Shown here: in pieces, positions 1 through 64,000 of the stretch
How the letters are laid out: the number at the start of each line of letters is the position of its first letter
Position numbering within the stretch: the first letter of the stretch is position 1
NCBI RefSeq assembly: GCF_000745855.1
Contig: NZ_JQKD01000003.1
Location: 1-64,000 of the forward strand
Direction: 5' to 3'
Length of the DNA: 64,000 bases
Source: Xenophilus azovorans DSM 13620
Lineage (GTDB): Bacteria; Pseudomonadota; Gammaproteobacteria; Burkholderiales; Burkholderiaceae_C
Notes under the pieces: model-generated
What the model saw: only the letters and a program-made list of their open reading frames with translations
What the model was told of the DNA's origin: nothing
Databases searched by the model: none
Made by a program: the position numbers and the translations under genes

Positions 1-204
1 CGCGACCGCCTGTACGCCGAGTGCGCCCGCGCCGTCAGCGAGGCCGGCGCCGAGCGCGAGTCGCTCTTGCTGGCCCGCCTGGCGCTGCTGCTGTTCGAGC
101 AGCTCGGCGACGAGGCGCGATGCCGCCAGGCCCTGGCCGACGCCCTCCACGCCCTGCCCGTACCATCCCTGTCCGCGTTCGGCAACGACACACAAGGAGA
201 TTGA
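1..204 (+). CDS. C-terminal end of a small DUF2783-like protein (partial)
   Basis: An open frame enters from the left edge and ends with TGA at 202-204, giving 67 residues with no visible start. It is helical and Leu/Ala-rich. The stretch ERESLLLARLALLLF followed by a QLGDEARCRQAL segment resembles the DUF2783 family, small proteins often encoded beside flavin monooxygenases. The function of that family is unknown. The stop lies 3 nt before the Bug receptor start and the receptor's ribosome-binding site lies inside this gene, so the two are probably co-transcribed. The family call rests on pattern resemblance only. Confidence 0.5.
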   Translation, partial: RDRLYAECARAVSEAGAERESLLLARLALLLFEQLGDEARCRQALADALHALPVPSLSAFGNDTQGD

Positions 205-207
205 ACG

Positions 208-1182
208 ATGCAACGACGACACCTGCTGGCCACGCTGGCTTCCGGCGCGGCCCTGGCCGCCACCCCCTTCGCGCGCGCCCAGGGCTGGCCCGAGCAGCCC
301 ATCAAGTGGATCGTGCCCTACCCGGCCGGCGGCGGCACCGACGTGATCGCCCGCGCCCTGGCCGAGGCCATGCGCGGCCCGCTGGGCCAGCCGCTGCTGA
401 TCGACAACCGCCCCGGCGCCGCCACCAACATCGGCGCCGACCTGGTGGCCAAGAGCAAGCCCGACGGCTACACCATCATGTCGGCCGACAACGCCGTGCT
501 GGCCTTCAACGAGTACCTGTTCAGCAAGCTGCCCTTCAGCCCCGACAAGGACTTCAGCTACATCGGCGCGATCGGCAAGTTCCCGCTGGCGCTGGTGGTG
601 CACCCGGACTTCCCGGCCAAGGACTTCAAGGAGTTCTTCGCCTACGTGAAGGCCAACCCCGGCAAGGTGAACTACGCCTCGCCCGGCAACGGCTCGCCGC
701 ACCACCTGGCGATGGAGATGTTCAAGAACCGCACGAGCACGTTCCTCACCCACATCCCCTACCGCGGCGCGGCGCCGGCGATGCAGGACGTGATGGGCGG
801 CCAGGTGCCGTGCATGTTCCTCGACCTGGCCTCGGGCCTGCAGATCATGCAGAGCGGCAAGGTGCGCGTGCTGGCCATCGGCTCGGGCGCACGCAGCAAG
901 CTGCTGCCCAGCGTGCCGACGCTGGCCGAGGTGGGCGTGCGCGACTCGGAAGTGTTCGCCTTCCAGGGCCTGCTGGGCCCGGCCGGGCTGCCGGCGGCGA
1001 CGGTGCAGCGCCTGAACACGGAGCTGAACCGTTCTTTCTCCACCCCGGCCGTGATCAAGCGCTTCGCCGACATCGGCATGGACGCGATGCCGGGCACGCC
1101 CGAGCAGTTCCACCAGCTGGCGCGTGCCGAATCGCGGCGCTGGGGGCCGGTGATCAAGGCCGCCGGCATCAAGCTGGATTGA
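208..1182 (+). CDS. Bug-family tripartite tricarboxylate transporter substrate receptor
   Basis: This is a 324-aa periplasmic solute-binding protein of the Bug/TctC family. These proteins bind carboxylates, aromatic acids or related small ligands. Residues 1-25 form a signal peptide starting MQRRHLLATL (twin-arginine-like) and ending ARAQ. Family hallmarks follow in order: PGGGTDVIAR-type motif near residue 41, KPDGYT near 88, HIPYRGAAPAMQDVMGGQ near 190-207, PSVPTLAEVG near 240, and the AGIKLD C-terminus. The start is supported by AAGGAG at 194-199. No TctA/TctB membrane genes are nearby, so it is an orphan receptor. Its ligand cannot be told from sequence. Confidence 0.93.
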   Translation: MQRRHLLATLASGAALAATPFARAQGWPEQPIKWIVPYPAGGGTDVIARALAEAMRGPLGQPLLIDNRPGAATNIGADLVAKSKPDGYTIMSADNAVLAFNEYLFSKLPFSPDKDFSYIGAIGKFPLALVVHPDFPAKDFKEFFAYVKANPGKVNYASPGNGSPHHLAMEMFKNRTSTFLTHIPYRGAAPAMQDVMGGQVPCMFLDLASGLQIMQSGKVRVLAIGSGARSKLLPSVPTLAEVGVRDSEVFAFQGLLGPAGLPAATVQRLNTELNRSFSTPAVIKRFADIGMDAMPGTPEQFHQLARAESRRWGPVIKAAGIKLD

Positions 1183-1209
1183 CGCGCCGGCGCGTGGACC
1201 TTCTATGAT
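1179..1209 (+). promoter_or_regulatory. Candidate sigma-70 promoter for the M48 protease gene
   Basis: TTGACG (1179-1184) and TATGAT (1204-1209) each match the consensus hexamers at five of six positions, but they are 19 nt apart, longer than the ideal 17. The -35 overlaps the stop codon of the Bug receptor gene, so the protease would have its own promoter. GC-rich repeats of GGCGGGCCGGCC follow in the leader. Confidence 0.35.
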
Positions 1210-1299
1210 CCGCGCGCCGCATCGGGCGGCATCCGGCGGGCCGGCCCGCGCCGCAGCGCGGCGGGCCGGCCTTCGCTTCCAAGAAACCAGGGAGTTCCC

Positions 1300-2085
1300 A
1301 TGCATCGTTATCGCTGGGCCGCATGCGCGGCCGTGGCAGCCGTGGCCGCGCTCACGGGCTGCGAAACCATGAAGTCCGCCGACGGCGCCAGTGCGCTGCT
1401 GGCTGCCGGCGGAACCGCCGCCAAGGCCATGTCGCTGAGCGACGGCGACGTGGTCGCCATGTCCGACCAGTCCTGCGCCGCGATGGACCAGAAGAACCAG
1501 ATCGCGCCGGCCGGCAGCAAGTACACGCAGCGCCTGAACCAGCTCGTGCGCCAGATGCCGACCACCGTCAACGGCAAGCCGGCGGTCTACAAGGTCTACG
1601 TGACGCAGGACGTGAACGCCTGGGCCATGGCCAACGGCTGCATCCGCGTCTACAGCGGCCTGATGGACCTGATGACCGACGACGAGGTACGCGGCGTGCT
1701 GGGCCACGAGATCGGCCACGTGGCGCTGGGCCACAGCAAGTCCCGCATGCAGACCGCCTACGCCGCCTCCGCCGCGCGGGCGCTGGCCGCATCGGCCGGC
1801 GGCGTGGTGGGGCAGCTGTCGCAGTCGCAGGCCGGCGACCTGGCCGAGAAGTTCGTCAACGCGCAGTTCTCGCAGGCGCAGGAAAGCGCGGCCGACAACT
1901 ATTCCTTCGACCTGCTGACCGAGCGCAAGCTGGAGCGCAAGGGCCTGGTCACCGCCTTCGAGAAGCTGGCCCAGCTCAGCGGCGGCGCGTCCGGCGGCAG
2001 CTCGATCCTCAGCTCGCACCCGCCGTCGTCGGAGCGCGCGGCCGCGATGCGCAAGCGCCTGGACGCCGCCACCGCGAAGAAGTGA
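1300..2085 (+). CDS. M48-family metalloprotease, lipoprotein (LoiP/BepA-like)
   Basis: A 261-aa zinc metalloprotease of family M48, expected on the periplasmic side of the outer membrane. The N-terminus has a lipoprotein signal with lipobox LTGC (Cys21). The zinc motif HEIGH lies at residues 136-140 and the third ligand is probably Glu195 in QESAADNYSFD. Length is close to E. coli LoiP (about 250 aa), which works in envelope quality control. The ATG at 1300 follows CAGGGAG. A hairpin without a T-tract follows the gene (2096-2116). The substrate is not known, and the assignment to LoiP rather than another M48 lipoprotein is tentative. Confidence 0.9.
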   Translation: MHRYRWAACAAVAAVAALTGCETMKSADGASALLAAGGTAAKAMSLSDGDVVAMSDQSCAAMDQKNQIAPAGSKYTQRLNQLVRQMPTTVNGKPAVYKVYVTQDVNAWAMANGCIRVYSGLMDLMTDDEVRGVLGHEIGHVALGHSKSRMQTAYAASAARALAASAGGVVGQLSQSQAGDLAEKFVNAQFSQAQESAADNYSFDLLTERKLERKGLVTAFEKLAQLSGGASGGSSILSSHPPSSERAAAMRKRLDAATAKK

Positions 2086-2095
2086 CGCGGCGCCT

Positions 2096-2116
2096 CCGGG
2101 CGCTGCACGCGCCCGG
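2096..2116. terminator. GC-rich hairpin after the M48 protease gene
   Basis: An 8-bp perfect stem CCGGGCGC / GCGCCCGG (2096-2103 and 2109-2116) has a 5-nt loop TGCAC. No T-run follows, so it may attenuate or stabilise RNA ends rather than act as a classical intrinsic terminator. Confidence 0.3.
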
Positions 2117-2137
2117 GGGCTGGACTAAGCTCGCGGG

Positions 2138-3055
2138 ATGACCACCCCCTCCTTCACCCCCAAGAGCTATTCCCCCACCCCGGCCCGGCGCGTCGCGTTC
2201 CTGGGCCTGGGCGTGATGGGCTACCCCATGGCCGCCCACCTGGCCAAGGCGGGCCACACGGTCACCGTCTACAACCGCACGCCCGCCAAGGCCGCCGCGT
2301 GGCTGCAGGAGCTGGGCGGCGCGCCGCACGCCGGCGCGCCCACGCCGCGCGAGGCCGCCGCCGGTGCCGACATCGTGTTCTGCTGCGTCGGCAACGACGA
2401 CGACCTGCGCAGCGTGGTGCTGGGCGACGACGGCGCCTTCGCCGGCATGCAGGCGGACGCCGTGTTCGTCGACCACACCACCGCCTCCGCCAACGTCGCG
2501 CGCGAGCTGTCGGAGGCCGCGCAGGCCAAGGGCCTGCACTTCATCGACGCCCCCGTCTCCGGCGGCCAGGCCGGCGCGCAGAACGGCGTGCTCACCGTGA
2601 TGTGCGGCGGCGAGGCCGCGCCCTTCGAGCGGGTGGAGCCGGTCGTCGGCGCCTTCGCCCGCGCCGTGACGCTGCTGGGCGCCAGCGGCGCCGGCCAGTT
2701 GGCGAAGATGGTCAACCAGACCTGCATCGCCGGCCTGGTGCAGGGGCTGGCGGAGGCCATCGCCTTCGGCCAGCGCGCCGGGCTGGACATGGCGAAGGTG
2801 CTCGAGGTGATCGGCAAGGGCGCCGCGCAGAGCTGGCAGATGGACAACCGCGGCAAGACCATGATCGAAGGCAAGTTCGACTTCGGCTTCGCGGTCGACT
2901 GGATGCGCAAGGACCTCGGCCTGGTGCTCGACGAGGCCAAGCGCAACGGCGCGCGCCTGCCCGTCACGGCGCTGGTGGACCAGTTCTATGCCGACGTGCA
3001 GCAGGCCGGCGGCAGCCGCTTCGACACCTCCAGCCTCGTCACTCGGCTGAAATAA
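2138..3055 (+). CDS. NAD(P)-dependent oxidoreductase of the 3-hydroxyisobutyrate dehydrogenase family
   Basis: A 305-aa beta-hydroxyacid dehydrogenase (relatives: MmsB, GarR, GlxR), oxidising a small 3-hydroxy acid or reducing a semialdehyde in the cytoplasm. The dinucleotide fold starts with GLGVMG at residues 23-28, the substrate signature VDHTTAS and DAPVSGG follows, and the catalytic Lys is Lys190 in KMVNQTCIAGLVQG. The enzyme carries about 18 extra residues before the Rossmann strand, a somewhat long N-terminus; no closer in-frame ATG precedes the GxGxxG, so 2138 is kept. It stands alone between the M48 gene and a repeat region. The exact substrate is not predictable. Confidence 0.9.
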   Translation: MTTPSFTPKSYSPTPARRVAFLGLGVMGYPMAAHLAKAGHTVTVYNRTPAKAAAWLQELGGAPHAGAPTPREAAAGADIVFCCVGNDDDLRSVVLGDDGAFAGMQADAVFVDHTTASANVARELSEAAQAKGLHFIDAPVSGGQAGAQNGVLTVMCGGEAAPFERVEPVVGAFARAVTLLGASGAGQLAKMVNQTCIAGLVQGLAEAIAFGQRAGLDMAKVLEVIGKGAAQSWQMDNRGKTMIEGKFDFGFAVDWMRKDLGLVLDEAKRNGARLPVTALVDQFYADVQQAGGSRFDTSSLVTRLK

Positions 3056-3081
3056 ACCCACCCCCAGTCTTCGCGGACCTT

Positions 3082-3180
3082 GGCCTGCCCTGAGCCTGTC
3101 GAAGGGTTCCGCTCCGCCAACCCCCTCAAGGGGGCACACCCTGCGGCCTGGCAGAGCCAGTTCCGCGGGTGTTCCCGCAT
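3082..3180. repeat. Dispersed Comamonadaceae-type intergenic repeat with hairpin
   Basis: The convergent gap between the dehydrogenase and dolP holds CCCTGAGCCTGTCGAAGGG (3088-3106), then CCCCCT-CA-AGGGGG (3121-3134), then a GC-rich tail with CTGCGGCCTGGCAGAGCC. I recognise this composite from many Comamonadaceae genomes, where it is scattered between genes. The C5/G5 hairpin could end transcription from both sides, though no T-tract is present. Only one copy is present in this window, so its repeat nature is recalled rather than shown here. Confidence 0.55.
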
Positions 3181-3227
3181 GGCCTGCTCCGCGGCCTTCG
3201 GATCGGAAGCGTTGCGTCAGTTTCTTT

Positions 3228-3977
3228 TCAGCGCACGGGCGTCGTCACCACGCCCGGCGCGGCCGGCGGCGGCGAGTCCATCGGCGGCAGCGGCACGTGC
3301 GAGCCCTCGGTGGGCGTGGCCTGCGGCGGCGCGCCGGTGCCGCCCGGCACGGCGGTGGCGCCCTCGTCGATGAACTCGAACACCCGCACCACCTTCGCCA
3401 CGCCGGAGATGCCGCGCGCGATGTCGGTGGCGCGGTCGCCCTCACGGCGCGTGACCAGGCCCATCAGGTAGACCGCGCCGCCCTCGGTCACGACCTTGAT
3501 CGAGTTGGCCGGCACGTCGCTGGCGTCCAGCAGCGAGGCCTTGACCTTGCTCGTGATGTAGGTGTCGTTGGAGCGGCGCCGGATGTCGAGCGCCGGGCCG
3601 ACCACCACCTCGTTGACCACGTGGCGCACGTTGGGCGTGGTGCGCACCGCCTCGCCGGCGCGGGCCTTGTCCTGCTCGCTGCCCACGGTGCCGATCACCA
3701 GCGCCGTGCGGTTGAAGCTGATGACGGTGACGTTCATCTGGTCGTTGGCGATCTCGCGGATGCGCGCGGCGGCGCGCAGCTCGATCGCCTGGTCGTCCAG
3801 TTGGGCGCCGGAGCTGCGGCGGTCGGTGGCCATCAGGCCCACCCCGGCCGCGGCGGCGCCGCCCACCACCAGCGGCACGCAGGCCGAGAGCGCGCCGGCC
3901 AGCGTGCAGGCCGCCAGCGCGGCGGCAGCCAGGCGCAGCGGCGCCGTCGAACGGGTGCGAAGGGTCGTGATCGTCAT
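3228..3977 (-). CDS. dolP: BON-domain outer-membrane lipoprotein DolP-like (YraP)
   Basis: A 249-aa lipoprotein with a lipobox ending LSAC around residue 33 and two BON domains (about residues 65-130 and 140-210), then a Pro/Thr-rich tail. E. coli DolP (191 aa) binds anionic phospholipids at the division site and supports envelope integrity; this version is longer through its C-terminal low-complexity tail. The ATG at 3977 is chosen because AGGAAG sits 8 nt upstream and the ATG overlaps the diaA stop as ATGA. The order yraN-diaA-dolP matches the conserved E. coli neighbourhood, which supports the name. Confidence 0.88.
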   Translation of the reverse strand: MTITTLRTRSTAPLRLAAAALAACTLAGALSACVPLVVGGAAAAGVGLMATDRRSSGAQLDDQAIELRAAARIREIANDQMNVTVISFNRTALVIGTVGSEQDKARAGEAVRTTPNVRHVVNEVVVGPALDIRRRSNDTYITSKVKASLLDASDVPANSIKVVTEGGAVYLMGLVTRREGDRATDIARGISGVAKVVRVFEFIDEGATAVPGGTGAPPQATPTEGSHVPLPPMDSPPPAAPGVVTTPVR

Positions 3978-4585
3978 GGCGAAACTTCCTGTTCTCCGAG
4001 TAGTTGGGCATCCACCGCGTCGCACAGGCAGTGCAGCGCGGTGAGGTGGACTTCATGGACGCGCAGCGGCCGCTCGTGCGGCACGCAGACCTGCACGTCC
4101 GTCTCGCGCAGCGCGCGGCCGACGGCGCCGCCGGCCCCGCTGCCGACGCCGCCGGTCAGGGCGATCACGGTCATCTCGCGCTCGTGCGCCGCCGACACCG
4201 CCGCCAGCACGGCGGCCGACTCGCCGCTGGGCGTGAGGGCCAGCAGCACGTCGCCCGCCTCGCCCAGCACGCGCACCTGCCGCGCGAAGCCCTGGGCGTC
4301 GGCGGCAGCGCGCGTGTCGGCCTGCGGGTCGCTCAGCGGGCCGTCGATGGCCAGGGCGGCCAGCGAGGGCCGCTCGCGCTCGAAGCGGCCGACGAACTGC
4401 GCGGCGAACTGCGCGGCCAGCAGGCCGGACACGCCGGCCCCGCAGGCCAGCACCTTGCCGCCGCTGGTGACGCAGGCCAGCAGCGCCTGCACGGCCTGCA
4501 CGAGCGGCTTGCTCAGCCCCGGACCACCCTGGTACTTGAGGTCGGCGCTGTCGATGAAATGCTGCTGGATGCGAAGCTCGAGCAT
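3974..4585 (-). CDS. diaA: SIS-domain phosphoheptose isomerase-like protein DiaA
   Basis: A 203-aa sugar-isomerase (SIS) protein of the GmhA/DiaA group. In E. coli DiaA is a tetramer that binds DnaA and promotes replication initiation, whereas GmhA isomerises sedoheptulose-7-phosphate. The SIS nucleotide-sugar loop reads ACGAGVSGLLAAQFAAQF near residue 48, followed by FVGRFERERPSLAALAI. The start at 4585 (MLELRIQQHFIDSADLKYQ) matches the usual family start; upstream in-frame codons look non-coding. Its stop overlaps the dolP start by 4 nt. Position between yraN and dolP favours the DiaA role over GmhA. Confidence 0.85.
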   Translation of the reverse strand: MLELRIQQHFIDSADLKYQGGPGLSKPLVQAVQALLACVTSGGKVLACGAGVSGLLAAQFAAQFVGRFERERPSLAALAIDGPLSDPQADTRAAADAQGFARQVRVLGEAGDVLLALTPSGESAAVLAAVSAAHEREMTVIALTGGVGSGAGGAVGRALRETDVQVCVPHERPLRVHEVHLTALHCLCDAVDAQLLGEQEVSP

Positions 4586-4697
4586 GTTGGCGGGCGATGA
4601 TAGCGGCGGGCCCTGCAACCAAACGTGCAGGACGGCGCCGCGCATGCGTGGAATGGAGCGCGATGCCGCGTGCGAGGTTCCCGGCTTGGGGGTGGCC

Positions 4698-5093
4698 TCA
4701 TTCCGCGTCGAAGGCGGCACGCAGCCAGGTGATGCCCGTGGGCTCCACCAGCACCGCGTCGAAGCGGCAGGGCGGCGGCGAAGGCAGGCGCAGCAGGTAG
4801 TGCCGCGCGGCGAAGACGATGCGGCGGCGCTTGGCCGCGCCGATGCTGGCCGCGGCGCCGCCGTGGGCCGTGCTGCCGCGCCGCCGCACCTCGACGAAGA
4901 CCAGCGTGCCGCCGGGCTCGCGCATCACCAGGTCGATCTCGCCGCCGCCGCGGCCGGGGGTTCGATAATTGCGCGCCAGCAGCGCCAGGCCGGCGGCGCG
5001 CAGGTGCGCCAGCGCCGCGTCCTCGGCGGCGTCGCCCTGCGACTTGGTCGTGGCGCGCGCAGCGCCCGCGACGACGCGAGACAGAAAACCCAT
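4698..5093 (-). CDS. yraN: UPF0102 family protein YraN
   Basis: A 131-aa member of UPF0102, related in fold to Holliday-junction resolvase/restriction-type nucleases but of unknown cellular function. The endonuclease-like core GGGEIDLVM followed by LVFVEVRRR carries the family's E-x-D...E-V-R pattern. It heads the yraN-diaA-dolP set, with a 112-nt gap to diaA. The ATG (5091-5093) lies a single base from the divergent rsmI GTG at 5095, so any promoter for either gene must lie inside the other gene. Confidence 0.92.
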   Translation of the reverse strand: MGFLSRVVAGAARATTKSQGDAAEDAALAHLRAAGLALLARNYRTPGRGGGEIDLVMREPGGTLVFVEVRRRGSTAHGGAAASIGAAKRRRIVFAARHYLLRLPSPPPCRFDAVLVEPTGITWLRAAFDAE

Positions 5094-5094
5094 C

Positions 5095-6048
5095 GTGACC
5101 TCCCTGACTTCCAGCGCCTCCTTCGGCGCCGCCCTGCAAGCCGCACACGAGGCGGCGGGCGCGCAGCATTATCCGGGGGGCACGCTCTACGCCGTCGCCA
5201 CGCCGATCGGCAACCTGGCCGACATCACGCTGCGCGCGCTGCACGTGCTGCAGATCGCCGACGCGGTCGCCTGCGAGGACACGCGCCACACGCAGCAGAT
5301 GCTGCGCGCCTACGGCATCGAGCGGCCCGCCGCGCAGCTGCTGGCGGTGCACCAGCACAACGAGGCCGAGGCGGCGCAGGCCGTGGTCGCGCGGCTGGCC
5401 GCGGGCCAGCGCATCGCCTTCGTCAGCGACGCCGGCACGCCCGGCGTGAGCGATCCCGGCGCCCGCCTCGCCGCCGCCGTGCGCGCGGCCGGGCACCGCG
5501 TGCTGCCGTTGCCCGGTGCGAGCAGCGTCACCACGCTGGTCAGCGCCGCCGCGCTGGTGGACGACGCGGGCGGCGCCTTCGTCTTCGCCGGCTTCCTGCC
5601 GGCGCGCGGGCGGGAGCGCGAGGCGGCGCTGCGGCTGCTCGCCGCCGAGCCCCGCGCCGCGCTGCTGCTGGAGGCGCCGCACCGCATCGAGGCGCTGGCG
5701 CAGTCGCTGGCCGCGCTGGGCGCGCGCCCCGTCACCGTGGGACGCGAGCTGACCAAGCAGTTCGAGGAGATCGCCACGCTGCCGGCGCAGGAACTGGCGG
5801 CCTGGCTGGTCGCCGCGCCGCAGCGCACGCGCGGCGAGTTCGTGCTGGCGCTGCACCCGCTCGCGCGCCCCGCCGCCGGCGGGGCCGAGCCGGCGCTGGA
5901 CGCCGAGGCCGAGCGCGTGCTCGGCCTGCTGCTGGCCGAGCTGCCGACCAAGGGCGCGGTGCGGCTGGCCGCGCAGATCACCGGCGCGCCGCGCAATGCG
6001 CTCTATGCGCGGGCGGTGGCGCTGCAGCAGGCGGCGCCGGACGCCTGA
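5095..6048 (+). CDS. rsmI: 16S rRNA (cytidine(1402)-2'-O)-methyltransferase RsmI
   Basis: A 317-aa tetrapyrrole-methylase-fold enzyme that methylates the 2'-OH of C1402 in 16S rRNA, fine-tuning the decoding centre. Hallmarks: LYAVATPIGNLADITLRAL, ACEDTRHT, SDAGTPGVSDPG, VLPLPGASSVTTLVSA, and TVGRELTKQFEEI. The start is taken as GTG at 5095 because the coding match begins soon after and no ATG lies between it and the core; this gives an N-terminal extension of about 25 residues common in Comamonadaceae. The gene ends 4 nt before the convergent GST gene. Confidence 0.93.
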   Translation: MTSLTSSASFGAALQAAHEAAGAQHYPGGTLYAVATPIGNLADITLRALHVLQIADAVACEDTRHTQQMLRAYGIERPAAQLLAVHQHNEAEAAQAVVARLAAGQRIAFVSDAGTPGVSDPGARLAAAVRAAGHRVLPLPGASSVTTLVSAAALVDDAGGAFVFAGFLPARGREREAALRLLAAEPRAALLLEAPHRIEALAQSLAALGARPVTVGRELTKQFEEIATLPAQELAAWLVAAPQRTRGEFVLALHPLARPAAGGAEPALDAEAERVLGLLLAELPTKGAVRLAAQITGAPRNALYARAVALQQAAPDA

Positions 6049-6052
6049 GCAT

Positions 6053-6799
6053 TCAGAGGTCGAGTTCGGGATAGCGCCGGAAGATGCCTTCCTCGTTGAA
6101 GGCGATGCGGCGCGGGCTGCGCAGGTAGGCCGCCACGCGGGGCACGGCTTGCACGCGGTCGTGCAGTTGCACCACGGCCGGCGTGCGGGCGAGTGCCCGC
6201 TTCGCGGCCCGCGGGAAGGCATGGCGCAGCCCGGCCACCAGCTGGAACAGCGACAGGTCGGCATAGCTGAGCGCATCGCCCACCAGGTGCGCCGGGCCCG
6301 CCGGGTTGCGCGCCAGCACCTGCTCGAACCAGCCGAGGTACTTGGGGATGCGCTCGCGGCAGAAGGCGCGGCTGCGCTCGATCGCGGCCTCGCGCTGGTC
6401 CTCGTAGTACATCGACACCGACAGCGGGTGGTGCGTGTCGTGCGCCTCGGCCACCACGTCGGCGACGGTGAGCTGGAGCTGCTGCGTCCACACGCGGTCG
6501 GCCTCGCCTTCGGCCACCAGCCCGAGCCGCGGGCCCAGGTAGAGCAGGATGGCGGCCGTCTGGCCCACCACCACGTCCCCGTCGATCAGGAAGGGCGGCG
6601 CGAAGGAGGGACGCGGGTTGTGCGGATCGCCCAGCGTGCGCATCAATGCCTCCTCGCCGCCGCCGCGCGCGGGCGGCTCGCGCGCCACGTCCACGTAGGG
6701 CGCGCCGGCCGCCTCCAGCGCCAGCCGGACGAACTCGCCGCGGCCCTGGATGGTGGGCCAGTAGTGGAGCTGGTAGGGAGTGCGGTTCGTGCCGGTCAT
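6053..6799 (-). CDS. Glutathione S-transferase family protein
   Basis: A 248-aa cytosolic GST. The N-terminal thioredoxin-like domain begins YQLHYWPTIQGRGEFVRLALEAAG, sigma-class-like with a Tyr near the start as likely glutathione activator, and contains the PFLIDGD...QTAAILLYLG segment that binds the gamma-Glu of glutathione. The all-helical C-terminal domain covers roughly residues 95-235. It is the last gene of a leftward group (FAD oxidoreductase, two Bug receptors, M81 peptidase), separated from the peptidase by 81 nt, so co-transcription is possible but not certain. The conjugation substrate is unknown. Confidence 0.88.
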   Translation of the reverse strand: MTGTNRTPYQLHYWPTIQGRGEFVRLALEAAGAPYVDVAREPPARGGGEEALMRTLGDPHNPRPSFAPPFLIDGDVVVGQTAAILLYLGPRLGLVAEGEADRVWTQQLQLTVADVVAEAHDTHHPLSVSMYYEDQREAAIERSRAFCRERIPKYLGWFEQVLARNPAGPAHLVGDALSYADLSLFQLVAGLRHAFPRAAKRALARTPAVVQLHDRVQAVPRVAAYLRSPRRIAFNEEGIFRRYPELDL

Positions 6800-6880
6800 G
6801 CCAGCAGTCTGCGCCGCGGCGTCGGCGCGCGGCGTCGGACGATGCGCCGCTGCGCCACCCGGAAGGTCTTCGCCCGCGCC

Positions 6881-8362
6881 TCAGGCGGCGGGGCCGGGCC
6901 GCACGCCGGGGCGCAGCCGCCTGTACGGGTAGCGGGCCGGGTCCGCCGCGGCGTCGCCGGGCGCCTCGACCAGCAGGACGTCGCGGCTCAGCGGGCCGAA
7001 GTCCGCGCGGAAGTGGCAGGTGCTCTTGAGCACCAGGATGGCGGCGCGCGCCGGGTCGGCGCCGAGGTGGTGGAACGGCGCCGGGTCGAAGGCCTGCATG
7101 CGGGTGGTGCTGACGACGACGCGCGTTCCGCCGATGCGCAGCAGCGCCATCGGGCCGAGGTCCATGCGCAGGCCGCCGGCCACGCTGCCGGTGGACACGA
7201 AGCGGCCGTCCCCCAGCCGCTCGACGACGAAACGGCCGGCGAAGGGCGGGCGACCCAGGGCGATGTCGATCGACGCGCCCTCCCCGGCGGCGTGGGCCGC
7301 GGCTGCCGCGGCCGCATCGCACAGGATGCCCAGCAGCGCGCCCTGCGCCTGCGCGCGCACCAGCGCGGCGAGCAGGCCGGTCGTGTCCGATCCGGCCCCG
7401 GCGCCGGGGTTGTCCTGCACGTCCGCCAGCAGCACCGGCCCGGTGCCGGGCGCGCTGCTGCGCCGCATCGCTTCCTCGACGGCGGCGTCCATCGGCCACA
7501 GCGCCGCCTCGAAGTGCGGCGCTTCGTCCAGCACGGCGCGCAGCAGGCTGGCGCATGCCTCGTCGGCCGCGGACTGGCTGTCCGCATGCACCATCACGGC
7601 GGGGCCGCACCAGTGGCGGTCGTTCAGGGGGAAGCCGGCCGCATAGCAGCGGCTGACCACCTCGCCGGCATCGGCGAGCGAGCGGTCGACGATCCTGCGG
7701 CTGGGGCCGTCCAGCGTGGACTGGGCATGCAGCGGGATCAGGAAGGGCAGGTGCGCGATCGCCACGCCGGCGCTGCGCCCGCGCACCAGCAGCCGCCGGA
7801 CCAGGCCCGCGGCGATCCGTCCGCACGCCACCCGGTCGACGTGCGGGTAGGTGCGATAGACCACCGCGCCGTCGATCATCCGGGCGAAGGCGGGCGACAG
7901 GTTGGCGTGGTAGTCGAGCGTGACGACGATCGGCACCTGCTCGCCCGCCACTGCGCGCACGCGCCGCAGCAGCTCGGCCTCCGGGTCGTCGAGACGAGGC
8001 GTCGCCATGGCGCCGTGCAATTCGAGGTAGATGGCGTCGGGTCGCGGCGCACCGGCCAGGCGCGACACCAGTTCGCCGCACACGTGCTCGAAGGCCTCGT
8101 CGCTGACCATGCCGCCGGCGCCGCCGCTGGCCCAGGCCAGCGGCAGCAGCGCGTGGTCCTGCCCGATCGCCTGCAGGAAGCCGGTGGTCGGGAAGGCGCC
8201 CGAGCCCAGTTCGTCCAGCATCCGGGCGCCGGGCAGCAGCGGCGGGCGGTCGCGGCGCGACAGGAAGTGGTCCAGCCCCACGTCCTGCGACGGCGCGAAG
8301 GAGTTGGACTCGTGCGAGAAACCGCCGAGGGCGATGCATGCCTTTTTCGCCGCACCTGTCAT
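6881..8362 (-). CDS. M81 family metallopeptidase (MlrC-like)
   Basis: A 493-aa member of peptidase family M81, named after MlrC, which cleaves linear microcystin products. In most bacteria the natural substrate is unknown, possibly small peptides or amides. The metal-site motifs are visible: GGFSHESNSF at residues 13-22, ELHGAM near 108, LDYHANLSP near 150, and QDNPGAGAGSDTTG near 320. It follows the second Bug receptor by 15 nt, so it is very likely in the same transcript. Association with Bug receptors is frequent for M81 genes, hinting that an imported compound is the substrate. Confidence 0.88.
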   Translation of the reverse strand: MTGAAKKACIALGGFSHESNSFAPSQDVGLDHFLSRRDRPPLLPGARMLDELGSGAFPTTGFLQAIGQDHALLPLAWASGGAGGMVSDEAFEHVCGELVSRLAGAPRPDAIYLELHGAMATPRLDDPEAELLRRVRAVAGEQVPIVVTLDYHANLSPAFARMIDGAVVYRTYPHVDRVACGRIAAGLVRRLLVRGRSAGVAIAHLPFLIPLHAQSTLDGPSRRIVDRSLADAGEVVSRCYAAGFPLNDRHWCGPAVMVHADSQSAADEACASLLRAVLDEAPHFEAALWPMDAAVEEAMRRSSAPGTGPVLLADVQDNPGAGAGSDTTGLLAALVRAQAQGALLGILCDAAAAAAAHAAGEGASIDIALGRPPFAGRFVVERLGDGRFVSTGSVAGGLRMDLGPMALLRIGGTRVVVSTTRMQAFDPAPFHHLGADPARAAILVLKSTCHFRADFGPLSRDVLLVEAPGDAAADPARYPYRRLRPGVRPGPAA

Positions 8363-8377
8363 GAAGCGGGCCCGCGC

Positions 8378-9406
8378 CTACTGCACCTGCACGCCGCTTT
8401 CAGCCACCATGGTGCGCCAGCGCCGGCGCTCGTTCTCCATGAACTGCGCGTGCTGCGCCGGCGTGTTCAGCTCGCTGGGCGACAGGCCCATGTCCTCGAT
8501 GCGCCGCACGACGGCCGGATCGCGCAGGGCCGCGTTGATGGCGTCGTTGAAGGCGCGCACCGCCTCGGCCGGCGTCTGCCGGGGCAGGAAGACGCCGTTC
8601 CACGTCGGCATGGCGAAGCCCGGGAAGCCCTGCTCCGCCACCGTGGGCAGGTCCGGTGCGGCGCGCAGCCGCTCGGGCGCCAGGGTGGCCAGCATGCGGA
8701 CCTTGCCTTCCTGCGCGAGCTGGCGGGTCAGCGACAAGGTCATCAGCGCGAGGTCGACGCGGCCGGCCACCAGGTCGGGCACCACGTGGCTCTCGCCCTT
8801 GTAGGGCACGTGGTTCAGGGTGACGCCCGCGCGCTTCCACAACGCCTCTTGCGCGATGTGCAGCGTGCCCATCGGGCCCGCCGACATGTAGGACACCTTG
8901 CCGGGGTTCGCGCGCGCATCGTCCAGCAGGTCGCGCAGCGACCGATGGCGGCTGTCGGCCGCCACTGCCATCACGAAGTCCACGTAGCAGAAGTTGCCGG
9001 CGTCGACGAAGTCGCGCGCCGGCTTGTACGGCAGCGTGGGCTGCGTGTACTCCAGCAGCGCGTTGGTGCCCACGCCGCCGAACAGCGCGACCTGCCCGTC
9101 GGGCGGCGCCTTGGCGACGTAGGACGCCGCGAGCACGCCCGCCGCGCCGACGCGGTTCTCGACGATCACCGGCTGGCCGAACGCGCCTTCCATCGACTTC
9201 GCCAGCAGCCGGGCGAGCACGTCGGTGGCGCCGCCCGCCGCGAACGGCACGACCAGGTGCACGGGCTTCGACGGAAAGCCCGGCTGGGCCGAGGCGCGGC
9301 CCGGCGCGCCCAGCAGCGGCAGCGCGGCAGCGGCGGCTGCGCCCAGCAGCCTGCGGCGCGACAGCCGTCGCGCGGATTCTTCCCAAGCGCGTTGCGTTTC
9401 AAACAT
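8378..9406 (-). CDS. Bug-family tripartite tricarboxylate transporter substrate receptor
   Basis: A 342-aa periplasmic receptor with a twin-arginine-like signal (SRRRLLG near residue 17, cleavage around GRASAQ). The family motifs are PFAAGGATDVLAR, PPDGQVALFG, HVPYKGESHVVPDLVAGRVD and APDLPTVAEQGFPGF. The start at 9406 is chosen over an upstream in-frame codon because AGGAGGA lies 6 nt before this ATG. It is the second of two receptors in tandem; the first (9437-10399) is only moderately similar, so they probably bind different ligands. The M81 peptidase gene follows within 15 nt. Confidence 0.92.
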   Translation of the reverse strand: MFETQRAWEESARRLSRRRLLGAAAAAALPLLGAPGRASAQPGFPSKPVHLVVPFAAGGATDVLARLLAKSMEGAFGQPVIVENRVGAAGVLAASYVAKAPPDGQVALFGGVGTNALLEYTQPTLPYKPARDFVDAGNFCYVDFVMAVAADSRHRSLRDLLDDARANPGKVSYMSAGPMGTLHIAQEALWKRAGVTLNHVPYKGESHVVPDLVAGRVDLALMTLSLTRQLAQEGKVRMLATLAPERLRAAPDLPTVAEQGFPGFAMPTWNGVFLPRQTPAEAVRAFNDAINAALRDPAVVRRIEDMGLSPSELNTPAQHAQFMENERRRWRTMVAESGVQVQ

Positions 9407-9436
9407 GCGTTCCTCCTGTTGCGTGCATTGCATCGT

Positions 9437-10399
9437 TCAGTCCAGCCGGATCCCGGCCTCCCGCACCACCCGGCCCCACTTGTCGTACTCGGCGCGCACG
9501 AAACGCGCGAGCTCCCCGGGCGAGCTGCCGGCCGGCTCGGCGCCCAGCGTCGCCAGCCGCTGGCGCAGCGCCGGGTCGTTCAGCGCGCGCACCACCTCGG
9601 CGTTGAGTTTCGCGATCACTGCCGGCGGCGTGCCGGCCGGCGCGAACAGGCCGTACCAGGCGCTGGCCTCGTAGCCGGGCACGCCGGCCTCGGCGATCGT
9701 CGGCACCTCGGGGAAGGCGGCCGAGCGCTTGCCGTTGGCCACGGCGATCGGACGCAGCTTGCCCGCGCGGATGTGCGGCTCCACCGTCGCCAGGTCGAAG
9801 GTCAGGTCGACCTGGCCGGCCACCACGTCGGTGACGCCCTGCACCACGCCCTTGTAGGGCACGTGCACGATGTCCACCTTCGCCATGGTCTTGAGCAGTT
9901 CGCCGGCCAGGTGCTGCGAGGCGCCGGCGCCGCCGGAGGCATAGGTCAGCTTGCCGGGGTGGGCGTGCGCGTAGGCCAGCAGCGACTTCATGTCGGCCGC
10001 CGGTACCGACGGATGCGCCACCAGCATCAGCGTGCCGCTGGCCACCAGGCCGATCGGCGCGAAGTCCTTCAGCGTGTCGTAGGGCATGCGCGAGAACAGG
10101 TGCGCGTTGACCGCGTTGGTGCCGATCGAGCCCATCAGCAGGGTGTAGCCGTCCGGCCTGCTCTTGGCGACGAAGTCGGCGCCGATGTTGCCGCTGGCGC
10201 CGGCCTTGTTCTCCACGACGAACTGCTGGCCCAGGTGCTGGCCCGCGTGCTGCGCGATAGCGCGCGCCAGGATGTCGGTCAGGCCGCCGGCCTGGAAGGG
10301 CACGACGATGCGAACCGGCGCGCTCGGGTAGTCGCCGGCTTCTGCCGAGGCAGCCAGCGCGCACGCGCCAAGCAGCACGGCGGCGATGAGCTTCTTCAT
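9437..10399 (-). CDS. Bug-family tripartite tricarboxylate transporter substrate receptor
   Basis: A 320-aa periplasmic receptor with a short Sec signal (MKKLIAAVLLGACALAASAEA). Motifs: PFQAGGLTDILAR, NKAGASGNIGADFVAKSRPDGYT, HVPYKGVVQGVTDVVAGQVD, FPEVPTIAEAGVPGYEAS, and the usual AGIRLD end. An AGGAGACA ribosome-binding site precedes the ATG at 10399. It lies 44 nt after the FAD oxidoreductase gene and 30 nt before the next receptor gene, in one leftward unit. No cognate membrane subunits are present. Confidence 0.93.
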   Translation of the reverse strand: MKKLIAAVLLGACALAASAEAGDYPSAPVRIVVPFQAGGLTDILARAIAQHAGQHLGQQFVVENKAGASGNIGADFVAKSRPDGYTLLMGSIGTNAVNAHLFSRMPYDTLKDFAPIGLVASGTLMLVAHPSVPAADMKSLLAYAHAHPGKLTYASGGAGASQHLAGELLKTMAKVDIVHVPYKGVVQGVTDVVAGQVDLTFDLATVEPHIRAGKLRPIAVANGKRSAAFPEVPTIAEAGVPGYEASAWYGLFAPAGTPPAVIAKLNAEVVRALNDPALRQRLATLGAEPAGSSPGELARFVRAEYDKWGRVVREAGIRLD

Positions 10400-10443
10400 G
10401 GCATGTCTCCTTTTGCTCTCTGGGTGTCCGCTGCGGGTGCGGA

Positions 10444-11871
10444 TCAATGCGTGCCGTCCAGGATCGCGCCCTCGGCGCGCAGCCGCGCACGCAGCGCCTG
10501 CACGTCCAGCGCGGCGAAGTCGTCGCCGTCCGCGTCGCGCAGCATCGCGGCGGCCGTGCCCACCGCCTGGCCCATCGCCAGGCAGGGGCCCATCACGCGG
10601 GCCGAGCCGTGCGCGCCGCGGTCGGCCGAGAGGATGCGCCCCGCCGCCGCCACGTTGCGCAGCCCCTTCGGCAGCAGGCAGCCCCAGGGGATGTCGTAGG
10701 AGCCGCCGCCCTGCACCGGGATGCGGACCTGCCCGGTGCCGGACTGGTGGATGTCCACGTGGTGCGAGCCCTTGCCGATGCCGTCCTCGCGCTTGCGCGC
10801 CGCCAGCACGTCCTCCTGCGACAGGCTGGCGTGCCCGTCGATGCGGCGCGTCTCGCGCACGCCCACGCGGCTGGCGATGCCGCTGTAGGCCGCCTGCTCG
10901 AAGCCGGGCACGTGGCGGCGCATGAACTCGCTGCACTGCCAGACCTGGTCGGACAGGGCCGCGAGGGTGGCGCTCAGGTCCGCCGTGCGGGTGCCGTCGA
11001 TGCCGCCGATGCGCGTGGTGTTCAGGCACACCTCGCCGCGCCGGCGCGAGGTGGGCTGGATCATGATGAGCGCGGTGGGATACAGCTCGCCGCGCGCGAT
11101 CGCGCCGGACACCAGCGGCCCGTCGCCCTTCAGGAACACCGTGGGCTCGCCCTGCGCCTGCGCCGCCTGCGCCAGCTCGCGGTCGGTGCGGCCCTGGCGG
11201 ATCGCCTCGCTCTCGCCGAGCGCGAAGTGCTCGGGATGCGCGTGCAGGAATTCCAGCAGCGGCCCGGTGCGCACGCCGGACATGCGGAACATCAGCGACA
11301 CCGGCTGCAGCTCGCCGCCGGGGCCGCCCTGCAGCACCGCGCCGCCGGCGGCGCGCACGATGTCGGCGTCGCCCGAGCAGTCGATGAACAGCGGCGCGCG
11401 GATCTCCGTGCGGCCTTCCTTGTTAAGCACGTGCAGCGCGCGCACGCGGCCCGCCTCCATGCTCACGCCGGTCGCGCAGGTGTGCAGCAGCAGCCGCACG
11501 CCGGCACGCGCGAGGGTGCGCGCCACGGCGAGCTTCATCACCTCCGGGTCCAGGCACACGTACCAGATCAGCCGGAAGTCGTTCAGCGGGCCGATGTAGC
11601 CGCCCAGGCGCTCGCACTCGGCCAGCAGCTCGCGGCCCACGCCGCCGAGGATCCACTCGCCGCGCGCGTTGAGCGCGCCATCGATCGCCATGCCGCTGAT
11701 CAGCTCGCCGCCGGGCATCGGCCCCGACTCCACCAGCGTGGTGCGCGCGCCGCCGCGCGCCGCCGCCAGCGCGGCCGCGATGCCGGCTGCGCCCGCGCCC
11801 AGCACCACCACGTCGCTGTCCGTCACCTGCGCGGCCGGCGCGAAGTCCGCTCGTGTCTCCATCTCCTGCAT
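10444..11871 (-). CDS. FAD-dependent oxidoreductase (FAD_oxidored family)
   Basis: A 475-aa flavoprotein of the large FAD-dependent oxidoreductase family seen beside Bug receptors. The ADP-binding motif GAGAAG is at residues 25-30, followed by the acidic end of the second strand (VESG). A second FAD contact, FIDCSGDADIVRAAG, is near residue 167, and the C-terminal ISADRGAHGSARVMGPCLAMGQAVGTAA motif resembles the flavin-capping end of these enzymes. No signal peptide is seen, so it is cytoplasmic. First gene of the leftward operon divergent from iclR. Start 11871 or the in-frame ATG at 11862 are both possible. Substrate unknown. Confidence 0.8.
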   Translation of the reverse strand: MQEMETRADFAPAAQVTDSDVVVLGAGAAGIAAALAAARGGARTTLVESGPMPGGELISGMAIDGALNARGEWILGGVGRELLAECERLGGYIGPLNDFRLIWYVCLDPEVMKLAVARTLARAGVRLLLHTCATGVSMEAGRVRALHVLNKEGRTEIRAPLFIDCSGDADIVRAAGGAVLQGGPGGELQPVSLMFRMSGVRTGPLLEFLHAHPEHFALGESEAIRQGRTDRELAQAAQAQGEPTVFLKGDGPLVSGAIARGELYPTALIMIQPTSRRRGEVCLNTTRIGGIDGTRTADLSATLAALSDQVWQCSEFMRRHVPGFEQAAYSGIASRVGVRETRRIDGHASLSQEDVLAARKREDGIGKGSHHVDIHQSGTGQVRIPVQGGGSYDIPWGCLLPKGLRNVAAAGRILSADRGAHGSARVMGPCLAMGQAVGTAAAMLRDADGDDFAALDVQALRARLRAEGAILDGTH

Positions 11872-11950
11872 CTCCGTGTCTCTCCGCCCCGATCGGGCGT
11901 GAGGGAATTATTCGAAGCGCAATGCGGTCCGTGTCGCCGGGGCCTGCCTG

Positions 11951-11974
11951 TTTTTCCGTATAGTGGACAAAATG
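11951..11974 (+). promoter_or_regulatory. Candidate leaderless promoter and IclR-type operator of the iclR gene
   Basis: TATAGT (11959-11964) is a near-perfect -10 hexamer and ends exactly 7 nt before the ATG at 11972, so the mRNA would start at or next to the start codon. The same bases are embedded in TTTTTCC-gtatagt-GGACAAAA, an imperfect dyad with TCC/GGA cores typical of IclR-family sites. Binding here would block its own promoter and could also control the divergent oxidoreductase operon. Confidence 0.4.
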
Positions 11975-12757
11975 ACTTCGCGCACCCACGCCGCCGACGG
12001 CGCGCAGAGCCTGCACCGGGCCATCGGCCTGCTGCGCCTGCTGTCGGCGCGCACCGCCACCGGCTGGCGGCTGAGCGACCTGGCGCAGGAGGCCGCGCTG
12101 GAGCATTCGACGGTGCACCGCATGCTGGGCTGCTTGCTGCACGAGCGCCTGGCGGTGCGCGTGGCGGGCACGCGGCGCTACACGCTCGGGCCGCTGGCCT
12201 ACGAGCTGGGCGTGGCCGCCGCGCCGCACTTCGCGATCGAGCGGCTGGCCGGCCCGGCGCTCGCGCAACTGGCCGCCGAGACGCGCGACATCGTGTTCCT
12301 CAACGTGCGCAGCGGCGCCGAGTCGGTGTGCGTGGCGCGCTTCGAGGGACGCAAGGCGCTGAAGGCCTACACGGTGGAGGTCGGCACGCGCCGGCCGTTG
12401 AGCCTTTCGGCCGGCGGCGCGGCGATGCTGATCGCGCTGCCGCGCGCGGAGCAATCGCGCATCCAGGCGCTGAACCTGCGCGCGATCGTGCGGCGCGGCG
12501 AGGCGCAGCAGACGGCCGTGCGGCGCATGCTGCAGCGCTCCCGCCGGCTGGGCTACGGCTGCAACCAGGAGGACATCATCCCCGGCATCGCCGCGATCGG
12601 CGTGGCGATCCGCTCGGCGGCGGGCGAGCCGCTGGCCTCGCTGAGCCTGGCGGCGGCGGGCGCCGACCTGGCGCCGCCGCGGCGCAGCCGGCTGCTGGAG
12701 CGGCTGAACGCCGAGGCCCGCAAGATCGGCGCGCAACTGGAGCTGCTGCGCTACTGA
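11972..12757 (+). CDS. IclR-family transcriptional regulator
   Basis: A 261-aa regulator with an N-terminal winged helix (about residues 10-75, WRLSDLAQEAALEHSTVHRMLGCL) and a C-terminal effector-binding GAF-like domain (about 85-255). It is divergent from the FAD oxidoreductase/Bug/M81 operon, 100 bases apart, so that operon is its likely target. An in-frame GTG at 11963 could add three residues, but the ATG at 11972 is preferred because a -10 hexamer ends 7 nt upstream and no ribosome-binding site is present for either codon. The inducer is probably the small acid taken up by the neighbouring Bug receptors. Confidence 0.9.
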   Translation: MTSRTHAADGAQSLHRAIGLLRLLSARTATGWRLSDLAQEAALEHSTVHRMLGCLLHERLAVRVAGTRRYTLGPLAYELGVAAAPHFAIERLAGPALAQLAAETRDIVFLNVRSGAESVCVARFEGRKALKAYTVEVGTRRPLSLSAGGAAMLIALPRAEQSRIQALNLRAIVRRGEAQQTAVRRMLQRSRRLGYGCNQEDIIPGIAAIGVAIRSAAGEPLASLSLAAAGADLAPPRRSRLLERLNAEARKIGAQLELLRY

Positions 12758-12813
12758 TCCGAGGGCCGGCGAAGCGCGCGCCCCCTGTGATCAGGACGGA
12801 CGGGACGATCGGC

Positions 12814-13935
12814 TCAGTCGCGCACCAGGACCTGCACCACGCAGACGGAGCCGGCGCCCAGCAGGTGGCACACGCCGACGCGATCGCTTCCGCGCAGCCG
12901 CCGCACCGTCTCCCAGATCTGCGCCAGGCCCGTGGGCCCGCCGGGATGGCCCCGGGCCAGCAGGCCGCCGTCGGTGGAGAACTCCGGCAGGCCGAAGCGC
13001 TCGCGCGAGCCGGGCCCGAAGGCGCCCTGCTCCACCAGCGCCTCGGTGGCGCCGGGCTCCGAGAAGCCGAGCAGCTCGTAGTACATCAGTTCCTCCACCG
13101 CGAAGGCGTCGTGCACCTGCACCACGTCCACATCGCGCACGCTGCGCCCCGCCTGGGCCAGCGCCGCCGCGGTGGTGACGCGCGAGAGCTCGGGCGGGCC
13201 GACGATCGCGCCTTCGAGGATCAGCTCCCGGGAATAGGCGTCGCTGCCGAAGGCGCTGCCGGCCAGCCGCACGCGGGGGTGCGCCGAGCCCGCCGGCCAG
13301 GCCTCCTCGCTGCACAGGACCGCCGCCGCGGCGCCCTCTCCCCAGGGCGTGCACATCATCGACGTGAAGGGATCCGCGATCATGCGGCTGCCGAGCACGC
13401 GCTCGATGCCCACCTCCTCCGGCGCACGGCGCGCCGCGAACGGATTGCCGCGCGCGTAGTTCCAGTTCTTCGCGGTGATCATGGCCAGGTGCTCGCGCGT
13501 GGTGCCACGCTCGTGCATGCGCCGCTTCGCCCACAGGGCGAAGGAGACGACGGGCGGGAAGTTCCCCTCCGCGACGATGAGCTCCTCCACGGGCACGGCC
13601 TTCTGCGGCGAGTCCATGCCGATCACGAGCACGCGCCGCGCGTCGCCGCAGCGGATCGCCTGGCGCGCCGCGTGCACGGCCGCCAGGCCCGTGGCCGATG
13701 CGTTGGTGACGTGCTGCACCGGCACGCCCGTCAATCCCAGCTCCTTCGCGATGAAGATGCCGCGCGGCGACAGGGGGTGCGCCGTGCCGACGACCACCGC
13801 ATCGATGTCCCGGTAGCTCAGGCCCGCATCCTCCAGCGCGGCCAGGGCGGCGTCGCGGCCCAGCCGGACGCCCACGCCGGGCCCGTGGTTGCCGAAGGGC
13901 ACCATGCCGACGCCGGCGATCAGCACGTCATTCAT
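12814..13935 (-). CDS. Thiolase-superfamily protein (SCP2/lipid-transfer type) lacking the catalytic cysteine
   Basis: A 373-aa protein of the SCP2-thiolase/lipid-transfer group. It keeps VHDAF (His275) and the GHPGG motif (His330). At the position of the acyl-accepting Cys, in the NNCSTG-type loop, it reads NASATG with Ser80. It therefore may not run the normal thiolase ping-pong and may instead act as a retro-aldolase or in a complex, as known for thiolase-like partners of DUF35 proteins in sterol side-chain degradation. The ATG at 13935 overlaps the end of the DUF35 gene by 8 nt, so the two are translationally linked. Confidence 0.85.
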   Translation of the reverse strand: MNDVLIAGVGMVPFGNHGPGVGVRLGRDAALAALEDAGLSYRDIDAVVVGTAHPLSPRGIFIAKELGLTGVPVQHVTNASATGLAAVHAARQAIRCGDARRVLVIGMDSPQKAVPVEELIVAEGNFPPVVSFALWAKRRMHERGTTREHLAMITAKNWNYARGNPFAARRAPEEVGIERVLGSRMIADPFTSMMCTPWGEGAAAAVLCSEEAWPAGSAHPRVRLAGSAFGSDAYSRELILEGAIVGPPELSRVTTAAALAQAGRSVRDVDVVQVHDAFAVEELMYYELLGFSEPGATEALVEQGAFGPGSRERFGLPEFSTDGGLLARGHPGGPTGLAQIWETVRRLRGSDRVGVCHLLGAGSVCVVQVLVRD

Positions 13936-14221
13936 GGGCGAACCTCGCATGGCCTTGCTCGTCGACGGCCTGCGCGGCGACGCGCGCGCCGATGCGGTCA
14001 GTGCCTGCCTCCAGCAGCGTCTGGATGCGCGCGCCGCAGTCCAGGTCGACGATGCCGTAGGCCTGGCCGTTGAACGTGGTCGCGCTGAAGAGCACGCCGG
14101 CGGCCGGCACCGCCAGGGCTTCCGCCTCGCGCAGCGAGCCGTCGGCCACGAAGCTGCGCGGCGGCACGTAGATCTGTCCCGAGACCGGGTCCCGGGACGC
14201 TGGGAGTTGAGCGACAGGCAA
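13928..14221 (-). CDS. DUF35 OB-fold protein without zinc-ribbon cysteines
   Basis: A 97-aa protein matching the DUF35 OB-fold group: GQIYVPPR (the usual rubredoxin-like entry), then LFSATTFNGQAYGIVDL and RIQTLLE. Normal DUF35 proteins have a CxxC...CxxC zinc ribbon before the OB-fold. Here these positions read RDPVSGQ...VADGS with no Cys, so no zinc would be bound. No ATG fits; TTG at 14221 is chosen because GGAG lies 6 nt upstream and it gives the family length. DUF35 proteins partner thiolase-fold enzymes, and this gene overlaps its thiolase neighbour by 8 nt. Confidence 0.72.
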   Translation of the reverse strand: MPVAQLPASRDPVSGQIYVPPRSFVADGSLREAEALAVPAAGVLFSATTFNGQAYGIVDLDCGARIQTLLEAGTDRIGARVAAQAVDEQGHARFAHE

Positions 14222-14301
14222 GGGGTTCTCCAGAGGAAGAAAGGAAACGGAAGCAGGCGGCGGCGGACAGCGGCGGCCGCAGGCAGCGGGCCGCGAAGCG
14301 C

Positions 14302-14949
14302 TCAGCGCTCGTCGGCCATGGCCTTCAGGATCAGGTGCGACAGGACGCCGGTGGCGGTCTGGTCGTCGATGACGCGGTCGGGGAAGTCGCCGCCCCGCGC
14401 CGTCCAGTTGTAGCAGGCGTACTCGATCATCGAGGTCATCGCCGAGGCGACCAGCTCGGCGTCCATGCCCGGCATCGCACCGCGCGACTGCGCCTTGCGC
14501 ACCACGGCCGCGAAGCCGCGGATGCCCTGCTGCCGGATGTTGTGCCACGCCCGGGCGAACTGGCGGTCGGTCATCGACATCTGGAACGCCGCCGTCGCGA
14601 TGGGCCAGTCCTCGCGGTAGATGCGCCAGAAGGCGCGCAGCCGCTCCATCAGGTGGGTGGCGATGTCCTCGTGCGGCGCATGCGGCGCATTCACCTCGAC
14701 CAGCAGCTTGTCCTGGAAATCCGCCAGCAGGTCGTGCAGCAGCGCCTCCTTGCTCTTGAAGTACAGGTAGAAGGCGCCCGGCGACTTGCCGGCCGTTTTC
14801 ATGATGTCCGCCACCTTGACGCCGGCGAAGCCGTCGATGGCGATCGCGCGGCGGGCGGCGGCCTTGATGGCGTCGCGCGTCACGGCGCCCTTGGTGCGGG
14901 GTGCGCCGTCGTCGGACTCGACGTCGTCTATATCTAAATCTTCATTCAC
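14302..14949 (-). CDS. TetR-family transcriptional regulator
   Basis: A 215-aa TetR repressor. The N-terminal HTH covers about residues 22-70 (TRDAIKAAARRAIAIDGFAGVKVADIM then SPGAFYLYFKSKEALLHDLL), and the rest is the helical ligand/dimer domain. It is divergent from the CaiB-Bug-ligase operon and 80 nt upstream of the DUF35/thiolase pair on its own strand. It probably controls both sets in response to an acyl-CoA or acid. The intergenic region is unusually AT-rich and holds a palindrome at 15045-15054. Confidence 0.92.
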   Translation of the reverse strand: MNEDLDIDDVESDDGAPRTKGAVTRDAIKAAARRAIAIDGFAGVKVADIMKTAGKSPGAFYLYFKSKEALLHDLLADFQDKLLVEVNAPHAPHEDIATHLMERLRAFWRIYREDWPIATAAFQMSMTDRQFARAWHNIRQQGIRGFAAVVRKAQSRGAMPGMDAELVASAMTSMIEYACYNWTARGGDFPDRVIDDQTATGVLSHLILKAMADER

Positions 14950-15082
14950 GTGGCAGATTATGCGACTCCACCCAGGGGCCGTCCAGAAATTTCATAGAGA
15001 TTCTTCGAGATTTCAGTGCCTTGTTTGGCTTGCACAAAAAACTGAATCATGATTTACTTTCGTTCATAGAACACGCGTCGCC
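14950..15082. promoter_or_regulatory. AT-rich divergent control region between tetR and the CaiB operon
   Basis: This 133-nt stretch is much poorer in GC than its surroundings. It contains a perfect palindrome AATCATGATT (15045-15054), extended by a matching T/A pair at the outer flank, about 30 nt before the CaiB start. This is a plausible TetR operator. TTGCAC (15030-15035) with TTTACT 17 nt downstream is a weak promoter candidate overlapping it. No clear ribosome-binding site precedes the CaiB ATG. Confidence 0.4.
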
Positions 15083-16255
15083 ATGACTTCTCCCTCCGAC
15101 TCCATGCCTCGCCGGGGCCCGCTGCACGGGCTGCGCATCGTCGAGTTCGCCTCGAAGGGGCCCGCCCCCCTGTGTGCCATGCTGCTGGGCGACATGGGCG
15201 CGGACGTGATCCGCATCGAGCGCACGGGTCGCGGCAGCGGGATTTCCGAAAGTGAATCAGGGTTTACCATCCTCCACCGGAACCGCCGCTCCATCAGCCT
15301 CGACCTCCGCAGCGACGCCGGCCGCGCCGTCGCGCACGAACTGCTGGACGGCGCCGACGGCCTGGTCGAAGGCTTCCGCCCGGGGGTGATGGAGCGTCTC
15401 GGCCTGGGCCCGGACGCACTGCTGGCCAGGAACCCGCGGCTGGTGTACGGCCGCGTGACGGGCTGGGGCCGCGAGGGCCCGCTCGCGCCCCGCGCGGGGC
15501 ACGACATCAACTACCTGGCGCTCAGCGGCGCGCTCGCCGCGATCGGCACGCGCGGCGGCCCGCCGGTGCCGCCGCTGAACCTGGTGGCCGACTACGGCGG
15601 CGGCGGCCTGTACCTGGCATTCGGCATGGCCTGCGCGCTGGCCGAGGCGGCGCGCTCCGGCGCCGGGCAGGTGGTGGACGTCGCCATGACCGACGCGGTG
15701 GCCTCGCTGATGACGGTCATCCAGGGCCTGGCGCAGGCCGGGCACTGGAAGGAAGAGCGCGGCGCCAACCTGCTGGATTCCGGCGCGCCCTTCTACACGA
15801 CCTACCGCACGCGCGACGGCCGCTACATGGCGGTCGGGCCGATCGAACCCGAGTTCCACGCCGAGTTCGTCCGGCGCCTGGGCCTGCCGCCCGAGCCCGC
15901 CGGCACCGCGACCGATCCGGCGGACTGGCCCGCGCAGCAGCGCCGCTTCCAGGCGATCTTCGAGACGCGCTCGCAGGCCGAGTGGCGCGCCATCTTCGAC
16001 GACTGCGACGCCTGCGTCTCGCCCGTGCTGTCGCTCGGCGAGGCGCCACGGCACCCGCACCACGTCGCGCGCGGCACCTACGTCGATTTCGGCGGCCGCA
16101 TCCAGGCGGCGCCGGCCCCTCGCTTCTCGCGGACGCCGGGCACGCTGCGCAAGACCCCGCCCGCCCCGGGCGCGGACTCCGACGAGATCCTGAGAGAGCT
16201 CGGCAAGACAGGCGAGCAGATCCAGGCGCTGCGCGAGAGCAAGGCGATTTTCTAG
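15083..16255 (+). CDS. CaiB/BaiF family enzyme, alpha-methylacyl-CoA racemase type
   Basis: A 390-aa CaiB/BaiF-fold protein. It resembles alpha-methylacyl-CoA racemase (AMACR/MCR) more than CoA transferases: GHDINYLALSG holds His140 and ADYGGGG holds Asp170, the same 30-residue spacing as the His126/Asp156 acid-base pair of mycobacterial MCR. It would epimerise 2-methyl-branched acyl-CoAs so that dehydrogenases can act on them, although some relatives do transfer CoA. First gene of a rightward operon with Bug, ligase, ACAD, FadB/J-type fusion and monooxygenase; the next start is 22 nt on. Confidence 0.87.
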   Translation: MTSPSDSMPRRGPLHGLRIVEFASKGPAPLCAMLLGDMGADVIRIERTGRGSGISESESGFTILHRNRRSISLDLRSDAGRAVAHELLDGADGLVEGFRPGVMERLGLGPDALLARNPRLVYGRVTGWGREGPLAPRAGHDINYLALSGALAAIGTRGGPPVPPLNLVADYGGGGLYLAFGMACALAEAARSGAGQVVDVAMTDAVASLMTVIQGLAQAGHWKEERGANLLDSGAPFYTTYRTRDGRYMAVGPIEPEFHAEFVRRLGLPPEPAGTATDPADWPAQQRRFQAIFETRSQAEWRAIFDDCDACVSPVLSLGEAPRHPHHVARGTYVDFGGRIQAAPAPRFSRTPGTLRKTPPAPGADSDEILRELGKTGEQIQALRESKAIF

Positions 16256-16277
16256 AAACCCACCAGGAGACACACAC

Positions 16278-17282
16278 ATGACCATCCGCAGACGCACATT
16301 CATCCACGCGGGCGCCGTGGCGCTCGGCATGCCGGCCGCGGCCGTTCATGCCCAGTCCGGCGCAGGGGCCGCCCTCGACTGGCCGACCAAGCCGGTCAAG
16401 TTCGTCGTGCCCTTCGCGCCCGGCGGCGGGGCGGACGTCGCCACGCGCATGCTGGCGGACCAGCTGCGCACCGTGTGGGGCGGCCGCCAGTCGGCGATCG
16501 TCGACAACAAGACGGGCGCCAACACGATCATTGCCGTCAATTCCGTGCTGGGCGCGCCGAGCGACGGCCACACCTTCCTGGCGACGATCAACCTGACCTT
16601 CCAGCTGCCGCATCTGGGCCAGAAGCTTCCCTTCAACCCGATGACGGACCTGATCCCCGTCGGCGCGATCACGCTGGAACAACTGGTGCTGGTGGTCAAC
16701 CCGAACCTGGGCGTGAAGAGCTTCGGCGACTTCGCCGAGAAGGCCGGCAAGGACCCGAAGGCCTTCTCCTTCGGCACCTTCGGCGTGGGCTCCACCGCCC
16801 ACCTGGTCGCGGCGGAGATCGCCAAGCAGAAGAAGATCGACATGGTGATCGCGCACTACCGCGGCGCGGCGCCGGCCGTGCAGGCGGTGCTCAGCGGCGA
16901 GGTGGCGATGGCCCTGTCCAACTTCGGCAGCGTCCAGCAGCACATCGCCGCCGGCAGGCTGGTGCCGATCGCCGTCACCGGCGCCAGGCGCTACCGCTTC
17001 GCGCCGGACGTTCCCACGCTCAAGGAGCTGGGCCTGCCCATCATGGAGTCCCCCTCGTGGATCGGCGTCTTCGCGCCCAGGGGTACGCCGGCGGAGGTGG
17101 TCCAGAAGCTCGGCGCCGACATGCGCGCGGCGCTGCAGGCGCCCGAGCTCGTCCAGAAGATCAACGGCTTCTACCAGGAGCCCGGCCTCATGAGCGTGGA
17201 GGAGTTCCAGGCGCTGGTCAAACGCGACGACACGTACGCCGGCGGCATGATCCGCGCGCACCAGATCCGCCTGGAACAGTAG
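16278..17282 (+). CDS. Bug-family tripartite tricarboxylate transporter substrate receptor
   Basis: A 334-aa periplasmic receptor with a twin-arginine-like signal (MTIRRRTFIHAG, cleavage near VHAQ). Motifs: PFAPGGGADVATR, SDGHTFLATINLTFQ (in place of the usual KPDGYT loop), AHYRGAAPAVQAVLSGEV, and APDVPTLKELGLP. AGGAGACA lies 8 nt before the ATG. It sits inside an acyl-CoA catabolic operon, so its ligand is probably the acid activated by the ligase encoded next (20 nt downstream). Confidence 0.92.
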   Translation: MTIRRRTFIHAGAVALGMPAAAVHAQSGAGAALDWPTKPVKFVVPFAPGGGADVATRMLADQLRTVWGGRQSAIVDNKTGANTIIAVNSVLGAPSDGHTFLATINLTFQLPHLGQKLPFNPMTDLIPVGAITLEQLVLVVNPNLGVKSFGDFAEKAGKDPKAFSFGTFGVGSTAHLVAAEIAKQKKIDMVIAHYRGAAPAVQAVLSGEVAMALSNFGSVQQHIAAGRLVPIAVTGARRYRFAPDVPTLKELGLPIMESPSWIGVFAPRGTPAEVVQKLGADMRAALQAPELVQKINGFYQEPGLMSVEEFQALVKRDDTYAGGMIRAHQIRLEQ

Positions 17283-17301
17283 CCCGGAGGCCGGCAGCTC
17301 C

Positions 17302-18828
17302 ATGTCACTCATCCTTGCCGTGCGCCGCGCCGCGCAGGTGCGCCCCCGGGGCGCGGCGGTCATCGACGCGGAACGCACCATCGGCTGGCGCGAACTCGAA
17401 GGGCGCATCGCGCGGATCGCCGGGCGCCTGCGCGAACTGGGCGTCGAGCCCGGCACGCGCGTCGCCACGCTGGCGCTGAACTCGCCGATGTACTTCGAGC
17501 TGCTGCTGGCCGTCTGGTGGTGCGGCGGCGTGCTCGTGCCGCTGAACACGCGCCTGGCCGCGGACGAGATCCGCTACATCCTCGGGCACGCGGAGACTTC
17601 GCTGGTCCTCGCCGACACCGACATGGCCGGCCTCGCCGAGGCGGCGGCGACGCCAGGCCCGGCGCAGTTGGTGGTCGTCGACGAGGCCATGCACCGCGAC
17701 CTGCTGCAGGGACCGGCGATCGACGCCGCCGCGCCGGACTACGAGGCCACGGCCGCCATCTTCTACACCGGCGGCACCACCGGGCTGCCCAAGGGCGTCG
17801 AGCTGAGCCACCGCAACTTCGCGTTCGCGGCCTCGGGCATGCTGCGCGACCTGCGGCTCGGCCCGTCGTCGGTGTACCTGCACGCGGCGCCCATGTTCCA
17901 TCTGGCCGACTTCGGCATCGGCCTGGGCGTCACGATGGGCGCCGGCGCGCACAGCTTCCTCGCCCGCTTCACGCCCGAGGACGTGTACCGGCGGCTGCGC
18001 GACGACGGCGTCACCCACCTCAACCTCGTGCCCACGATGCTGGCCGCCGTGCTCGACGCGCCGTGCCGCGACGACCGCCTGCTGGCCCAGGTGACGCACA
18101 TCAGCTACGGCGCCGCGCCGATCACGCCCGCGCTGCTGGAGCGCGTGCTGCAGGGCTTTCCGCGGGCGGCCATCAACCAGTTCTACGGCATGACCGAGTG
18201 CTGCGGCGCGAGCGTGTTCCTCGCGCCCGAGCGGCACGTGCTGGACGGCCCGATGGCCGGCAAGCTGAAGGCAGCGGGGCAGGCGATCCCGGGCTTCGAG
18301 CTGCGCATCGCCGACCCCGAGGGCCGCCCGCTGCCGGCCGGCGCCGTGGGCGAGATCCTGATGCGCGGCGCTCCGGTCATGAAGGGCTACTGGAAGGACC
18401 CGGCGCAGACCGAAGCGGCGCTGGCCGGCGGCTGGCTGCACTCCGGCGACGGCGGCTACCTGGACGAGGACGGCTTCCTCTACGTCGTCGACCGCATCAA
18501 GGACATGATCGTCAGCGGCGGCGAGAACATCTACTGCAGCGAGGTCGAGAGCGCGCTGGCCGGCCATCCCGCCGTCCAGGCCTGCGCGGTCGTGGGCCTG
18601 CCGGACGACAAGTGGGGCGAACGCGTCCACGCGGTGGTGGTGCGCAAGGCAGGCGCCCGCGTGAGCGCCGACGAGCTGCGGGAACACGTGCGGGGCCGCA
18701 TCGCCGGCTACAAGGCGCCGAAGAGCTACGAATTCGCCGACGCGCTGCCCCTGTCGGCCGTCGGCAAGGTACAGAAGAAGGCGCTGCGCGAGCAGTGCCT
18801 GCAGCGATCGAAGGACAGCCATGACTGA
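17302..18828 (+). CDS. AMP-dependent acyl-CoA synthetase (ANL superfamily)
   Basis: A 508-aa cytoplasmic ligase that activates a carboxylic acid with ATP and CoA. The P-loop YTGGTTGLPKG is near residue 155, the A5-type motif INQFYGMTEC near 292, the hinge region VVDRIKDMIVSGGENI near 395, and the catalytic Lys is in the C-terminal GKVQKK near residue 488. Length fits medium/long-chain or aryl acid ligases; the substrate is not evident. The gene overlaps the downstream acyl-CoA dehydrogenase start by 8 nt, so both enzymes are likely made together. Confidence 0.93.
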   Translation: MSLILAVRRAAQVRPRGAAVIDAERTIGWRELEGRIARIAGRLRELGVEPGTRVATLALNSPMYFELLLAVWWCGGVLVPLNTRLAADEIRYILGHAETSLVLADTDMAGLAEAAATPGPAQLVVVDEAMHRDLLQGPAIDAAAPDYEATAAIFYTGGTTGLPKGVELSHRNFAFAASGMLRDLRLGPSSVYLHAAPMFHLADFGIGLGVTMGAGAHSFLARFTPEDVYRRLRDDGVTHLNLVPTMLAAVLDAPCRDDRLLAQVTHISYGAAPITPALLERVLQGFPRAAINQFYGMTECCGASVFLAPERHVLDGPMAGKLKAAGQAIPGFELRIADPEGRPLPAGAVGEILMRGAPVMKGYWKDPAQTEAALAGGWLHSGDGGYLDEDGFLYVVDRIKDMIVSGGENIYCSEVESALAGHPAVQACAVVGLPDDKWGERVHAVVVRKAGARVSADELREHVRGRIAGYKAPKSYEFADALPLSAVGKVQKKALREQCLQRSKDSHD

Positions 18829-19972
18829 CGTGCTCGCCCGCCCGATGTTCGAGGCGGAGCATCGGGAATTCCGCGCCCAGGTGCGCCGCTTCGTGGCCGA
18901 GCGGATCGCGCCCCACCACCTCGAATGGGAACGCCAGGGCTGCGTGCCGCGCGCGATCTGGCGCGAAGCCGGCGCCGTCGGCATGCTGTGCTGCACGGTC
19001 GACGAGCAGTGGGGCGGCGCCGGCGCCGACTACCTGTACACGGTGGTGGCGCTGGAGGAGATGGCCTACGCGCATGCGCCGGGCCCCGGCTTCGCGATCC
19101 ACTCCGAGATGGCGTCGCCTTACGTCTCGAACTTCGGCTCCGATGCGCAGAAGGCGCGCTGGCTGCCCCGGCTGGTGACGGGCGAGGCCATCGCGGCCGT
19201 GGCGATGACGGAGCCGGCGGCGGGCAGCGACCTGCGCGGCATCCGCACGCGCGCCGTGCGCACCGCGTCCGGCTGGCGCCTGTCGGGCCAGAAGGTGTTC
19301 ATCTCGAACGGGCAGCTCGCCGACCTTTTCGTCGTCGCGGCCCGCACCGACGACGACGCCAAAGGCCTGTCCATCTTCCTCGTCGACGCCGCCCTGCCGG
19401 GCGTGCAGCGCGGCAGGCGGCTGGAGAAGATGGGGCAGCATGCGCAGGACACCTCGGAGATCTTCTTCGACGGCGTGGCGCTGGCCGAGGGCGACCTGCT
19501 CGCCGCCGAGGGCGCCGGCATGAAGTGCCTGGCGCACGGCCTGGCGCGCGAGCGCCTGACCATCTGCATCATCTGCCAGGCCCGCGCCGAGGCCGTGTTC
19601 CGCGACACGGTGGCCTACGTGGGCGAGCGGCAGGCCTTCGGCCAGGCGGTCGCGCAGTTCCAGAACACGCGCTTCCAGCTCGCGGCGGTCAAGGCCGACC
19701 TGACGGCCGGGCGCGCGCTGGTCGACCGGCTGATCGGCGCCTACCGCGACGGCTCGCTGGACGAGACCACCGCCGCGGCGGGCAAGCTATGGACCACCGA
19801 GATGCTCGGGCGCACCGCCGACGCCTGCCTGCAGCTGCACGGCGGCTGGGGCTACATGAGCGAATACAACGTCTCGCGCGCCTATGCCGATGCGCGCGTC
19901 GAGCGCATCGCCGGCGGCACGTCGGAAATCATGAAGGAAATCATCGCCCGGGGCATCTGGCCGCGCAGGTGA
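18821..19972 (+). CDS. Acyl-CoA dehydrogenase
   Basis: A 383-aa FAD-dependent acyl-CoA dehydrogenase with the N-terminal helical domain, the beta-domain (AVAMTEPAAGSDLRGI, then WRLSGQKVFISNGQLADLF) and the C-terminal helical bundle ending RIAGGTSEIMKEIIARGIW. The catalytic Glu found in short-chain enzymes before GTS is replaced by Gly, which is normal for the long-chain/isovaleryl branch where the base sits in another helix. It would form the 2,3-enoyl-CoA from the product of the upstream ligase. A 25-nt gap separates it from the FadB/J-type gene. Confidence 0.93.
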   Translation: MTDVLARPMFEAEHREFRAQVRRFVAERIAPHHLEWERQGCVPRAIWREAGAVGMLCCTVDEQWGGAGADYLYTVVALEEMAYAHAPGPGFAIHSEMASPYVSNFGSDAQKARWLPRLVTGEAIAAVAMTEPAAGSDLRGIRTRAVRTASGWRLSGQKVFISNGQLADLFVVAARTDDDAKGLSIFLVDAALPGVQRGRRLEKMGQHAQDTSEIFFDGVALAEGDLLAAEGAGMKCLAHGLARERLTICIICQARAEAVFRDTVAYVGERQAFGQAVAQFQNTRFQLAAVKADLTAGRALVDRLIGAYRDGSLDETTAAAGKLWTTEMLGRTADACLQLHGGWGYMSEYNVSRAYADARVERIAGGTSEIMKEIIARGIWPRR

Positions 19973-19997
19973 TGGCAGCACGAGAGGATCGAACGCA

Positions 19998-22118
19998 GTG
20001 ATCGACTACGACAAGGACGGCGACGGCATCGCGCACATCGTCTGGAACAACCCGGACGGGCCGGTGAACGTCAAGAGCGCGGCGGCGATGGCAGCCTTCG
20101 CGCAGGCGGTGGACCGCGCCATCGCGGACGGCACGGTCAAGGGCGTGCTGGTGCGCTCCGCCAAGCGCGACTTCGTCGCCGGCGGCGACCTGACGGCGCT
20201 CTACGCCGCCGCGACGCCCGAAGAGGCAGCGGCGCTGGTCGGCGGCATCGGCGCCTGCCTGCGCCGGATCGAGCGCTCGCCCAAGCCCTTCGTGGCCGTG
20301 CTCAACGGCTCCGCGCTGGGCGGAGGGCTGGAACTCGCGCTGGCCTGCCACCACCGCGTGGCCGCCGACGAGCCGGCGCTCAGGCTGGGCGCGCCCGAGG
20401 TGACGCTGGGGCTCATTCCCGGCGCGGGCGGCACGCAGCGCCTGCCGCGCCTCATCGGCATCGCGGCGGCGGCGCGGATGCTGATCGACGGCAAGCCGGT
20501 CGGCGTGCGCGACGCGCTGGCCTGCGGCCTCGTCGACGAGGCCGTGCCGGCCGGGCAGTTGATCGACGCGGCGCGGCGCCTGGCGCTGGCGCATCCCCAG
20601 GCGCGGCAGCCGTGGGATGCCGAGGGCTTCCGGTATCCCGGCTTCCAGCCCGGCTCGCCCGAGGCCGCGGCCTTCTTCGGCGACATGCAGGCCGAGGTGC
20701 AGCGCCAGCGGCCGGCCGCCGATCTCGCACCGCACGCGATCCTCCAGGTGCTCGCCGAAGGCACCGCCGCCGGTCTCGACCGCGGCCTGGCAGTGGAGGC
20801 GCAGCAGTTCGCGCGCGTCGCCGTGTCCGCCGCCGCGAAGAACCGCATCCGCACGCAGTTCATCGCGCCGGGCGCGGTCAGGAAGGCCGCGCGGTCCGCG
20901 GATGCCGCCGCGGCGCAGCCGACGCAGGTGGGCGTGGTCGGTGCAGGCACGATGGGCGGAGGCATCGCCCTGGTGGCGGCCAGGTCGGGCATCCGGACCG
21001 TCCTGATCGACCAGTCGGAAGCGGCATTGCAGAAGGGCATGCAACGGATCGCCAGGAGCCTGGCCAGCGCCGTCGAGCGCCAGCGGATGACGCCGGCGCA
21101 GCGCGACGAGACGCTCGCCCGCATCGAGGCGACGACGGACTTCGCGCGGCTGCATGGCAGCCAGATCGTCGTCGAGGCCGTCGTCGAGGTGCCGGAGGTG
21201 AAGCAGTCGGTCTTCCGCAGGATCACCGACGCCGCGGGGCCGGACGTGGTGGTGGCGTCCAACACGTCGACGCTGTCGATCAGCGCCATGGCCGAGTCCG
21301 TGGCGGCGCCGAAGAACTTCATCGGACTGCATTTCTTCGCGCCGGTCGACCGGATGGCGCTGGTGGAGGTGATCCTCGGGCGCGAGACGGACGAGCGGAC
21401 GCTCGCGCGCTCGCAGGCGCTGCTCAAGGCCATGGGCAAGACGCCGGTGGTGGTGAACGACGGCCCCGGCTTCTACACCTCGCGCGTGGTGGCCGCCTAT
21501 ACGCGCGAGGCGCTGCACATGCTGGGCGCGGGCATCTCGCCGGAACGGATCGACCGCGCCGCGCTGGCGGCGGGCTTCTCGATCGGCCCCCTCGCCATGG
21601 GCGACCTCACGTCCTACGACCTGCTGAAGGACATCCTCGGCAGCCTGGCGCGCGCCGGGCGCGGGACGGCCGCCGATTCGCAAGGGGCGATGGACGCCAT
21701 CGACCGCCTGCTGGCGGCAGGCCGCGTCGGCCGCAAGGGCGCCGGCGGCGTGTACGACCACGGCCCGGAGGGCAAGCGTGTCTGGGAGGGGCTGGCGGCG
21801 CTGTTCCCGCCCCAGGCACAGCAGCCCGCGGAGGAAGAGGTGATGCAGCGCCTGCTGGACATCCAGTCGATCGAGACGGCGCACGTGGTGGCCGAGGGGA
21901 TCGCGAGCGACCCGCTCGCGCTGGACCTGGCCGCGGTGCTGGGCTGGAGCTACCCGACCTTCCGCGGCGGCGTGCTGGCGAACATCGACGACACCGGTGT
22001 CGCCCGCTTCGTGCAGCGCAGCGACACCATGGCCCAGGCATTCGGGCCGAGGTTCGCCGTGCCGCCGCTGCTGCGCGAGATGGCCGCCACGGGCGCGACC
22101 TTCCACGCCCGGGGATGA
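19998..22118 (+). CDS. Enoyl-CoA hydratase / 3-hydroxyacyl-CoA dehydrogenase fusion (FadB/FadJ-type)
   Basis: A 706-aa bifunctional beta-oxidation enzyme. Residues 1-190 form the crotonase domain (ALGGGLELALACHHRVA, then GAPEVTLGLIPGAGGTQRLPRL with the catalytic Glu). The NAD-binding domain starts at about residue 309 with VGVVGAGTMGGGIA. GLHFFAPVDRM near 444 and NDGPGFYTSRV near 490 mark the dehydrogenase active site, and two helical 3HCDH domains end the chain. It starts with GTG at 19998. It hydrates and oxidises enoyl-CoA to 3-ketoacyl-CoA; no partner thiolase lies in this operon. Its stop overlaps the monooxygenase start (ATGA). Confidence 0.94.
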   Translation: MIDYDKDGDGIAHIVWNNPDGPVNVKSAAAMAAFAQAVDRAIADGTVKGVLVRSAKRDFVAGGDLTALYAAATPEEAAALVGGIGACLRRIERSPKPFVAVLNGSALGGGLELALACHHRVAADEPALRLGAPEVTLGLIPGAGGTQRLPRLIGIAAAARMLIDGKPVGVRDALACGLVDEAVPAGQLIDAARRLALAHPQARQPWDAEGFRYPGFQPGSPEAAAFFGDMQAEVQRQRPAADLAPHAILQVLAEGTAAGLDRGLAVEAQQFARVAVSAAAKNRIRTQFIAPGAVRKAARSADAAAAQPTQVGVVGAGTMGGGIALVAARSGIRTVLIDQSEAALQKGMQRIARSLASAVERQRMTPAQRDETLARIEATTDFARLHGSQIVVEAVVEVPEVKQSVFRRITDAAGPDVVVASNTSTLSISAMAESVAAPKNFIGLHFFAPVDRMALVEVILGRETDERTLARSQALLKAMGKTPVVVNDGPGFYTSRVVAAYTREALHMLGAGISPERIDRAALAAGFSIGPLAMGDLTSYDLLKDILGSLARAGRGTAADSQGAMDAIDRLLAAGRVGRKGAGGVYDHGPEGKRVWEGLAALFPPQAQQPAEEEVMQRLLDIQSIETAHVVAEGIASDPLALDLAAVLGWSYPTFRGGVLANIDDTGVARFVQRSDTMAQAFGPRFAVPPLLREMAATGATFHARG

Positions 22119-23335
22119 GCCGCATGGCACACAGACCATCGGTGATCATCGCGGGCGCAGGCATCGGCGGCCTGGCCGCCGCGGCCCTGCTGCGCAGGCG
22201 CGGCTTCGAGGTCGCCGTGTACGAGCAGGCCCGGCGCCTGCAGGAAGTGGGGGCCGGGGTGCAGCTGAGCGCGAATGCGGTCAAGGTGCTGCGCAGCCTG
22301 GAGATGGAGGAGCACGCCGTCAGCCGCGGCTTCCTGCCGACTCACTTCATCGGCTGGAGCTGGAAGTCCGGCCGGCGGCTGTACCGGACGCCCATCAGCC
22401 CGCTGCACGAGCAGCGCTTCGGCGCGCCCTACGTGCACATCCACCGCGCCGACCTGCTGGAGGCGCTTGCGGACGGCGTGCCCGCCGGGTCGATCCATCT
22501 CGCGCATCGCCTGGTCGATCTCGCCGAAGCCGACGGCGGCGGCATGCGGGCCAGCTTCGAGAACGGCCACACGGCCCATGCCGACGTCGTCATCGGGGCC
22601 GATGGCATCCACTCCGCCGTGCGGCGCTGCCTGTTCGGCCCCGAAGCGCCGCGCTTCACCGGCAACATGTGCTGGCGCGGCGTGATCCCGGCCGATGCGC
22701 TGCCTGCCGGCCACATCGCGCCGGCCTCGTCGAACTGGATGGGGCCGCAGGGCCACGTCGTGCACTACTACCTGCGCGGCGGATCGCTGGTCAACTTTGT
22801 CGCGGTGCGAGAGACCGACGCCTGGCTCGGGGAATCGTGGACCACGCCGAGTTCGAAGGAGGAGCTGCTGCAGGCGTTCGAAGGCTGGCATCCCCGCCTC
22901 CTGGCGCTGTTCGAGCGCGCGGACGGCATCCACAAGTGGGGCCTGTTCGACCGCGATCCGCTGCCCGCATGGTCGAAGGGCGGCGCCACCCTGCTCGGCG
23001 ACGCGGCCCATCCGATGCTGCCCTTCCTCGCACAGGGCGCCGGGCAGGCGCTGGAAGACGCCTATGCCGTCGCCGACTGGCTCGGCCGCTACCCGGACCG
23101 GCCGGCCGAGGCGCTCGCCGCCTACGAGGCCGAGCGCCAGGCCCGCACGGCGCGCATCCAGCTCGCGGCGCGCGCCAGGAGCCTGACGACGCACATCAAG
23201 TCGCCCTGGGCGGCGTTCAAGCGGGACGTGGCCTTCGCCTGGCAGCAGGTGGTGTCGCCGAATGCGACGACGCACCGTGCCGAGTGGATCTACCGGCATG
23301 ACGTGACGCAGGTCGAGCGGACGCTGGGCGGTTAG
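22115..23335 (+). CDS. FAD-dependent aromatic monooxygenase (salicylate/3-hydroxybenzoate hydroxylase-like)
   Basis: A 406-aa class A flavoprotein hydroxylase. The FAD motif GAGIGG is at residues 14-19, GADGIHSAVR (DG motif) is near 165, and GDAAHPMLPFLAQGAGQALEDA (GD motif) is near 295. Closest in style to salicylate 1-hydroxylase and 3-hydroxybenzoate 6-hydroxylase, which use NAD(P)H and O2 on phenolic acids. The ATG at 22115 overlaps the previous stop as ATGA; an in-frame ATG at 22124 is the alternative. Its presence behind a CoA pathway suggests a substrate with both an aromatic ring and a side chain. Convergent with the Rieske gene, 9 nt apart. Confidence 0.9.
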   Translation: MSRMAHRPSVIIAGAGIGGLAAAALLRRRGFEVAVYEQARRLQEVGAGVQLSANAVKVLRSLEMEEHAVSRGFLPTHFIGWSWKSGRRLYRTPISPLHEQRFGAPYVHIHRADLLEALADGVPAGSIHLAHRLVDLAEADGGGMRASFENGHTAHADVVIGADGIHSAVRRCLFGPEAPRFTGNMCWRGVIPADALPAGHIAPASSNWMGPQGHVVHYYLRGGSLVNFVAVRETDAWLGESWTTPSSKEELLQAFEGWHPRLLALFERADGIHKWGLFDRDPLPAWSKGGATLLGDAAHPMLPFLAQGAGQALEDAYAVADWLGRYPDRPAEALAAYEAERQARTARIQLAARARSLTTHIKSPWAAFKRDVAFAWQQVVSPNATTHRAEWIYRHDVTQVERTLGG

Positions 23336-23344
23336 CCGCCTGCG

Positions 23345-24391
23345 TCAGGCATTCGCCGCGCTGACAGGCGCCTGCTCCTGCTGCAGCCGCGCCGCCAGCA
23401 GCCGGCGGAACTGCATCAGCCCCGCGTCCGCGCCGATGGCCACCATCGGCGCGTCCGGGCAGGCGGCCAGGCGTCTGGCCTGCGCCTCGATCATCACCCG
23501 GTCTTCCTCGAAGGCGGCGACGACGTCCGCGAAGATCGTCTCCGTGATCTGCTCGTCCTCGATCGCGAAGTTGCGCGGCACGGCATAGAAGTAGTGCGAG
23601 GTGCCCGTGGTCTCGGGCGTGACGGCCTGGCAGCTGCGGAACTCCAGGGCATCGTGATAGCGGCCCTGCGGCGCACCGGTGCCGGTGGCCTGCACGCCCG
23701 AGTGCATGATCAGAACGCCCGGCGCGACGAACTCGTAGAAGTGCCAGCGGTCCACCCGCCCCGCGAAGCTGGCGACCTTGGTGTGGAACGGCGCCGGGAC
23801 CTCGTTCAGCAGCCACCGCTCGACCCGCACGCCGTTGTCGGCTGGCTTGACGACCGGCTTGCTCAGCGCGATGTTCTCCGTCCCGCCCAGCGTGGTCGGG
23901 TGCACGTAGCCGATGTGCGAGAAGTCCAGCAGGTTGTCGCATATGAGCATGTGCGGCGCGTCGTAGTGGTAGTAGCCGGGCTTGTAGGCCCACTGCGGGC
24001 TTCCGAGCGACCAGGTGTCGGGAATGAGCGAAGGGTCGGCCCGAGCGGGATCGCCCATCCAGATCCAGACCCACCGGTTTCGCTCCGCCACCGGATAGCT
24101 GCGCACGCACATGCCGGTCGGGATGCGGTCCTGGCCGGGGATCTCGATGCACTTGCCGTCCGGGGCGAACTTCACGCCGTGGTACATGCAGCGCAGCGCG
24201 CCGGCCTCGAGCCGGCCCATCGAGAGCGGCGCCCCGCGGTGGGCGCAGCGGTCTGCGAGCGCGACGACCTCCCCGTCCTGGCCGCGGAAGAAGCAGATCG
24301 GCTCGTCCAGGATCGTGCGGCTGAAGAGGCCCTGCGCCACCTCGTGCGACCAGGCGGCGACGTACCAGCAATTGCGGACGAACATGTTCAT
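23345..24391 (-). CDS. Rieske non-heme iron oxygenase, VanA-like
   Basis: A 348-aa oxygenase subunit. The Rieske [2Fe-2S] cluster ligands are Cys49-x-His51 and Cys68-x-x-His71. The mononuclear iron site is DNLLDFSHIGYVH with Asp156 bridging and His159 and His164 as ligands. The layout matches vanillate O-demethylase oxygenase and other aromatic O-demethylases or hydroxylases of the VanA group. The start at 24391 lies 8 nt after the Bug receptor stop; a second ATG two codons later is possible. No VanB-type ferredoxin reductase is encoded in this window, so electrons must come from elsewhere. Confidence 0.92.
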   Translation of the reverse strand: MNMFVRNCWYVAAWSHEVAQGLFSRTILDEPICFFRGQDGEVVALADRCAHRGAPLSMGRLEAGALRCMYHGVKFAPDGKCIEIPGQDRIPTGMCVRSYPVAERNRWVWIWMGDPARADPSLIPDTWSLGSPQWAYKPGYYHYDAPHMLICDNLLDFSHIGYVHPTTLGGTENIALSKPVVKPADNGVRVERWLLNEVPAPFHTKVASFAGRVDRWHFYEFVAPGVLIMHSGVQATGTGAPQGRYHDALEFRSCQAVTPETTGTSHYFYAVPRNFAIEDEQITETIFADVVAAFEEDRVMIEAQARRLAACPDAPMVAIGADAGLMQFRRLLAARLQQEQAPVSAANA

Positions 24392-24399
24392 CGGCACGC

Positions 24400-25386
24400 T
24401 CAGTTCTCCAGCTTGATGCCGCGTTCGCGGATGAGGGCGTGCCAGAGCTTCGTTTCGGACGCGATGTAGCCGGCCATCTGCGCTGCATCGCCCGGCGTCA
24501 CTTCGAGGCCGAAATCCGTCAGCGACTTGCGCACCTCGGCATCGGCGAGGGCCTTCTGCAACGCGTCCGCCAGCCGCTGCCGCACGGGCGCGGGCGTCGC
24601 CGCGGGCACCATCAGCCCCTGCCAGGCGTAGACCTCGACGCCCGGATATCCCAGTTCCTCGAAGGTCGGCACATCGGGGAACTGCGCCAGCCGGCGGGCG
24701 GAGGCCACGGCGAGCGCCCTGAGCCGGCCGCTCTTCAGGTGCGGCAGCGCACTGGCCGTGTCCAGCATCATGACCGGCACCTGCCCGCTCAGCACGTCCT
24801 GCACCGCGGGCGCGGCGCCCTTGTAGGGAACGTGCTGGGCCTCGAACCCGGCCCGGCTCTTGAGCAGTTCCATCGCCAGGTGGTGCGGCCCGCCCGCGCC
24901 GGGCGAGGCATACGAGACCTTCGCCGGATCGGCCCTGGCGGCATCGATCATGGCCTTCCCGGTGGCGTAGTTGCTGGCGGCCGTGGTGACCAGCAGCAGC
25001 GGAAAGCGCGCCATGAGCCCGATCGGCGCAAAGTCGCCCGGCTTGTAGGGCAGCTTCGAGTAGAGGGCGGGGTTGAACACCAGCGAGCCGTTGTCGGCGG
25101 TGAACACCGTGTAGCCGTCCGCCGGAGCGCGCGCCGCGGCCTGCGCACCGACGATGGTCGCCGCGCCCGGCCGGTTGTCGATGACGACGGGCTGGCCCAG
25201 TTGCCTGCCCAGGCTGTTGGCGACGGTTCTGGCCAGGAAGTCCGACCCGCCGCCGGCGGGGTAGGCGACGATCCAGGTGATCGGCCTGTTCGGGTATCCG
25301 GCCTGTGCGAGCGCCATGAACGGCGCCCCCAGGCTGCCGAGCAATGCGAGCGAGATGGCCGCGCGGCGGCCCGGTTGTGCTTTCAT
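24400..25386 (-). CDS. Bug-family tripartite tricarboxylate transporter substrate receptor
   Basis: A 328-aa periplasmic receptor with a signal peptide ending near ALAQAG. Motifs: YPAGGGSDFLART, APADGYTVFTADNGSLVFNPALYSKLP, HVPYKGAAPAVQDVLSGQV, FPDVPTFEELGYPG, ending GIKLEN. It closely resembles the receptor at 208-1182 (shared FTADN/MSADN and PYRGAAPA/PYKGAAPA loops). It precedes the Rieske oxygenase gene by 8 nt on the same transcript, so it likely captures that enzyme's aromatic substrate. Divergent from an IclR gene, 76 nt apart. Confidence 0.93.
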   Translation of the reverse strand: MKAQPGRRAAISLALLGSLGAPFMALAQAGYPNRPITWIVAYPAGGGSDFLARTVANSLGRQLGQPVVIDNRPGAATIVGAQAAARAPADGYTVFTADNGSLVFNPALYSKLPYKPGDFAPIGLMARFPLLLVTTAASNYATGKAMIDAARADPAKVSYASPGAGGPHHLAMELLKSRAGFEAQHVPYKGAAPAVQDVLSGQVPVMMLDTASALPHLKSGRLRALAVASARRLAQFPDVPTFEELGYPGVEVYAWQGLMVPAATPAPVRQRLADALQKALADAEVRKSLTDFGLEVTPGDAAQMAGYIASETKLWHALIRERGIKLEN

Positions 25387-25447
25387 GGAAGGTGTCTCCG
25401 TGGGAAGCCGAAATTCTCGGAGCGCGTCCCGGCAAGCACCTAGATCG

Positions 25448-25464
25448 ATTTACCATGCGTAAAT
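25448..25464. promoter_or_regulatory. Palindromic operator overlapping the iclR start codon
   Basis: ATTTAC-catgc-GTAAAT is a perfect 6-bp inverted repeat with a 5-nt spacer. Its right arm covers the first two bases of the IclR ATG (25463). It lies between the IclR gene and the divergent Bug-Rieske operon, 62 nt from the Bug start. It is a strong candidate for autoregulation plus control of the operon. No ribosome-binding site is visible ahead of this ATG. Confidence 0.5.
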
Positions 25465-26224
25465 GACTGCTGCGGCCCAGCGCGGCGTCGCCTCCGTGGA
25501 GGCGGCCGCGGCCATCCTCAGGGTGCTGCGCGCCCACAACCAGCTCGTCGGCCTGCAGGCGCTGGCGGCGCAGACGGGGATGAGCGCCTCGAGGGTGCAT
25601 CACTACATGGTGAGCCTGGTGCGCACGGGGCTCGTGCGGCAGGACCCGCAGTCCAAGGGCTACGTGCTCGGGGCCTTTGCGCTCGAACTGGGGCTGGCCG
25701 CCGCGGACAGCCTCTCCATCCAGCACACCAGCGCCGCATGGCTGCACCGGCTCTCGGAGCAGACGGGGGAGTCCAGCTTCTTCGCGGTGCCCTCTCCCCG
25801 CGGCCCCCTGATCGTCCGATGGGAACAGGGCTCCAGGCCGCTGACCGTCCATGCCCGGCTCGGCACCGTCATGCCCCTGCTGAACTCCGCGACGGGCCTC
25901 GTGTGGCTGGCATTCGACCGCGAGCGAAGCCTGCCCGTGCTCGAGGCGGAACTGCGGCGCATCGATCCCGCCTCGCGCCAGGCGCTGCGACGCGCCCGGC
26001 AGGAAGACGCCGAGGCCGTGCGGCGCGCGGGCATCGCGCGAACGCGCGGGACGATGATCAGCAACGTGAATGCCCTGTCATGCCCGGTGCTGACCCGCAG
26101 CCGGCAGTTCGCCGGCATCCTGACCGTGCTCGGGCTGGGCGGCTATTTCGCGGCCGACGCGAAAGGCAGGACGGCCCGGCTGCTGCGGACCTGCGCAGCC
26201 GATTTCGGCCGGACGCTCGCCTGA
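25463..26224 (+). CDS. IclR-family transcriptional regulator
   Basis: A 253-aa regulator: N-terminal winged helix (about residues 8-70; LQALAAQTGMSASRVHHYMVSLVRTGLV) and C-terminal effector domain (about 85-250). Divergent from the Bug-Rieske operon, which is its probable target, most likely responding to the aromatic acid. The start lies inside a palindrome and lacks a ribosome-binding site; either initiation is leaderless or the true start is further in, but the coding match begins within ten residues so 25463 is kept. Confidence 0.9.
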   Translation: MTAAAQRGVASVEAAAAILRVLRAHNQLVGLQALAAQTGMSASRVHHYMVSLVRTGLVRQDPQSKGYVLGAFALELGLAAADSLSIQHTSAAWLHRLSEQTGESSFFAVPSPRGPLIVRWEQGSRPLTVHARLGTVMPLLNSATGLVWLAFDRERSLPVLEAELRRIDPASRQALRRARQEDAEAVRRAGIARTRGTMISNVNALSCPVLTRSRQFAGILTVLGLGGYFAADAKGRTARLLRTCAADFGRTLA

Positions 26225-26255
26225 GGCGGCGGCGGACGCGTCGAGGGCCAGGCCG

Positions 26256-26275
26256 ATTCGTCGGATCGGACGATG
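26256..26275. promoter_or_regulatory. 20-bp dyad (site 1) upstream of the acyl-CoA dehydrogenase-Bug operon
   Basis: The core CGTCG-GATC-GGACG matches the perfect dyad at 52541-52560 in 15 of 20 positions. AATGAT, a -10-like hexamer, lies at 26296-26301, exactly 20 nt downstream, placing the dyad centre near -42.5. The gene starts at 26332 with an AGGAG ribosome-binding site between. Confidence 0.6.
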
Positions 26276-26331
26276 GCGCTGCCGCGCCGATCCGAAATGA
26301 TCCCGAGCCGTAGCCCAGGAGCCGAGACATC

Positions 26332-27606
26332 ATGGATTTCGACATTCCCAGCGACCTGCAGGACGTCATCGCGACGATGGATGCCTTCATCGCCTCCGAG
26401 ATCAAACCTCTGGAACAGGCCCACCCCCAGTTCTTCGATCACCGGCGCGAGCATGCGCGCACCGACTGGGCGGCTGGCGGCATTCCGCACGCCGAGTGGG
26501 AGGCCCTGCTCCATGAAATGCGCCGCCGCGCCGACAGGGCCGGCTTCTACCGCATCGGGCTGCCCCGGCGGCTGGGCGGTCGCGACGCCGGCAACCTCGC
26601 CCAGGCGGTGCTGCGCGAGCACCTGGCCGGCCTGGGCGTGGGACTGCACGCGGACCTGCAGAGCGAGACCTCGGTCGTCGGCAGCATCTCCATGGCCGAG
26701 GTGTTCGACCGCTACGCCAACGAGGCGCAGAAGGCCGAGTACCTGGAAGGCATCATCACGGGCGAGAAGCGCGTGGCCTTCGGCCTGACCGAGCCCGACC
26801 ACGGCAGCGACGCCACCTGGATGGAAACCACCGCCGTGCGCGACGGCGACGAGTGGATCATCAACGGCGCCAAGCGCTTCAACAGCGGCGTCCACACCGC
26901 GCACGCCGACCTGGTGATCGCGCGGACCTCCGGCAAGAGCGGCGACGCCACCGGCCTGACCGGCTTCATCGTTCCGATGAACACCCCGGGCGTGCACATC
27001 GAGTACTACCACTGGACCTTCAACATGCCCAGCGACCACGCGGAAGTGAGCCTGCGCGACGTGCGCGTGCCGCACTCGGCGATCCTGCACGAGGAGGGCC
27101 AGGGCCTCATGCTGGCGCAGCACGTGGTGCACAAGAACCGGATCCGGCAGGCCGCGCAGAGCGTCGGTTCCGCACGCTACTGCGTTCAGGAGTCGGTGAA
27201 GTACGCCAGGGAGCGCAAGACCTTCGGCAAGCCGATCGCGCAGCACCAGGCCATCCAGTTTCCGTTGGCCGAGATGCATGCGGAAGTGGAGATCGTGCGC
27301 AACTACGTGTTCCGCACCGCATGGGAAATGGACCGCACGCCGCACGAACGGATGAGCGACCAGGTGGGCATGGCCAACTTCAGGGCCAACCGCCTCGCAT
27401 GCAGGGCTGCCGACCTCGCGATCCAGGTGCATGGCGGCATCGGCTACACGCGCGGCAAGCCCTTCGAGCACATCTACCGGCACCACCGGCGCTATCGCAT
27501 CACCGAGGGTTCCGACGAGGTGCAGATCCGCAAGGCGGCCGGCTTCCTGTTCGGCTTCGCCGGCCCGGGCCGGATCGGCCGTGCATCTTCCGGGGTGGCG
27601 GCATGA
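26332..27606 (+). CDS. Acyl-CoA dehydrogenase family protein
   Basis: A 424-aa FAD-dependent acyl-CoA dehydrogenase, somewhat longer than usual through an N-terminal insert (FFDHRREHARTDWAAGGIPHAEWEALLHE region). Beta-domain signature: FGLTEPDHGSDATWMETTA then EWIINGAKRFNSG. C-terminal signature: QVHGGIGYTRGKPFEHIYRHHRRYRITEGSDEVQIRK. It lies behind dyad site 1, so it belongs to the proposed LuxR-type regulon. The downstream Bug gene overlaps by ATGA. The acyl chain is not predictable; the relation to the other regulon dehydrogenases is distant. Confidence 0.9.
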   Translation: MDFDIPSDLQDVIATMDAFIASEIKPLEQAHPQFFDHRREHARTDWAAGGIPHAEWEALLHEMRRRADRAGFYRIGLPRRLGGRDAGNLAQAVLREHLAGLGVGLHADLQSETSVVGSISMAEVFDRYANEAQKAEYLEGIITGEKRVAFGLTEPDHGSDATWMETTAVRDGDEWIINGAKRFNSGVHTAHADLVIARTSGKSGDATGLTGFIVPMNTPGVHIEYYHWTFNMPSDHAEVSLRDVRVPHSAILHEEGQGLMLAQHVVHKNRIRQAAQSVGSARYCVQESVKYARERKTFGKPIAQHQAIQFPLAEMHAEVEIVRNYVFRTAWEMDRTPHERMSDQVGMANFRANRLACRAADLAIQVHGGIGYTRGKPFEHIYRHHRRYRITEGSDEVQIRKAAGFLFGFAGPGRIGRASSGVAA

Positions 27607-28568
27607 TCACGCGCCGCCGCTTCTGCGCCGCCTCGCTGGCCGCCGCCGCCGCCGGCGTGCATGCCGCCGATGCCTTTCCGGTCCGGGGCAAGCCGATCAC
27701 GCTGGTGCTGCCCTCGGCCGGCGGCTCCGCCGGCGACCAGGTGCTGCGCCTGCTGGCCGACAAGCTCAAGGACGAATGGATGGTGCCCATCGTCGTCGAC
27801 TCGAGGCCGGGCGCCAACGGCGCCATCGGCGCCCAGTTCGTGGCGCGCTCGGCCCCCGACGGCCACACCATGCTGCTCGGCTTCAGCGCGCTGGTCCAAT
27901 CGGAGGCCTTCGGCATCCAGACGCCCTATGTCACGCAGACCGACTTCGAGCCGGTGGCGCGGCTGAACGACGTTCCGCTGGTGTTCCTCACCGGCGACAT
28001 GGGCATCACCAGCCTGGCGGACTTCGTCGCCAGGGCCAGGGCGAATCCGGAGCAGTTCAGCTTCGGCAGCTACGGCGCCGCGACCACCGGCCATGTCTAT
28101 TCGAGCCTCATCAACCTGAAGAACGGCCTGAGCCTGGTGCACGTGCCCTTCCGCGGCACGCCGCCGCTCACCGCTGCGCTGCTGGGCGGGCATGTGAAAA
28201 GCGGCGTCAGCAACCTGGACAGCCTTGCGCACGTCCAGGCCGGCAAGCTCCGGGCGCTGGCCATCACCGGCTCCCGGCGCTCGCCCCTGCTGCCGGACGT
28301 GCCGACGTTCAGCGAGCTGGGCTACGACATCTCGGCCGGCGGCCGCTATTGGCTGATGCTGCCGGCCGGCGTCGCGCCGCAGACGGTGGACAAGATCCGC
28401 GACGCGGTGCTGCGCGTGCTGAAGATGCCCGACGTTCAGCAGAAGATGGTCTCGATCGGCCTGGAGCCCGCATCCGGCGAGCGCGAGGACGTGGCCGCCG
28501 ACATGCGCAAGGAGATCGACTACTGGAAGCGCGTGGTGCAGATGACCGGCATCAAGGCCGCCCCGTAG
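27603..28568 (+). CDS. Bug-family tripartite tricarboxylate transporter substrate receptor
   Basis: A 321-aa periplasmic receptor with a twin-arginine-like signal (MITRRRFCAASLAAA, cleavage near VHAADA). Motifs: PSAGGSAGDQVLRLLADKL, ANGAIGAQFVARSAPDGHT, HVPFRGTPPLTAALLGGHV and LPDVPTFSELGYD. It is a divergent member: the GG(T/A)D loop is altered to GGSAGDQ. Its ATG overlaps the acyl-CoA dehydrogenase stop (ATGA), so receptor and enzyme are co-expressed from the site 1 promoter. It ends 40 nt before the convergent phosphotransferase gene. Confidence 0.9.
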   Translation: MITRRRFCAASLAAAAAGVHAADAFPVRGKPITLVLPSAGGSAGDQVLRLLADKLKDEWMVPIVVDSRPGANGAIGAQFVARSAPDGHTMLLGFSALVQSEAFGIQTPYVTQTDFEPVARLNDVPLVFLTGDMGITSLADFVARARANPEQFSFGSYGAATTGHVYSSLINLKNGLSLVHVPFRGTPPLTAALLGGHVKSGVSNLDSLAHVQAGKLRALAITGSRRSPLLPDVPTFSELGYDISAGGRYWLMLPAGVAPQTVDKIRDAVLRVLKMPDVQQKMVSIGLEPASGEREDVAADMRKEIDYWKRVVQMTGIKAAP

Positions 28569-28608
28569 GCCCCGTTCCGCGGCGCCGCGTCAGGCGCGTC
28601 CGGGCACC

Positions 28609-29625
28609 TCAGCCAACGGCGCCTGCCCGGGCCGCCTGCGCCCAGGCGAGTTCGGCAACGCGCTCGAACAGGGCGCCCATGCGCGCCGCCTGCGCATTCG
28701 CCGCGGTACCGCGAACGACCCGCCCGCGGATGCCGTGCAGGATCGCGGCGAAGCGGAACATGTTGAAGGCGATGTGGTAGTCGAGACCGGGCAGCGCACG
28801 CCGGCCGGTGCGCCGGCAGTAGGCGAGCACGTAGTCCTCCTCGGTCGGCAGGCCGTGCTGCCGTGGGTCCAGCCCCGCGATGCCGCCCTGGATGTCGCGC
28901 GGCATGCGGTAGGTCATGGCGTGGTAGGCGAAATCGGCCAGCGGGTCGCCCAGGGTCGACAGTTCCCAGTCGAGCACCGCGATCACGCGGGGTTCGCTCG
29001 GGTGGAAGATCAGGTTGTCGGCACGAAAGTCGCCGTGCACGATCGCGGTCTGTTCCTCCGCCGGCAGGTGCCTCGGCAGCCACTCGAGCAGCCGGTCCAT
29101 GGCGGGATGGCGCCCTGCCGCCGGGTCCTCCAGGTACTGCTTCGACCAGCGGGCCACCTGGCGTGCGACGTAGCCGCCGCTGCGCCCGAAGTCGCCCAGG
29201 CCGACGGCCTCCGGGGCGATCCGGTGCAGCGCAGCCAGCGCCGCGTTCATCGCGTCCATGTGGGCGGCGCGCGCCGCATGCGGCAGCCCGGAGAAGCTTG
29301 CGTCCCAGAAGATGCGGCCTTCCACCAGGTCCATGACGTAGAACGCGCTGCCGATCACGCCCGGGTCTTCGCAAAGGCCATGCACCCTGGGCACCGGGTA
29401 GCCTGCCCCGGCCAGGGCACGGATGACCCGCGCCTCGCGCTCGATCGCATGGGCTCCTTTCAGCAACGGGCCGGGCGGCTTGCGGCGCAGCACGTAGTTC
29501 GCGCCGGGCGTGCGCACCCGGTAGGTGGGGTTGGACTGCCCGCCGGCGAATTTCTCCAGCGCGACCGGGCCGGCGAATCCGGCCACACGCTGCGCCATCC
29601 AGCGTTCGAGATGGGCGATGTTCAT
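28609..29625 (-). CDS. Acyl-CoA kinase-like phosphotransferase (ACAD10/11-APH domain, LvaA-like)
   Basis: A 338-aa protein of the aminoglycoside-phosphotransferase fold, specifically the ACAD10/11 N-terminal type. Motifs: GGQSNPTYRV (glycine loop), YVLRRKPPG (ATP Lys), HGDFRADNLIFHP (catalytic Asp) and VLDWELSTLGDPLADFAYH (metal Asp). Family members such as LvaA in Pseudomonas levulinate catabolism phosphorylate the 4-hydroxyl of 4-hydroxyacyl-CoA. It is last in a seven-gene operon. Its start overlaps the stop of an ACAD gene (ATGA), the expected enzymatic partner. Substrate inferred from family only. Confidence 0.85.
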   Translation of the reverse strand: MNIAHLERWMAQRVAGFAGPVALEKFAGGQSNPTYRVRTPGANYVLRRKPPGPLLKGAHAIEREARVIRALAGAGYPVPRVHGLCEDPGVIGSAFYVMDLVEGRIFWDASFSGLPHAARAAHMDAMNAALAALHRIAPEAVGLGDFGRSGGYVARQVARWSKQYLEDPAAGRHPAMDRLLEWLPRHLPAEEQTAIVHGDFRADNLIFHPSEPRVIAVLDWELSTLGDPLADFAYHAMTYRMPRDIQGGIAGLDPRQHGLPTEEDYVLAYCRRTGRRALPGLDYHIAFNMFRFAAILHGIRGRVVRGTAANAQAARMGALFERVAELAWAQAARAGAVG

Positions 29626-30809
29626 GCGCGCAGCGCCAGCGCGTCGCGCTTGATCTTGCGCGCCAGGGCCCACCGGTGCACCTCCGACGGGCCGTCGTAG
29701 ATGCGGAAGGCGCGCGTCTCGCGGAACACCTGTTCGACGACCGTGTCGCGCGCGACGCCCGTTCCGCCCATCACCTGCACGCAGCGGTCGGCGATGCGAA
29801 AGAGCGCTTCGGACACCGCGACCTTGGTCATCGAACTCTCGGTGGTGCCGGGCAGGCCGGCGTCCAGCACGCCGGCGCACCAGTCGATCATCAGCGCGCA
29901 TTGCTGCAGCTCGATGGCGTTGTCCGCCAGCATGAAGCCGACCCCCTCGTGGTCCACCAGCAGTTTGCCGAAGCCGCTGCGGGTCGTGGCATAGCCGGTG
30001 GCGATCTCCTGCGCGCGGGTGGCCGCGCCCAGCCAGCGCATGCAGTGCGACAGACGCGCCGGCGCGAGCCGCACCTGCGCATGGCGGAACCCTTCGTCCA
30101 CCTCGCCGAGCACGTGCTCGTCGGACAGCAGCAGGTCGTCGATCAGCACCTGTGCATGGCCGCCCGGCATGGCGCTGTCGATGGTGTCGACGATGCGCTC
30201 GATGCGCACGGCGGGATGCGGCAGTTCCGTCAGGAACAGCGTCGCCCGGCCCGCTTCCGGCGCGCCGGTGCGCGCCATCACGATGCCGACCGTGGCGCCC
30301 TGCGCCCCCGTGATGAACATCTTGCGCCCGGAAATGCGCCACCGGCCGCCCTCGCGCGTGGCGGTCGTGCGCAGCATCGATGGATCGGAGCCGGCGCCCT
30401 GCTGCCCGGCGGGTTCGGTCATGAAGAAGGCCGAGCGCGCCTCGCCGCGCACGAGCGGTGCCAGGAAGCGCTCCTTCTGCAAGGGCGTTCCGATGCGGCC
30501 CAGCAGGAGCATGTTGCCCTCGTCCGGCGCCATGGTGTTCACCGCCACGGGGCCGAGCGGCGACAGGCCGCTGGCGCGCAGCACCACCGCCGTCTCGCGC
30601 TGGGTGAGATGGCTGCCGTCGGGCAGGATGTGCGGCGTGAGCACGCCGGCTTCGCGTGCACGGGAACGCAGTTCGCGCACCAGGTCGTCGGAAGGCCCGT
30701 GGGGACCGCAGCGGGCATCTCGCTCGTATGCCAGCACGGTGGATCGGACGAAGGCCTCGACCCGCTCGGCCAGCGCGCGGCTGCGTTCGGAGGGGAATGT
30801 CGATGTCAT
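29622..30809 (-). CDS. Acyl-CoA dehydrogenase, ACAD10/11-like
   Basis: A 395-aa dehydrogenase-fold protein. The beta-domain has FFMTEPAGQQGAGSDPSMLRTTA and GRWRISGRKMFITGAQGATVGIVMART. The stretch VRLAPARLSHCMRWLGAATRAQEIA parallels the [13 protein letters not shown] signature of ACAD10/11, and the end is YDGPSEVHRWALARKI. ACAD11-like enzymes act on 4-phosphoacyl-CoAs, removing phosphate and giving 3-hydroxyacyl-CoA through an enoyl intermediate. The start at 30809 fits the family; it lies between two phosphotransferase genes, 4 nt from the upstream one and overlapping the downstream one. Confidence 0.87.
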   Translation of the reverse strand: MTSTFPSERSRALAERVEAFVRSTVLAYERDARCGPHGPSDDLVRELRSRAREAGVLTPHILPDGSHLTQRETAVVLRASGLSPLGPVAVNTMAPDEGNMLLLGRIGTPLQKERFLAPLVRGEARSAFFMTEPAGQQGAGSDPSMLRTTATREGGRWRISGRKMFITGAQGATVGIVMARTGAPEAGRATLFLTELPHPAVRIERIVDTIDSAMPGGHAQVLIDDLLLSDEHVLGEVDEGFRHAQVRLAPARLSHCMRWLGAATRAQEIATGYATTRSGFGKLLVDHEGVGFMLADNAIELQQCALMIDWCAGVLDAGLPGTTESSMTKVAVSEALFRIADRCVQVMGGTGVARDTVVEQVFRETRAFRIYDGPSEVHRWALARKIKRDALALRA

Positions 30810-30813
30810 GGGA

Positions 30814-31875
30814 TCAGGCGGCGCACGGCGCGCGATGGACGAGTTCCCAGGCCAGCCGGGCACGTGTCAGGACGTTCTTCCTGCGGCTCAGGCCGGCGGC
30901 GGGCGCGATGCCGTCCAACGCGCGCCTGTAGGCCCCCTGCGCGATCGCGGCCAGCTTGAACACGTTGACGGCGATGTAGAAGCGCCAGTGCGGGATGCCG
31001 TCCAGGCCGCGCAGCGCGCAGTAGCGGCGCACCAGTTCGGATTCCTCCGGGATGCCGAGCGACCGCCAGTCGGCGCCCTCCCAGCCGATCGGGCCCTCGA
31101 ACAGGTGATGGGCGAGGCAACCGTAGGCCACGTCGCAGAAGGGGTCGCCCAGCGTCGAGAGTTCCCAGTCGAGCACGGCGACGACGCGCGGCTGCGCGGG
31201 ATGGACGATCAGGTTGCCGAGGCGGAAGTCGCCGTGCACGATGCGCGCGGGCTGCGCCGGCGGCTGGTGGGCCTGCAGCCACGCCGCGAGTTTCTCCATC
31301 TCCGGGATGTCGTCGGTCTGGGCTGCGCGGTATTGCCGGATCCAGCGCTCGACGAGCCGGCCGAGGAAATTGTCGGGCCGGCCGTAGTCGGCCAGCCCCA
31401 CCGCGGCCGGCTCGACGGCATGCAGCCGCGCGAGCGTCTCCATCTTGGCGCCGTACACCGCATCGCGCTCGGCCGCCGTGCTGCCCGGCATGGAAGGATC
31501 GCCGAAGATGCGCCCGGGCACATGGTCCATCAGGAAGAAGCTCTGCCCCAGGACCGCCGTGTCCTCGCACAGAAAATGCACACGCGGCACCGGCACGCCG
31601 GTGCCGTCCAGGGCGCGCATCACCCGGAACTCGCGATCGACCTGGTGGGCCGAAGGCAGCAGTTGCCCGGAAGGCCGCTTGCGCAGCACGAACTCGCGCC
31701 GCGCTCCGTCGCGCATCTCGGCGCTCAGCGCATAGGTCGGGTTGGAGTAGCCGCCGGGAAACTGCCGCACCTGCAGGGCGCCCGCATAGCCCGCCAGGTG
31801 GGCGGCCAGGTAGCGGTGCAGCGCCTCCTCGTCGAAGCGGTTCCGCGGCAGCACCTCCGTCGTTTCGTTCAGCAT
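30814..31875 (-). CDS. Acyl-CoA kinase-like phosphotransferase (ACAD10/11-APH domain, LvaA-like)
   Basis: A 353-aa APH-fold protein of the ACAD10/11 type: QFPGGYSNPTYAL, FVLRKRPSGQLLPSAHQVDREFRVMRAL, VHGDFRLGNLIVHPAQPRVVAVLDWELSTLGDPFCDVAYG. The catalytic Asp in HGD and the metal Asp in DWE are present. It is more similar to the kinase at 42153-43190 than to its operon neighbour at 28609-29625. Two kinases in one operon suggests either two substrates or a heteromer. It lies 17 nt after an ABC permease gene and 4 nt before the ACAD gene, linking uptake with phosphorylation. Confidence 0.86.
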   Translation of the reverse strand: MLNETTEVLPRNRFDEEALHRYLAAHLAGYAGALQVRQFPGGYSNPTYALSAEMRDGARREFVLRKRPSGQLLPSAHQVDREFRVMRALDGTGVPVPRVHFLCEDTAVLGQSFFLMDHVPGRIFGDPSMPGSTAAERDAVYGAKMETLARLHAVEPAAVGLADYGRPDNFLGRLVERWIRQYRAAQTDDIPEMEKLAAWLQAHQPPAQPARIVHGDFRLGNLIVHPAQPRVVAVLDWELSTLGDPFCDVAYGCLAHHLFEGPIGWEGADWRSLGIPEESELVRRYCALRGLDGIPHWRFYIAVNVFKLAAIAQGAYRRALDGIAPAAGLSRRKNVLTRARLAWELVHRAPCAA

Positions 31876-31892
31876 GTCCTCTTTCTTCCTCG

Positions 31893-32651
31893 TCAACTGC
31901 GCACCCAGAACACGAGCCGGCGCTGCGCGATCCGAACCAGCAGCCCGCCGGCGACGCCCATGGCGCACAGCACGACGATGGCCGCGAACATCATCGAGAC
32001 GTCGAGCTCCTGCGAGCGCGCCTTGATCACGTAGCCCAGTCCCTCGGTGGCCGCGATGAATTCCGACACGACCACGCCGATCAGGCTGAACACCACCGCG
32101 ACCTGCAGCGACGCGAGGAGATAGGGCGCCGCCGCCGGCAGCCGGACGTTCCACAGCGTATGGAGCGCCGACGCGCCGCAGACACGCAGCAGGTCGAGAT
32201 GCGAACGGTCTGCGCCACGCAGGCCCGCCACCGCCGCGATGAACGCGGGGAAGAAGGCCAGCATCGCCGCGGTGAACACCTTGGAAGCCGCGCCGAAGCC
32301 CAGGTAGGCCACGATCAGCGGCGCCAGCGCGACCTTCGGCACCGATTGAACCGCGGTGACCAGCGGAAGCAGGAATGTCTCCAGCAGCGGCACCAGCGCG
32401 ATCAGCGCGCCCGCCGCGACGCCGAGCCCCACGCCGATGGCCAGGCCTGCCAGCGCCGCGCGGCCGGTGGCCAGGATGTGCGGATGGAGCGTGCCGTCCA
32501 CCAACCCGGCCTTCATCGCCGCCGCCACCTCCTGCGGCGGGGGCAGCACCGATCTGTCCAGGGCGCCCGCGTGCACGGCCCAGGCCCAGAGCAGCACCAG
32601 TGCCCCCAGGGTCGCCGTCGATGCCAATGCCGTCTTCCAGGCTTCCTTCAT
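31893..32651 (-). CDS. ABC transporter permease, NitT/TauT type
   Basis: A 252-aa inner-membrane permease with about six membrane segments and the EAA-type cytoplasmic loop around VCGASALHTLWNVRLPAAAPYL. It belongs to the SsuC/TauC group that moves sulfonates, nitrate, pyrimidines or aromatic acids together with a periplasmic binding protein. The ATG at 32651 overlaps the stop of the first permease gene (ATGA). With the adjacent permease it forms a heterodimeric pore, unusual because many NitT/TauT systems use a single permease gene. Confidence 0.9.
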   Translation of the reverse strand: MKEAWKTALASTATLGALVLLWAWAVHAGALDRSVLPPPQEVAAAMKAGLVDGTLHPHILATGRAALAGLAIGVGLGVAAGALIALVPLLETFLLPLVTAVQSVPKVALAPLIVAYLGFGAASKVFTAAMLAFFPAFIAAVAGLRGADRSHLDLLRVCGASALHTLWNVRLPAAAPYLLASLQVAVVFSLIGVVVSEFIAATEGLGYVIKARSQELDVSMMFAAIVVLCAMGVAGGLLVRIAQRRLVFWVRS

Positions 32652-33427
32652 GCCGTGGCCTCCACGCCGCCGGTGTCGCGCTGCCAGAACACCAGCCGGC
32701 GCCGCACGGCCCGCAGCAGCGCGCTGGCAAGGATGCCGATGGCAGCCAGCACGGCCAGCGCGCCGAAGACGGTGGCGACGTCGAGCGTGGCGGAGGCGGA
32801 CTGGATGCGGACACCCAGTCCCCGCTCTCCGGCCACCAGTTCCATCACCACGGCGGCGAGCAGCGCGAAGACCACCGACACTTCCAGGCCGACGAAGAGC
32901 TGCGGCGCCGCCGCGGGAAGCCGCACCGACCAGAAGATCCGCCCCGGCCCCGCGCCTGCGCTGCGCAGCAGGTCCACCAGGTTCTGATCGACCGCACGAA
33001 AGCCGGTGAAGCCGTTGACGAACACCGGATAGATGCAGGCCAGCGCCACCAGCGTCACGCTGCTGCGCGCTCCGAAGCCGACCCACAGGTAGATGAGCGG
33101 GGCAAGCGCCACCTTGGGAATCGACTGGAAGGCCATCACCGGCACCATCAGCATCCGCTCCGCGGTGCGCGACAGGGCCATGCAGGCGGCCAGCGCGAAG
33201 GCGAAGCTGCAGCCGATCGCGTAGCCGGCCGCCGCGGACGCCACGGTGGCGAGCGCATCCGTCGCCAGCTCGCCCGAGCGCAAGGCGGCCCGGAAGCTGC
33301 GGGCCGTATCCGCAGGGTCCGGCAGCAGCATGGGCGGCGCACCGAAGACCCGCACCGCCAGGAGCCACGCCAGCAGCACCGCCGCCAGCGTGACGAAGGG
33401 AGCGATCGGACGCAGCAGTCCCCTCAC
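32648..33427 (-). CDS. ABC transporter permease, NitT/TauT type
   Basis: A 259-aa permease with about six membrane helices and the EAA loop SAGAGPGRIFWSVRLPAAAPQLF. It starts with GTG at 33427, preceded directly by GGAGGAGGC, and the GTG overlaps the ATPase stop (GTGA). A shorter ATG-initiated form would lose the first membrane helix, so the GTG is preferred. It is paralogous to the next permease (shared MAFQSIPKVALAPLIYLWVGFGA versus AVQSVPKVALAPLIVAYLGFGA), probably by an old tandem duplication. Confidence 0.9.
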   Translation of the reverse strand: MRGLLRPIAPFVTLAAVLLAWLLAVRVFGAPPMLLPDPADTARSFRAALRSGELATDALATVASAAAGYAIGCSFAFALAACMALSRTAERMLMVPVMAFQSIPKVALAPLIYLWVGFGARSSVTLVALACIYPVFVNGFTGFRAVDQNLVDLLRSAGAGPGRIFWSVRLPAAAPQLFVGLEVSVVFALLAAVVMELVAGERGLGVRIQSASATLDVATVFGALAVLAAIGILASALLRAVRRRLVFWQRDTGGVEATA

Positions 33428-34242
33428 GCCTCCTCCATGCGCGCGAAGGTGCCGCGCAGCGCACCGGCCAGCGCCGCGAAGCGCGGGCTGCCCATCGTCT
33501 CCAGGGTCCGCGGCCGCGGCAGATCGATCTCCATGGTCTGCAGCACGCGGCCGGGCCGCGGCGAAAGCACCACCACGCGGTCCGACAGGAACACCGCCTC
33601 GGGGATCGAGTGGGTGATGAAGAGGACCGACTTGCCGGTGGTGCTCCAGATGCGCTGCAGTTCCACCATCATGTTCTCGCGCGTCATGGCATCCAGTGCG
33701 GCGAAGGGCTCGTCCATCAGCAGCAGCGCCGGGTCGTGCACCAGTGCACGGACGATGCCCACCCTCTGCTGCATGCCGCCCGAGAGTTCGTGCGGATGGT
33801 GGCGGGCGAAGGCATCCAGCTTCACCATGCGAAGCAGCTCGAGCGCCCGCTCGCGCGCGGCCGGCACGTCGCCGCGCATGGCACGCACCGGCACCAGGAC
33901 GTTCTCCAGCACGTTCTTCCACGGCAGCAGCGTGGGCTGCTGGAACACGATGCCCACCTCGCGGCGCGGCCCGGTGACCGGGCTGCCCGAAAGCTCGATC
34001 TGCCCCGCGCCGGGCCGCAGCAGGCCGCTGGCGAGCTTCAGCAGCGTGGACTTTCCGCAGCCCGACGGCCCGAGCACCGACACGAAGGCGCCCCGCGGCA
34101 CCTCGAAGGACAGCCGCTGCAGGGCGTGCACCGGTCCGCGGCTGGAGGCGTAGGTCAGGTCCAGCCCGCGCACCGACAGCGAGGCTGCGCGCGGCGGCGC
34201 GCCGGGCAGCGTTGCGGGAAGCCCGCCGCTCGCAGCACGCAT
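33424..34242 (-). CDS. ABC transporter ATP-binding protein, NitT/TauT type
   Basis: A 272-aa ATPase subunit: Walker A GPSGCGKST (residues 58-66), Q-loop in FQQPTLLPW, signature LSGGMQQR, Walker B LLLMDEPFAALD, and the switch His in ITHSIPEAV. This is the SsuB/TauB pattern. The first 20 residues are a low-complexity leader. A GAGG ribosome-binding site precedes the ATG at 34242, 8 nt after the binding-protein gene. It energises the two permeases encoded next. Confidence 0.93.
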   Translation of the reverse strand: MRAASGGLPATLPGAPPRAASLSVRGLDLTYASSRGPVHALQRLSFEVPRGAFVSVLGPSGCGKSTLLKLASGLLRPGAGQIELSGSPVTGPRREVGIVFQQPTLLPWKNVLENVLVPVRAMRGDVPAARERALELLRMVKLDAFARHHPHELSGGMQQRVGIVRALVHDPALLLMDEPFAALDAMTRENMMVELQRIWSTTGKSVLFITHSIPEAVFLSDRVVVLSPRPGRVLQTMEIDLPRPRTLETMGSPRFAALAGALRGTFARMEEA

Positions 34243-34250
34243 CGGCGGCC

Positions 34251-35300
34251 TCAGTTCGCCCGGCGCCGCACGGCGGCGGCGTCGAACTTGTTGAATTCCA
34301 GCACGAACCGGTTCGTCAGCACCTCGTCCGCCGACACGGCCGCGCCGGCGGGGATCGTGCCGCCCTGCTCCAGCACCGTCACGTAGGTGTCGATCACCGC
34401 GGGGTCGAAGGCACCCCACTGCGGATTGCGCGTGAGCGCGTACTGGATGGACGCGTAGTTGGCGTCGAGCACGGCCACCGTGCCCTTGATCCAATCGGCC
34501 TCCTTGTCGGCGGTGGGCCTGCTGGTGGGATCGAAGCGCCAGAACGCTCGGGCACAGGGCTGCGGCGCGGCCGCGCAGGCCACCGAGGACTTCGCCATCG
34601 CACGGCCCATCCCGGCAACGAGCGGCGCACGCTCGCGGATGGTGTCGACGTGCGCCATCATCGCGGACGAGAAGATCGGCCGGAGCTTGTCCGAATGCGG
34701 GATGCGCCGGATGGCGATGCCGGAGAGCGTCATCTTCGCGTCCTCGCTGGCCCACAGGTTCAGGGCATCGACCTTGCCCTCCTGAAGCTGCTTCCACGCG
34801 GCGGGGCCGCTGCCCACCGGCACCAGGGCCACGTCGGCCGGCACCGACAGGCCGTGCTCCTTGAGCTGTGCGCGGGTCATCATGATGTTGCCGGCGGCCA
34901 TGCTCACCACGCCGAGCTTGCGGCCCTTGAAGTCCGCCACCCCCCGGATCGGGCTGTCGGCAAGCACCGCGTAGTCGTAGACCGTCGATGCCAGGTAGTT
35001 GTAGACGAAGCGTACCGGCACCGGCGTCTTCTTGGCGGCGTTGGCGATCAGCAGCGACGATTCGCCCAGGCCGAACAGCACCGACTTGTTCGCCAGCTGC
35101 GGCACGACCACCGCCGTCCCGCCGGTGAATCCGGCCAGTTGCAGGTCGATGCCCTCCTCGGCGAAGAACCCGAGCTCCTTGCCGTACAGGAGATCCGAGT
35201 ACTGGGAGCCGACCGTGGTCGGAATGGCGAGGACGACCTTTTCCAGCGCCGCCGCGTTCAGCACGTTCAGTGCGAACATCACGGCAAGAAACCGTTTCAT
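34251..35300 (-). CDS. ABC transporter substrate-binding protein, NMT1/SsuA-like
   Basis: A 349-aa periplasmic binding protein of the NMT1/THI5-SsuA fold with a short signal peptide ending near LNAAAL. Motifs: GLGESSLLIANAA, DFKGRKLGVVSMAAGNIMMTRAQLKEHGL, and LQEGKVDALNLWASEDA, typical of NitT/TauT receptors. It is the first gene of a seven-gene operon (receptor, ATPase, two permeases, kinase, ACAD, kinase). AGGAGACA precedes the ATG, a TAGACT -10 lies just upstream, and dyad site 2 lies 20 nt further. The ligand is unknown; the operon suggests a hydroxy acid. Confidence 0.9.
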   Translation of the reverse strand: MKRFLAVMFALNVLNAAALEKVVLAIPTTVGSQYSDLLYGKELGFFAEEGIDLQLAGFTGGTAVVVPQLANKSVLFGLGESSLLIANAAKKTPVPVRFVYNYLASTVYDYAVLADSPIRGVADFKGRKLGVVSMAAGNIMMTRAQLKEHGLSVPADVALVPVGSGPAAWKQLQEGKVDALNLWASEDAKMTLSGIAIRRIPHSDKLRPIFSSAMMAHVDTIRERAPLVAGMGRAMAKSSVACAAAPQPCARAFWRFDPTSRPTADKEADWIKGTVAVLDANYASIQYALTRNPQWGAFDPAVIDTYVTVLEQGGTIPAGAAVSADEVLTNRFVLEFNKFDAAAVRRRAN

Positions 35301-35321
35301 GGCTTGTCTCCTGTGAGAACC

Positions 35322-35367
35322 AGTCTAGGAAGGGTGCAGCGGCACGACACCGTCGAAAGCGACGATT
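35322..35367 (-). promoter_or_regulatory. 20-bp dyad (site 2) plus TAGACT promoter of the NitT/TauT-kinase operon
   Basis: The dyad at 35348-35367 has core CGTCG-AAAG-CGACG (15 of 20 matches to the 52541 dyad). On the minus strand TAGACT occupies 35327-35322, exactly 20 nt downstream, so the dyad is centred near -42.5. The ATG at 35300 follows 21 nt after the -10 with an AGGAGACA ribosome-binding site in the short leader. Confidence 0.65.
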
Positions 35368-35385
35368 CGCGCGCCGGCATCGCTC

Positions 35386-36087
35386 TCAGCCGATCATGGC
35401 CGCGGCGACGCGTTGCGGGTCCTGCAGTTCGTGGCCGGCCCCCTGGTCCACGATCTCGCCGGACTGCAGCACCACGAACCGGTCGGCCAGTTGCGCCGCG
35501 AAGCGATGGTTCTGCTCGGCGAGCACCAGCGACAGGCCCATGTGCCGCAGTTCGCGGATCGTCTCGATCAGCTCGCCCAGGATCACCGGTGCCAGGCCCT
35601 GGGTCGGTTCGTCGAGCAGCAGCACGCTGGGGCGCCGCGCCAGGGCTACCGCGATCGCCAGCATCTGCTGCTCGCCGCCGCTCAGCATCCCGGCGGGCTG
35701 GTGCGGCCGGTGTCGCAGGATCGGGAACATGCCGAGCAGCCGCTCCCTCATCCCGGCGCGCTCGGCCTTCGGCAGCAGCCGGAGCCCGAGGCGCAGGTTC
35801 TCGTCCACCGTGAGCGGCATGAAGAGGTTGCGCCGCCCCTCGGGCACCAGCGCGATGCCTCGGAAGGCACGCCGGTCCGCGGCGCACCGATCCAGGGCCT
35901 CGCCGTCCAGCAGCACGCTGCCGCTGGCGGACACGACGCCCGCAATGGCGCCCAGCAGGCTGCTCTTGCCCGCGCCGTTCGGCCCGAGAACCACGAGGAA
36001 CTCGCCGCTGTCCGCGCCGAGGCCGATGTCGTGGCACACCTGAAGCCGGCCATAGCGCGCGCACAGCCGCGCCACCTGAAACGTCAT
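35386..36087 (-). CDS. livF: Branched-chain amino acid-type ABC transporter ATPase LivF
   Basis: A 233-aa ATPase of the LivF type: Walker A GPNGAGKSS near residue 35, GIALVPEGRRNLFMPLTVDENL (LivF hallmark), signature LSGGEQQMLAIAVAL, Walker B LLLDEPTQGLAP. LIV-family importers in Burkholderiales transport amino acids, amides, urea or aromatic acids. Its ATG overlaps the livG stop (ATGA). Last gene of the six-gene LIV operon. Confidence 0.93.
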   Translation of the reverse strand: MTFQVARLCARYGRLQVCHDIGLGADSGEFLVVLGPNGAGKSSLLGAIAGVVSASGSVLLDGEALDRCAADRRAFRGIALVPEGRRNLFMPLTVDENLRLGLRLLPKAERAGMRERLLGMFPILRHRPHQPAGMLSGGEQQMLAIAVALARRPSVLLLDEPTQGLAPVILGELIETIRELRHMGLSLVLAEQNHRFAAQLADRFVVLQSGEIVDQGAGHELQDPQRVAAAMIG

Positions 36088-36893
36088 GCGGCCTCCCTGA
36101 CCGGCCTGACCGCGGCCTCGTCTTCCGATGCCTCGGCGCGGCCGAGGTAGCTCTCGACGACGCGGGCATCGCCGGCCACCGCATCCGGCGTGCCAGTGCT
36201 GAGCACGCGGCCGGTCTCGAGCACGGTCACCTCGTCGCACAGTGCGCGTATGAGGCCGAAGTTGTGCTCCACCAGCAGCACGCCGATGCCGCGCGCGGCC
36301 AGCGCACGGATCTGCTGGGCCAGCAGCGCCTGCTCCTTGCGCGTCAGCCCGGCGGCCGGTTCGTCGAGCAGTACGTAGCGCGCGCCTGCCGCCAGGCACC
36401 GCGCAACCTCCACCAGCCGCACCTGGCCCATGGACAGCCTGCCGATCTCGCTGCCGGCCAGCGGCAGCAGGCCGAGCTGCTCCATGAGCTGCGCGGCCGC
36501 GTCGCGGAGCCGGCGCTCCTCGCTCCGCGCCGAGGGCAGGCCGAGCATGGCGGCCATGAAGCCGCTGCGCAGGGTGCTGTAGAAGCCCGCCAGCACCGCT
36601 TCGCGCACGCTCGAACGCATGTCCACCCGCGGCGTCTGGAAGGTGCGCGCCACGCCGGCGCGCACCAGGCGATGCGGCGCCCATCCGGTGACGACCTGCC
36701 CGTCCACGGTGATCCGCCCGGCCGTCGGCTGCAGGAAGCCGGTGATGCAGTTGAACAGCGTGCTCTTGCCCGAGCCGTTGCGGCCGATCAGGCCGTGGAT
36801 GCGGCCCGGGCTCACGGCGATCGATGCATCCTGCAGCGCGACCACCCCGCCGAACTGCATGCGCACGCCGGTGGCGCGAAGCTCCCGCGTCAT
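36084..36893 (-). CDS. livG: Branched-chain amino acid-type ABC transporter ATPase LivG
   Basis: A 269-aa ATPase of the LivG type: Walker A GRNGSGKST near residue 38, VARTFQTPRVDMRSSVREAVLAG, Walker B YVLLDEPAAGL, and LLVEHNFGLIRALCDEVTVLE. The signature motif reads LSMGQ instead of LSGGQ, with Met at a normally Gly position; some LivG relatives show similar variation, so activity is still expected. Overlaps both neighbours by 4 nt. Confidence 0.92.
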   Translation of the reverse strand: MTRELRATGVRMQFGGVVALQDASIAVSPGRIHGLIGRNGSGKSTLFNCITGFLQPTAGRITVDGQVVTGWAPHRLVRAGVARTFQTPRVDMRSSVREAVLAGFYSTLRSGFMAAMLGLPSARSEERRLRDAAAQLMEQLGLLPLAGSEIGRLSMGQVRLVEVARCLAAGARYVLLDEPAAGLTRKEQALLAQQIRALAARGIGVLLVEHNFGLIRALCDEVTVLETGRVLSTGTPDAVAGDARVVESYLGRAEASEDEAAVRPVREAA

Positions 36894-37840
36894 GCCGTGC
36901 CCTTGCGTGCGGCGCGCCATGTCCGCGTGGTGCGATCGGCATAGCCGAGCAGCCCGTCGCGGGCCAGGAGCAGGATCAGGACCAGTGCGCCGCCGAAGAA
37001 CAGGCCCTGCACTTCCTGTGCGGGCAGCAGGTGCATCAGCAGGCTGAGCAGCACCGTGCCGATGACCGGGCCGAGCACGTAGCCGACGCCGCCGACCACC
37101 GCCATCAGCAGCACCGAGATCGATGCATGCGTGTCGAGCGAGCTGGGCGACATGTAGGTGATGTAGTGCACGTACAGCCATCCCGCCAGGCCCGCGAGGG
37201 CGGCGGCGAATGCGAATCCGGCGCTCATCAGCGCGGGAACGTCGACGCCGTCGGCGGTCGCGCGGGCGCGGTCGTGCCGCACCGTGTTGAGCGCGCGCCC
37301 GTAGGCCGATCGCATGAGGTTCTCGTACAGGAACACCGCCAGGGCCACGACGAGCCAGACCAGCCCGGCGAACATGCCCGGCGTCGTCACGCCGGGCAGC
37401 GACGGCACGCCGGTCAGGCCGACGTAGCCGCCGGTGACGCTGTCCCAACTGCGGGCGACGATCTCCACCACGGTGCTCAGGGCCAGCGTGGCGAGCGCGG
37501 CGGCCAGGTGGTCCAGCGGCGTCACGAAGCGCGCCAGGACCCAGGCCAGCGCCGTCGGCAGCGCGATGGCCGGCACCAGGGTCAGGTAGGGCGACACGCC
37601 GAAGCGCAGGGCCAGGATGGCGGACAGGTAGCCGCCGACGGCCGCGATCACCGCCTGCGCCATCGACAGGATGCCCGCCTGCCCGTAGCTCAGCCCCACG
37701 GACAGCGCGATCAGCGCCTGGATGCCGATGAGGACGGCGTTGTCCGTGCCCACCGGCCGGCCCTGCACCGCGAGCACGCCGACGGCGGCCGCCACGACGA
37801 TGATGCAGGTGTTGGGACGTTCGCGCAGCACCCGCATCAT
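36890..37840 (-). CDS. livM: Branched-chain amino acid-type ABC transporter permease LivM
   Basis: A 316-aa permease with about nine membrane segments and the LivM motifs LSYGQAGILSMAQAVIAAVGGY near residue 52 and GRALNTVRHDRARATADGVDVPALMSAGFAFAAALAGLAG near 190. It pairs with LivH to form the pore. The start at 37840 has two tandem ATG codons; the first overlaps the livH stop (ATGA). Confidence 0.92.
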   Translation of the reverse strand: MMRVLRERPNTCIIVVAAAVGVLAVQGRPVGTDNAVLIGIQALIALSVGLSYGQAGILSMAQAVIAAVGGYLSAILALRFGVSPYLTLVPAIALPTALAWVLARFVTPLDHLAAALATLALSTVVEIVARSWDSVTGGYVGLTGVPSLPGVTTPGMFAGLVWLVVALAVFLYENLMRSAYGRALNTVRHDRARATADGVDVPALMSAGFAFAAALAGLAGWLYVHYITYMSPSSLDTHASISVLLMAVVGGVGYVLGPVIGTVLLSLLMHLLPAQEVQGLFFGGALVLILLLARDGLLGYADRTTRTWRAARKGTA

Positions 37841-38691
37841 GGCCGGTCTCCACTGAAGCGGCTCTGGAAGAAGAACTGCGCCGACAGCACCGCCAGCACG
37901 AACAGCGAAGGCACCAGCGACGCCACGACGCTGCTGGCGTAGCCGGCGCTCACGGCCTCGACGATCCCCATCGCGGCCCCGCCCGCGAAGCCGCGCAGAG
38001 GGCTTCGGATGCCGAAGATGATCGCCGCGCCGAAGCCGGCGAGGGTCAGCGGCAGCGGAATCGTGTAGTCCAGCCCGGAGCTGCACACGATCAGCAGGCC
38101 CGCCAGGCCGGCGACCGCGCCGCCCGCCAGGAAAGCCCCGCACTGCACGCGCGTCACGGGGATGCCGGCCAGCTCCGCGCCCCGCGGGTTCACGGCCGCC
38201 GCGCGCATCATCCGGCCGAGGTCGGTGCGGTAGAGCACCACGTAGAGCAGGCCCACCATGGCCAGCGCGATGCCGAGGTTGATGAAGCCCTGGGGGCTGA
38301 TCCGGATGCCCCCTACGTCCCAGAAGGTGGCGAAGGACGGCAGCACGAAGGCTTGCGTGCTCCAGCGCCACAGCACCAGGGAGGCGATGCCGACGGCCAG
38401 GCCGAAGCTGGCCAGTGCCACCGTGATCGAATCCTCGTTGCCACGCCGCTTCAGCAGCACGAAGACGAGCGCCATGAGCGCCGCCGCGAGCAGCGCGGCG
38501 CCGATACCGGCGGCGAACCCGGCCACGCCGCCGACCGTGACGGCGACCGCCGCCGCGATGAGGGCGTAGGCGCCGACGGCGAAGTCGATGGTCCCGGTGG
38601 TCAGGAACAGCAGGCTCATCGGCAGCGCGAGCAGGCCGTAGACGGCACCCGACAGCAGGCCGCGGACCCCGTACTCCAGGAGCTGGAACAT
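37837..38691 (-). CDS. livH: Branched-chain amino acid-type ABC transporter permease LivH
   Basis: A 284-aa permease with about eight membrane segments. It shows the LivH start pattern (GVRGLLSGAVYGLLALPMSLLFLTTGTIDFAVGAY) and the conserved loop GRMMRAAAVNPRGAELAGIPVTRV. It starts 10 nt after the second binding-protein gene and overlaps livM by 4 nt. Confidence 0.92.
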   Translation of the reverse strand: MFQLLEYGVRGLLSGAVYGLLALPMSLLFLTTGTIDFAVGAYALIAAAVAVTVGGVAGFAAGIGAALLAAALMALVFVLLKRRGNEDSITVALASFGLAVGIASLVLWRWSTQAFVLPSFATFWDVGGIRISPQGFINLGIALAMVGLLYVVLYRTDLGRMMRAAAVNPRGAELAGIPVTRVQCGAFLAGGAVAGLAGLLIVCSSGLDYTIPLPLTLAGFGAAIIFGIRSPLRGFAGGAAMGIVEAVSAGYASSVVASLVPSLFVLAVLSAQFFFQSRFSGDRP

Positions 38692-38701
38692 CCGGTCCGC
38701 C

Positions 38702-39850
38702 TCACTTTCGCGTGCGGAACTCGCCGTCGCGGATCTCCGTGATCACGAGCGACGATTCGTTCAGCACTTCGTGGTAGTCGCTGGACAGGCAGGTCTTGCC
38801 CCGGGTGTACTGCGCGAACCCGCACAGGGACTCGATGGCGTCGCGCATGGCCGGCCCGGTGGGCTCGCCGGGGATCTTCCCGGCCGCGGCCACGATCGCC
38901 ATGATCGCGTCGGCGCCGATCAACTCCATCCAGCCACCGGGGGTGCGTCCCGCCTTCTTCACCACCTCCGCGAACTTCGCCTCGCTCGGGCTCGGATCGT
39001 GCGCGAGGTTGCCGATGCTGGTGACGCGGATGCCCTCGCCGGCCTTGCCCACCGAGTCCACGAAGGTCTTCTGCACCATCGCCGCGCCGGCGTAGGTCAC
39101 GGCCTTCAGGCCGATCTGCTCCGCCGTCTTCACGTAGGCGGTGGCCAGCGGCGTCGAGGCCACCTGCAGCAGAACCGCATCGGGCCGGGCGTTGCGCAGC
39201 CGCGTGGCCTGCGCGCCGACATCAATGGCGTTGTAGGGCACGCTCACGACCTCCACGATCTCCACGCCCAGGTCCGCGGCGACGCTGCGGGCATAGTCCG
39301 CGCCTGCCTTCCCGTAGGCATCCTCCTGGTGGAAGATGCCCACGCGCTTCAGGCCATGCCGGGCCATGTCGGCCAGGATGCCGTGCACCACCTTGCTGTC
39401 GTCGACGCCCACGCGGAAGATCCAGGGGAAGAAGGAGTGCTTGCGGTCCGTCACGCCGATGGTGGCGGCCGGCGCCAGCAGCGGCACCTTCAGGCGCTCG
39501 GCCACCGGCCCGGCGGCCAGCGCGCCGCCGCCGGTGCCGGGCCCGACGATCGCCACCACCTTGTGGCTCGCGACCAGTTGGGTCACGCCGCGGGCGGCCT
39601 CGGTCGGGTTGGTCTTGTCGTCGTAGTGAAAGAGCTCGATCCTGCGGCCGTTCACGCCGCCGCCGGCGTTGACGTGCTCCGTCGCCAGCACCAGCGCGTC
39701 GCGCTCCGGAATGCCGAAGCTCGCCGCCGGCCCGCTGGTGCTGAGCACCACGCCGATCCGGATCGGCTCCGCCGCCTGCGCCCCGAGGCCGAGCAACACC
39801 CCGGCCGCCCAACCCAGCACCGTTCTCGCGAGATATCTCCTGGCCTTCAT
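38702..39850 (-). CDS. LIV-type ABC transporter substrate-binding protein (second of a tandem pair)
   Basis: A 382-aa periplasmic receptor of the Leu/Ile/Val-binding fold, with a signal peptide ending GAQAAEP and starting RIGVVLSTSGPAASFGIPERDAL. It is a close paralogue of the protein encoded just upstream: long shared blocks include GVNGRRIEL, YDDKTNPTEAARGVTQLV, IGPGTGGGALAAGPVA and RVTSIGNLAHDPSPSEAKF. The ATG at 39850 is chosen since AGGAG lies 8 nt ahead; in-frame ATGs at 39856 and 39880 (the latter overlapping the upstream stop as ATGA) are alternatives. Ligand unknown. Confidence 0.9.
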   Translation of the reverse strand: MKARRYLARTVLGWAAGVLLGLGAQAAEPIRIGVVLSTSGPAASFGIPERDALVLATEHVNAGGGVNGRRIELFHYDDKTNPTEAARGVTQLVASHKVVAIVGPGTGGGALAAGPVAERLKVPLLAPAATIGVTDRKHSFFPWIFRVGVDDSKVVHGILADMARHGLKRVGIFHQEDAYGKAGADYARSVAADLGVEIVEVVSVPYNAIDVGAQATRLRNARPDAVLLQVASTPLATAYVKTAEQIGLKAVTYAGAAMVQKTFVDSVGKAGEGIRVTSIGNLAHDPSPSEAKFAEVVKKAGRTPGGWMELIGADAIMAIVAAAGKIPGEPTGPAMRDAIESLCGFAQYTRGKTCLSSDYHEVLNESSLVITEIRDGEFRTRK

Positions 39851-39876
39851 CCTCATGTCTCCTGGTCGTTGGTCGT

Positions 39877-41028
39877 TCATGGGCGCGAGCGGAATGCACC
39901 GTCGCGGATCTCGGTGATCACCAGCGAACTCTCGCCGAAGCCGTCATGGTTGTCCTTCGAGAAGCAGGCCCGTCCGCGCGTATGGATCTCGAAGTCGCAC
40001 AGCGTCTCGATCGCGTCGCGCATCGCCTCGCCGGTCGGCTCGCCGTCGATCCTGCGGGCGGCGGCCACGGCCGTCATCAGCCCGTTGCTTCCGATCAGCT
40101 CCATCCACCCGCTGGGCGTCTTGCCCGCCTTCTTCAGGATCTCGCCGAACTTCGCCTCGCTCGGCGACGGGTCGTGCGCCAGGTTGCCGATGCTGGTGAC
40201 CCGCATGCCGTCGCCGGCCTTGCCGACCGCGTCGAGGAAGCTCTTCTGCACCAGGCCGGAGCCGCCGTAGGTCGGTACCTTCAGCCCGACCTGGTCCGCG
40301 GCCTTGACGTAGGCCGCGCCCAGCGAGGAGATCGCGACCTGCGTGAAGACCGCATCGACCTTCGCATTGCGCAGGCGCGTGGCCTGCGCGCTCACGTCGG
40401 TGGCGTTGTAGGGCGCGCTGACCGACTCCACCACCTCGAAGCCGAGTTCCGGCGCCAGTTGCGCGGCGTAGTCGGCGCCGGCCTTGCCATAGGCGTCCTC
40501 CTGGTAGAAGACGCCGATGCGCCTGCCGCCGTTCTTCACGATGTCGGCCAGGATGCCGCGCACCGTGACGAGGTCGTTCACGCCCACGCGGAACACCCAG
40601 GGATAGAAGGCGTTCTGGCGGTCGGTCACGGCGATGGTGCCGCCCGGCACCAGCAGCGGGACCCGCAGCCGGGCCGCCACCGGCCCCGCGGCGAGGGCGC
40701 CGCCGCCGGTGCCGGGCCCGATGATCGCGACGACCCGGTGGTTGGACACGAGCTGCGTCACGCCCCGCGCCGCCTCCGTCGGGTTGGTCTTGTCGTCGTA
40801 GTGGATCAGCTCGATCCTGCGGCCGTTGACGCCGCCGTTCGCGTTGATGTGCTCGGCCGCGACCACGATCGCGTCGCGCTCGGGAATGCCGAACACCGCC
40901 GCCGGGCCGCTGGTGCTGAGCAGCACGCCGAGCTTCAGGCTGCCCTGCGCATGCACCGCAAACGACAACGCCGCGCCCGCGGCGAGCGCCGCCATGGCCC
41001 TGAAGGCCCTGCCGAAGTTCCAGTCCAT
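39877..41028 (-). CDS. LIV-type ABC transporter substrate-binding protein (first of a tandem pair)
   Basis: A 383-aa periplasmic receptor with a signal peptide cleaved near AVHAQGS, then KLGVLLSTSGPAAVFGIPERDAI. It opens the six-gene LIV operon behind the dyad pair at 41084-41136. The leader holds AAGGAGACATGAGCG before the ATG, almost the same as the leader of its downstream paralogue, so the duplicated unit included the ribosome-binding site. Differences between the two proteins cluster around surface loops, so ligand specificity may differ. Confidence 0.91.
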   Translation of the reverse strand: MDWNFGRAFRAMAALAAGAALSFAVHAQGSLKLGVLLSTSGPAAVFGIPERDAIVVAAEHINANGGVNGRRIELIHYDDKTNPTEAARGVTQLVSNHRVVAIIGPGTGGGALAAGPVAARLRVPLLVPGGTIAVTDRQNAFYPWVFRVGVNDLVTVRGILADIVKNGGRRIGVFYQEDAYGKAGADYAAQLAPELGFEVVESVSAPYNATDVSAQATRLRNAKVDAVFTQVAISSLGAAYVKAADQVGLKVPTYGGSGLVQKSFLDAVGKAGDGMRVTSIGNLAHDPSPSEAKFGEILKKAGKTPSGWMELIGSNGLMTAVAAARRIDGEPTGEAMRDAIETLCDFEIHTRGRACFSKDNHDGFGESSLVITEIRDGAFRSRP

Positions 41029-41057
41029 CGCTCATGTCTCCTTGTCGTGCCCGGGGG

Positions 41058-41103
41058 ATGATGGGTACGGCATCGGCACCCGGCATCGTCCGTTGCGACG
41101 AAT
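41058..41103 (-). promoter_or_regulatory. 20-bp dyad (site 3) and promoter of the LIV operon
   Basis: The dyad at 41084-41103 has core CGTCC-GTTG-CGACG (15 of 20 matches to the 52541 dyad). CATCAT, read on the minus strand at 41063-41058, lies exactly 20 nt from it and matches the -10 consensus at four positions. The LIV operon ATG is at 41028 with AGGAGACA in the leader. Confidence 0.55.
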
Positions 41104-41116
41104 CGCGCCAGGCGCT

Positions 41117-41163
41117 CTTCGTCGCAATCGACGAAGACCCCCGCCCTGCGCGTGCCACACACT
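41117..41163 (+). promoter_or_regulatory. 20-bp dyad (site 4) upstream of the SMP-30 lactonase gene
   Basis: CTTCGTCG-CAAT-CGACGAAG (41117-41136) is an inverted repeat with perfect 8-bp arms. A weak -10-like CACACT lies 21 nt downstream (41158-41163), ahead of the ATG at 41196. Sites 3 and 4 are 33 bp apart centre to centre, so activators bound there could serve the two divergent promoters. Confidence 0.5.
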
Positions 41164-41195
41164 GCAACACCCGCGGCCCGCGGGATGGAGACGAC

Positions 41196-42125
41196 ATGCA
41201 TATCAAGGAACTGGCGGGCGGCCTGGCCTTCCCCGAGGGGCCGGTGGCCATGGACGACGGCTCGGTGCTGTTCGTCGAGGTGGCCGGCGACAGCCTCAGG
41301 CGCTGGACGCCCGATGGGCGCGTGAGCACCGTGGCCGTGCTCGGCGACGGACCCAACGGCGCGGCGATGGGCCCCGACGGGGCGTGCTACGTGGCCAACA
41401 ACGGCGGCTTCGGCTGGAAGGAGGAGAAGGGCGGACGCCGCCCGCACGGCGTCGGCAGCCGCTACCAGGGCGGCTGCATCCAGCGCGTGAACCTGCACAC
41501 CGGGCGCGCGGAGGTCCTCTACGACCAGTGCGACGGCCACAGGCTGCTCGGCCCGAACGACCTCGTGTTCGACGATCAGGGCGGCTTCTGGTTCACCGAC
41601 CTGGGCAAGACCGTCGAGTCGGACCGGCGCCGGGACCTCGGCAGCGTCTACTACGCCAAGGCCGACGGCAGCTTCATCCAGGAAGTCATCTTTCCCATCT
41701 TCACGCCCAACGGCATCGGGCTTGCGCCCGACAACAAGACGCTCTATGTCGCGGACACCGAGTCGGCGCGGCTGTGGGCCTGGGACATCCTGGCGCCCGG
41801 CGTGGTGCGCAAGGAGCCCTTTCCGTCCGCCACCGGCGGACGGCTGCTGGCCGCCTGCGGCGACCACAGGCTTCAGCGCTTCGACTCGCTCGCGGTCGAC
41901 AGCGAAGGCAACGTGAACGTGGGCACGCTGGTCCATGGCGGGGTCACCGTGGTGCCGCCCGAGGGCGGGCGCGCGACGCACGTCCCGATCGACGACCTCT
42001 ACGTCACCAACCTGTGTTTCGGAGGCAAGGACTCGCGCACCGCGTTCCTGACCCTGTCGTGGTCGGGCAAGCTGGTGGCCGCACCGTGGCCGACGCGGGG
42101 CCTGCGCCTGAACCACGCGTGCTGA
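41196..42125 (+). CDS. SMP-30/gluconolactonase family lactone hydrolase
   Basis: A 309-aa six-bladed beta-propeller of the SMP-30/gluconolactonase/LRE family, which binds a divalent metal and opens sugar or aliphatic lactones. Metal-site motifs: FPEGPVAMDDGSVLFVE (Glu in blade 1), GPNDLVFDDQGGFWFTD (Asn and Asp), FTPNGIGLAPDNKTLYVADT (Asn) and FDSLAVDSEGNVNVGTL (Asp). No signal peptide, so cytoplasmic. GGAG lies 5 nt before the ATG. It is divergent from the LIV operon and shares its dyad region, and ends 27 nt before a kinase gene; a lactone opening to a hydroxy acid would feed that kinase. Confidence 0.87.
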   Translation: MHIKELAGGLAFPEGPVAMDDGSVLFVEVAGDSLRRWTPDGRVSTVAVLGDGPNGAAMGPDGACYVANNGGFGWKEEKGGRRPHGVGSRYQGGCIQRVNLHTGRAEVLYDQCDGHRLLGPNDLVFDDQGGFWFTDLGKTVESDRRRDLGSVYYAKADGSFIQEVIFPIFTPNGIGLAPDNKTLYVADTESARLWAWDILAPGVVRKEPFPSATGGRLLAACGDHRLQRFDSLAVDSEGNVNVGTLVHGGVTVVPPEGGRATHVPIDDLYVTNLCFGGKDSRTAFLTLSWSGKLVAAPWPTRGLRLNHAC

Positions 42126-42152
42126 CCGCGGCGAAGCCGGGGCGAGCCCGGA

Positions 42153-43190
42153 TCAGCCGCCCCGGCTCGCCAGCGCCCAGCCGAGCCGCGCCCGGCGGGC
42201 GACGTACTTCTTCTTCTCGATGGAATCGGCCGGCGCATGGCCCGCCAGGGCGCGCCGGTAGTTGATCTGCGAGATGACCGCGATCTTGAAGATGGAAAAG
42301 GCCACGTAGAAGGTCCAGTGCGGGATCTCGGCGAGTCCGGCACGCCGCCGGTAGCTCTCCACATAGTCGGCCTCCGCCGGGATGCCGAGCGCGCCCGGGT
42401 CCGCATCCTGGAAGCCGATGGGCAGCTCCCGCAGGTGCCAGCACAGGCAGTTGTAGGCGAGGTCGCAGAGCGGATCGCCGAGCGTGCTCATCTCCCAGTC
42501 GAGCACGGCGGCCACCTCCGGCCGATCGGGGGCCAGGATCAGGTTGCCCAGCCGGTAGTCGCCATGCACCAGGGCCGCGCGCGCCTGGCGCGGCGCGTGG
42601 TCGTGCAGCCAGGCGCCCAGGCGCTCCATCTCCGGGATGTCCTCGGTGCGCGCGTCGCGGTACTGGGCGAGCCAGCGCTCGAGCTGCCGCGCCACGTAGC
42701 GCTCCGGGCGGCCGTAGTCGTCCAGGCCGATCACGCGGACATCGACCGCATGCAGCCGCGCCAGCACGGCGTTCATCTCGTCCCACGCGGCGCGGCGCTG
42801 CGCGGGGCTGCAGCCCGGCATCGCCGGGTCCGCGTGCACGCGGCCCGGGACGCGGTCCATGACGTAGAAGGACTGTCCCAGCACGGCGCTGTCCTCGCAC
42901 AGCAGGTGCACGCGCGGCACCGGCACCCCGCTGCCCTGCAGCGCCTGCATCACACGGAACTCCCGCTCCACCCGGTGCGCCGAGTTCGACAGCGCACCCT
43001 CCGGACGCTTGCGCAGCACGTACTCGCGCCCGCCGGCGCCGAGCGCGTAGGTGGGATTGGAGGAGCCGCCCGGAAACCGGTGCACGTGCAGGCCGGCTTC
43101 GCAGCCGGGCAGGCGGCCGGCGAGCCAGCGCTGCAGCGCGGCGACGTCCAGCCGGCCGGCGGGCGGCGCCTCGGCCGCGGCGCCGGTCAT
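42153..43190 (-). CDS. Acyl-CoA kinase-like phosphotransferase (ACAD10/11-APH domain, LvaA-like)
   Basis: A 345-aa APH-fold protein: FPGGSSNPTYAL, YVLRKRPEGALSNSAHRVEREFRVM, VHGDYRLGNLILAPDRPEVAAVLDWEMSTLGDPLCDLAYN. Catalytic and metal Asp residues are intact. It is the third such kinase in the window and is closest to the one at 30814-31875. The ATG at 43190 is preferred to an in-frame TTG at 43238 that would overlap the ACAD gene. It follows the ACAD11-like gene by 31 nt; kinase plus ACAD11 is exactly the two-domain content of mammalian ACAD11. Confidence 0.86.
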   Translation of the reverse strand: MTGAAAEAPPAGRLDVAALQRWLAGRLPGCEAGLHVHRFPGGSSNPTYALGAGGREYVLRKRPEGALSNSAHRVEREFRVMQALQGSGVPVPRVHLLCEDSAVLGQSFYVMDRVPGRVHADPAMPGCSPAQRRAAWDEMNAVLARLHAVDVRVIGLDDYGRPERYVARQLERWLAQYRDARTEDIPEMERLGAWLHDHAPRQARAALVHGDYRLGNLILAPDRPEVAAVLDWEMSTLGDPLCDLAYNCLCWHLRELPIGFQDADPGALGIPAEADYVESYRRRAGLAEIPHWTFYVAFSIFKIAVISQINYRRALAGHAPADSIEKKKYVARRARLGWALASRGG

Positions 43191-43221
43191 GGCCCCGGGC
43201 GCCTCCCCTGGCGGCACGGCG

Positions 43222-44466
43222 TCACGTCGATGCGGCAAGGTAGGGGGCCAGCTCGTTCTTCGCGATCGCGTTGCGGTGCACCTCGTCCGGGCCGTCGGCG
43301 ATGCGCAGGGTGCGCGCGTTCGCCAGGAACCTGGCGAGCGGGAAGTCCTGGCACAGGCCGCCCGCGCCGTGCGCCTGGATGGTCCAGTCGATCACCTGCT
43401 GCGCCATGCCCGGCGCCACCGCCTTGATCATCGCGATGTCGTTCTTCGCCACCTTGTTGCCGTGCTCGTCCATCCGCCACGCCGCACGCAGCGTGAGCAG
43501 GCGCGCCATCTCGATGCGGCTGCGCGCCTCGGCGATGCGCTCGTGCCAGACGGACTGTGTCGCCAGGACCTTGCCGAAGGCCGTGCGGCCGGCCAGGCGG
43601 CGGCACATCAGCGCCAGGCAGCGCTCGGCCAGGCCGATCAGGCGCATGCAGTGGTGGATGCGCCCGGGCCCCAGGCGGCCCTGTGCGATCTCGAATCCGC
43701 GCCCCTCGCCCAGCAGCATGTTGCCGGCCGGCACGCGCACGTTCTCGAACACGATCTCCATGTGGCCGTGCGGCGCATCGGAGAAGCCCAGCACGTCGAG
43801 GTGGCGCAGCACCTTGATGCCGGGCGTGCCCGCCGGCACGAGGATCATGCTCTGTTGCGCGTGCCTGGGCCCCTCGGGGTCGGACTTGCCCATGGTGATG
43901 TAGACCTTGCAATGCGGATTGCCCGCGCCAGAGGTCCACCACTTGCGGCCGTTGATCACGTAGTCGTCCCCGTCGCGCTCGATGCGGGTGCCGATGTTGG
44001 TCGCGTCGCTGGAGGCGACTTCCGGCTCGGTCATCGCGAAGGCCGAACGGATCCGGCCTTCCATCAGCGGCTTGAGCCACTGCTCCTTCTGCTCGGCCGT
44101 GCCGTAGAGCGCCAGCGTCTCCATGTTGCCGGTGTCCGGCGCCGAGCAGTTGAACACCTCGCTGCACCACGAGACCTTGCCCAGCTCCTCGGCGAGCGGC
44201 GCGTATTCCAGGTTGGTCAGGCCGGCGCCCATCACGCCCGACTTCTGCGTGGTGTGCAGCGGCAGGAACAGGTTCCACAGCCCTGCCTCGCGCGCCCTGG
44301 GCTTGAGGTTCTCGATGATCACCGAAGGCGTCCAGGGCGCGCCGGCCTCCGCGTTCTTTCGCGCCTCCTGGTAGACGTCCTTCTCCGCGGGATAGATGTG
44401 GCGGTCCATGAACTCGCGCAGACGGGCCTGGAGTTCGAGCGTCTTGGGAGAGTGATTGAAATTCAT
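43222..44466 (-). CDS. ACAD11-like acyl-CoA dehydrogenase
   Basis: A 414-aa protein matching the dehydrogenase part of ACAD10/11 closely: [30 protein letters not shown], then [42 protein letters not shown], and [18 protein letters not shown]. The family converts 4-phosphoacyl-CoA to 3-hydroxyacyl-CoA. The ATG at 44466 has no ribosome-binding site but a TAGACT -10 ends 7 nt upstream, so the mRNA is probably leaderless. It shares the dyad at 44500-44519 with the divergent AtuA-like gene. Confidence 0.9.
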
Positions 44467-44557
44467 GCGCGGCAGTCTAGGAAGCCGAGGGCCGGCGCGA
44501 ATCGTCGCAACCGACGATGGCGGACGCCGGGCCCGCATCCGACCATGCCGCGCATGA
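44463..44557. promoter_or_regulatory. Symmetric divergent promoter with dyad site 5 and two leaderless starts
   Basis: The dyad 44500-44519 (core CGTCG-CAAC-CGACG, 17 of 20 matches to the 52541 dyad) lies at the centre. Leftwards TAGACT (44479-44474) is 20 nt away, and rightwards GACCAT (44541-44546) is 21 nt away. Each -10 is followed by the same seven bases GCCGCGC and then ATG. The outer 12-mers TCATGCGCGGCA (44463-44474) and TGCCGCGCATGA (44546-44557) are perfect inverted repeats around the dyad axis. Confidence 0.65.
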
Positions 44558-46434
44558 GCATGATCGACTCCCCGCCGCGCGAGCCCCTGGTCGTCGCCAG
44601 CTTCTCCGGCTACTTCGGCGACCGCGCGAGCGCGCTCGACGAGGCGATGGCCGGAGACCCGCTCCACGTGCTGATCGGCGACTACCTCGCCGAGATCACG
44701 CTGGCGGGCATCTCCGCGCGTTTTCGCAAGGACCCGTCCCAGGGCTACGCGGAGTACTTCGTGCGCCAGGTGCAGCCGCACCTGGCCGGCATCGCCGCGC
44801 GCGGCGTCAAGCTGGTCACCAACGCCGGCGGGCTGAACCCGCGCGCACTGGCGCAGGTGCTGCGCGGCCTGATCGCCGAGGCCGGCCTGGCGCTGAAGGT
44901 CGCATGCGTGGAGGGCGACAACGTGCTCGACCGGCTCGCGCTGCTGCAGGCCGCAGGACACCCGCTGAGGCACCTGGACACGGGCGCACCGCTGGCGAGC
45001 TGGGGCCGCGCGCCGATCTCGGCGAACGCCTACCTGGGCGCCTGGGGCATCGCCGCCGCGCTGCGCGAAGGCGCCGACATCGTGCTGTGCGGGCGCGTCA
45101 CCGATTCGTCGCTGACGCTGGGCCCGGCCGCCTGGTGGCACGGCTGGCGCCAGGACGACTGGGACCGCCTGGCCGGCGGCGTGATCGCGGGCCACATCCT
45201 CGAATGCGGACCCCATGCCACCGGCGGCAACTTCAGCGGCTTCGCGGCGCTGCCCGGCATCACCTTCCCCGGCTTCGTGGTGGGCGAGATCGCGGCGGAC
45301 GGCTCGAGCATCATCACCAAGCACGCGCGCGACGGCGGCGCGGTGACCACCGACACGGTGACCGCCCAGCTCGTGTACGAGATCCAGGGGCCGAAGTACC
45401 TGAACCCCGACGTGACGGTGGACCTCTCTGGCGTCCATTGCGAACAGGTGGGGCCGGACCGGGTGCGCGTCGGCGGTGCGCGCGGCGAGCCGCCGCCGGA
45501 CACCACCAAGGTGGCCGTCTTCGCGCCGGAGGGCTGGCAGATCGTGTCCTGGGCCTTCGTCACCGGCGTCGACATCGACCGCAAGCTCGCGCTGCTGCGC
45601 GCCCAGCTGCACCGGCTGCTGGCCGGGCACGTGGATCACCTGGAGATCACCGCCTTCGGCGCGCCCGCGGCGCAGCCCGAGTCGCAGTACGAGGCCACCG
45701 TCGCGGTGCGCATTGCGGCCCAGGCAGGGGAGCGCGATGCGCTCACCGAGGAGAACTTCTTCACCCGCCTCAACAGCCTGTACCTGTGGAGCGTACCGGG
45801 CTTCTACACCGACTCCGGCGCGGAACGGGCGCTCAAGCCGATGCGCCGGATCGAGTACTGGCCGGCCGTGCTGCACGTGGGCCAGTTGGCGCACACCGTG
45901 GTGCTGGACGACGGCCGCACGCTCGACATCCCGCCGCATCCGCAGGCCGGGCCCGCCCGGCCGCAGCCCGTGCATGCTGAGCCGGAACCGCTGCCGCCGG
46001 CGGCCGGCCGCGCGACGCAACGGGCGCCGCTGGGCCGCGTGGCCTTCGCCCGCTCGGGCGACAAGGGCGGCAACAGCAACGTGGGCGTGTGGGCTGCCCA
46101 GGAGAAGGCCTGGCCGTGGCTGCGGCAGGCGCTGTCGACCGAGATGCTGCGCCGCCTGCTGCCACAGGCGCAAGGGCTGGAGATCGTGCGCCACGAATTC
46201 GCGCACCTGCGCGCCGTGCACTTCATCGTGCGCGGCCTGCTGGGGTGCGGCGGCAGCACGAACCTGCAGGCCGACCAGGTCGGCAAGGCGGTGGGCGAGT
46301 TCGTGCTGTCGCGCCAGATCGAGATCCCGGTGGAACTGCTGGTGGACGAGCATCCGGCGGGGGCCCACGGCGCCGCGCCGGGCGTGCCGCCGCCGGCGCC
46401 GACTGCCCGGGCGGCACCGCAGACGCGTCCCTAG
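44554..46434 (+). CDS. AtuA-like protein (acyclic terpene utilization AtuA family, DUF1446)
   Basis: A 626-aa protein of the AtuA/DUF1446 family. AtuA is required for citronellol/geraniol use in Pseudomonas, but its reaction is not established. The main domain carries [57 protein letters not shown] and [24 protein letters not shown]. The C-terminal ferredoxin-like part has [17 protein letters not shown]. The ATG at 44554 is chosen because the -10 ends 7 nt before it; ATGs at 44545 and 44560 are in frame. The regulator gene follows 45 nt later and may be co-transcribed. Confidence 0.85.
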
Positions 46435-46479
46435 AATGCACGGCCCCAGGCACCGCCTTCGTGCCGGCCGCCGCCGTTC

Positions 46480-49203
46480 ATGACGCCCCCCAGCTCTCCC
46501 TTCGCCGCTCCGGCGCTGTTGCGCGGCCGCGTGATGGCGCAGTCCAGCAAGTTCAACCTGCCCGGTACCAACGCGGCGTTCGTGCGGCGCTCGGCCATCG
46601 CCGAACGGGTCGAGCGCGCCGCGGCTGCCAAGCTCATCCTGGTCCGCGCGCCCGCCGGCTTCGGCAAGACGACCGCGCTGCGGCAGATCCACGAACAGCT
46701 CAGCAGCGCCGGCGTGGCCACCGCATGGGTCACGCTCGACACCGCCGACAACGACATGCCTCGCTTCCTGAGCTGCCTGGCGGAGGCCGTGGCCCGCCTG
46801 CAGATCGAGGACCACCTCGCCGCCGGCCCCGACACGGAGGCGCTCGCCGCTCTGGAGCGCGACGGCCCGCCCTTCGCGCTGTTCCTTGACGAGTTCGAGG
46901 CCCTGCAGTCCCCGGCCGTGGTGAGCCTGGTGCGCCAGGTGATCGAGCGCCTGCCGCGCAGCGGCCGGCTCGTCATCGGTTCGCGCAGCCTGCCGGACAT
47001 CGGGCTCGGCCGGCTGCGGGTGCGCAGCCAGTTGGCGGAGATCGGCATCGAGGTGCTGCGCTTCAGCATCGACGAGACCGCGGAGTTCCTGCGCCTGCGC
47101 GGCCTGCCGCCCCTGCCGCCGGATACGCTGGAACTGCTGCATGCGCGAACCGAGGGCTGGATCGCGGCGCTGCTGCTGGCCTCGATGGTGCTGGACAACC
47201 GGGACGCCGGCAGGGAATTCATCGAGCGGCTGGCCGGCTCCGGCGGCGCCATCGCCCAGTACCTGGCCGAGGACGTGCTGGAGCGCCAGCCGCCGGACGT
47301 GCGCGAGTTCCTGCTGCGCACCAGCATCCTGCGGCAGCTCGATGCGCCGCTGTGCCAGGCGCTCGTCCCGCGCACCGACTGCGCCCGCATGCTGGGGCGG
47401 CTGAACGCCTCCAGCCTGTTCCTGCTGCCGGTCGAGAGCGAGGACGCCGAGCCTCACTACCGCTACCACGCGCTGTTCGCCAATTTCCTGCGCACCCAGT
47501 TGCAGCGCGAGCACCCGGGCGAGCTGCTGCGACTGCACCTGGCCGCCTGCGGCTGGTACGAATCGGTCGGACGGCCCGTGCCGGCGATCGAACACGCCAT
47601 CGAGGGCGGCGACCATCCGCATGCGCTGACGCTGCTGGAGCGGCATGCCCAGCGCTTCCTCGACCAGGGCCGGATGCGCCTGATGGCCCGCTGGTTTGCG
47701 GCGGTGCCTCCGGAACAGCTGGCCGCGCACCCGCGCATGCAGGCCATCTACGTCTGGGCTGTGTTGTTCACGCAGGGCGCGCTGGAAGGCATGGCGCTGC
47801 TGGCCGCCAGCGGCATCGAGGACAGCGAGGACCCGACGATCAGGGCACATGTGAACGCGCTGCAGCCGCTGCTGCTGGCGATGCTCGACCGCTACGACGA
47901 AGCCAACGAGGTGGGCCGCGCCGGCCTGGCGCGCCTGCCCACCGCCGTGCCCTTCGCCGACACGGTGCTGACCAACTGCATGGCGCACGTGACCTCCGTG
48001 CTGGGCGAGAAGCGCGAGGCGCAGCGCCTGCTCGACGCCGCGCGCAAGGCGCAGGGCAGCAGCATGTTCAACCGCATGTACACCGAGTCCACCGAAGGAC
48101 TGCTGGACATCGAGCGGGGCCGCTTCCGGCAGGCCACCGCGCGCTTCCGCATCGCCGTGGACGCCACCACGAATGAAAGCGACTACAGCCATACCGGCGG
48201 CAACGCCTGGGCCGGCGTGCTGTACGCCGGCGCCATGTACGAGGCGGACGAGCTCGACGCCTGCGACCGCCTGCTGAACGTGTACCTGCCGCTGGCGCGG
48301 GAGGTGGGATTGCCGGACCACATGATCAGCAGCTACGCCATGCGCTCGCGCCTGCTCTTCTGGCGCGGCGACGTGGACGGCGCCCTGCGCGTGCTCACCG
48401 AACTGGAGACCCTGGGCCACGTGCGCAAGCTGCCGCGCGTGGTGGCGTCGGCCAAGCTGGAACGCTCGCGCATGCTGATGCGCCAGGGCAATGCCTACGG
48501 TGCGCGCGAGGAACTGGACCGCGCCGACGACCCGGTCGTCTGGGCGCGGGTCGCCCGCCAGCGCCTGCCCGCGCACGACGTGCTGGACCTCGGCATCGCG
48601 CGCCTGCGCTGGGAGATCCTGTTCGGCGACCCCGAGGAGGCGCTGCGCCGCATCGACCGCGACCTGCCGGCCATCGACGCCGAGGCGCGCGTGCGCCGCA
48701 GCCGCAAGCTGCGCGTGCTCAAGTCGATGGCCCTGTGGAAGCTCAGGCAGCACGAGGCCGCGGCGGACGTGATGCGGGACATCCTGCATGAAGGCAGCCG
48801 CGAAGGCTTCGTGCGGCTGGTGATCGACGACGGCCCCTACGTCGCGGGGCCGATCCAGGCGGTGCTCGCTCCGCTGAAGGCGGCGCCGGAGAAGTCCGAC
48901 CCGATCCTGGTCGAATACGCGCAGCGCCTGCTCGACGCCCTCGGCCCCGACGCCCTGGCCGCCGAGCTGGCGCAGGGCCCGGCGGCCAGCGAGGCGCCAT
49001 GGCAGGTGGAGCCCCTGACGCAGAAGGAGATGCAGGTGCTCAAGCTGCTGGCCGAGGGCTACTCGAACAGCGCGATGTCCGAGAAGCTGTTCGTCTCCGA
49101 CAGCACCGTGCGCACGCACCTGCGCAACATCAACATGAAGCTCGGCGCGCAGAACCGCACGCAGGCGGTGTCCCTGGCCAGGCGCTACGGCCTGATCCGC
49201 TGA
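46480..49203 (+). CDS. MalT-like LuxR-family transcriptional activator (STAND ATPase)
   Basis: A 907-aa regulator. The N-terminal NTPase has Walker [14 protein letters not shown] near residues 55-66 and a Walker B-like [11 protein letters not shown] near 130. It is followed by a winged-helix/TPR-like helical middle (about 330-820) for inducer sensing, and a LuxR-type HTH at about 843-905 ([36 protein letters not shown]). Proteins of this build (MalT, AlkS) are ATP-dependent activators that respond to pathway metabolites. It lies among six promoter regions sharing a 20-bp dyad and is the only LuxR-type protein in the window, so it is the best candidate to bind them. Confidence 0.92.
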
Positions 49204-49224
49204 GAGATCCCCCCGCGCGGCCCG

Positions 49225-50403
49225 CTACAGCCGCTCCACGATGGTGACGTTGGCCATGCCCCCGCCTTCGCACATGGTCTGCAGGCCGTAGCGCCCGCCG
49301 CGCTGCGCCAGTGCGTGCAGCAGGGTGGTCATGAGCCGCGTGCCGGAAGCGCCCAGCGGATGGCCCAGGGCGATGGCGCCGCCGTGCACGTTGAGGCGCC
49401 CGGCGTCGGCCTCCAGCGCCTGCAGCCAGGCCAGCGGCACCGGCGCGAAGGCCTCGTTCACCTCGTACAGATCGATGTCGGCCATCTTCAGGCCCGCCTT
49501 CTCCAGCGCGCGCCGCGTCGCCGGGATGGGCGCCTCCAGCATGATCACCGGATCGTGGCCCATCACGCTCATGTGGTGGATGCGGGCCATCGGCTTCGCG
49601 CCCAGGCGCGCCAGGCCACGCTCGTTCACCACGAGCACGCCGCTGGCGCCGTCGCAGATCTGGCTGGCATTGGCGGCGGTGATGCGGCCTCCCTCGGCCA
49701 GCAGCTTCACTGCGGCGATCGCCTCCAGGCTCGCGCCGGCGCGGATGCCCTCGTCGCGCCGGTGCACCTCGTCGGTCTCGGCGCCGTTCGCATCGCGCAC
49801 GGCCAGCGGCAGGATCTCGGCGTCGAAGCGGCCCTCGTCGGCCGCGCGCGCGGCCAGTTCATGGCTGCGCAGCGCATAGCGATCGAGCGCCTCCTTTTCG
49901 AAGCCGTACTTCACGGCGATCATCTCGGCGCCGGTGAACTGGCTGAAGTCCTGCTCGCCGTAGCGCCGGCGGATCTCCGGGCTCATGTAGAAGCCCATCC
50001 CGTGCTTCTGCGGCAGCGCCGAGGGCGTGAACATCGGCACGCGGGTCATGCTCTCCACGCCGGCGGCGATGACGATGTCCTGGGAGCCGGACATCACGGC
50101 CTGCGCCGCGAAGTGCAGCGCCTGCTGCGACGAGCCGCACTGCCGGTCCAGCGAGGTGCCGGGCACCGACTCGGGCAGCCGTGACGCCAGCACGGCGTTG
50201 CGGGCCACGTTGGTGGACTGCTCGCCGACCTGGCTGACGCAGCCCATGATGACGTCCTCGACGAGGGACGGATCGCAGTCGGAACGTTCCAGCAGTTCGT
50301 CGAGGACACGCGCTGCGAGTTCGACCGGGTGCCAGCCCGCGAGCCTGCCGTTGCGCCGGCCGCCCGCGGTGCGTGCGGCGGCGACGATGAATGCTTCTGC
50401 CAT
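49225..50403 (-). CDS. Thiolase family acyl-CoA acetyltransferase
   Basis: A 392-aa thiolase with the complete active site: Cys89 in DRQCGSSQQAL, His348 in GHPLGASG and Cys378 in CEGGGMANV. It either cleaves 3-ketoacyl-CoA to acetyl- or propionyl-CoA or, less likely here, condenses acetyl-CoA. The start at 50403 follows AGGAG by 10 nt. It is the second gene after the SDR, 44 nt downstream, so dehydrogenation and thiolysis are encoded together behind dyad site 6. Convergent with the regulator gene, 21 nt apart. Confidence 0.93.
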   Translation of the reverse strand: MAEAFIVAAARTAGGRRNGRLAGWHPVELAARVLDELLERSDCDPSLVEDVIMGCVSQVGEQSTNVARNAVLASRLPESVPGTSLDRQCGSSQQALHFAAQAVMSGSQDIVIAAGVESMTRVPMFTPSALPQKHGMGFYMSPEIRRRYGEQDFSQFTGAEMIAVKYGFEKEALDRYALRSHELAARAADEGRFDAEILPLAVRDANGAETDEVHRRDEGIRAGASLEAIAAVKLLAEGGRITAANASQICDGASGVLVVNERGLARLGAKPMARIHHMSVMGHDPVIMLEAPIPATRRALEKAGLKMADIDLYEVNEAFAPVPLAWLQALEADAGRLNVHGGAIALGHPLGASGTRLMTTLLHALAQRGGRYGLQTMCEGGGMANVTIVERL

Positions 50404-50447
50404 GGTGGGTGTGCTCCTGTGAAATGGGTCGGCGACGTCAGCGGAGG

Positions 50448-51233
<786 letters not shown>

Positions 51234-51260
51234 GGCGATGGATTCGTTGCAGATCCGGCC

Positions 51261-51306
51261 AGTCTAGGGACGGCCTCGGGGCGGCGAACCGTCGGAATGG
51301 ACGAAT
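51261..51306 (-). promoter_or_regulatory. 20-bp dyad (site 6) plus TAGACT promoter of the SDR-thiolase operon
   Basis: The dyad at 51287-51306 has core CGTCG-GAAT-GGACG (15 of 20 matches to the 52541 dyad). TAGACT lies on the minus strand at 51266-51261, exactly 20 nt downstream, the same spacing as at 35322-35367 and 44474-44519. Confidence 0.65.
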
Positions 51307-51332
51307 CCATCCTCGCGCCGCCGGAGGCACAC

Positions 51333-51379
51333 GCTCGTCGCTTCGGACGATTGCCTCCCGCGGGCGACGCCACGACCAT
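51333..51379 (+). promoter_or_regulatory. 20-bp dyad (site 7) upstream of the CaiB gene
   Basis: The dyad at 51333-51352 has core CGTCG-CTTC-GGACG (15 of 20 matches to the 52541 dyad). GACCAT at 51374-51379, 21 nt downstream, is the same hexamer used by the AtuA-like gene. An AAGGAG ribosome-binding site follows before the ATG at 51409. Confidence 0.55.
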
Positions 51380-51408
51380 CACGCGTCGCAGAAATTCAAG
51401 GAGCTTGC

Positions 51409-52524
51409 ATGGCCGGTCCGCTCACGGGAGTCCGCGTGTTCGAGGCCGGAGGCATCGGTCCGGCACCGTTCTGCGGCATGGTGCTGGCGGACCTGGGCGC
51501 CGAAGTGATGCAGGTCACCCGCCCCGGCGTTCCGCACGACCGCTTCGACGTGCCCGCCCGCGGGCGTCGGCGCATCGCGCTCGACCTGCGCTCGTCCGCC
51601 GGGGCTGCCGCCGCGCTCGACCTCGCGGCCGCGGCCGATGTGCTGATCGAAGGCTTCCGCCCCGGCGTGATGGAGCGCCTCGGCCTGGGGCCCGGGCCCT
51701 GTCTGGAACGCAATCCGCGGCTGGTCTATGGCCGCATGACGGGCTGGGGCCAGCATGGAAGCCTGGCGCAGGCGGCAGGCCACGATCTCAACTACCTCGC
51801 GCTGAGCGGCGCCCTGCACGGCATCGGCCGGCCCGGCGAGCCGCCGGTTCCGCCGCTCAACCTGGTGGCCGACTACGGCGGCGGCGCGATGCTGCTGGCC
51901 GTGGGCGTGCTGGCCGCGTTGCAGGAACGCAGCATCTCCGGCCGCGGCCAGGTGATCGATGCGGCGATGAGCGACGGCAGCGCGCTGCTCGGCGCCCTGT
52001 TCCATGGCCGCAGGGCCGCAGGCCGATGGCTCGGCCGCGGCGAGAACCATCTCGACGGCGGCGCCCACTTCTACAACACCTATCTCTGCGCAGACGGCGG
52101 CTATGTCGCCGTGGCAGCGACGGAGCCGCAGTTCCATGCACAACTGCTGGCGCTTTGCGGCGTCGCCGACGATCCCGCCTTCGCCGATCAATGGAATCGC
52201 ACGCAGTGGCCGGCACACAAGGCTCGGCTCGCGGATGTCTTCCGCACGCGGCCGCGCGATGAATGGTGCCGGCTGGCGGAAGGCCGCGACTGCTGCCTTT
52301 CGCCCGTCATGGACTGGGACGAGGCACCCTTCCATCCGCACCACGCGGACCGGCACACCTTCGTCGAGGTCGACGGCTTCGCACAGCCGGCGCCGGCACC
52401 CCGGTTCTCGCGGACCCCGTCCGCGCTGCCGCATGCCAGCAGCGAAGCGAGCGATGCGGATCTGCGTGCGTGGGGTCTGTCGCAACGGACCATCGACGCC
52501 GCGCGCATCGAGCCGCCGCGCTGA
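51409..52524 (+). CDS. CaiB/BaiF family enzyme, alpha-methylacyl-CoA racemase type
   Basis: A 371-aa CaiB/BaiF protein with the racemase pair His125 (GHDLNYLALSG) and Asp155 (ADYGGG), 30 residues apart as in MCR. Also MTGWGQHGSLAQ and [14 protein letters not shown]. It is related to the enzymes at 15083-16255 and 60255-61409. It may epimerise 2-methylacyl-CoAs or load CoA onto the pathway acid. It starts with AAGGAG 7 nt upstream, behind dyad site 7. A separate dyad site follows its stop, so downstream genes have a second promoter. Confidence 0.87.
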   Translation: MAGPLTGVRVFEAGGIGPAPFCGMVLADLGAEVMQVTRPGVPHDRFDVPARGRRRIALDLRSSAGAAAALDLAAAADVLIEGFRPGVMERLGLGPGPCLERNPRLVYGRMTGWGQHGSLAQAAGHDLNYLALSGALHGIGRPGEPPVPPLNLVADYGGGAMLLAVGVLAALQERSISGRGQVIDAAMSDGSALLGALFHGRRAAGRWLGRGENHLDGGAHFYNTYLCADGGYVAVAATEPQFHAQLLALCGVADDPAFADQWNRTQWPAHKARLADVFRTRPRDEWCRLAEGRDCCLSPVMDWDEAPFHPHHADRHTFVEVDGFAQPAPAPRFSRTPSALPHASSEASDADLRAWGLSQRTIDAARIEPPR

Positions 52525-52540
52525 ACCCAGGCCCCGCGCA

Positions 52541-52586
52541 AATCGTCGGTACCGACGATTCGACAGGTGCGGCACCCACGCACCAT
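52541..52586 (+). promoter_or_regulatory. Perfect 20-bp dyad (site 8) upstream of the Bug-amidohydrolase-TRAP operon
   Basis: AATCGTCGGTACCGACGATT (52541-52560) is a perfect 20-bp palindrome and the best copy of the shared motif. CACCAT (52581-52586) lies 20 nt downstream as a weak -10. The Bug gene starts at 52614 with AGGAG 9 nt before it. Confidence 0.65.
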
Positions 52587-52613
52587 GCACGCCAAGATCA
52601 GGAGACATGTGAG

Positions 52614-53591
52614 ATGCCCCATTCCGTCCTAGCGTGCACGGCCCGTCTGCTGTGGGCGTTTGCCGCATGGCTGCTTGCGGCCACCGCCCACGCGGCCTGG
52701 CCCGACAGGCAGATCACCATCATCGTGCCCTTCCCGGCCGGCGGCCTGACGGACGTCGCGGCGCGCCACCTCGCACAAGGCCTGCAGGAAGAGCTCAAGC
52801 AGCCGGTGGTGGTGGAGAACCGCGTGGGAGCAGGCGGAATGATCGGCACCGAGCTAGCCTCGAAGGCGCGTCCCGATGGCTACACGCTACTGGTGAACAG
52901 CCCCAGCCACGTGATCAACCAGGCCTTCCGCAGCAGGATGCCCTACGACGCGCTGCGCGACTTCACGCCTGTCGCGATGCTGCTGAGCTCGCCCATGGTG
53001 CTCGTGGTGCATCCGTCGGTGCCGGCGAACACGCTCGGTGAATACCTCGCGTATGCCAAGACGCAGAACGGCGGCGCGTCGTTCGGCTCCACGGGTGCCG
53101 GCGGCACCAGCCACCTCGCCGGCGAGATGCTGCGCCTGATGACGAAGGCGCCGATGACGCACGTCCCCTACAAGGGCGCCAACCCGGCGGTGAACGACCT
53201 GCTCGGCGGCCAGTTGCCTTCCATCTTCCTGGACGTAGCCACCGTCGCGCAGCACGTCGGCAGCGGCCGGCTGAAGGCGATCGCGATGTCGTCCGCCGCG
53301 CGCAGCGAGACCCTGCCCTCCGTTCCCACCGTCGCCGAGCAGGGCTTCGCGCGCTACGACGTCTCGACCTGGATCGCGCTCTACGGTCCGGCCAGGCTGC
53401 CCGAGCCGATCACCACCGCGCTCAACGCGATCGCCGTCCGCACGATGGGCAGCGCCAGGGAGCGCGACTGGCTGCGCCAGAACGGCGCCGTCGCCGGAAC
53501 GATGTCCGCGCCCCAGTTCCGCCGTTTCGTGCAGGACGAGTTGGAAAAGTGGACGCAATTCAACAAGGAAGCCAAGGTCCAGGTCGACTGA
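52614..53591 (+). CDS. Bug-family tripartite tricarboxylate transporter substrate receptor
   Basis: A 325-aa periplasmic receptor with a Sec signal ending near TAHAAW. Motifs: PFPAGGLTDVAARHLA, VGAGGMIGTELASKARPDGYT, HVPYKGANPAVNDLLGGQLP and LPSVPTVAEQGFARYD. The start at 52614 is set by AGGAG at 52600-52604 and by the signal peptide. It is controlled by the perfect dyad and followed by the amidohydrolase gene 30 nt on. The ligand may be an N-acyl amino acid or the pathway acid. Confidence 0.92.
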   Translation: MPHSVLACTARLLWAFAAWLLAATAHAAWPDRQITIIVPFPAGGLTDVAARHLAQGLQEELKQPVVVENRVGAGGMIGTELASKARPDGYTLLVNSPSHVINQAFRSRMPYDALRDFTPVAMLLSSPMVLVVHPSVPANTLGEYLAYAKTQNGGASFGSTGAGGTSHLAGEMLRLMTKAPMTHVPYKGANPAVNDLLGGQLPSIFLDVATVAQHVGSGRLKAIAMSSAARSETLPSVPTVAEQGFARYDVSTWIALYGPARLPEPITTALNAIAVRTMGSARERDWLRQNGAVAGTMSAPQFRRFVQDELEKWTQFNKEAKVQVD

Positions 53592-53621
53592 GGCCGCGCA
53601 TCACATCCCATGGAAGACAAG

Positions 53622-55304
53622 ATGGACTATGACCTGAAGATCACCGGTGGCCTCATCGTCGATGGCACGGGCGCGCCCGGCCGCGCCGGTGACGTCGGCA
53701 TTCGCGGCGGCCGCATCGTCGCCCTCGGCGAGGCACCCGGCAACGCCGCGCAGACACTCGATGCCGCAGGCCGCGTAGTGTGCCCCGGCTTCGTCGACAT
53801 TCACACCCACTACGACGCGCAGGTGCTGTGGGACCGTCTGCTGTCGATCTCGCCCTGGCACGGCGTCACGACGGTGGTGATGGGCAACTGCGGCTTCGGC
53901 ATCGCACCGGTGCGCAGGGACCATCGCAATCTGCTGATCCAGACGCTGGAGAAAGTCGAGGGCATGAGCGCAGCGGCGCTGCACGAAGGCCTGGGGGACT
54001 GGGGCTTCGAGTCCTTTCCCGAGTACCTGGACCTGGTGGAACAGCGCGGAGCCGCGATCAACGTGGCCGCGCTAATCGGCCACACGCCGCTGCGCCTCTA
54101 TGTGATGGGCGAACAAGCGACGGAGCGCAACGCCACCGCGGACGAGATCGCGGCCATGCGCCGCATCGTCAAGGAAGCACTGGATGCCGGTGCGCTCGGC
54201 CTCGCCACGTCCAAGCTGCAGGCGCACGTGGGCTTCGCCGGGCGGCCCGTGCCCAGCCGCGCTGCGGATTTCGACGAGGTCCGTACCCTGGCCTCGACCC
54301 TGAAGGAAGCCGGCCACGGCATGCTGCAGACCACGCTGGGCCCCGGCCTGCTGCTGGAGCAGATCGAGCAGCTGGCTGTCGAAACCGGCGCGCCGATCAG
54401 CTGGTCCGCCCTGCTCGCGGGCTCGGCCTTCGGCAAGTCCGGGCACAAGGAGCAGCTCGCGAAGTCGGAGGAGCTGGCGGCCAAGGGCCTGCGCATCGCA
54501 CCGCAGGTGACGCCGCGGCCGCTGAACTTCGAGTTCCAGTTCAGCGAGCCGACCATCCTGGAGGGCATGTCATTCTTCAAGCCGGTGGCGGTCGCGGACG
54601 CCGAGGGAAAGCGCGCCATCTACGGCGACCCGGCATTTCGCGCACAGTTCCGCGATCGCTGGGACACGGCCTGGCCGGAACTGAAGAAGGCCTTCGAACT
54701 GATGGCCATCGTCGAATACGCGCCCGAGCCGGCCCTGGAGGAACGGCTCCTGTCCGAGGTGGGCCGGGAGCGCGGCATCCACCCCGTCGACCTCGCGCTC
54801 GACATGGCGCTCGCGACCAACCTGGAAGCCCGCTTCCGCATGCCGCTGGCGAACCACGACGAGACCCAGGTCGAGGAACTGCTGACCAACCGCAACATGG
54901 TGCTGGGCCTGTCCGATGCCGGCGCCCACGCCAGCCAGCTGTGCGATGCCTGCCAGGCCACGCACCTCCTGGGCCGCTGGGTCCGGGAGAAGAAGGTACT
55001 GAAGCTGGAAGAGGCGGTGCGCATGCTGACCTCGCGGCCCGCGGAGGCGTTCGGCATCGAAGACCGCGGGCTGTTGGCCGTCGGCCGGCCCGCGGATGTC
55101 GTCGTCTTCGACCCCGACACCGTGGCCGCGGGCCCCCTCAAGCGCGTGAACGACATGCCGGCCGGCGCGCCGCGCCTGGTGTCCGAGGCCACGGGCATCG
55201 ACGCGGTGGTGGTGAACGGCGTCGTCATCCGGCGCACAGGGCAGGACGCCCTGGGCGCCGGCGAGCCGCTGCCGGGCCGGCTGCTGCGCAAGGGCCGCGC
55301 CTGA
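53622..55304 (+). CDS. N-acyl-D-amino-acid deacylase family amidohydrolase
   Basis: A 560-aa metal-dependent amidohydrolase of the D-aminoacylase/dihydroorotase-like group. Metal-site features: DIHTHYDAQ (His62 and His64), MGNCGFG with Cys90 (the Cys ligand of D-aminoacylases), and LSDAGAHASQLCDACQAT near residue 433. It would hydrolyse an amide, N-acyl-amino acid or cyclic imide. The ATG at 53622 is preferred over 53610 because GGA lies 7 nt ahead and the family usually begins MDYDLxIxGG. Located between a Bug and a TRAP receptor gene, so the substrate is probably imported. Confidence 0.86.
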   Translation: MDYDLKITGGLIVDGTGAPGRAGDVGIRGGRIVALGEAPGNAAQTLDAAGRVVCPGFVDIHTHYDAQVLWDRLLSISPWHGVTTVVMGNCGFGIAPVRRDHRNLLIQTLEKVEGMSAAALHEGLGDWGFESFPEYLDLVEQRGAAINVAALIGHTPLRLYVMGEQATERNATADEIAAMRRIVKEALDAGALGLATSKLQAHVGFAGRPVPSRAADFDEVRTLASTLKEAGHGMLQTTLGPGLLLEQIEQLAVETGAPISWSALLAGSAFGKSGHKEQLAKSEELAAKGLRIAPQVTPRPLNFEFQFSEPTILEGMSFFKPVAVADAEGKRAIYGDPAFRAQFRDRWDTAWPELKKAFELMAIVEYAPEPALEERLLSEVGRERGIHPVDLALDMALATNLEARFRMPLANHDETQVEELLTNRNMVLGLSDAGAHASQLCDACQATHLLGRWVREKKVLKLEEAVRMLTSRPAEAFGIEDRGLLAVGRPADVVVFDPDTVAAGPLKRVNDMPAGAPRLVSEATGIDAVVVNGVVIRRTGQDALGAGEPLPGRLLRKGRA

Positions 55305-55340
55305 CCTCATCGGCCTTCCCCTACAACCACAGGAGACATC

Positions 55341-56357
55341 ATGAAATTCACTGCCTGCACCGTGCTCGCGGCCACCCTGCTGGCCACCACCGCCACGGCC
55401 CAGACCGTCGAACTCAAGCTGGCCGACAGGCTGGCGCAGGATCACTACGTTGCGCGCTACTCCACCAACTACTGGATCGACGAGGTGCAGAAGGCGACCG
55501 ATGGCGCCGTCAAGATCGAGCGCTACCCGAGCGAGCGGCTGGGCAAGTCGAAGGACATGATGACGCTCACGAAGGCCGGCATCACCGACATCGGCGAGTT
55601 CGTCCCCGGCTACCTGGGCGATCCGCTGCTTCTGTCCACCGTCGCCGAACTGCCCGGCATCCTGCCGAACGCCTGCGCCGCTTCGCTCGCCTACGAGCAG
55701 TTGGCCAAGCCGGGCGGCTTCATCGACCGCACGGAGCTCGCGCCGCAGGGCCTGCGCCTGCTCTACGTGGTGGGCCTGCCCGCCTACCAGCTTTTCACGT
55801 CGAAGAAGTTCGACAACCTGTCCAGCATGAAGGGCCTGAAGATCCGCTCCTCCGGCCCAGCGATGGATGCCGCCCTGCGCGTGCTGGGCATGGTGCCGAT
55901 CCGCATGAGTGCGGCCGAGCTGAGCGAGTCCTTCTCACGCGGCACGGTCGACGGCATGGCGTTCCCGGGCGCGAGCGTCTTCACCTACGACCTGCAGGGC
56001 AAGACGAAGTACGGCACGACGAACCTCTCCTTCGGCAGCAGCATGACCCTGTACGCGATCTCCACCAGGTCCTGGGGCAAGCTGTCGCCGGCACAGCAGA
56101 AGATCCTTTCCGATATCGGGGACAAGACCACGCGCCGCGCCTGCGAACTCATCGACAAGGAGGAACAGGACGCGATCAAGAAGCTGGTGGCCGCCAGCAG
56201 CATGACGCCCGTGATCCTGAACGAGGCAGACCGCAAGAAGTTCGACGACGAGCTTGCAACGGTGGCCCAGGAATGGGCGGATGCGGCCGACAGGCGAGGC
56301 CGGAAGGGCAGCGAGACATTGGCGGCCTTCCGCGACGCGGTGAAGCCCTACCGCTGA
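55341..56357 (+). CDS. dctP: TRAP transporter substrate-binding protein DctP
   Basis: A 338-aa periplasmic receptor of the DctP family with a signal peptide ending TATAQT. Motifs: LADRLAQDHYVARYS, DGAVKIERYPSERLGKSKDMMTLTKAGITDI, MKGLKIRSSGPAMDAALRVLGMVPIRMSAAEL (with the carboxylate-binding Arg) and FSRGTVDGM. TRAP receptors bind organic acid anions via that Arg. AGGAGACA lies 5 nt before the ATG. The membrane subunits follow after one intervening gene for a crotonase. Confidence 0.92.
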   Translation: MKFTACTVLAATLLATTATAQTVELKLADRLAQDHYVARYSTNYWIDEVQKATDGAVKIERYPSERLGKSKDMMTLTKAGITDIGEFVPGYLGDPLLLSTVAELPGILPNACAASLAYEQLAKPGGFIDRTELAPQGLRLLYVVGLPAYQLFTSKKFDNLSSMKGLKIRSSGPAMDAALRVLGMVPIRMSAAELSESFSRGTVDGMAFPGASVFTYDLQGKTKYGTTNLSFGSSMTLYAISTRSWGKLSPAQQKILSDIGDKTTRRACELIDKEEQDAIKKLVAASSMTPVILNEADRKKFDDELATVAQEWADAADRRGRKGSETLAAFRDAVKPYR

Positions 56358-56367
56358 AGCGCCGCGC

Positions 56368-57102
56368 GTGACCCGCACCACCTTCACCCGCACCGAGCGA
56401 CACGCCGCATCCCGCGTCTTCACCGAGATCTGCCTCCGGTCGCCCAGCGGGGTCAACCCGCTGTCTTCCGGAACAGTGGCGGAACTGCGGAACCTGCTGC
56501 GAGAGCAGGCGGCGCGCGCGGACCGGCATGGCCTCTTCATCCGCGCTGAGGGTCGCGCGTTCTGCGCCGGCGCGGATGTCAAGGAGTTCCGCTCGTTCGA
56601 CGTCGACGGCTTTCGCGCCGCGATGACGGGCATTCTTGCGCTCTACATGGAGATGATCCGCTTCCCGCAGCCGATCGTCGCCCTGGTCCAGGGCGATGCC
56701 CTCGGCGGCGGCGCGGCGCTCGCGTTCTGCAGCGACTACACGATCACCGTGCGAGGCGCGGCATTCGGCCTGCCGGAGGTGCACCGCGGCCTCGCCGGCG
56801 GCGGCTGGCTCATGCCGCGCCTGCTGGGCAGGCACCGCGCCGCCGAGATGGTGCTGTTGGGCCGCACGCTCGATGCCAGGCGTGCGCTCGAACTCGGGCT
56901 CGTCGGCGAAGTCTGCGAGGCCGACGAACTCGATGCACGGGCCCAGGCGCTCGCGGAAGAACTCGGCGCGCTCGCGCCCACCGGGCTGACGGTGGCGAAG
57001 ACCTCGCTGGCCGGCGGCCTCGGACTCGACCTCGGCGCCGCCATGGAAGCCCACATCGAAGCCCAGACCCGGGCATTCGCGCAGATGCGCGCGGCAGCCT
57101 GA
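56368..57102 (+). CDS. Enoyl-CoA hydratase/isomerase family protein (crotonase fold)
   Basis: A 244-aa crotonase: RAFCAGADVKEF (oxyanion loop), PIVALVQGDALGGGAALAFCSDYTI, and FGLPEVHRGLAGGGWLMPRL with the Glu normally acting as base. It starts with GTG at 56368, 10 nt after the dctP stop. It could hydrate or isomerise the enoyl-CoA made by the regulon dehydrogenases. Its insertion between the P and Q subunit genes of a TRAP transporter links uptake and degradation. Confidence 0.9.
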   Translation: MTRTTFTRTERHAASRVFTEICLRSPSGVNPLSSGTVAELRNLLREQAARADRHGLFIRAEGRAFCAGADVKEFRSFDVDGFRAAMTGILALYMEMIRFPQPIVALVQGDALGGGAALAFCSDYTITVRGAAFGLPEVHRGLAGGGWLMPRLLGRHRAAEMVLLGRTLDARRALELGLVGEVCEADELDARAQALAEELGALAPTGLTVAKTSLAGGLGLDLGAAMEAHIEAQTRAFAQMRAAA

Positions 57103-57121
57103 TCCCATCGGAGAAAACATC

Positions 57122-57673
57122 TTGCTTGCTTCGTTCGAGAAAGGCCTGTCGGCGATCGACTGGCTGTTGTCCCGCCTGGCCGCGCTGCTGGTACTGGCGG
57201 TCATGCTGATGATCGCCTGCGACGTGGGCGGCCGCTATTTCTTCAGCCACCCCCTGCCCTGGGTCTACGACGTGGTCTCGATCTACGTGATCAACATCGT
57301 CGTGTATTTCATGGTCTCCGAGGTGTTGCGCACCCAGACGCACATCGAGCTCGACCTGCAGGTTCGCTTCCTGCCTCCACGTGCCTGGGGCGTCTTGCAG
57401 GCGGTGGCCTGGGTCGCCGCTGCCGCCGTGCTGGTGCTCACGACCTGGGTCGTCGGGCAATCGATGGCCGAGAGCTTCGGAAAGGGCGAAGTGCATCCCG
57501 GGCTCTACGAATGGCCGGTATGGATCGAGAAGGCGACCATCACCCTGGGCCTCGGCCTTCTCACGCTGCGCATCCTCGCGCGCCTGGCGCGCTACCTGCA
57601 GAGGGGCCAGGACGCGTCGGTCTTCAACAAGGATGAATCCGCGGCCGAATCGGCCACGGCGGGGGTGCACTGA
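57122..57673 (+). CDS. dctQ: TRAP transporter small permease DctQ
   Basis: A 183-aa membrane protein with four helices (about residues 18-40, 52-72, 88-110 and 130-155), as in DctQ subunits. DVGGRYFFSHPLPWVYD is the usual small-subunit motif. The start is TTG at 57122 with GGAG 8 nt upstream; the first ATG is about 25 codons in and would remove part of the first helix. Its stop overlaps the dctM start (TGATG). Confidence 0.9.
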   Translation: MLASFEKGLSAIDWLLSRLAALLVLAVMLMIACDVGGRYFFSHPLPWVYDVVSIYVINIVVYFMVSEVLRTQTHIELDLQVRFLPPRAWGVLQAVAWVAAAAVLVLTTWVVGQSMAESFGKGEVHPGLYEWPVWIEKATITLGLGLLTLRILARLARYLQRGQDASVFNKDESAAESATAGVH

Positions 57674-58968
57674 TGGCTGCCTGGGCAATCCCCGCGACGC
57701 TGGGCGTACTGGTGCTCATGATGATGCTTCGCCTTCCGATCGCGCTCGCGATCCTCGCTTCCTCGGCCGGCGGGCTGGCGATGATCGCGGGCCCGTCCGT
57801 GGTGATGGGCGTACTGGAATCCGCGCCGGTCTCAGCCGTGTCGAACTACGAGTTCGTGACGGTGCCGCTCTTCCTCCTGATGGCCGAGTTCGTGATCGCC
57901 AGCGGCGTGGCCGACGGCATCTTCGCGGCGGCCGCGGCCTGGGTGGGTCGCGTGCGCGGCGGCCTCGCCATCGCGACCGCGCTCGCCGGCGCCGGCTTCG
58001 CCGCCATCTGCCATTCGAGCACGGCGTCGGCGGCGACACTGTCGTCGACCTCCATCCCGGCGATGCTGAAGGCGAAGTACGAGCCGAAGCTAGCCTACGG
58101 CGTGGTCTCGATCTCGGGCACCCTGGGCATGCTGATACCGCCGAGCGTGGCGCTGGTGCTGTACGGACTCATCGCCGACGTGAACATCGGCAAGCTCTTC
58201 ATCGCGGCGGTGATTCCGAGCGTGCTCGTGGCCATCACCATCGTTCTCACGATCGTCGTCATGGTGTGGCTGCATCCCGATATCGCGCCGCCTTCCCGCT
58301 CGCACAGCTGGCGCGAGAAGTGGCAGTCGCTGCAGGTCGCGCTTCCGGTCACCCTGCTCTTCCTCTCGGTCGTGGGTTTCATCTACACGGGGGTGTGCAC
58401 ACCAACCGAGGCCTCGGCGATCGGTGCCTTCGGAGCGCTGCTGATCTGCGTGGCCATGCGGCGCATGACGTGGGAGAAGGCGATACAGGCCGCCTACCGC
58501 GCGGCGCGCACCACCTGCATGATCCTGCTGATCGTGATGGCGGCACACGTGTTCGCCTATTTCCTGGTGCTGACGCACGTGACGGAGGCGCTGGTGCTCT
58601 GGGCGAAGTCGCTCTCCATCCCGTCGTGGGGAATTCTGGTCATGCTGTACGCGATGTACCTGATCCTCGGGTGCCTGCTGGAGCTGTCCGCGATGCTGGT
58701 GCTGACCATCCCCGTGGTGCTTCCGATGATCGTGGCACTCGGCTACGACCCGATCTGGTTCGGCATCGTGGTGATCCTGCTGGGGGAGCTCGGCATGGTG
58801 ATCCCGCCGGTGGGGCTGAACGTGTTCATCGTCGCGCGCGTCACGGGCGCGAAGGTGAACGAGGTCTACGCCTCCATCTGGCCGCACGTGTACGCGCACC
58901 TGGTGGCGGTGGCGATCCTCACGATCTGGCCCGCGCTGGTGCTGTGGCTGCCCGGCACGATGAAATAG
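57673..58968 (+). CDS. dctM: TRAP transporter large permease DctM
   Basis: A 431-aa membrane protein with about 12 helices, the DctM subunit that uses an ion gradient to import the ligand delivered by DctP. Motifs: FVTVPLFLLMAEFVIASGVADGIF, CHSSTASAATLSSTSIPAML, GTLGMLIPPSVALVLYGLI and GELGMVIPPVGLNVFIV. It ends the long rightward operon and is followed by two hairpins before the convergent CoA transferase gene. Confidence 0.93.
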   Translation: MAAWAIPATLGVLVLMMMLRLPIALAILASSAGGLAMIAGPSVVMGVLESAPVSAVSNYEFVTVPLFLLMAEFVIASGVADGIFAAAAAWVGRVRGGLAIATALAGAGFAAICHSSTASAATLSSTSIPAMLKAKYEPKLAYGVVSISGTLGMLIPPSVALVLYGLIADVNIGKLFIAAVIPSVLVAITIVLTIVVMVWLHPDIAPPSRSHSWREKWQSLQVALPVTLLFLSVVGFIYTGVCTPTEASAIGAFGALLICVAMRRMTWEKAIQAAYRAARTTCMILLIVMAAHVFAYFLVLTHVTEALVLWAKSLSIPSWGILVMLYAMYLILGCLLELSAMLVLTIPVVLPMIVALGYDPIWFGIVVILLGELGMVIPPVGLNVFIVARVTGAKVNEVYASIWPHVYAHLVAVAILTIWPALVLWLPGTMK

Positions 58969-58970
58969 CA

Positions 58971-59012
58971 GGCGCTCGCGGCGGAGCGCCGGGAAGCGCC
59001 CCGATGCGGGGC
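58971..59012. terminator. Double hairpin between convergent operons
   Basis: GGCGCTC / GAGCGCC (58971-58977 and 58984-58990, 6-nt loop) is followed by GCCCCG / CGGGGC (58998-59003 and 59007-59012, 3-nt loop). The gap lies between dctM and the convergent CoA transferase gene, so this is a likely bidirectional terminator, though T-runs are missing on both strands. Confidence 0.45.
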
Positions 59013-59019
59013 CCGGGGC

Positions 59020-60258
59020 TCATCCGAAGATCCCGCGCTCGCGCAGCCGGGCCACGTGCGCGGCGTCGTATCCCAGGAGATCCCGCAGCACCTTTTCCGT
59101 GTCGGCGCCCAGGACGGGTGCGGCCACCGGATCCGCCAGCGGGGTCCCGCTGAAGTGCATCGGCAAACCGACGTTCGGGATCGAACCCAGCGTGGGATGC
59201 GGGATCTCGCTGAGCAATCCCAGCGCGCGGATCTCCGGCGCATCCATGGCCTCGCCCACCGTGCGGATGGCGCCGCCCGCCACGCCGGCGGCGTGCATGC
59301 GCGCGAGCCAGGTCTCGCGGTCGTGCAGCTTCAGCCGGCGCCCCACCTCGGTCATCAGCTGTTTCTGGTTTTCGCGCCGCTTCGCACTGCTGGCATAGGC
59401 CGGGTACTCCGCCATCTCGGGATCGTCCAGCACGTCGCGCGCGAAGCGCTGGAACACCCGGTCGTTCGCGCAGGCCAGGTAGAGCGGGCCGGTTGCCGTC
59501 TCGAACGCACCCACGGGCGCAGCGGTCGCCTGCGTGTTGCCGAAGCGCGTGGGACTCGTGCCCGTGGCCAGGTACGCGAGCGAGAAGTTGCCGAGCATGT
59601 TCACGGCGCTCTCGATCATGGTGGTCTCCACCATCTGGCCCTTGCCGGTGCGTTGCCTCGCCACGTAGGCGCCGAGGATCGCGTTGGCCGACATCATCGC
59701 CGTGGCGATGTCCATGATGGACGGCCCGGCGCGATAGCCGGGCTGGAGCGCCGGGTCGCCGTTCATCGAGATGAATCCGCTTTCCGCCTGCACGATGGGG
59801 TCGAAGCCGACGCGGTCCGCATACGGGCCGCTGCGGCCGTAGGACGAGATGGAGCAGTAGATCAGCCCCGGGTTGTCGCGCGAGACCGTGGCGTAGTCCA
59901 GGCCCAGCCGCTCCATGACGCCGGTCGAGAAGTTCTCGACGACGACGTCGGCCTTGGCGATGAGTTCCAACGCGACCCGACGGCCTTCGTCGCTCTTCAG
60001 ATCCAGCGCCACGCTCTGCTTGTTGCGGTTCACCCAGAGATAGGGAACGCCCTGGTCGCCCAACTGCGGCGGGTACTGGCGGAAGCTGTCGCCCTGCCCC
60101 GCGGTCTCGATCTTGATGACTTCGGCGCCCATGTCCGCCAGGATCAGGGTGGCATACGGGCCGGCGATGAAATGCGAGAAGTCGACGATGCGCAGGTCGC
60201 GCAGCGGCGTCTCGCTGCCCGCGGGACGCGGCCGGACAGGGGGAAGTTCAGGTCTCAA
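59020..60258 (-). CDS. CaiB/BaiF family CoA transferase (class III)
   Basis: A 412-aa class III CoA transferase: [66 protein letters not shown], and SIMDIATAM with Asp183 as the likely acyl-enzyme residue. It lacks the His/Asp racemase pair of its neighbour and so should move CoA between acids. It starts with TTG at 60258, with AGGAG 8 nt upstream and a TTGA overlap with the preceding stop. The ATG alternatives lie inside the conserved domain. Confidence 0.88.
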
Positions 60259-61409
60259 GACGGGTTCTCCTGCGATGTGTTGTCGAGCAGCGATGCCGGG
60301 AATCCCCAACGTCGCGACAGCTCTTCCCGGCCGGCCTGACGGGCCGGCGTCGGGACCGTGGACAGGGTGCGCGAGAAGCGCGGGGCGGGCGCCGGCTGGA
60401 CGACGCCCGCGACGTTCACGAAGGTCTCTCGTGCCACGTTGTGCGCATGGAGCGGCGCCTCGGTCCAGTCGAGCACCGGCGCGAAGCAGGCATCCGTGCC
60501 CTCCAGTAGCGCGCACCATTCGTCGCGCGTCCGGGTGCGGAACGCATCGGCCAGCCGCAGCTTCAGCAGCGGCCAGAGCACCCGGTCCATCTGGGCATCG
60601 AATACCGGATCGTCGATGCCGCAGAGTTCCCGCAGCAGTGCGTAGAACTGAGGCTCGATGGCGCCGACGGCGACGTACTTGCCGTCCGCGCAGGCGTAGG
60701 TGTCGTAGAAGTGCGCACCACCGTCCACCAGGTTGTCGCCGCGCTCGGTATTGAAGCGGCCGGAGGCATGGCCGGCGAACATGCCCGCGCACAGGAGCGC
60801 GGAGCCGTCGGTCATCGCAGCGTCCACGATCTGGCCCTTGCCGGAACTCTTCGCCTCGAGCAGCGCGGCGAGCACGCCCAGGCCCAGCATCATGGCGCCG
60901 CCGCCATAGTCGCCCACCAGGTTCAGCGGAGGCACGGGCTTGCCGCCGGCGGGACCGATGCCGTGCAGCGCACCGGAGATCGCGATGTAGTTGATGTCGT
61001 GCCCCGCCGCCTGGGCCAGCGGACCGTCCTGGCCCCAGCCAGTCATGCGGCCGTAGACCAAGCCCGGGTTGGCGGCCAGGCACGCAGCGGGGCCCAGGCC
61101 CAGGCGCTCCATGACGCCCGGGCGGAAGCCCTCGATCAACGCGTCTGCGCCGGCAATCACCTGCAGCAGCGCGTCGGCGCTGCCGTCGGCCCGGAGATCC
61201 ACCGTGACGGTGGCGCGGCTGCGGCAGGTCACGTCGTACGGACCGACGCGCGAGCCCGGGCGCGCGATGCGCAGGACTTCCGCACCCATGTCGGCCAGCA
61301 GCATGGCGCAGAAGGGTGCCGGGCCGAGGCCGGCGAACTCGATGACTTTCAGCCCGTGCAACGGGCCGGTCCGTGCACCCGCGGCGCCGGTCGTCACTCC
61401 CGCACCCAT
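60255..61409 (-). CDS. CaiB/BaiF family enzyme, alpha-methylacyl-CoA racemase type
   Basis: A 384-aa protein with the racemase-type pair His137 ([11 protein letters not shown]) and Asp167 (GDYGGG), 30 residues apart. It is highly similar to the enzyme at 51409-52524 (shared [27 protein letters not shown] motifs). The ATG at 61409 overlaps the end of the nitroreductase gene by 16 nt. Together with the CoA transferase it suggests activation and stereochemical inversion of a 2-methyl acid. Confidence 0.87.
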
Positions 61410-62095
61410 CGGACGGTGTCCTCGATCGGCGCCCGCGACGTGCGGAAGCGGTTGGCCGGATGAGCAGGATCCGCATAGCCGAGGGAAATGCCGCAGACGA
61501 TCAGCCGATCCTCGGCGATTCCGAACCAGCGGCGCAGGAATGCCGAGCGCTGCGCAAGCGCGGCCTGCGCAATCGTGGCCACGCCGTTGGCGGTCGCAGC
61601 CAGCATGAAGTTGTTGACATAGGCGCCGCAGTCGAGCACGCCATAGGTCCCCAGCAGCCTGTCGCTGGTGACGAGCGCCATGTGCGGCGCACCGAACAGC
61701 CGGAAGTTCTCGGCGCCCTGCCGCGCCGAAGCCTCGCGGTCGCCCTTGGCGATGCCGACGCTCGCATACAGGCCGAAGCCGCAGGCGCGGCGCCGCTCAA
61801 GGTAGACGCCGCGGTATTCCGACGGCGGCGGGATCTCGAATCCCGCCTCCTCTGGCTGCGGTTCCTGCAGTGCCGCCCGCAGCTTGCCGGTGGCCGGAGG
61901 CTGCGTCACGATGACCTGCCAGGGCTGCACATTGTTCCAGGAGGGCGTGCGCTGCGCGGCTCGCAGGATGCGGCCCAGTGTCGCCTCGGGTACGGGAGCC
62001 GGCAGGAATCCGCGGCAGCTGGCCCGCGCATCGAGCAGGCGCTCGAAATCCAGCGGGTCCGGTACAGGCCGTGGAGTGGCGGAATCGGCATGCAT
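61394..62095 (-). CDS. Nitroreductase-family FMN oxidoreductase
   Basis: A 233-aa FMN protein of the nitroreductase fold: [16 protein letters not shown] (FMN-phosphate Arg/Ser), [39 protein letters not shown], and [22 protein letters not shown]. Members reduce nitro groups, quinones or enoates with NAD(P)H. It lies between the carboxylase gene (12 nt) and the CaiB gene (16-nt overlap). In a CoA operon it may reduce an unsaturated intermediate, but this is a guess. Confidence 0.9.
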
Positions 62096-62107
62096 CGCTG
62101 CACTTCC

Positions 62108-63997
62108 TCAGATAGGGGGGATCGACCGGTACTTGGCCGGCATGCCGGACGGGCGCCGCGGCGGTGCCAGCGCAAGCACCTCGAGCAGCCGGGCGCGCGT
62201 TTCGGCGGGGTCGATGACATCGTCGATGCCGAAGCCTTCGGCCGCCTGCAGCGCGCTCACGCGCGCGCGGATGCCGTCGATGATCTCCTGGCGGCGCGCG
62301 GCTGGGTCCGGGGCATCCACGAACTGCTTGCGGTAGGCCACGTCGACCGAGCCTTCGACCGACATCGCGCAAATCTCCGCCGTGGGCCAGGCGAGGCAGG
62401 CATCGGGCTCGAAGCCGCGGCCGCCGCACATGGCCACGTAGCCCAGGCCGTAGCCCTTGCGCAGCACGATGGAGATGCGCGGCACGGTGGCGTGGCCGAG
62501 TTCGAACAGCATCTTCGCGCTGCGCCGGCCGAGCATGCTGCGCTCGGCCTCGGAGCCGATCGACATGCCCGGGATGTCCACCAGGTAGATGAGCGGGAGG
62601 CCGTAGGCGTCGCACAGCGCTATGAAGCGCGCGGCCTTCTCCGCGGCGGCGCTGTCGATCATGCCGCCCTTCACGAGCGGCTGGTTGCCGATGAAGCCGA
62701 CCGGCTGGCCGCGCAGGCGCGCGAAACTGGTGACGATGTTGGCGCCGTAGCTCGGCTTCAGCTCGAAGCAGGAGCCGGTGTCCGCGATGCCCGCGACGAC
62801 GCCGCGGATGTCGTAGCCCTGGCGGGTGTTGGCCGGCACCAGGCCGCGCAGCGATGCGCCGTCGGGCGCCGGCGCGCCGGCCGCCACGGGCGCGGGCAGG
62901 CGGGCGTTCGAAGGCAGGAACGCGAGGAAGCCGCGGATGGCCGCGAACGCCTCCTCCTCGGTGTCCACCGCCAGATCGGCCAGGCCGTGCCGGTCCACCT
63001 GCAGGGCGGCGCCGCCGAGTGCCTGGCCGCTGATGGTCTCCCCCGTGCCGGCCTTCACCAGGGCCGGCCCCGCCAGGCCCATCTCCGACTTGCCGCGCAC
63101 CATGACCACCAGGTCGGACATCGCCGAGTAGTTGGTGTTGGCCGCGAAGCCCGCGCCGAGCACCGCCGAGACGATGGGCACCCAGCCCGACAGCCAGGAG
63201 AACTCCTGGAAGATCGGCGTCGACGACGAGAACTGGCGCGAGTTTTGGCCGTCCTGGATGCGGTGGCCGCCGCCGTCGAACAGCATCACCAGCGGCATGC
63301 CGTTGCGCCGCGCCTGCGCGATGCCGCGCAGCAGCTTGCTGCGGCCCAGGTGGCCGGAGCTGCCGCCGAACACGGTGAAGTCCTGTGCCATGACGATCAC
63401 GCCGCGGCCCCCGATGCGCGCCGAGCCGATGATGAGCCCGTCGGCCGGCGCGTTGTCCGCGCCCTCCGGCATCACCAGGCCTCCCGTTTCCACGAAGCTG
63501 TCCGCGTCGCAGAGCCGGGCGATGCGCTCGCGCGCGGTCAGCGCGCCGCGGGCACGCTGCTTGGCCACCGCGTCGGGCCGGGCTTCGTCCTGCCGCGCCG
63601 CGTTGCGCTCGCGCAGTTCTTCCAGGCGGCGGGCGGCCAGCGGGTCGTCCTCGACTGCGACGCCCTCGACGGCCTCGTGCGCCACGTCCTGCGGCGCCAG
63701 CCAGAGCAGCGGGCGGCCGGCCAGCACAGCGTCGCCAAGCGTCGCCTGCAAGGACAGGATCACGCCGGACTCGGCGGCCTGCACCGCATGTTCCATCTTC
63801 ATCGCCTCGATCACGGCCAGCAGTTGGCCGCGATGCACCGGTTCGCCGGCGGCCACGGCATAGCGCACAAGCACGCCACCCATCGGGGCGGTCGCCACGA
63901 TGCACCCGGCGGGCGCGTCCTCCACCGCCGGCGCCGAGGCCGCGTCTGGATGCGAGGCAGGTGCGGGCAGCGCGGGCAGGCGCGGCTGGTGTGCCAT
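62108..63997 (-). CDS. Biotin carrier / carboxyltransferase fusion of an acyl-CoA carboxylase (possibly partial)
   Basis: A 629-aa protein with an N-terminal biotinyl domain (EAMKME at residues 64-69, biotin Lys67) fused to a full carboxyltransferase (about residues 100-620). The CT part has DGLIIGSARIGGRGVIVMAQDFTVFGGSSG and, later, LVKGGMIDSAAAEKAARFIALCD, PLIYLVDIPG and ISIVLRKGYGLGYVAMCG. It resembles the beta subunit of propionyl/methylcrotonyl/geranyl-CoA carboxylases. The ATG is 3 nt from the window edge, so it could be internal to a longer single-chain enzyme with a biotin carboxylase domain upstream. Confidence 0.85.
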   Translation of the reverse strand: MAHQPRLPALPAPASHPDAASAPAVEDAPAGCIVATAPMGGVLVRYAVAAGEPVHRGQLLAVIEAMKMEHAVQAAESGVILSLQATLGDAVLAGRPLLWLAPQDVAHEAVEGVAVEDDPLAARRLEELRERNAARQDEARPDAVAKQRARGALTARERIARLCDADSFVETGGLVMPEGADNAPADGLIIGSARIGGRGVIVMAQDFTVFGGSSGHLGRSKLLRGIAQARRNGMPLVMLFDGGGHRIQDGQNSRQFSSSTPIFQEFSWLSGWVPIVSAVLGAGFAANTNYSAMSDLVVMVRGKSEMGLAGPALVKAGTGETISGQALGGAALQVDRHGLADLAVDTEEEAFAAIRGFLAFLPSNARLPAPVAAGAPAPDGASLRGLVPANTRQGYDIRGVVAGIADTGSCFELKPSYGANIVTSFARLRGQPVGFIGNQPLVKGGMIDSAAAEKAARFIALCDAYGLPLIYLVDIPGMSIGSEAERSMLGRRSAKMLFELGHATVPRISIVLRKGYGLGYVAMCGGRGFEPDACLAWPTAEICAMSVEGSVDVAYRKQFVDAPDPAARRQEIIDGIRARVSALQAAEGFGIDDVIDPAETRARLLEVLALAPPRRPSGMPAKYRSIPPI

Positions 63998-64000
63998 CGC

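Follow-up and report, generated by a model that had tools for sequence, protein, structure and literature searches.

The analyzed window is a 64,000-nucleotide stretch of the Xenophilus azovorans DSM 13620 genome. On its reverse strand lie three consecutive genes, encoding an APH-type kinase (K1), an ACAD10/11-like acyl-CoA dehydrogenase (ACADc) and a second APH-type kinase (K2) (Table 1). Open reading frames and Pfam matches confirmed the order and spacing given in the preliminary description: a 4-nt gap (30810–30813) separates the stop codon of K1 from the ATG of ACADc, and the stop codon of ACADc and the start codon of K2 lie together in the ATGA at 29622–29625, a 4-nt overlap. The ABC importer reported upstream of the trio is also real, and comprises two permeases, an ATPase and an NMT1-type binding protein (31893–35300). 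According to the gene calls, the same-strand run is longer than the operon first described, reaching position 41028 with 13 genes and no gap above 85 nt. These genes possibly form one transcription unit, the six most upstream ones possibly being its head. A scan of 28–45 kb yielded no promoter-like element (0.8 expected from shuffles) and four terminator-like ones (4.4 expected). No SDR was found among the called genes of 28609–41028; the best SDR match (C2:74321–75067, with 59% where the 28 others listed reach 46% at most) lies on the same contig, about 43 kb off. Beyond the run are two features absent from the preliminary description, a divergent SMP-30-like gene and a canonical ACAD11-type dehydrogenase with its kinase (ACAD42 and K41, 42153–44466).

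Table 1. Features of the trio and its surroundings in the window
Feature	Position	Strand	Length	Remarks
K2, APH-type kinase	28609-29625	(-)	338 aa	Pfam APH, E 1.1e-55; clade recurring beside ACADc-type genes
ACADc, ACAD10/11-like acyl-CoA dehydrogenase	29622-30809	(-)	395 aa	Pfam acyl-CoA dehydrogenase domains; divergent sister clade
ACADc catalytic aspartate D372	29694-29696	(-)		mouse ACAD11 D753
ACADc phosphate-site stretch R247..R252..H255-C-M-R258	30036-30071	(-)		mouse ACAD11 R626, R631, H634, R637
K1, APH-type kinase, first gene of the trio	30814-31875	(-)	353 aa	Pfam APH, E 8.8e-53
TauT/NitT-type ABC importer, two permeases	31893-33427	(-)		17 nt upstream of K1
TauT/NitT-type importer ATPase	33424-34224	(-)		start uncertain
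NMT1-type substrate-binding protein	34251-35300	(-)
Six further genes, including a branched-chain-type ABC importer with two binding proteins	35386-41028	(-)		gene calls; Pfam on 3 of 6
SMP-30/gluconolactonase-like protein	41196-42125	(+)		divergent from the directon
K41, kinase of the K1 clade	42153-43190	(-)		downstream of ACAD42
ACAD42, canonical ACAD11-type dehydrogenase	43222-44466	(-)

In mouse ACAD11, phosphate is handled by R626, H634 and R637, and D753 is the catalytic residue. ACADc retains the equivalents of all four, including D372 at a position mostly occupied by Glu or Gly in the ordinary ACADs compared. Moreover, the equivalents of R626, R631, H634, C635, M636, R637 and D753, together with the proline of PDxGNM, do not vary in any of 126 ACADc-type loci, a set that includes some loci fetched twice. 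Among the 13 ACADs read, from 75 matches in the genome, the phosphate-site motif is present in ACADc, ACAD42, ACADc21 and ACADc9, and absent from the other nine. ACADc shares 29%–33% identity with canonical ACAD11-type members (about 33% with mouse ACAD11), which is not above its identity to some ordinary ACADs of its own genome (27%–33%); the assignment thus rests on motif, tree and fold. In a quick tree with SH-aLRT support and canonical homologues standing in for LvaC, ACADc falls outside the clade of ACAD11 and its canonical bacterial homologues (support 100) and in the sister clade, together with C9 (96), the union of both being supported at 94. The ACADc clade is distributed mainly among Alpha- and Betaproteobacteria. 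Given a model of pLDDT 92, the nearest structures are of the ACAD11 type (2wbi, Z 46.1; 4hr3, 46.0; 8v3u, 44.4), and the next scores 43.3. These data support, by inference, a mode of action like that of the ACAD10/11–LvaC enzymes, with ACADc classed as a sister branch. The earlier assignment as ACAD10/11-like accordingly holds for residues and predicted fold, and fails for membership of the canonical clade. A canonical ACAD11-type dehydrogenase is found in 239 of 280 family genomes; besides ACAD42 and K41, the present genome has another canonical kinase and ACAD11 pair on contig C21.

Both kinases retain the HGD..N and DWE motifs of ACAD11 kinases, D216, N221 and D236 of K1 matching the catalytic D220 and N225 and the DWE site, and they match ACAD11 at 1.3e-78 (K1) and 6.2e-68 (K2). 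The arginines R86 and R176 of LvaA/ACAD11-type kinases have been proposed from simulation to contact CoA; read by eye from the alignments, their equivalents are R81 and R173 of K1 and the aligned residues of K2. K1 and K2 share 43%–46% identity and belong to different clades, which rules out a tandem duplication. The kinase tree was built from called kinases longer than 300 residues, with identical second copies removed. In this tree, the K2 clade (27 rows, SH-aLRT 100) is drawn entirely from ACADc-type loci. The nearest members to K1 are K41 and K91, both encoded in its own genome; its nearest relative elsewhere (55%) belongs to a module that also comprises another kinase, a TctC protein and an ACAD of the 26332–27606 type. 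Mouse ACAD11 sits on a long branch, and the tree does not place it firmly among the bacterial kinases. K2 is the recurrent partner of ACADc, and K1 resembles a local addition.

Through the same restrictions as in the kinase tree, the list of neighbors around ACADc relatives lacks several loci (e.g., L099–L101, L103, L104 and L107), so the context counts were drawn from tblastn on all 80 loci. In the 69 named loci with full flanks, a kinase adjoins the dehydrogenase in 35 and an SDR in 25, both being adjacent in 23; the other 34 have no adjacent kinase. The closest relative of ACADc (L098, 83%) shows no kinase before its contig ends 629 nt downstream. As far as the listing covers them, the gene contexts are highly varied. 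Kinases flank the dehydrogenase on both sides in none of these 69 loci, none of 29 canonical loci and none of the 36 loci of another comparison, which rules out a conserved kinase–ACAD–kinase cassette and bears out the initial remark that two kinases in one operon are unusual. The description of the trio as a "split" ACAD10/11 system was abandoned: kinase and dehydrogenase are separate genes in every bacterial locus examined, so no splitting need have occurred. We found no description of the ACADc branch in the library searched, which omits the bulk of the subscription literature and the first publication on levulinate.

The importer does not travel with the module. A TauT/NitT-type permease or binding protein was found in none of the 80 ACADc loci on the same strand and up to 6 kb away, as far as the flanks extend, and the NMT1-type binding protein was not found, at a threshold of E 1e-60, in any of the 14 further genomes compared from the genus. 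The importer is thus not supported as a component of a conserved system, and the proposed import of a 4-hydroxy acid or its lactone becomes a guess. The SMP-30-like protein is a possible lactonase by its family, and a weak candidate for a general partner: such genes lie within 1 kb of an ACADc-type gene in 3 of 126 loci and at 4.4 and 7.4 kb in two others, two more matches (E ~1e-12) being uncertain.

From gene order, protein families, residues, clades and context we infer the reactions, the substrate and why there are two kinases. The trio probably constitutes a phosphorylate-and-eliminate module through which 4-hydroxyacyl-CoAs enter beta-oxidation, with ACADc and K2 as its core and K1 as a later recruit. 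Initially, the acid would be supplied as a 4-hydroxy acid, a lactone, or a 4-keto acid reduced by an SDR such as that at 74.3–75.1 kb of the same contig. K2, and probably K1, would use ATP to phosphorylate the 4-hydroxyl group of the 4-hydroxyacyl-CoA. Afterwards, the catalytic Asp and the redox-cycling FAD of ACADc would expel the phosphate, yielding a 2-enoyl-CoA. ACADc and K2 would be the recurrent working pair, and K1 would have joined them from a group of kinases that has expanded in this genome (K1, K41 and K91), most likely broadening the substrates to another chain length or another stereoisomer. The ACAD10/11-type chemistry of the preliminary description is retained as probable in view of the active-site residues, the family of the kinases, the predicted fold and the lva-like context of relatives, without its canonical clade and importer link. 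Against the module stand the loci without an adjacent kinase, the operon without an SDR and the fold of K1, which is nearer to a steroid kinase.

K1 might instead serve another dehydrogenase, its position beside ACADc being accidental and the cassette consisting of K2, ACADc and a neighbor; the candidates are ACAD42 (43.2 kb) and the ACAD encoded at 26332–27606. The separate clade of K1, its grouping with K41 and K91, and the module of its nearest outside relative all fit this reading. However, K1 shares its strand with ACADc and the permease gene, from which it is separated by 4 and 17 nt, respectively, and K41 of its own clade adjoins a canonical ACAD11 homologue; we regard the accidental position as possible, though not probable. 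That the kinases phosphorylate free alcohols or drugs, like steroid or aminoglycoside-resistance kinases, is highly improbable. Pfam places them in the APH family, and the K1 model aligns better with the 25-hydroxysteroid kinase 9fsg (Z 29.1, rmsd 3.4, 332 aligned residues) than with the ACAD11 kinase, whose structure is partly resolved (Z 23.8, 230 aligned residues). By sequence, however, 3dxp and ACAD11 are much closer to K1 (44% identity each in structural alignment), the CoA-contact arginines are retained, and the NCBIfam drug-kinase models score far under their cut-offs (for APH(3'), 42.9 and 44.6 where 205 is required).

It is unlikely, though conceivable, that the ACADc branch kept its phosphate site for some other phosphorylated acyl-CoA (e.g., branched, cyclic or 5-hydroxy) and has no part in 4-hydroxy acid catabolism. 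Its low identity to canonical members, its separate clade, the varied contexts and the half of loci without an adjacent kinase point that way, as do the canonical copies also kept in the genome, since a second function would explain why both are retained. On the other side, the phosphate and catalytic residues are all invariant, SDR and kinase recur together, and genes for class III PHA synthase (3 of 80 loci) and transhydrogenase (6 of 80) fit hydroxyacyl-CoA metabolism. A bolder reading, which we put forward tentatively, is that ACADc founds a second phosphate-eliminating branch alongside ACAD10/11/LvaC. Equipped with a kinase clade and an SDR of its own, this branch would act on different 4-keto or 4-hydroxy acids or lactones, linked to polyester synthesis in three Variovorax loci; in the present genome, the two kinases of different clades would supply the one dehydrogenase with the two stereoisomers, bypassing the R-preference reported for ACAD10.

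With the residues and clades described here, a second group of probable 4-hydroxyacyl-CoA enzymes becomes accessible from sequence; its members occur in many Proteobacteria, among them Cupriavidus and Variovorax. The two unlike kinases offer a way to probe how stereochemistry and chain length are handled at the phosphorylation step. Phosphorylation and elimination by a kinase and a dehydrogenase are known from mammals and Pseudomonas. With mammalian ACAD10/ACAD11 the trio shares the phosphate-site and catalytic residues, the kinase motifs and, for ACADc, the nearest predicted fold, whereas its proteins are separate, its dehydrogenase is distant from mouse ACAD11, and no HAD domain was found in it. 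LvaA, LvaB, LvaC, LvaD and ACAD10 were compared via canonical homologues and papers. Like LvaA and LvaC of the Pseudomonas levulinate operon, a separate APH-type kinase and an ACAD10/11-like dehydrogenase are encoded in one operon. According to PMC6692424, LvaD is an SDR, the family found beside 25 of the 69 ACADc loci, and the P. citronellolis cluster lacks LvaB, the small partner of the kinase; here, the trio and the permease leave no space between them for a gene the size of LvaB. Unlike the lva system, the Xenophilus operon has no SDR, another gene order, two kinases of different clades, and a dehydrogenase outside the canonical clade. The 25-hydroxysteroid kinase of anaerobic cholesterol degraders, which takes part in the ATP-dependent dehydration of an alcohol according to PMC8449060, has the APH-like fold of K1 but a steroid alcohol as substrate and 23% identity. 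Finally, the canonical bacterial kinase and ACAD11 pairs place the same two families side by side, with the kinase upstream in the best 29 other canonical loci by score and downstream in 32 of the 35 kinase-bearing loci of the ACADc branch.

The kinase K1, the ACAD10/11-like acyl-CoA dehydrogenase ACADc and the kinase K2 lie on one strand with a 4-nt gap between K1 and ACADc and an ATGA overlap between ACADc and K2, so that gene coordinates and Pfam bear out the kinase–dehydrogenase–kinase layout of the preliminary description. Gene boundaries in the run are from a simple codon-usage gene caller, with the ACADc start taken as 30809. The permease gene precedes the K1 start by 17 nt, and the same-strand run extends back to 41028, with two ABC importers inside and every gap at most 85 nt. 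A promoter and terminator scan of 28–45 kb gave nothing above the shuffled-sequence level.

Features of the kinase–dehydrogenase modules and their surroundings
Feature	Position	Strand	Basis or context
K2, APH kinase	28609-29625	minus	Pfam
ACADc, acyl-CoA dehydrogenase	29622-30809	minus	Pfam
K1, APH kinase	30814-31875	minus	Pfam
TauT/NitT-type ABC importer	31893-35300	minus	same-strand run upstream of K1
Branched-chain-type ABC importer with two binding proteins	35386-41028	minus	head of same-strand run
SMP-30/gluconolactonase-like gene	41196-42125	plus	divergent from 13-gene directon, between the two probable 4-hydroxyacyl-CoA modules
ACAD42 (canonical ACAD11 homologue) with K41 downstream	42153-44466	minus	K41 in K1 clade by kinase tree

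In mouse ACAD11, mutation and modelling assign catalysis to D753 and binding of the 4-phosphate to R626, H634, and R637 (available text of PMC12440821). Alignment to ACAD11 revealed that ACADc keeps all phosphate and catalytic residues (R247, R252, H255-C-M-R258, and D372), along with a PDxGNM proline, taken as the one named in the available part of PMC11342911. None of these residues, the proline included, varies across the 126 loci encoding an ACADc-type protein (89 at ≥65% identity; some genes fetched twice). The genome holds 75 ACAD-like matches; among the 13 read, the motif is present in four and missing from nine. The top structural matches of the AlphaFold model (pLDDT 92) are human ACAD11 (2wbi; Z 46.1, rmsd 2.6, 384 aligned), 4hr3 (46.0), and 8v3u (44.4), with the next chain at 43.3, Z differences within 1 being ties. 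In a quick 52-row tree without bootstrap and with long outgroup branches, the canonical clade (mouse ACAD11, ACAD42, and ACADc21, a canonical enzyme on contig C21) stands separate (SH-aLRT 100), and the ACADc clade (96) is its sister (union 94). The claim of an ACAD10/11-like dehydrogenase is supported by residues and fold, but ACADc lies outside the canonical clade. Since its identity to canonical members (29–33%) is not above that to some ordinary ACADs of the same genome (27–33%), its kinship with ACAD11 rests on motif, tree, and fold. A divergent ACAD (46–47% to ACADc, HCLR replacing HCMR) at 9843-10991 of locus L020, contig C9 of this genome, has an SMP-30-like gene nearby and no adjacent kinase.

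The best sequence matches of K1 and K2 are 3dxp and the ACAD11 kinase. Both carry the motifs numbered in K1 as R81-E82, R173, HGD216..N221, and D236-WE, matched by eye to ACAD11 R86, R176, D220, and N225, residues discussed in the available text of PMC12440821. The K1 model (pLDDT 91), whose underlying alignment included one erroneous row, matches 3dxp best (Z 37.9); next come the 25-hydroxysteroid kinase 9fsg (29.1) and Rv3168 (28.4), and ACAD11 8v3v ranks lower (23.8, aligned over 230 residues only). The 73-kinase tree places K2 among 27 kinases that form one clade (SH-aLRT 100) and all come from ACADc-type loci; K1 clusters with K41 and K91 of its own genome (95), plus one kinase of another genome (98). 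The family search (299 genomes, cut-off E 1e-105) put the top K1 relative outside this genome at 52%, and the order search (399 genomes, cut-off E 1e-100) put it at 55%; each scored just the best few candidates per genome. Beyond the Xenophilus azovorans DSM 13620 genome, the closest setting for a K1-type kinase is locus L207 (6636-11108), which combines an ACAD of the same type as the one at 26332-27606, two unlike, adjoining APH-type kinases, and a TctC-like protein.

The ACAD42–K41 module was overlooked by the preliminary description. At the best-scoring 29 other canonical loci, drawn from the 239 of 280 genomes that gave a match, a kinase of the other type lies upstream of the dehydrogenase. 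K1-type kinases of this genome adjoin a canonical enzyme in one module and an ACADc-type enzyme in the other; this is the strongest reason to regard K1 as a 4-hydroxyacyl-CoA kinase. The neighboring SMP-30-like product, by sequence a putative lactonase, could open lactones; such genes occur occasionally near ACADc-type genes elsewhere. An AtuA-type acyclic terpene utilisation protein (44545-46434, plus) adjoins the canonical pair, and seven window genes cluster with a TctC/Bug-type binding protein, e.g., 24400-25386 (minus) and 27603-28568 (plus; the only one scanned with Pfam).

At a cut-off of E 1e-95, ACADc relatives occur in 37 of 299 family genomes, its own included; three of the others have one at 69–74% and 33 at 51–56%. 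Within the genus, ACADc is in 1 of 15 genomes, and two others hold a 40–41% relative. A K2 orthologue (67–73%) lies directly downstream in the three closest family loci; of the remaining 33, 17 contain a kinase of some kind within the stretch (two weak, one 7 kb off). A named-genome scan gave the best 80 of at least 573 candidate loci (68–83%), mostly from Alpha- and Betaproteobacteria. Among the 69 of these with 1.5 kb each side, the kinase is downstream in 32, upstream in 3, and absent in 34; kinases flank the relative on both sides in none of them and in 0 of 36 family loci, bearing out that two kinases around one dehydrogenase are unusual. An SDR (short-chain dehydrogenase) gene is found at 25 of the 69, with a kinase too in 23. 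For the closest relative among the matches listed (L098, 83%), the contig runs on for 629 nt downstream, with an SDR-like gene starting there and no kinase seen before its end. Transhydrogenase genes occur at 6 of these best 80, and phaE-phaC immediately ahead of ACADc at 3, all Variovorax (L116, L120, L126), where these class III PHA synthase-like genes sit between SDR and the ACADc–kinase pair; L116 has a protocatechuate 3,4-dioxygenase beta gene upstream. In the one such locus scanned, PhaC is over the NCBIfam class III cut-off and PhaE over the Pfam cut-off only. In Cupriavidus (L115, L119, L121, L125, L135), nicotinamide nucleotide transhydrogenase genes lie just ahead of SDR–ACADc–kinase; in L115, the one scanned, alpha is over one NCBIfam cut-off and beta over the Pfam cut-off only.

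The weakest part of the earlier reading was that the importer probably brings in a 4-hydroxy acid or lactone. An ABC importer does lie upstream of K1 on the same strand, but its link to the module is not conserved: at the best 80 of at least 573 loci, the same strand carries neither a permease nor a binding protein of the kind within 6 kb, to the extent that the flanks allow, and the binding protein of the NMT1-type/TauT-NitT importer was not found in the 14 other genomes of the genus.

The best reading, which we consider fairly probable from sequence comparison, is that K2, and probably K1, would phosphorylate 4-hydroxyacyl-CoA at the 4-position with ATP, and that ACADc would eliminate the phosphate in an FAD-dependent step to yield 2-enoyl-CoA. 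Confidence is slightly lowered because identity alone sets ACADc no nearer ACAD11 than ordinary ACADs; its distance from canonical members would also fit another phosphorylated substrate, and the half of ACADc loci without an adjacent kinase (34 of 69, among the best 80 of at least 573) also counts against 4-hydroxyacyl-CoA phosphorylation and elimination. Given that ACAD10 is reported to favour the R isomer about fourfold (available part of PMC11342911), the second kinase may serve the other stereoisomer, an attractive idea; a chain-length split between the kinases, or K1 acting for another enzyme than ACADc, is equally plausible.

The phosphorylation–elimination chemistry and both protein families are already known; no account of the ACADc branch turned up in a literature search of incomplete coverage. 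The SDR genes beside ACADc relatives recall LvaD of the Pseudomonas levulinate (lva) operon, an SDR making 4-hydroxyvaleryl-CoA (available texts of PMC6692424 and PMC9399607). Unlike the lva operon, the operon of K1, ACADc, and K2 has no SDR; the best SDR match lies about 43 kb away on the same contig (C2:74321-75067), at 59%, with none of the other 28 among the matches listed above 46%.
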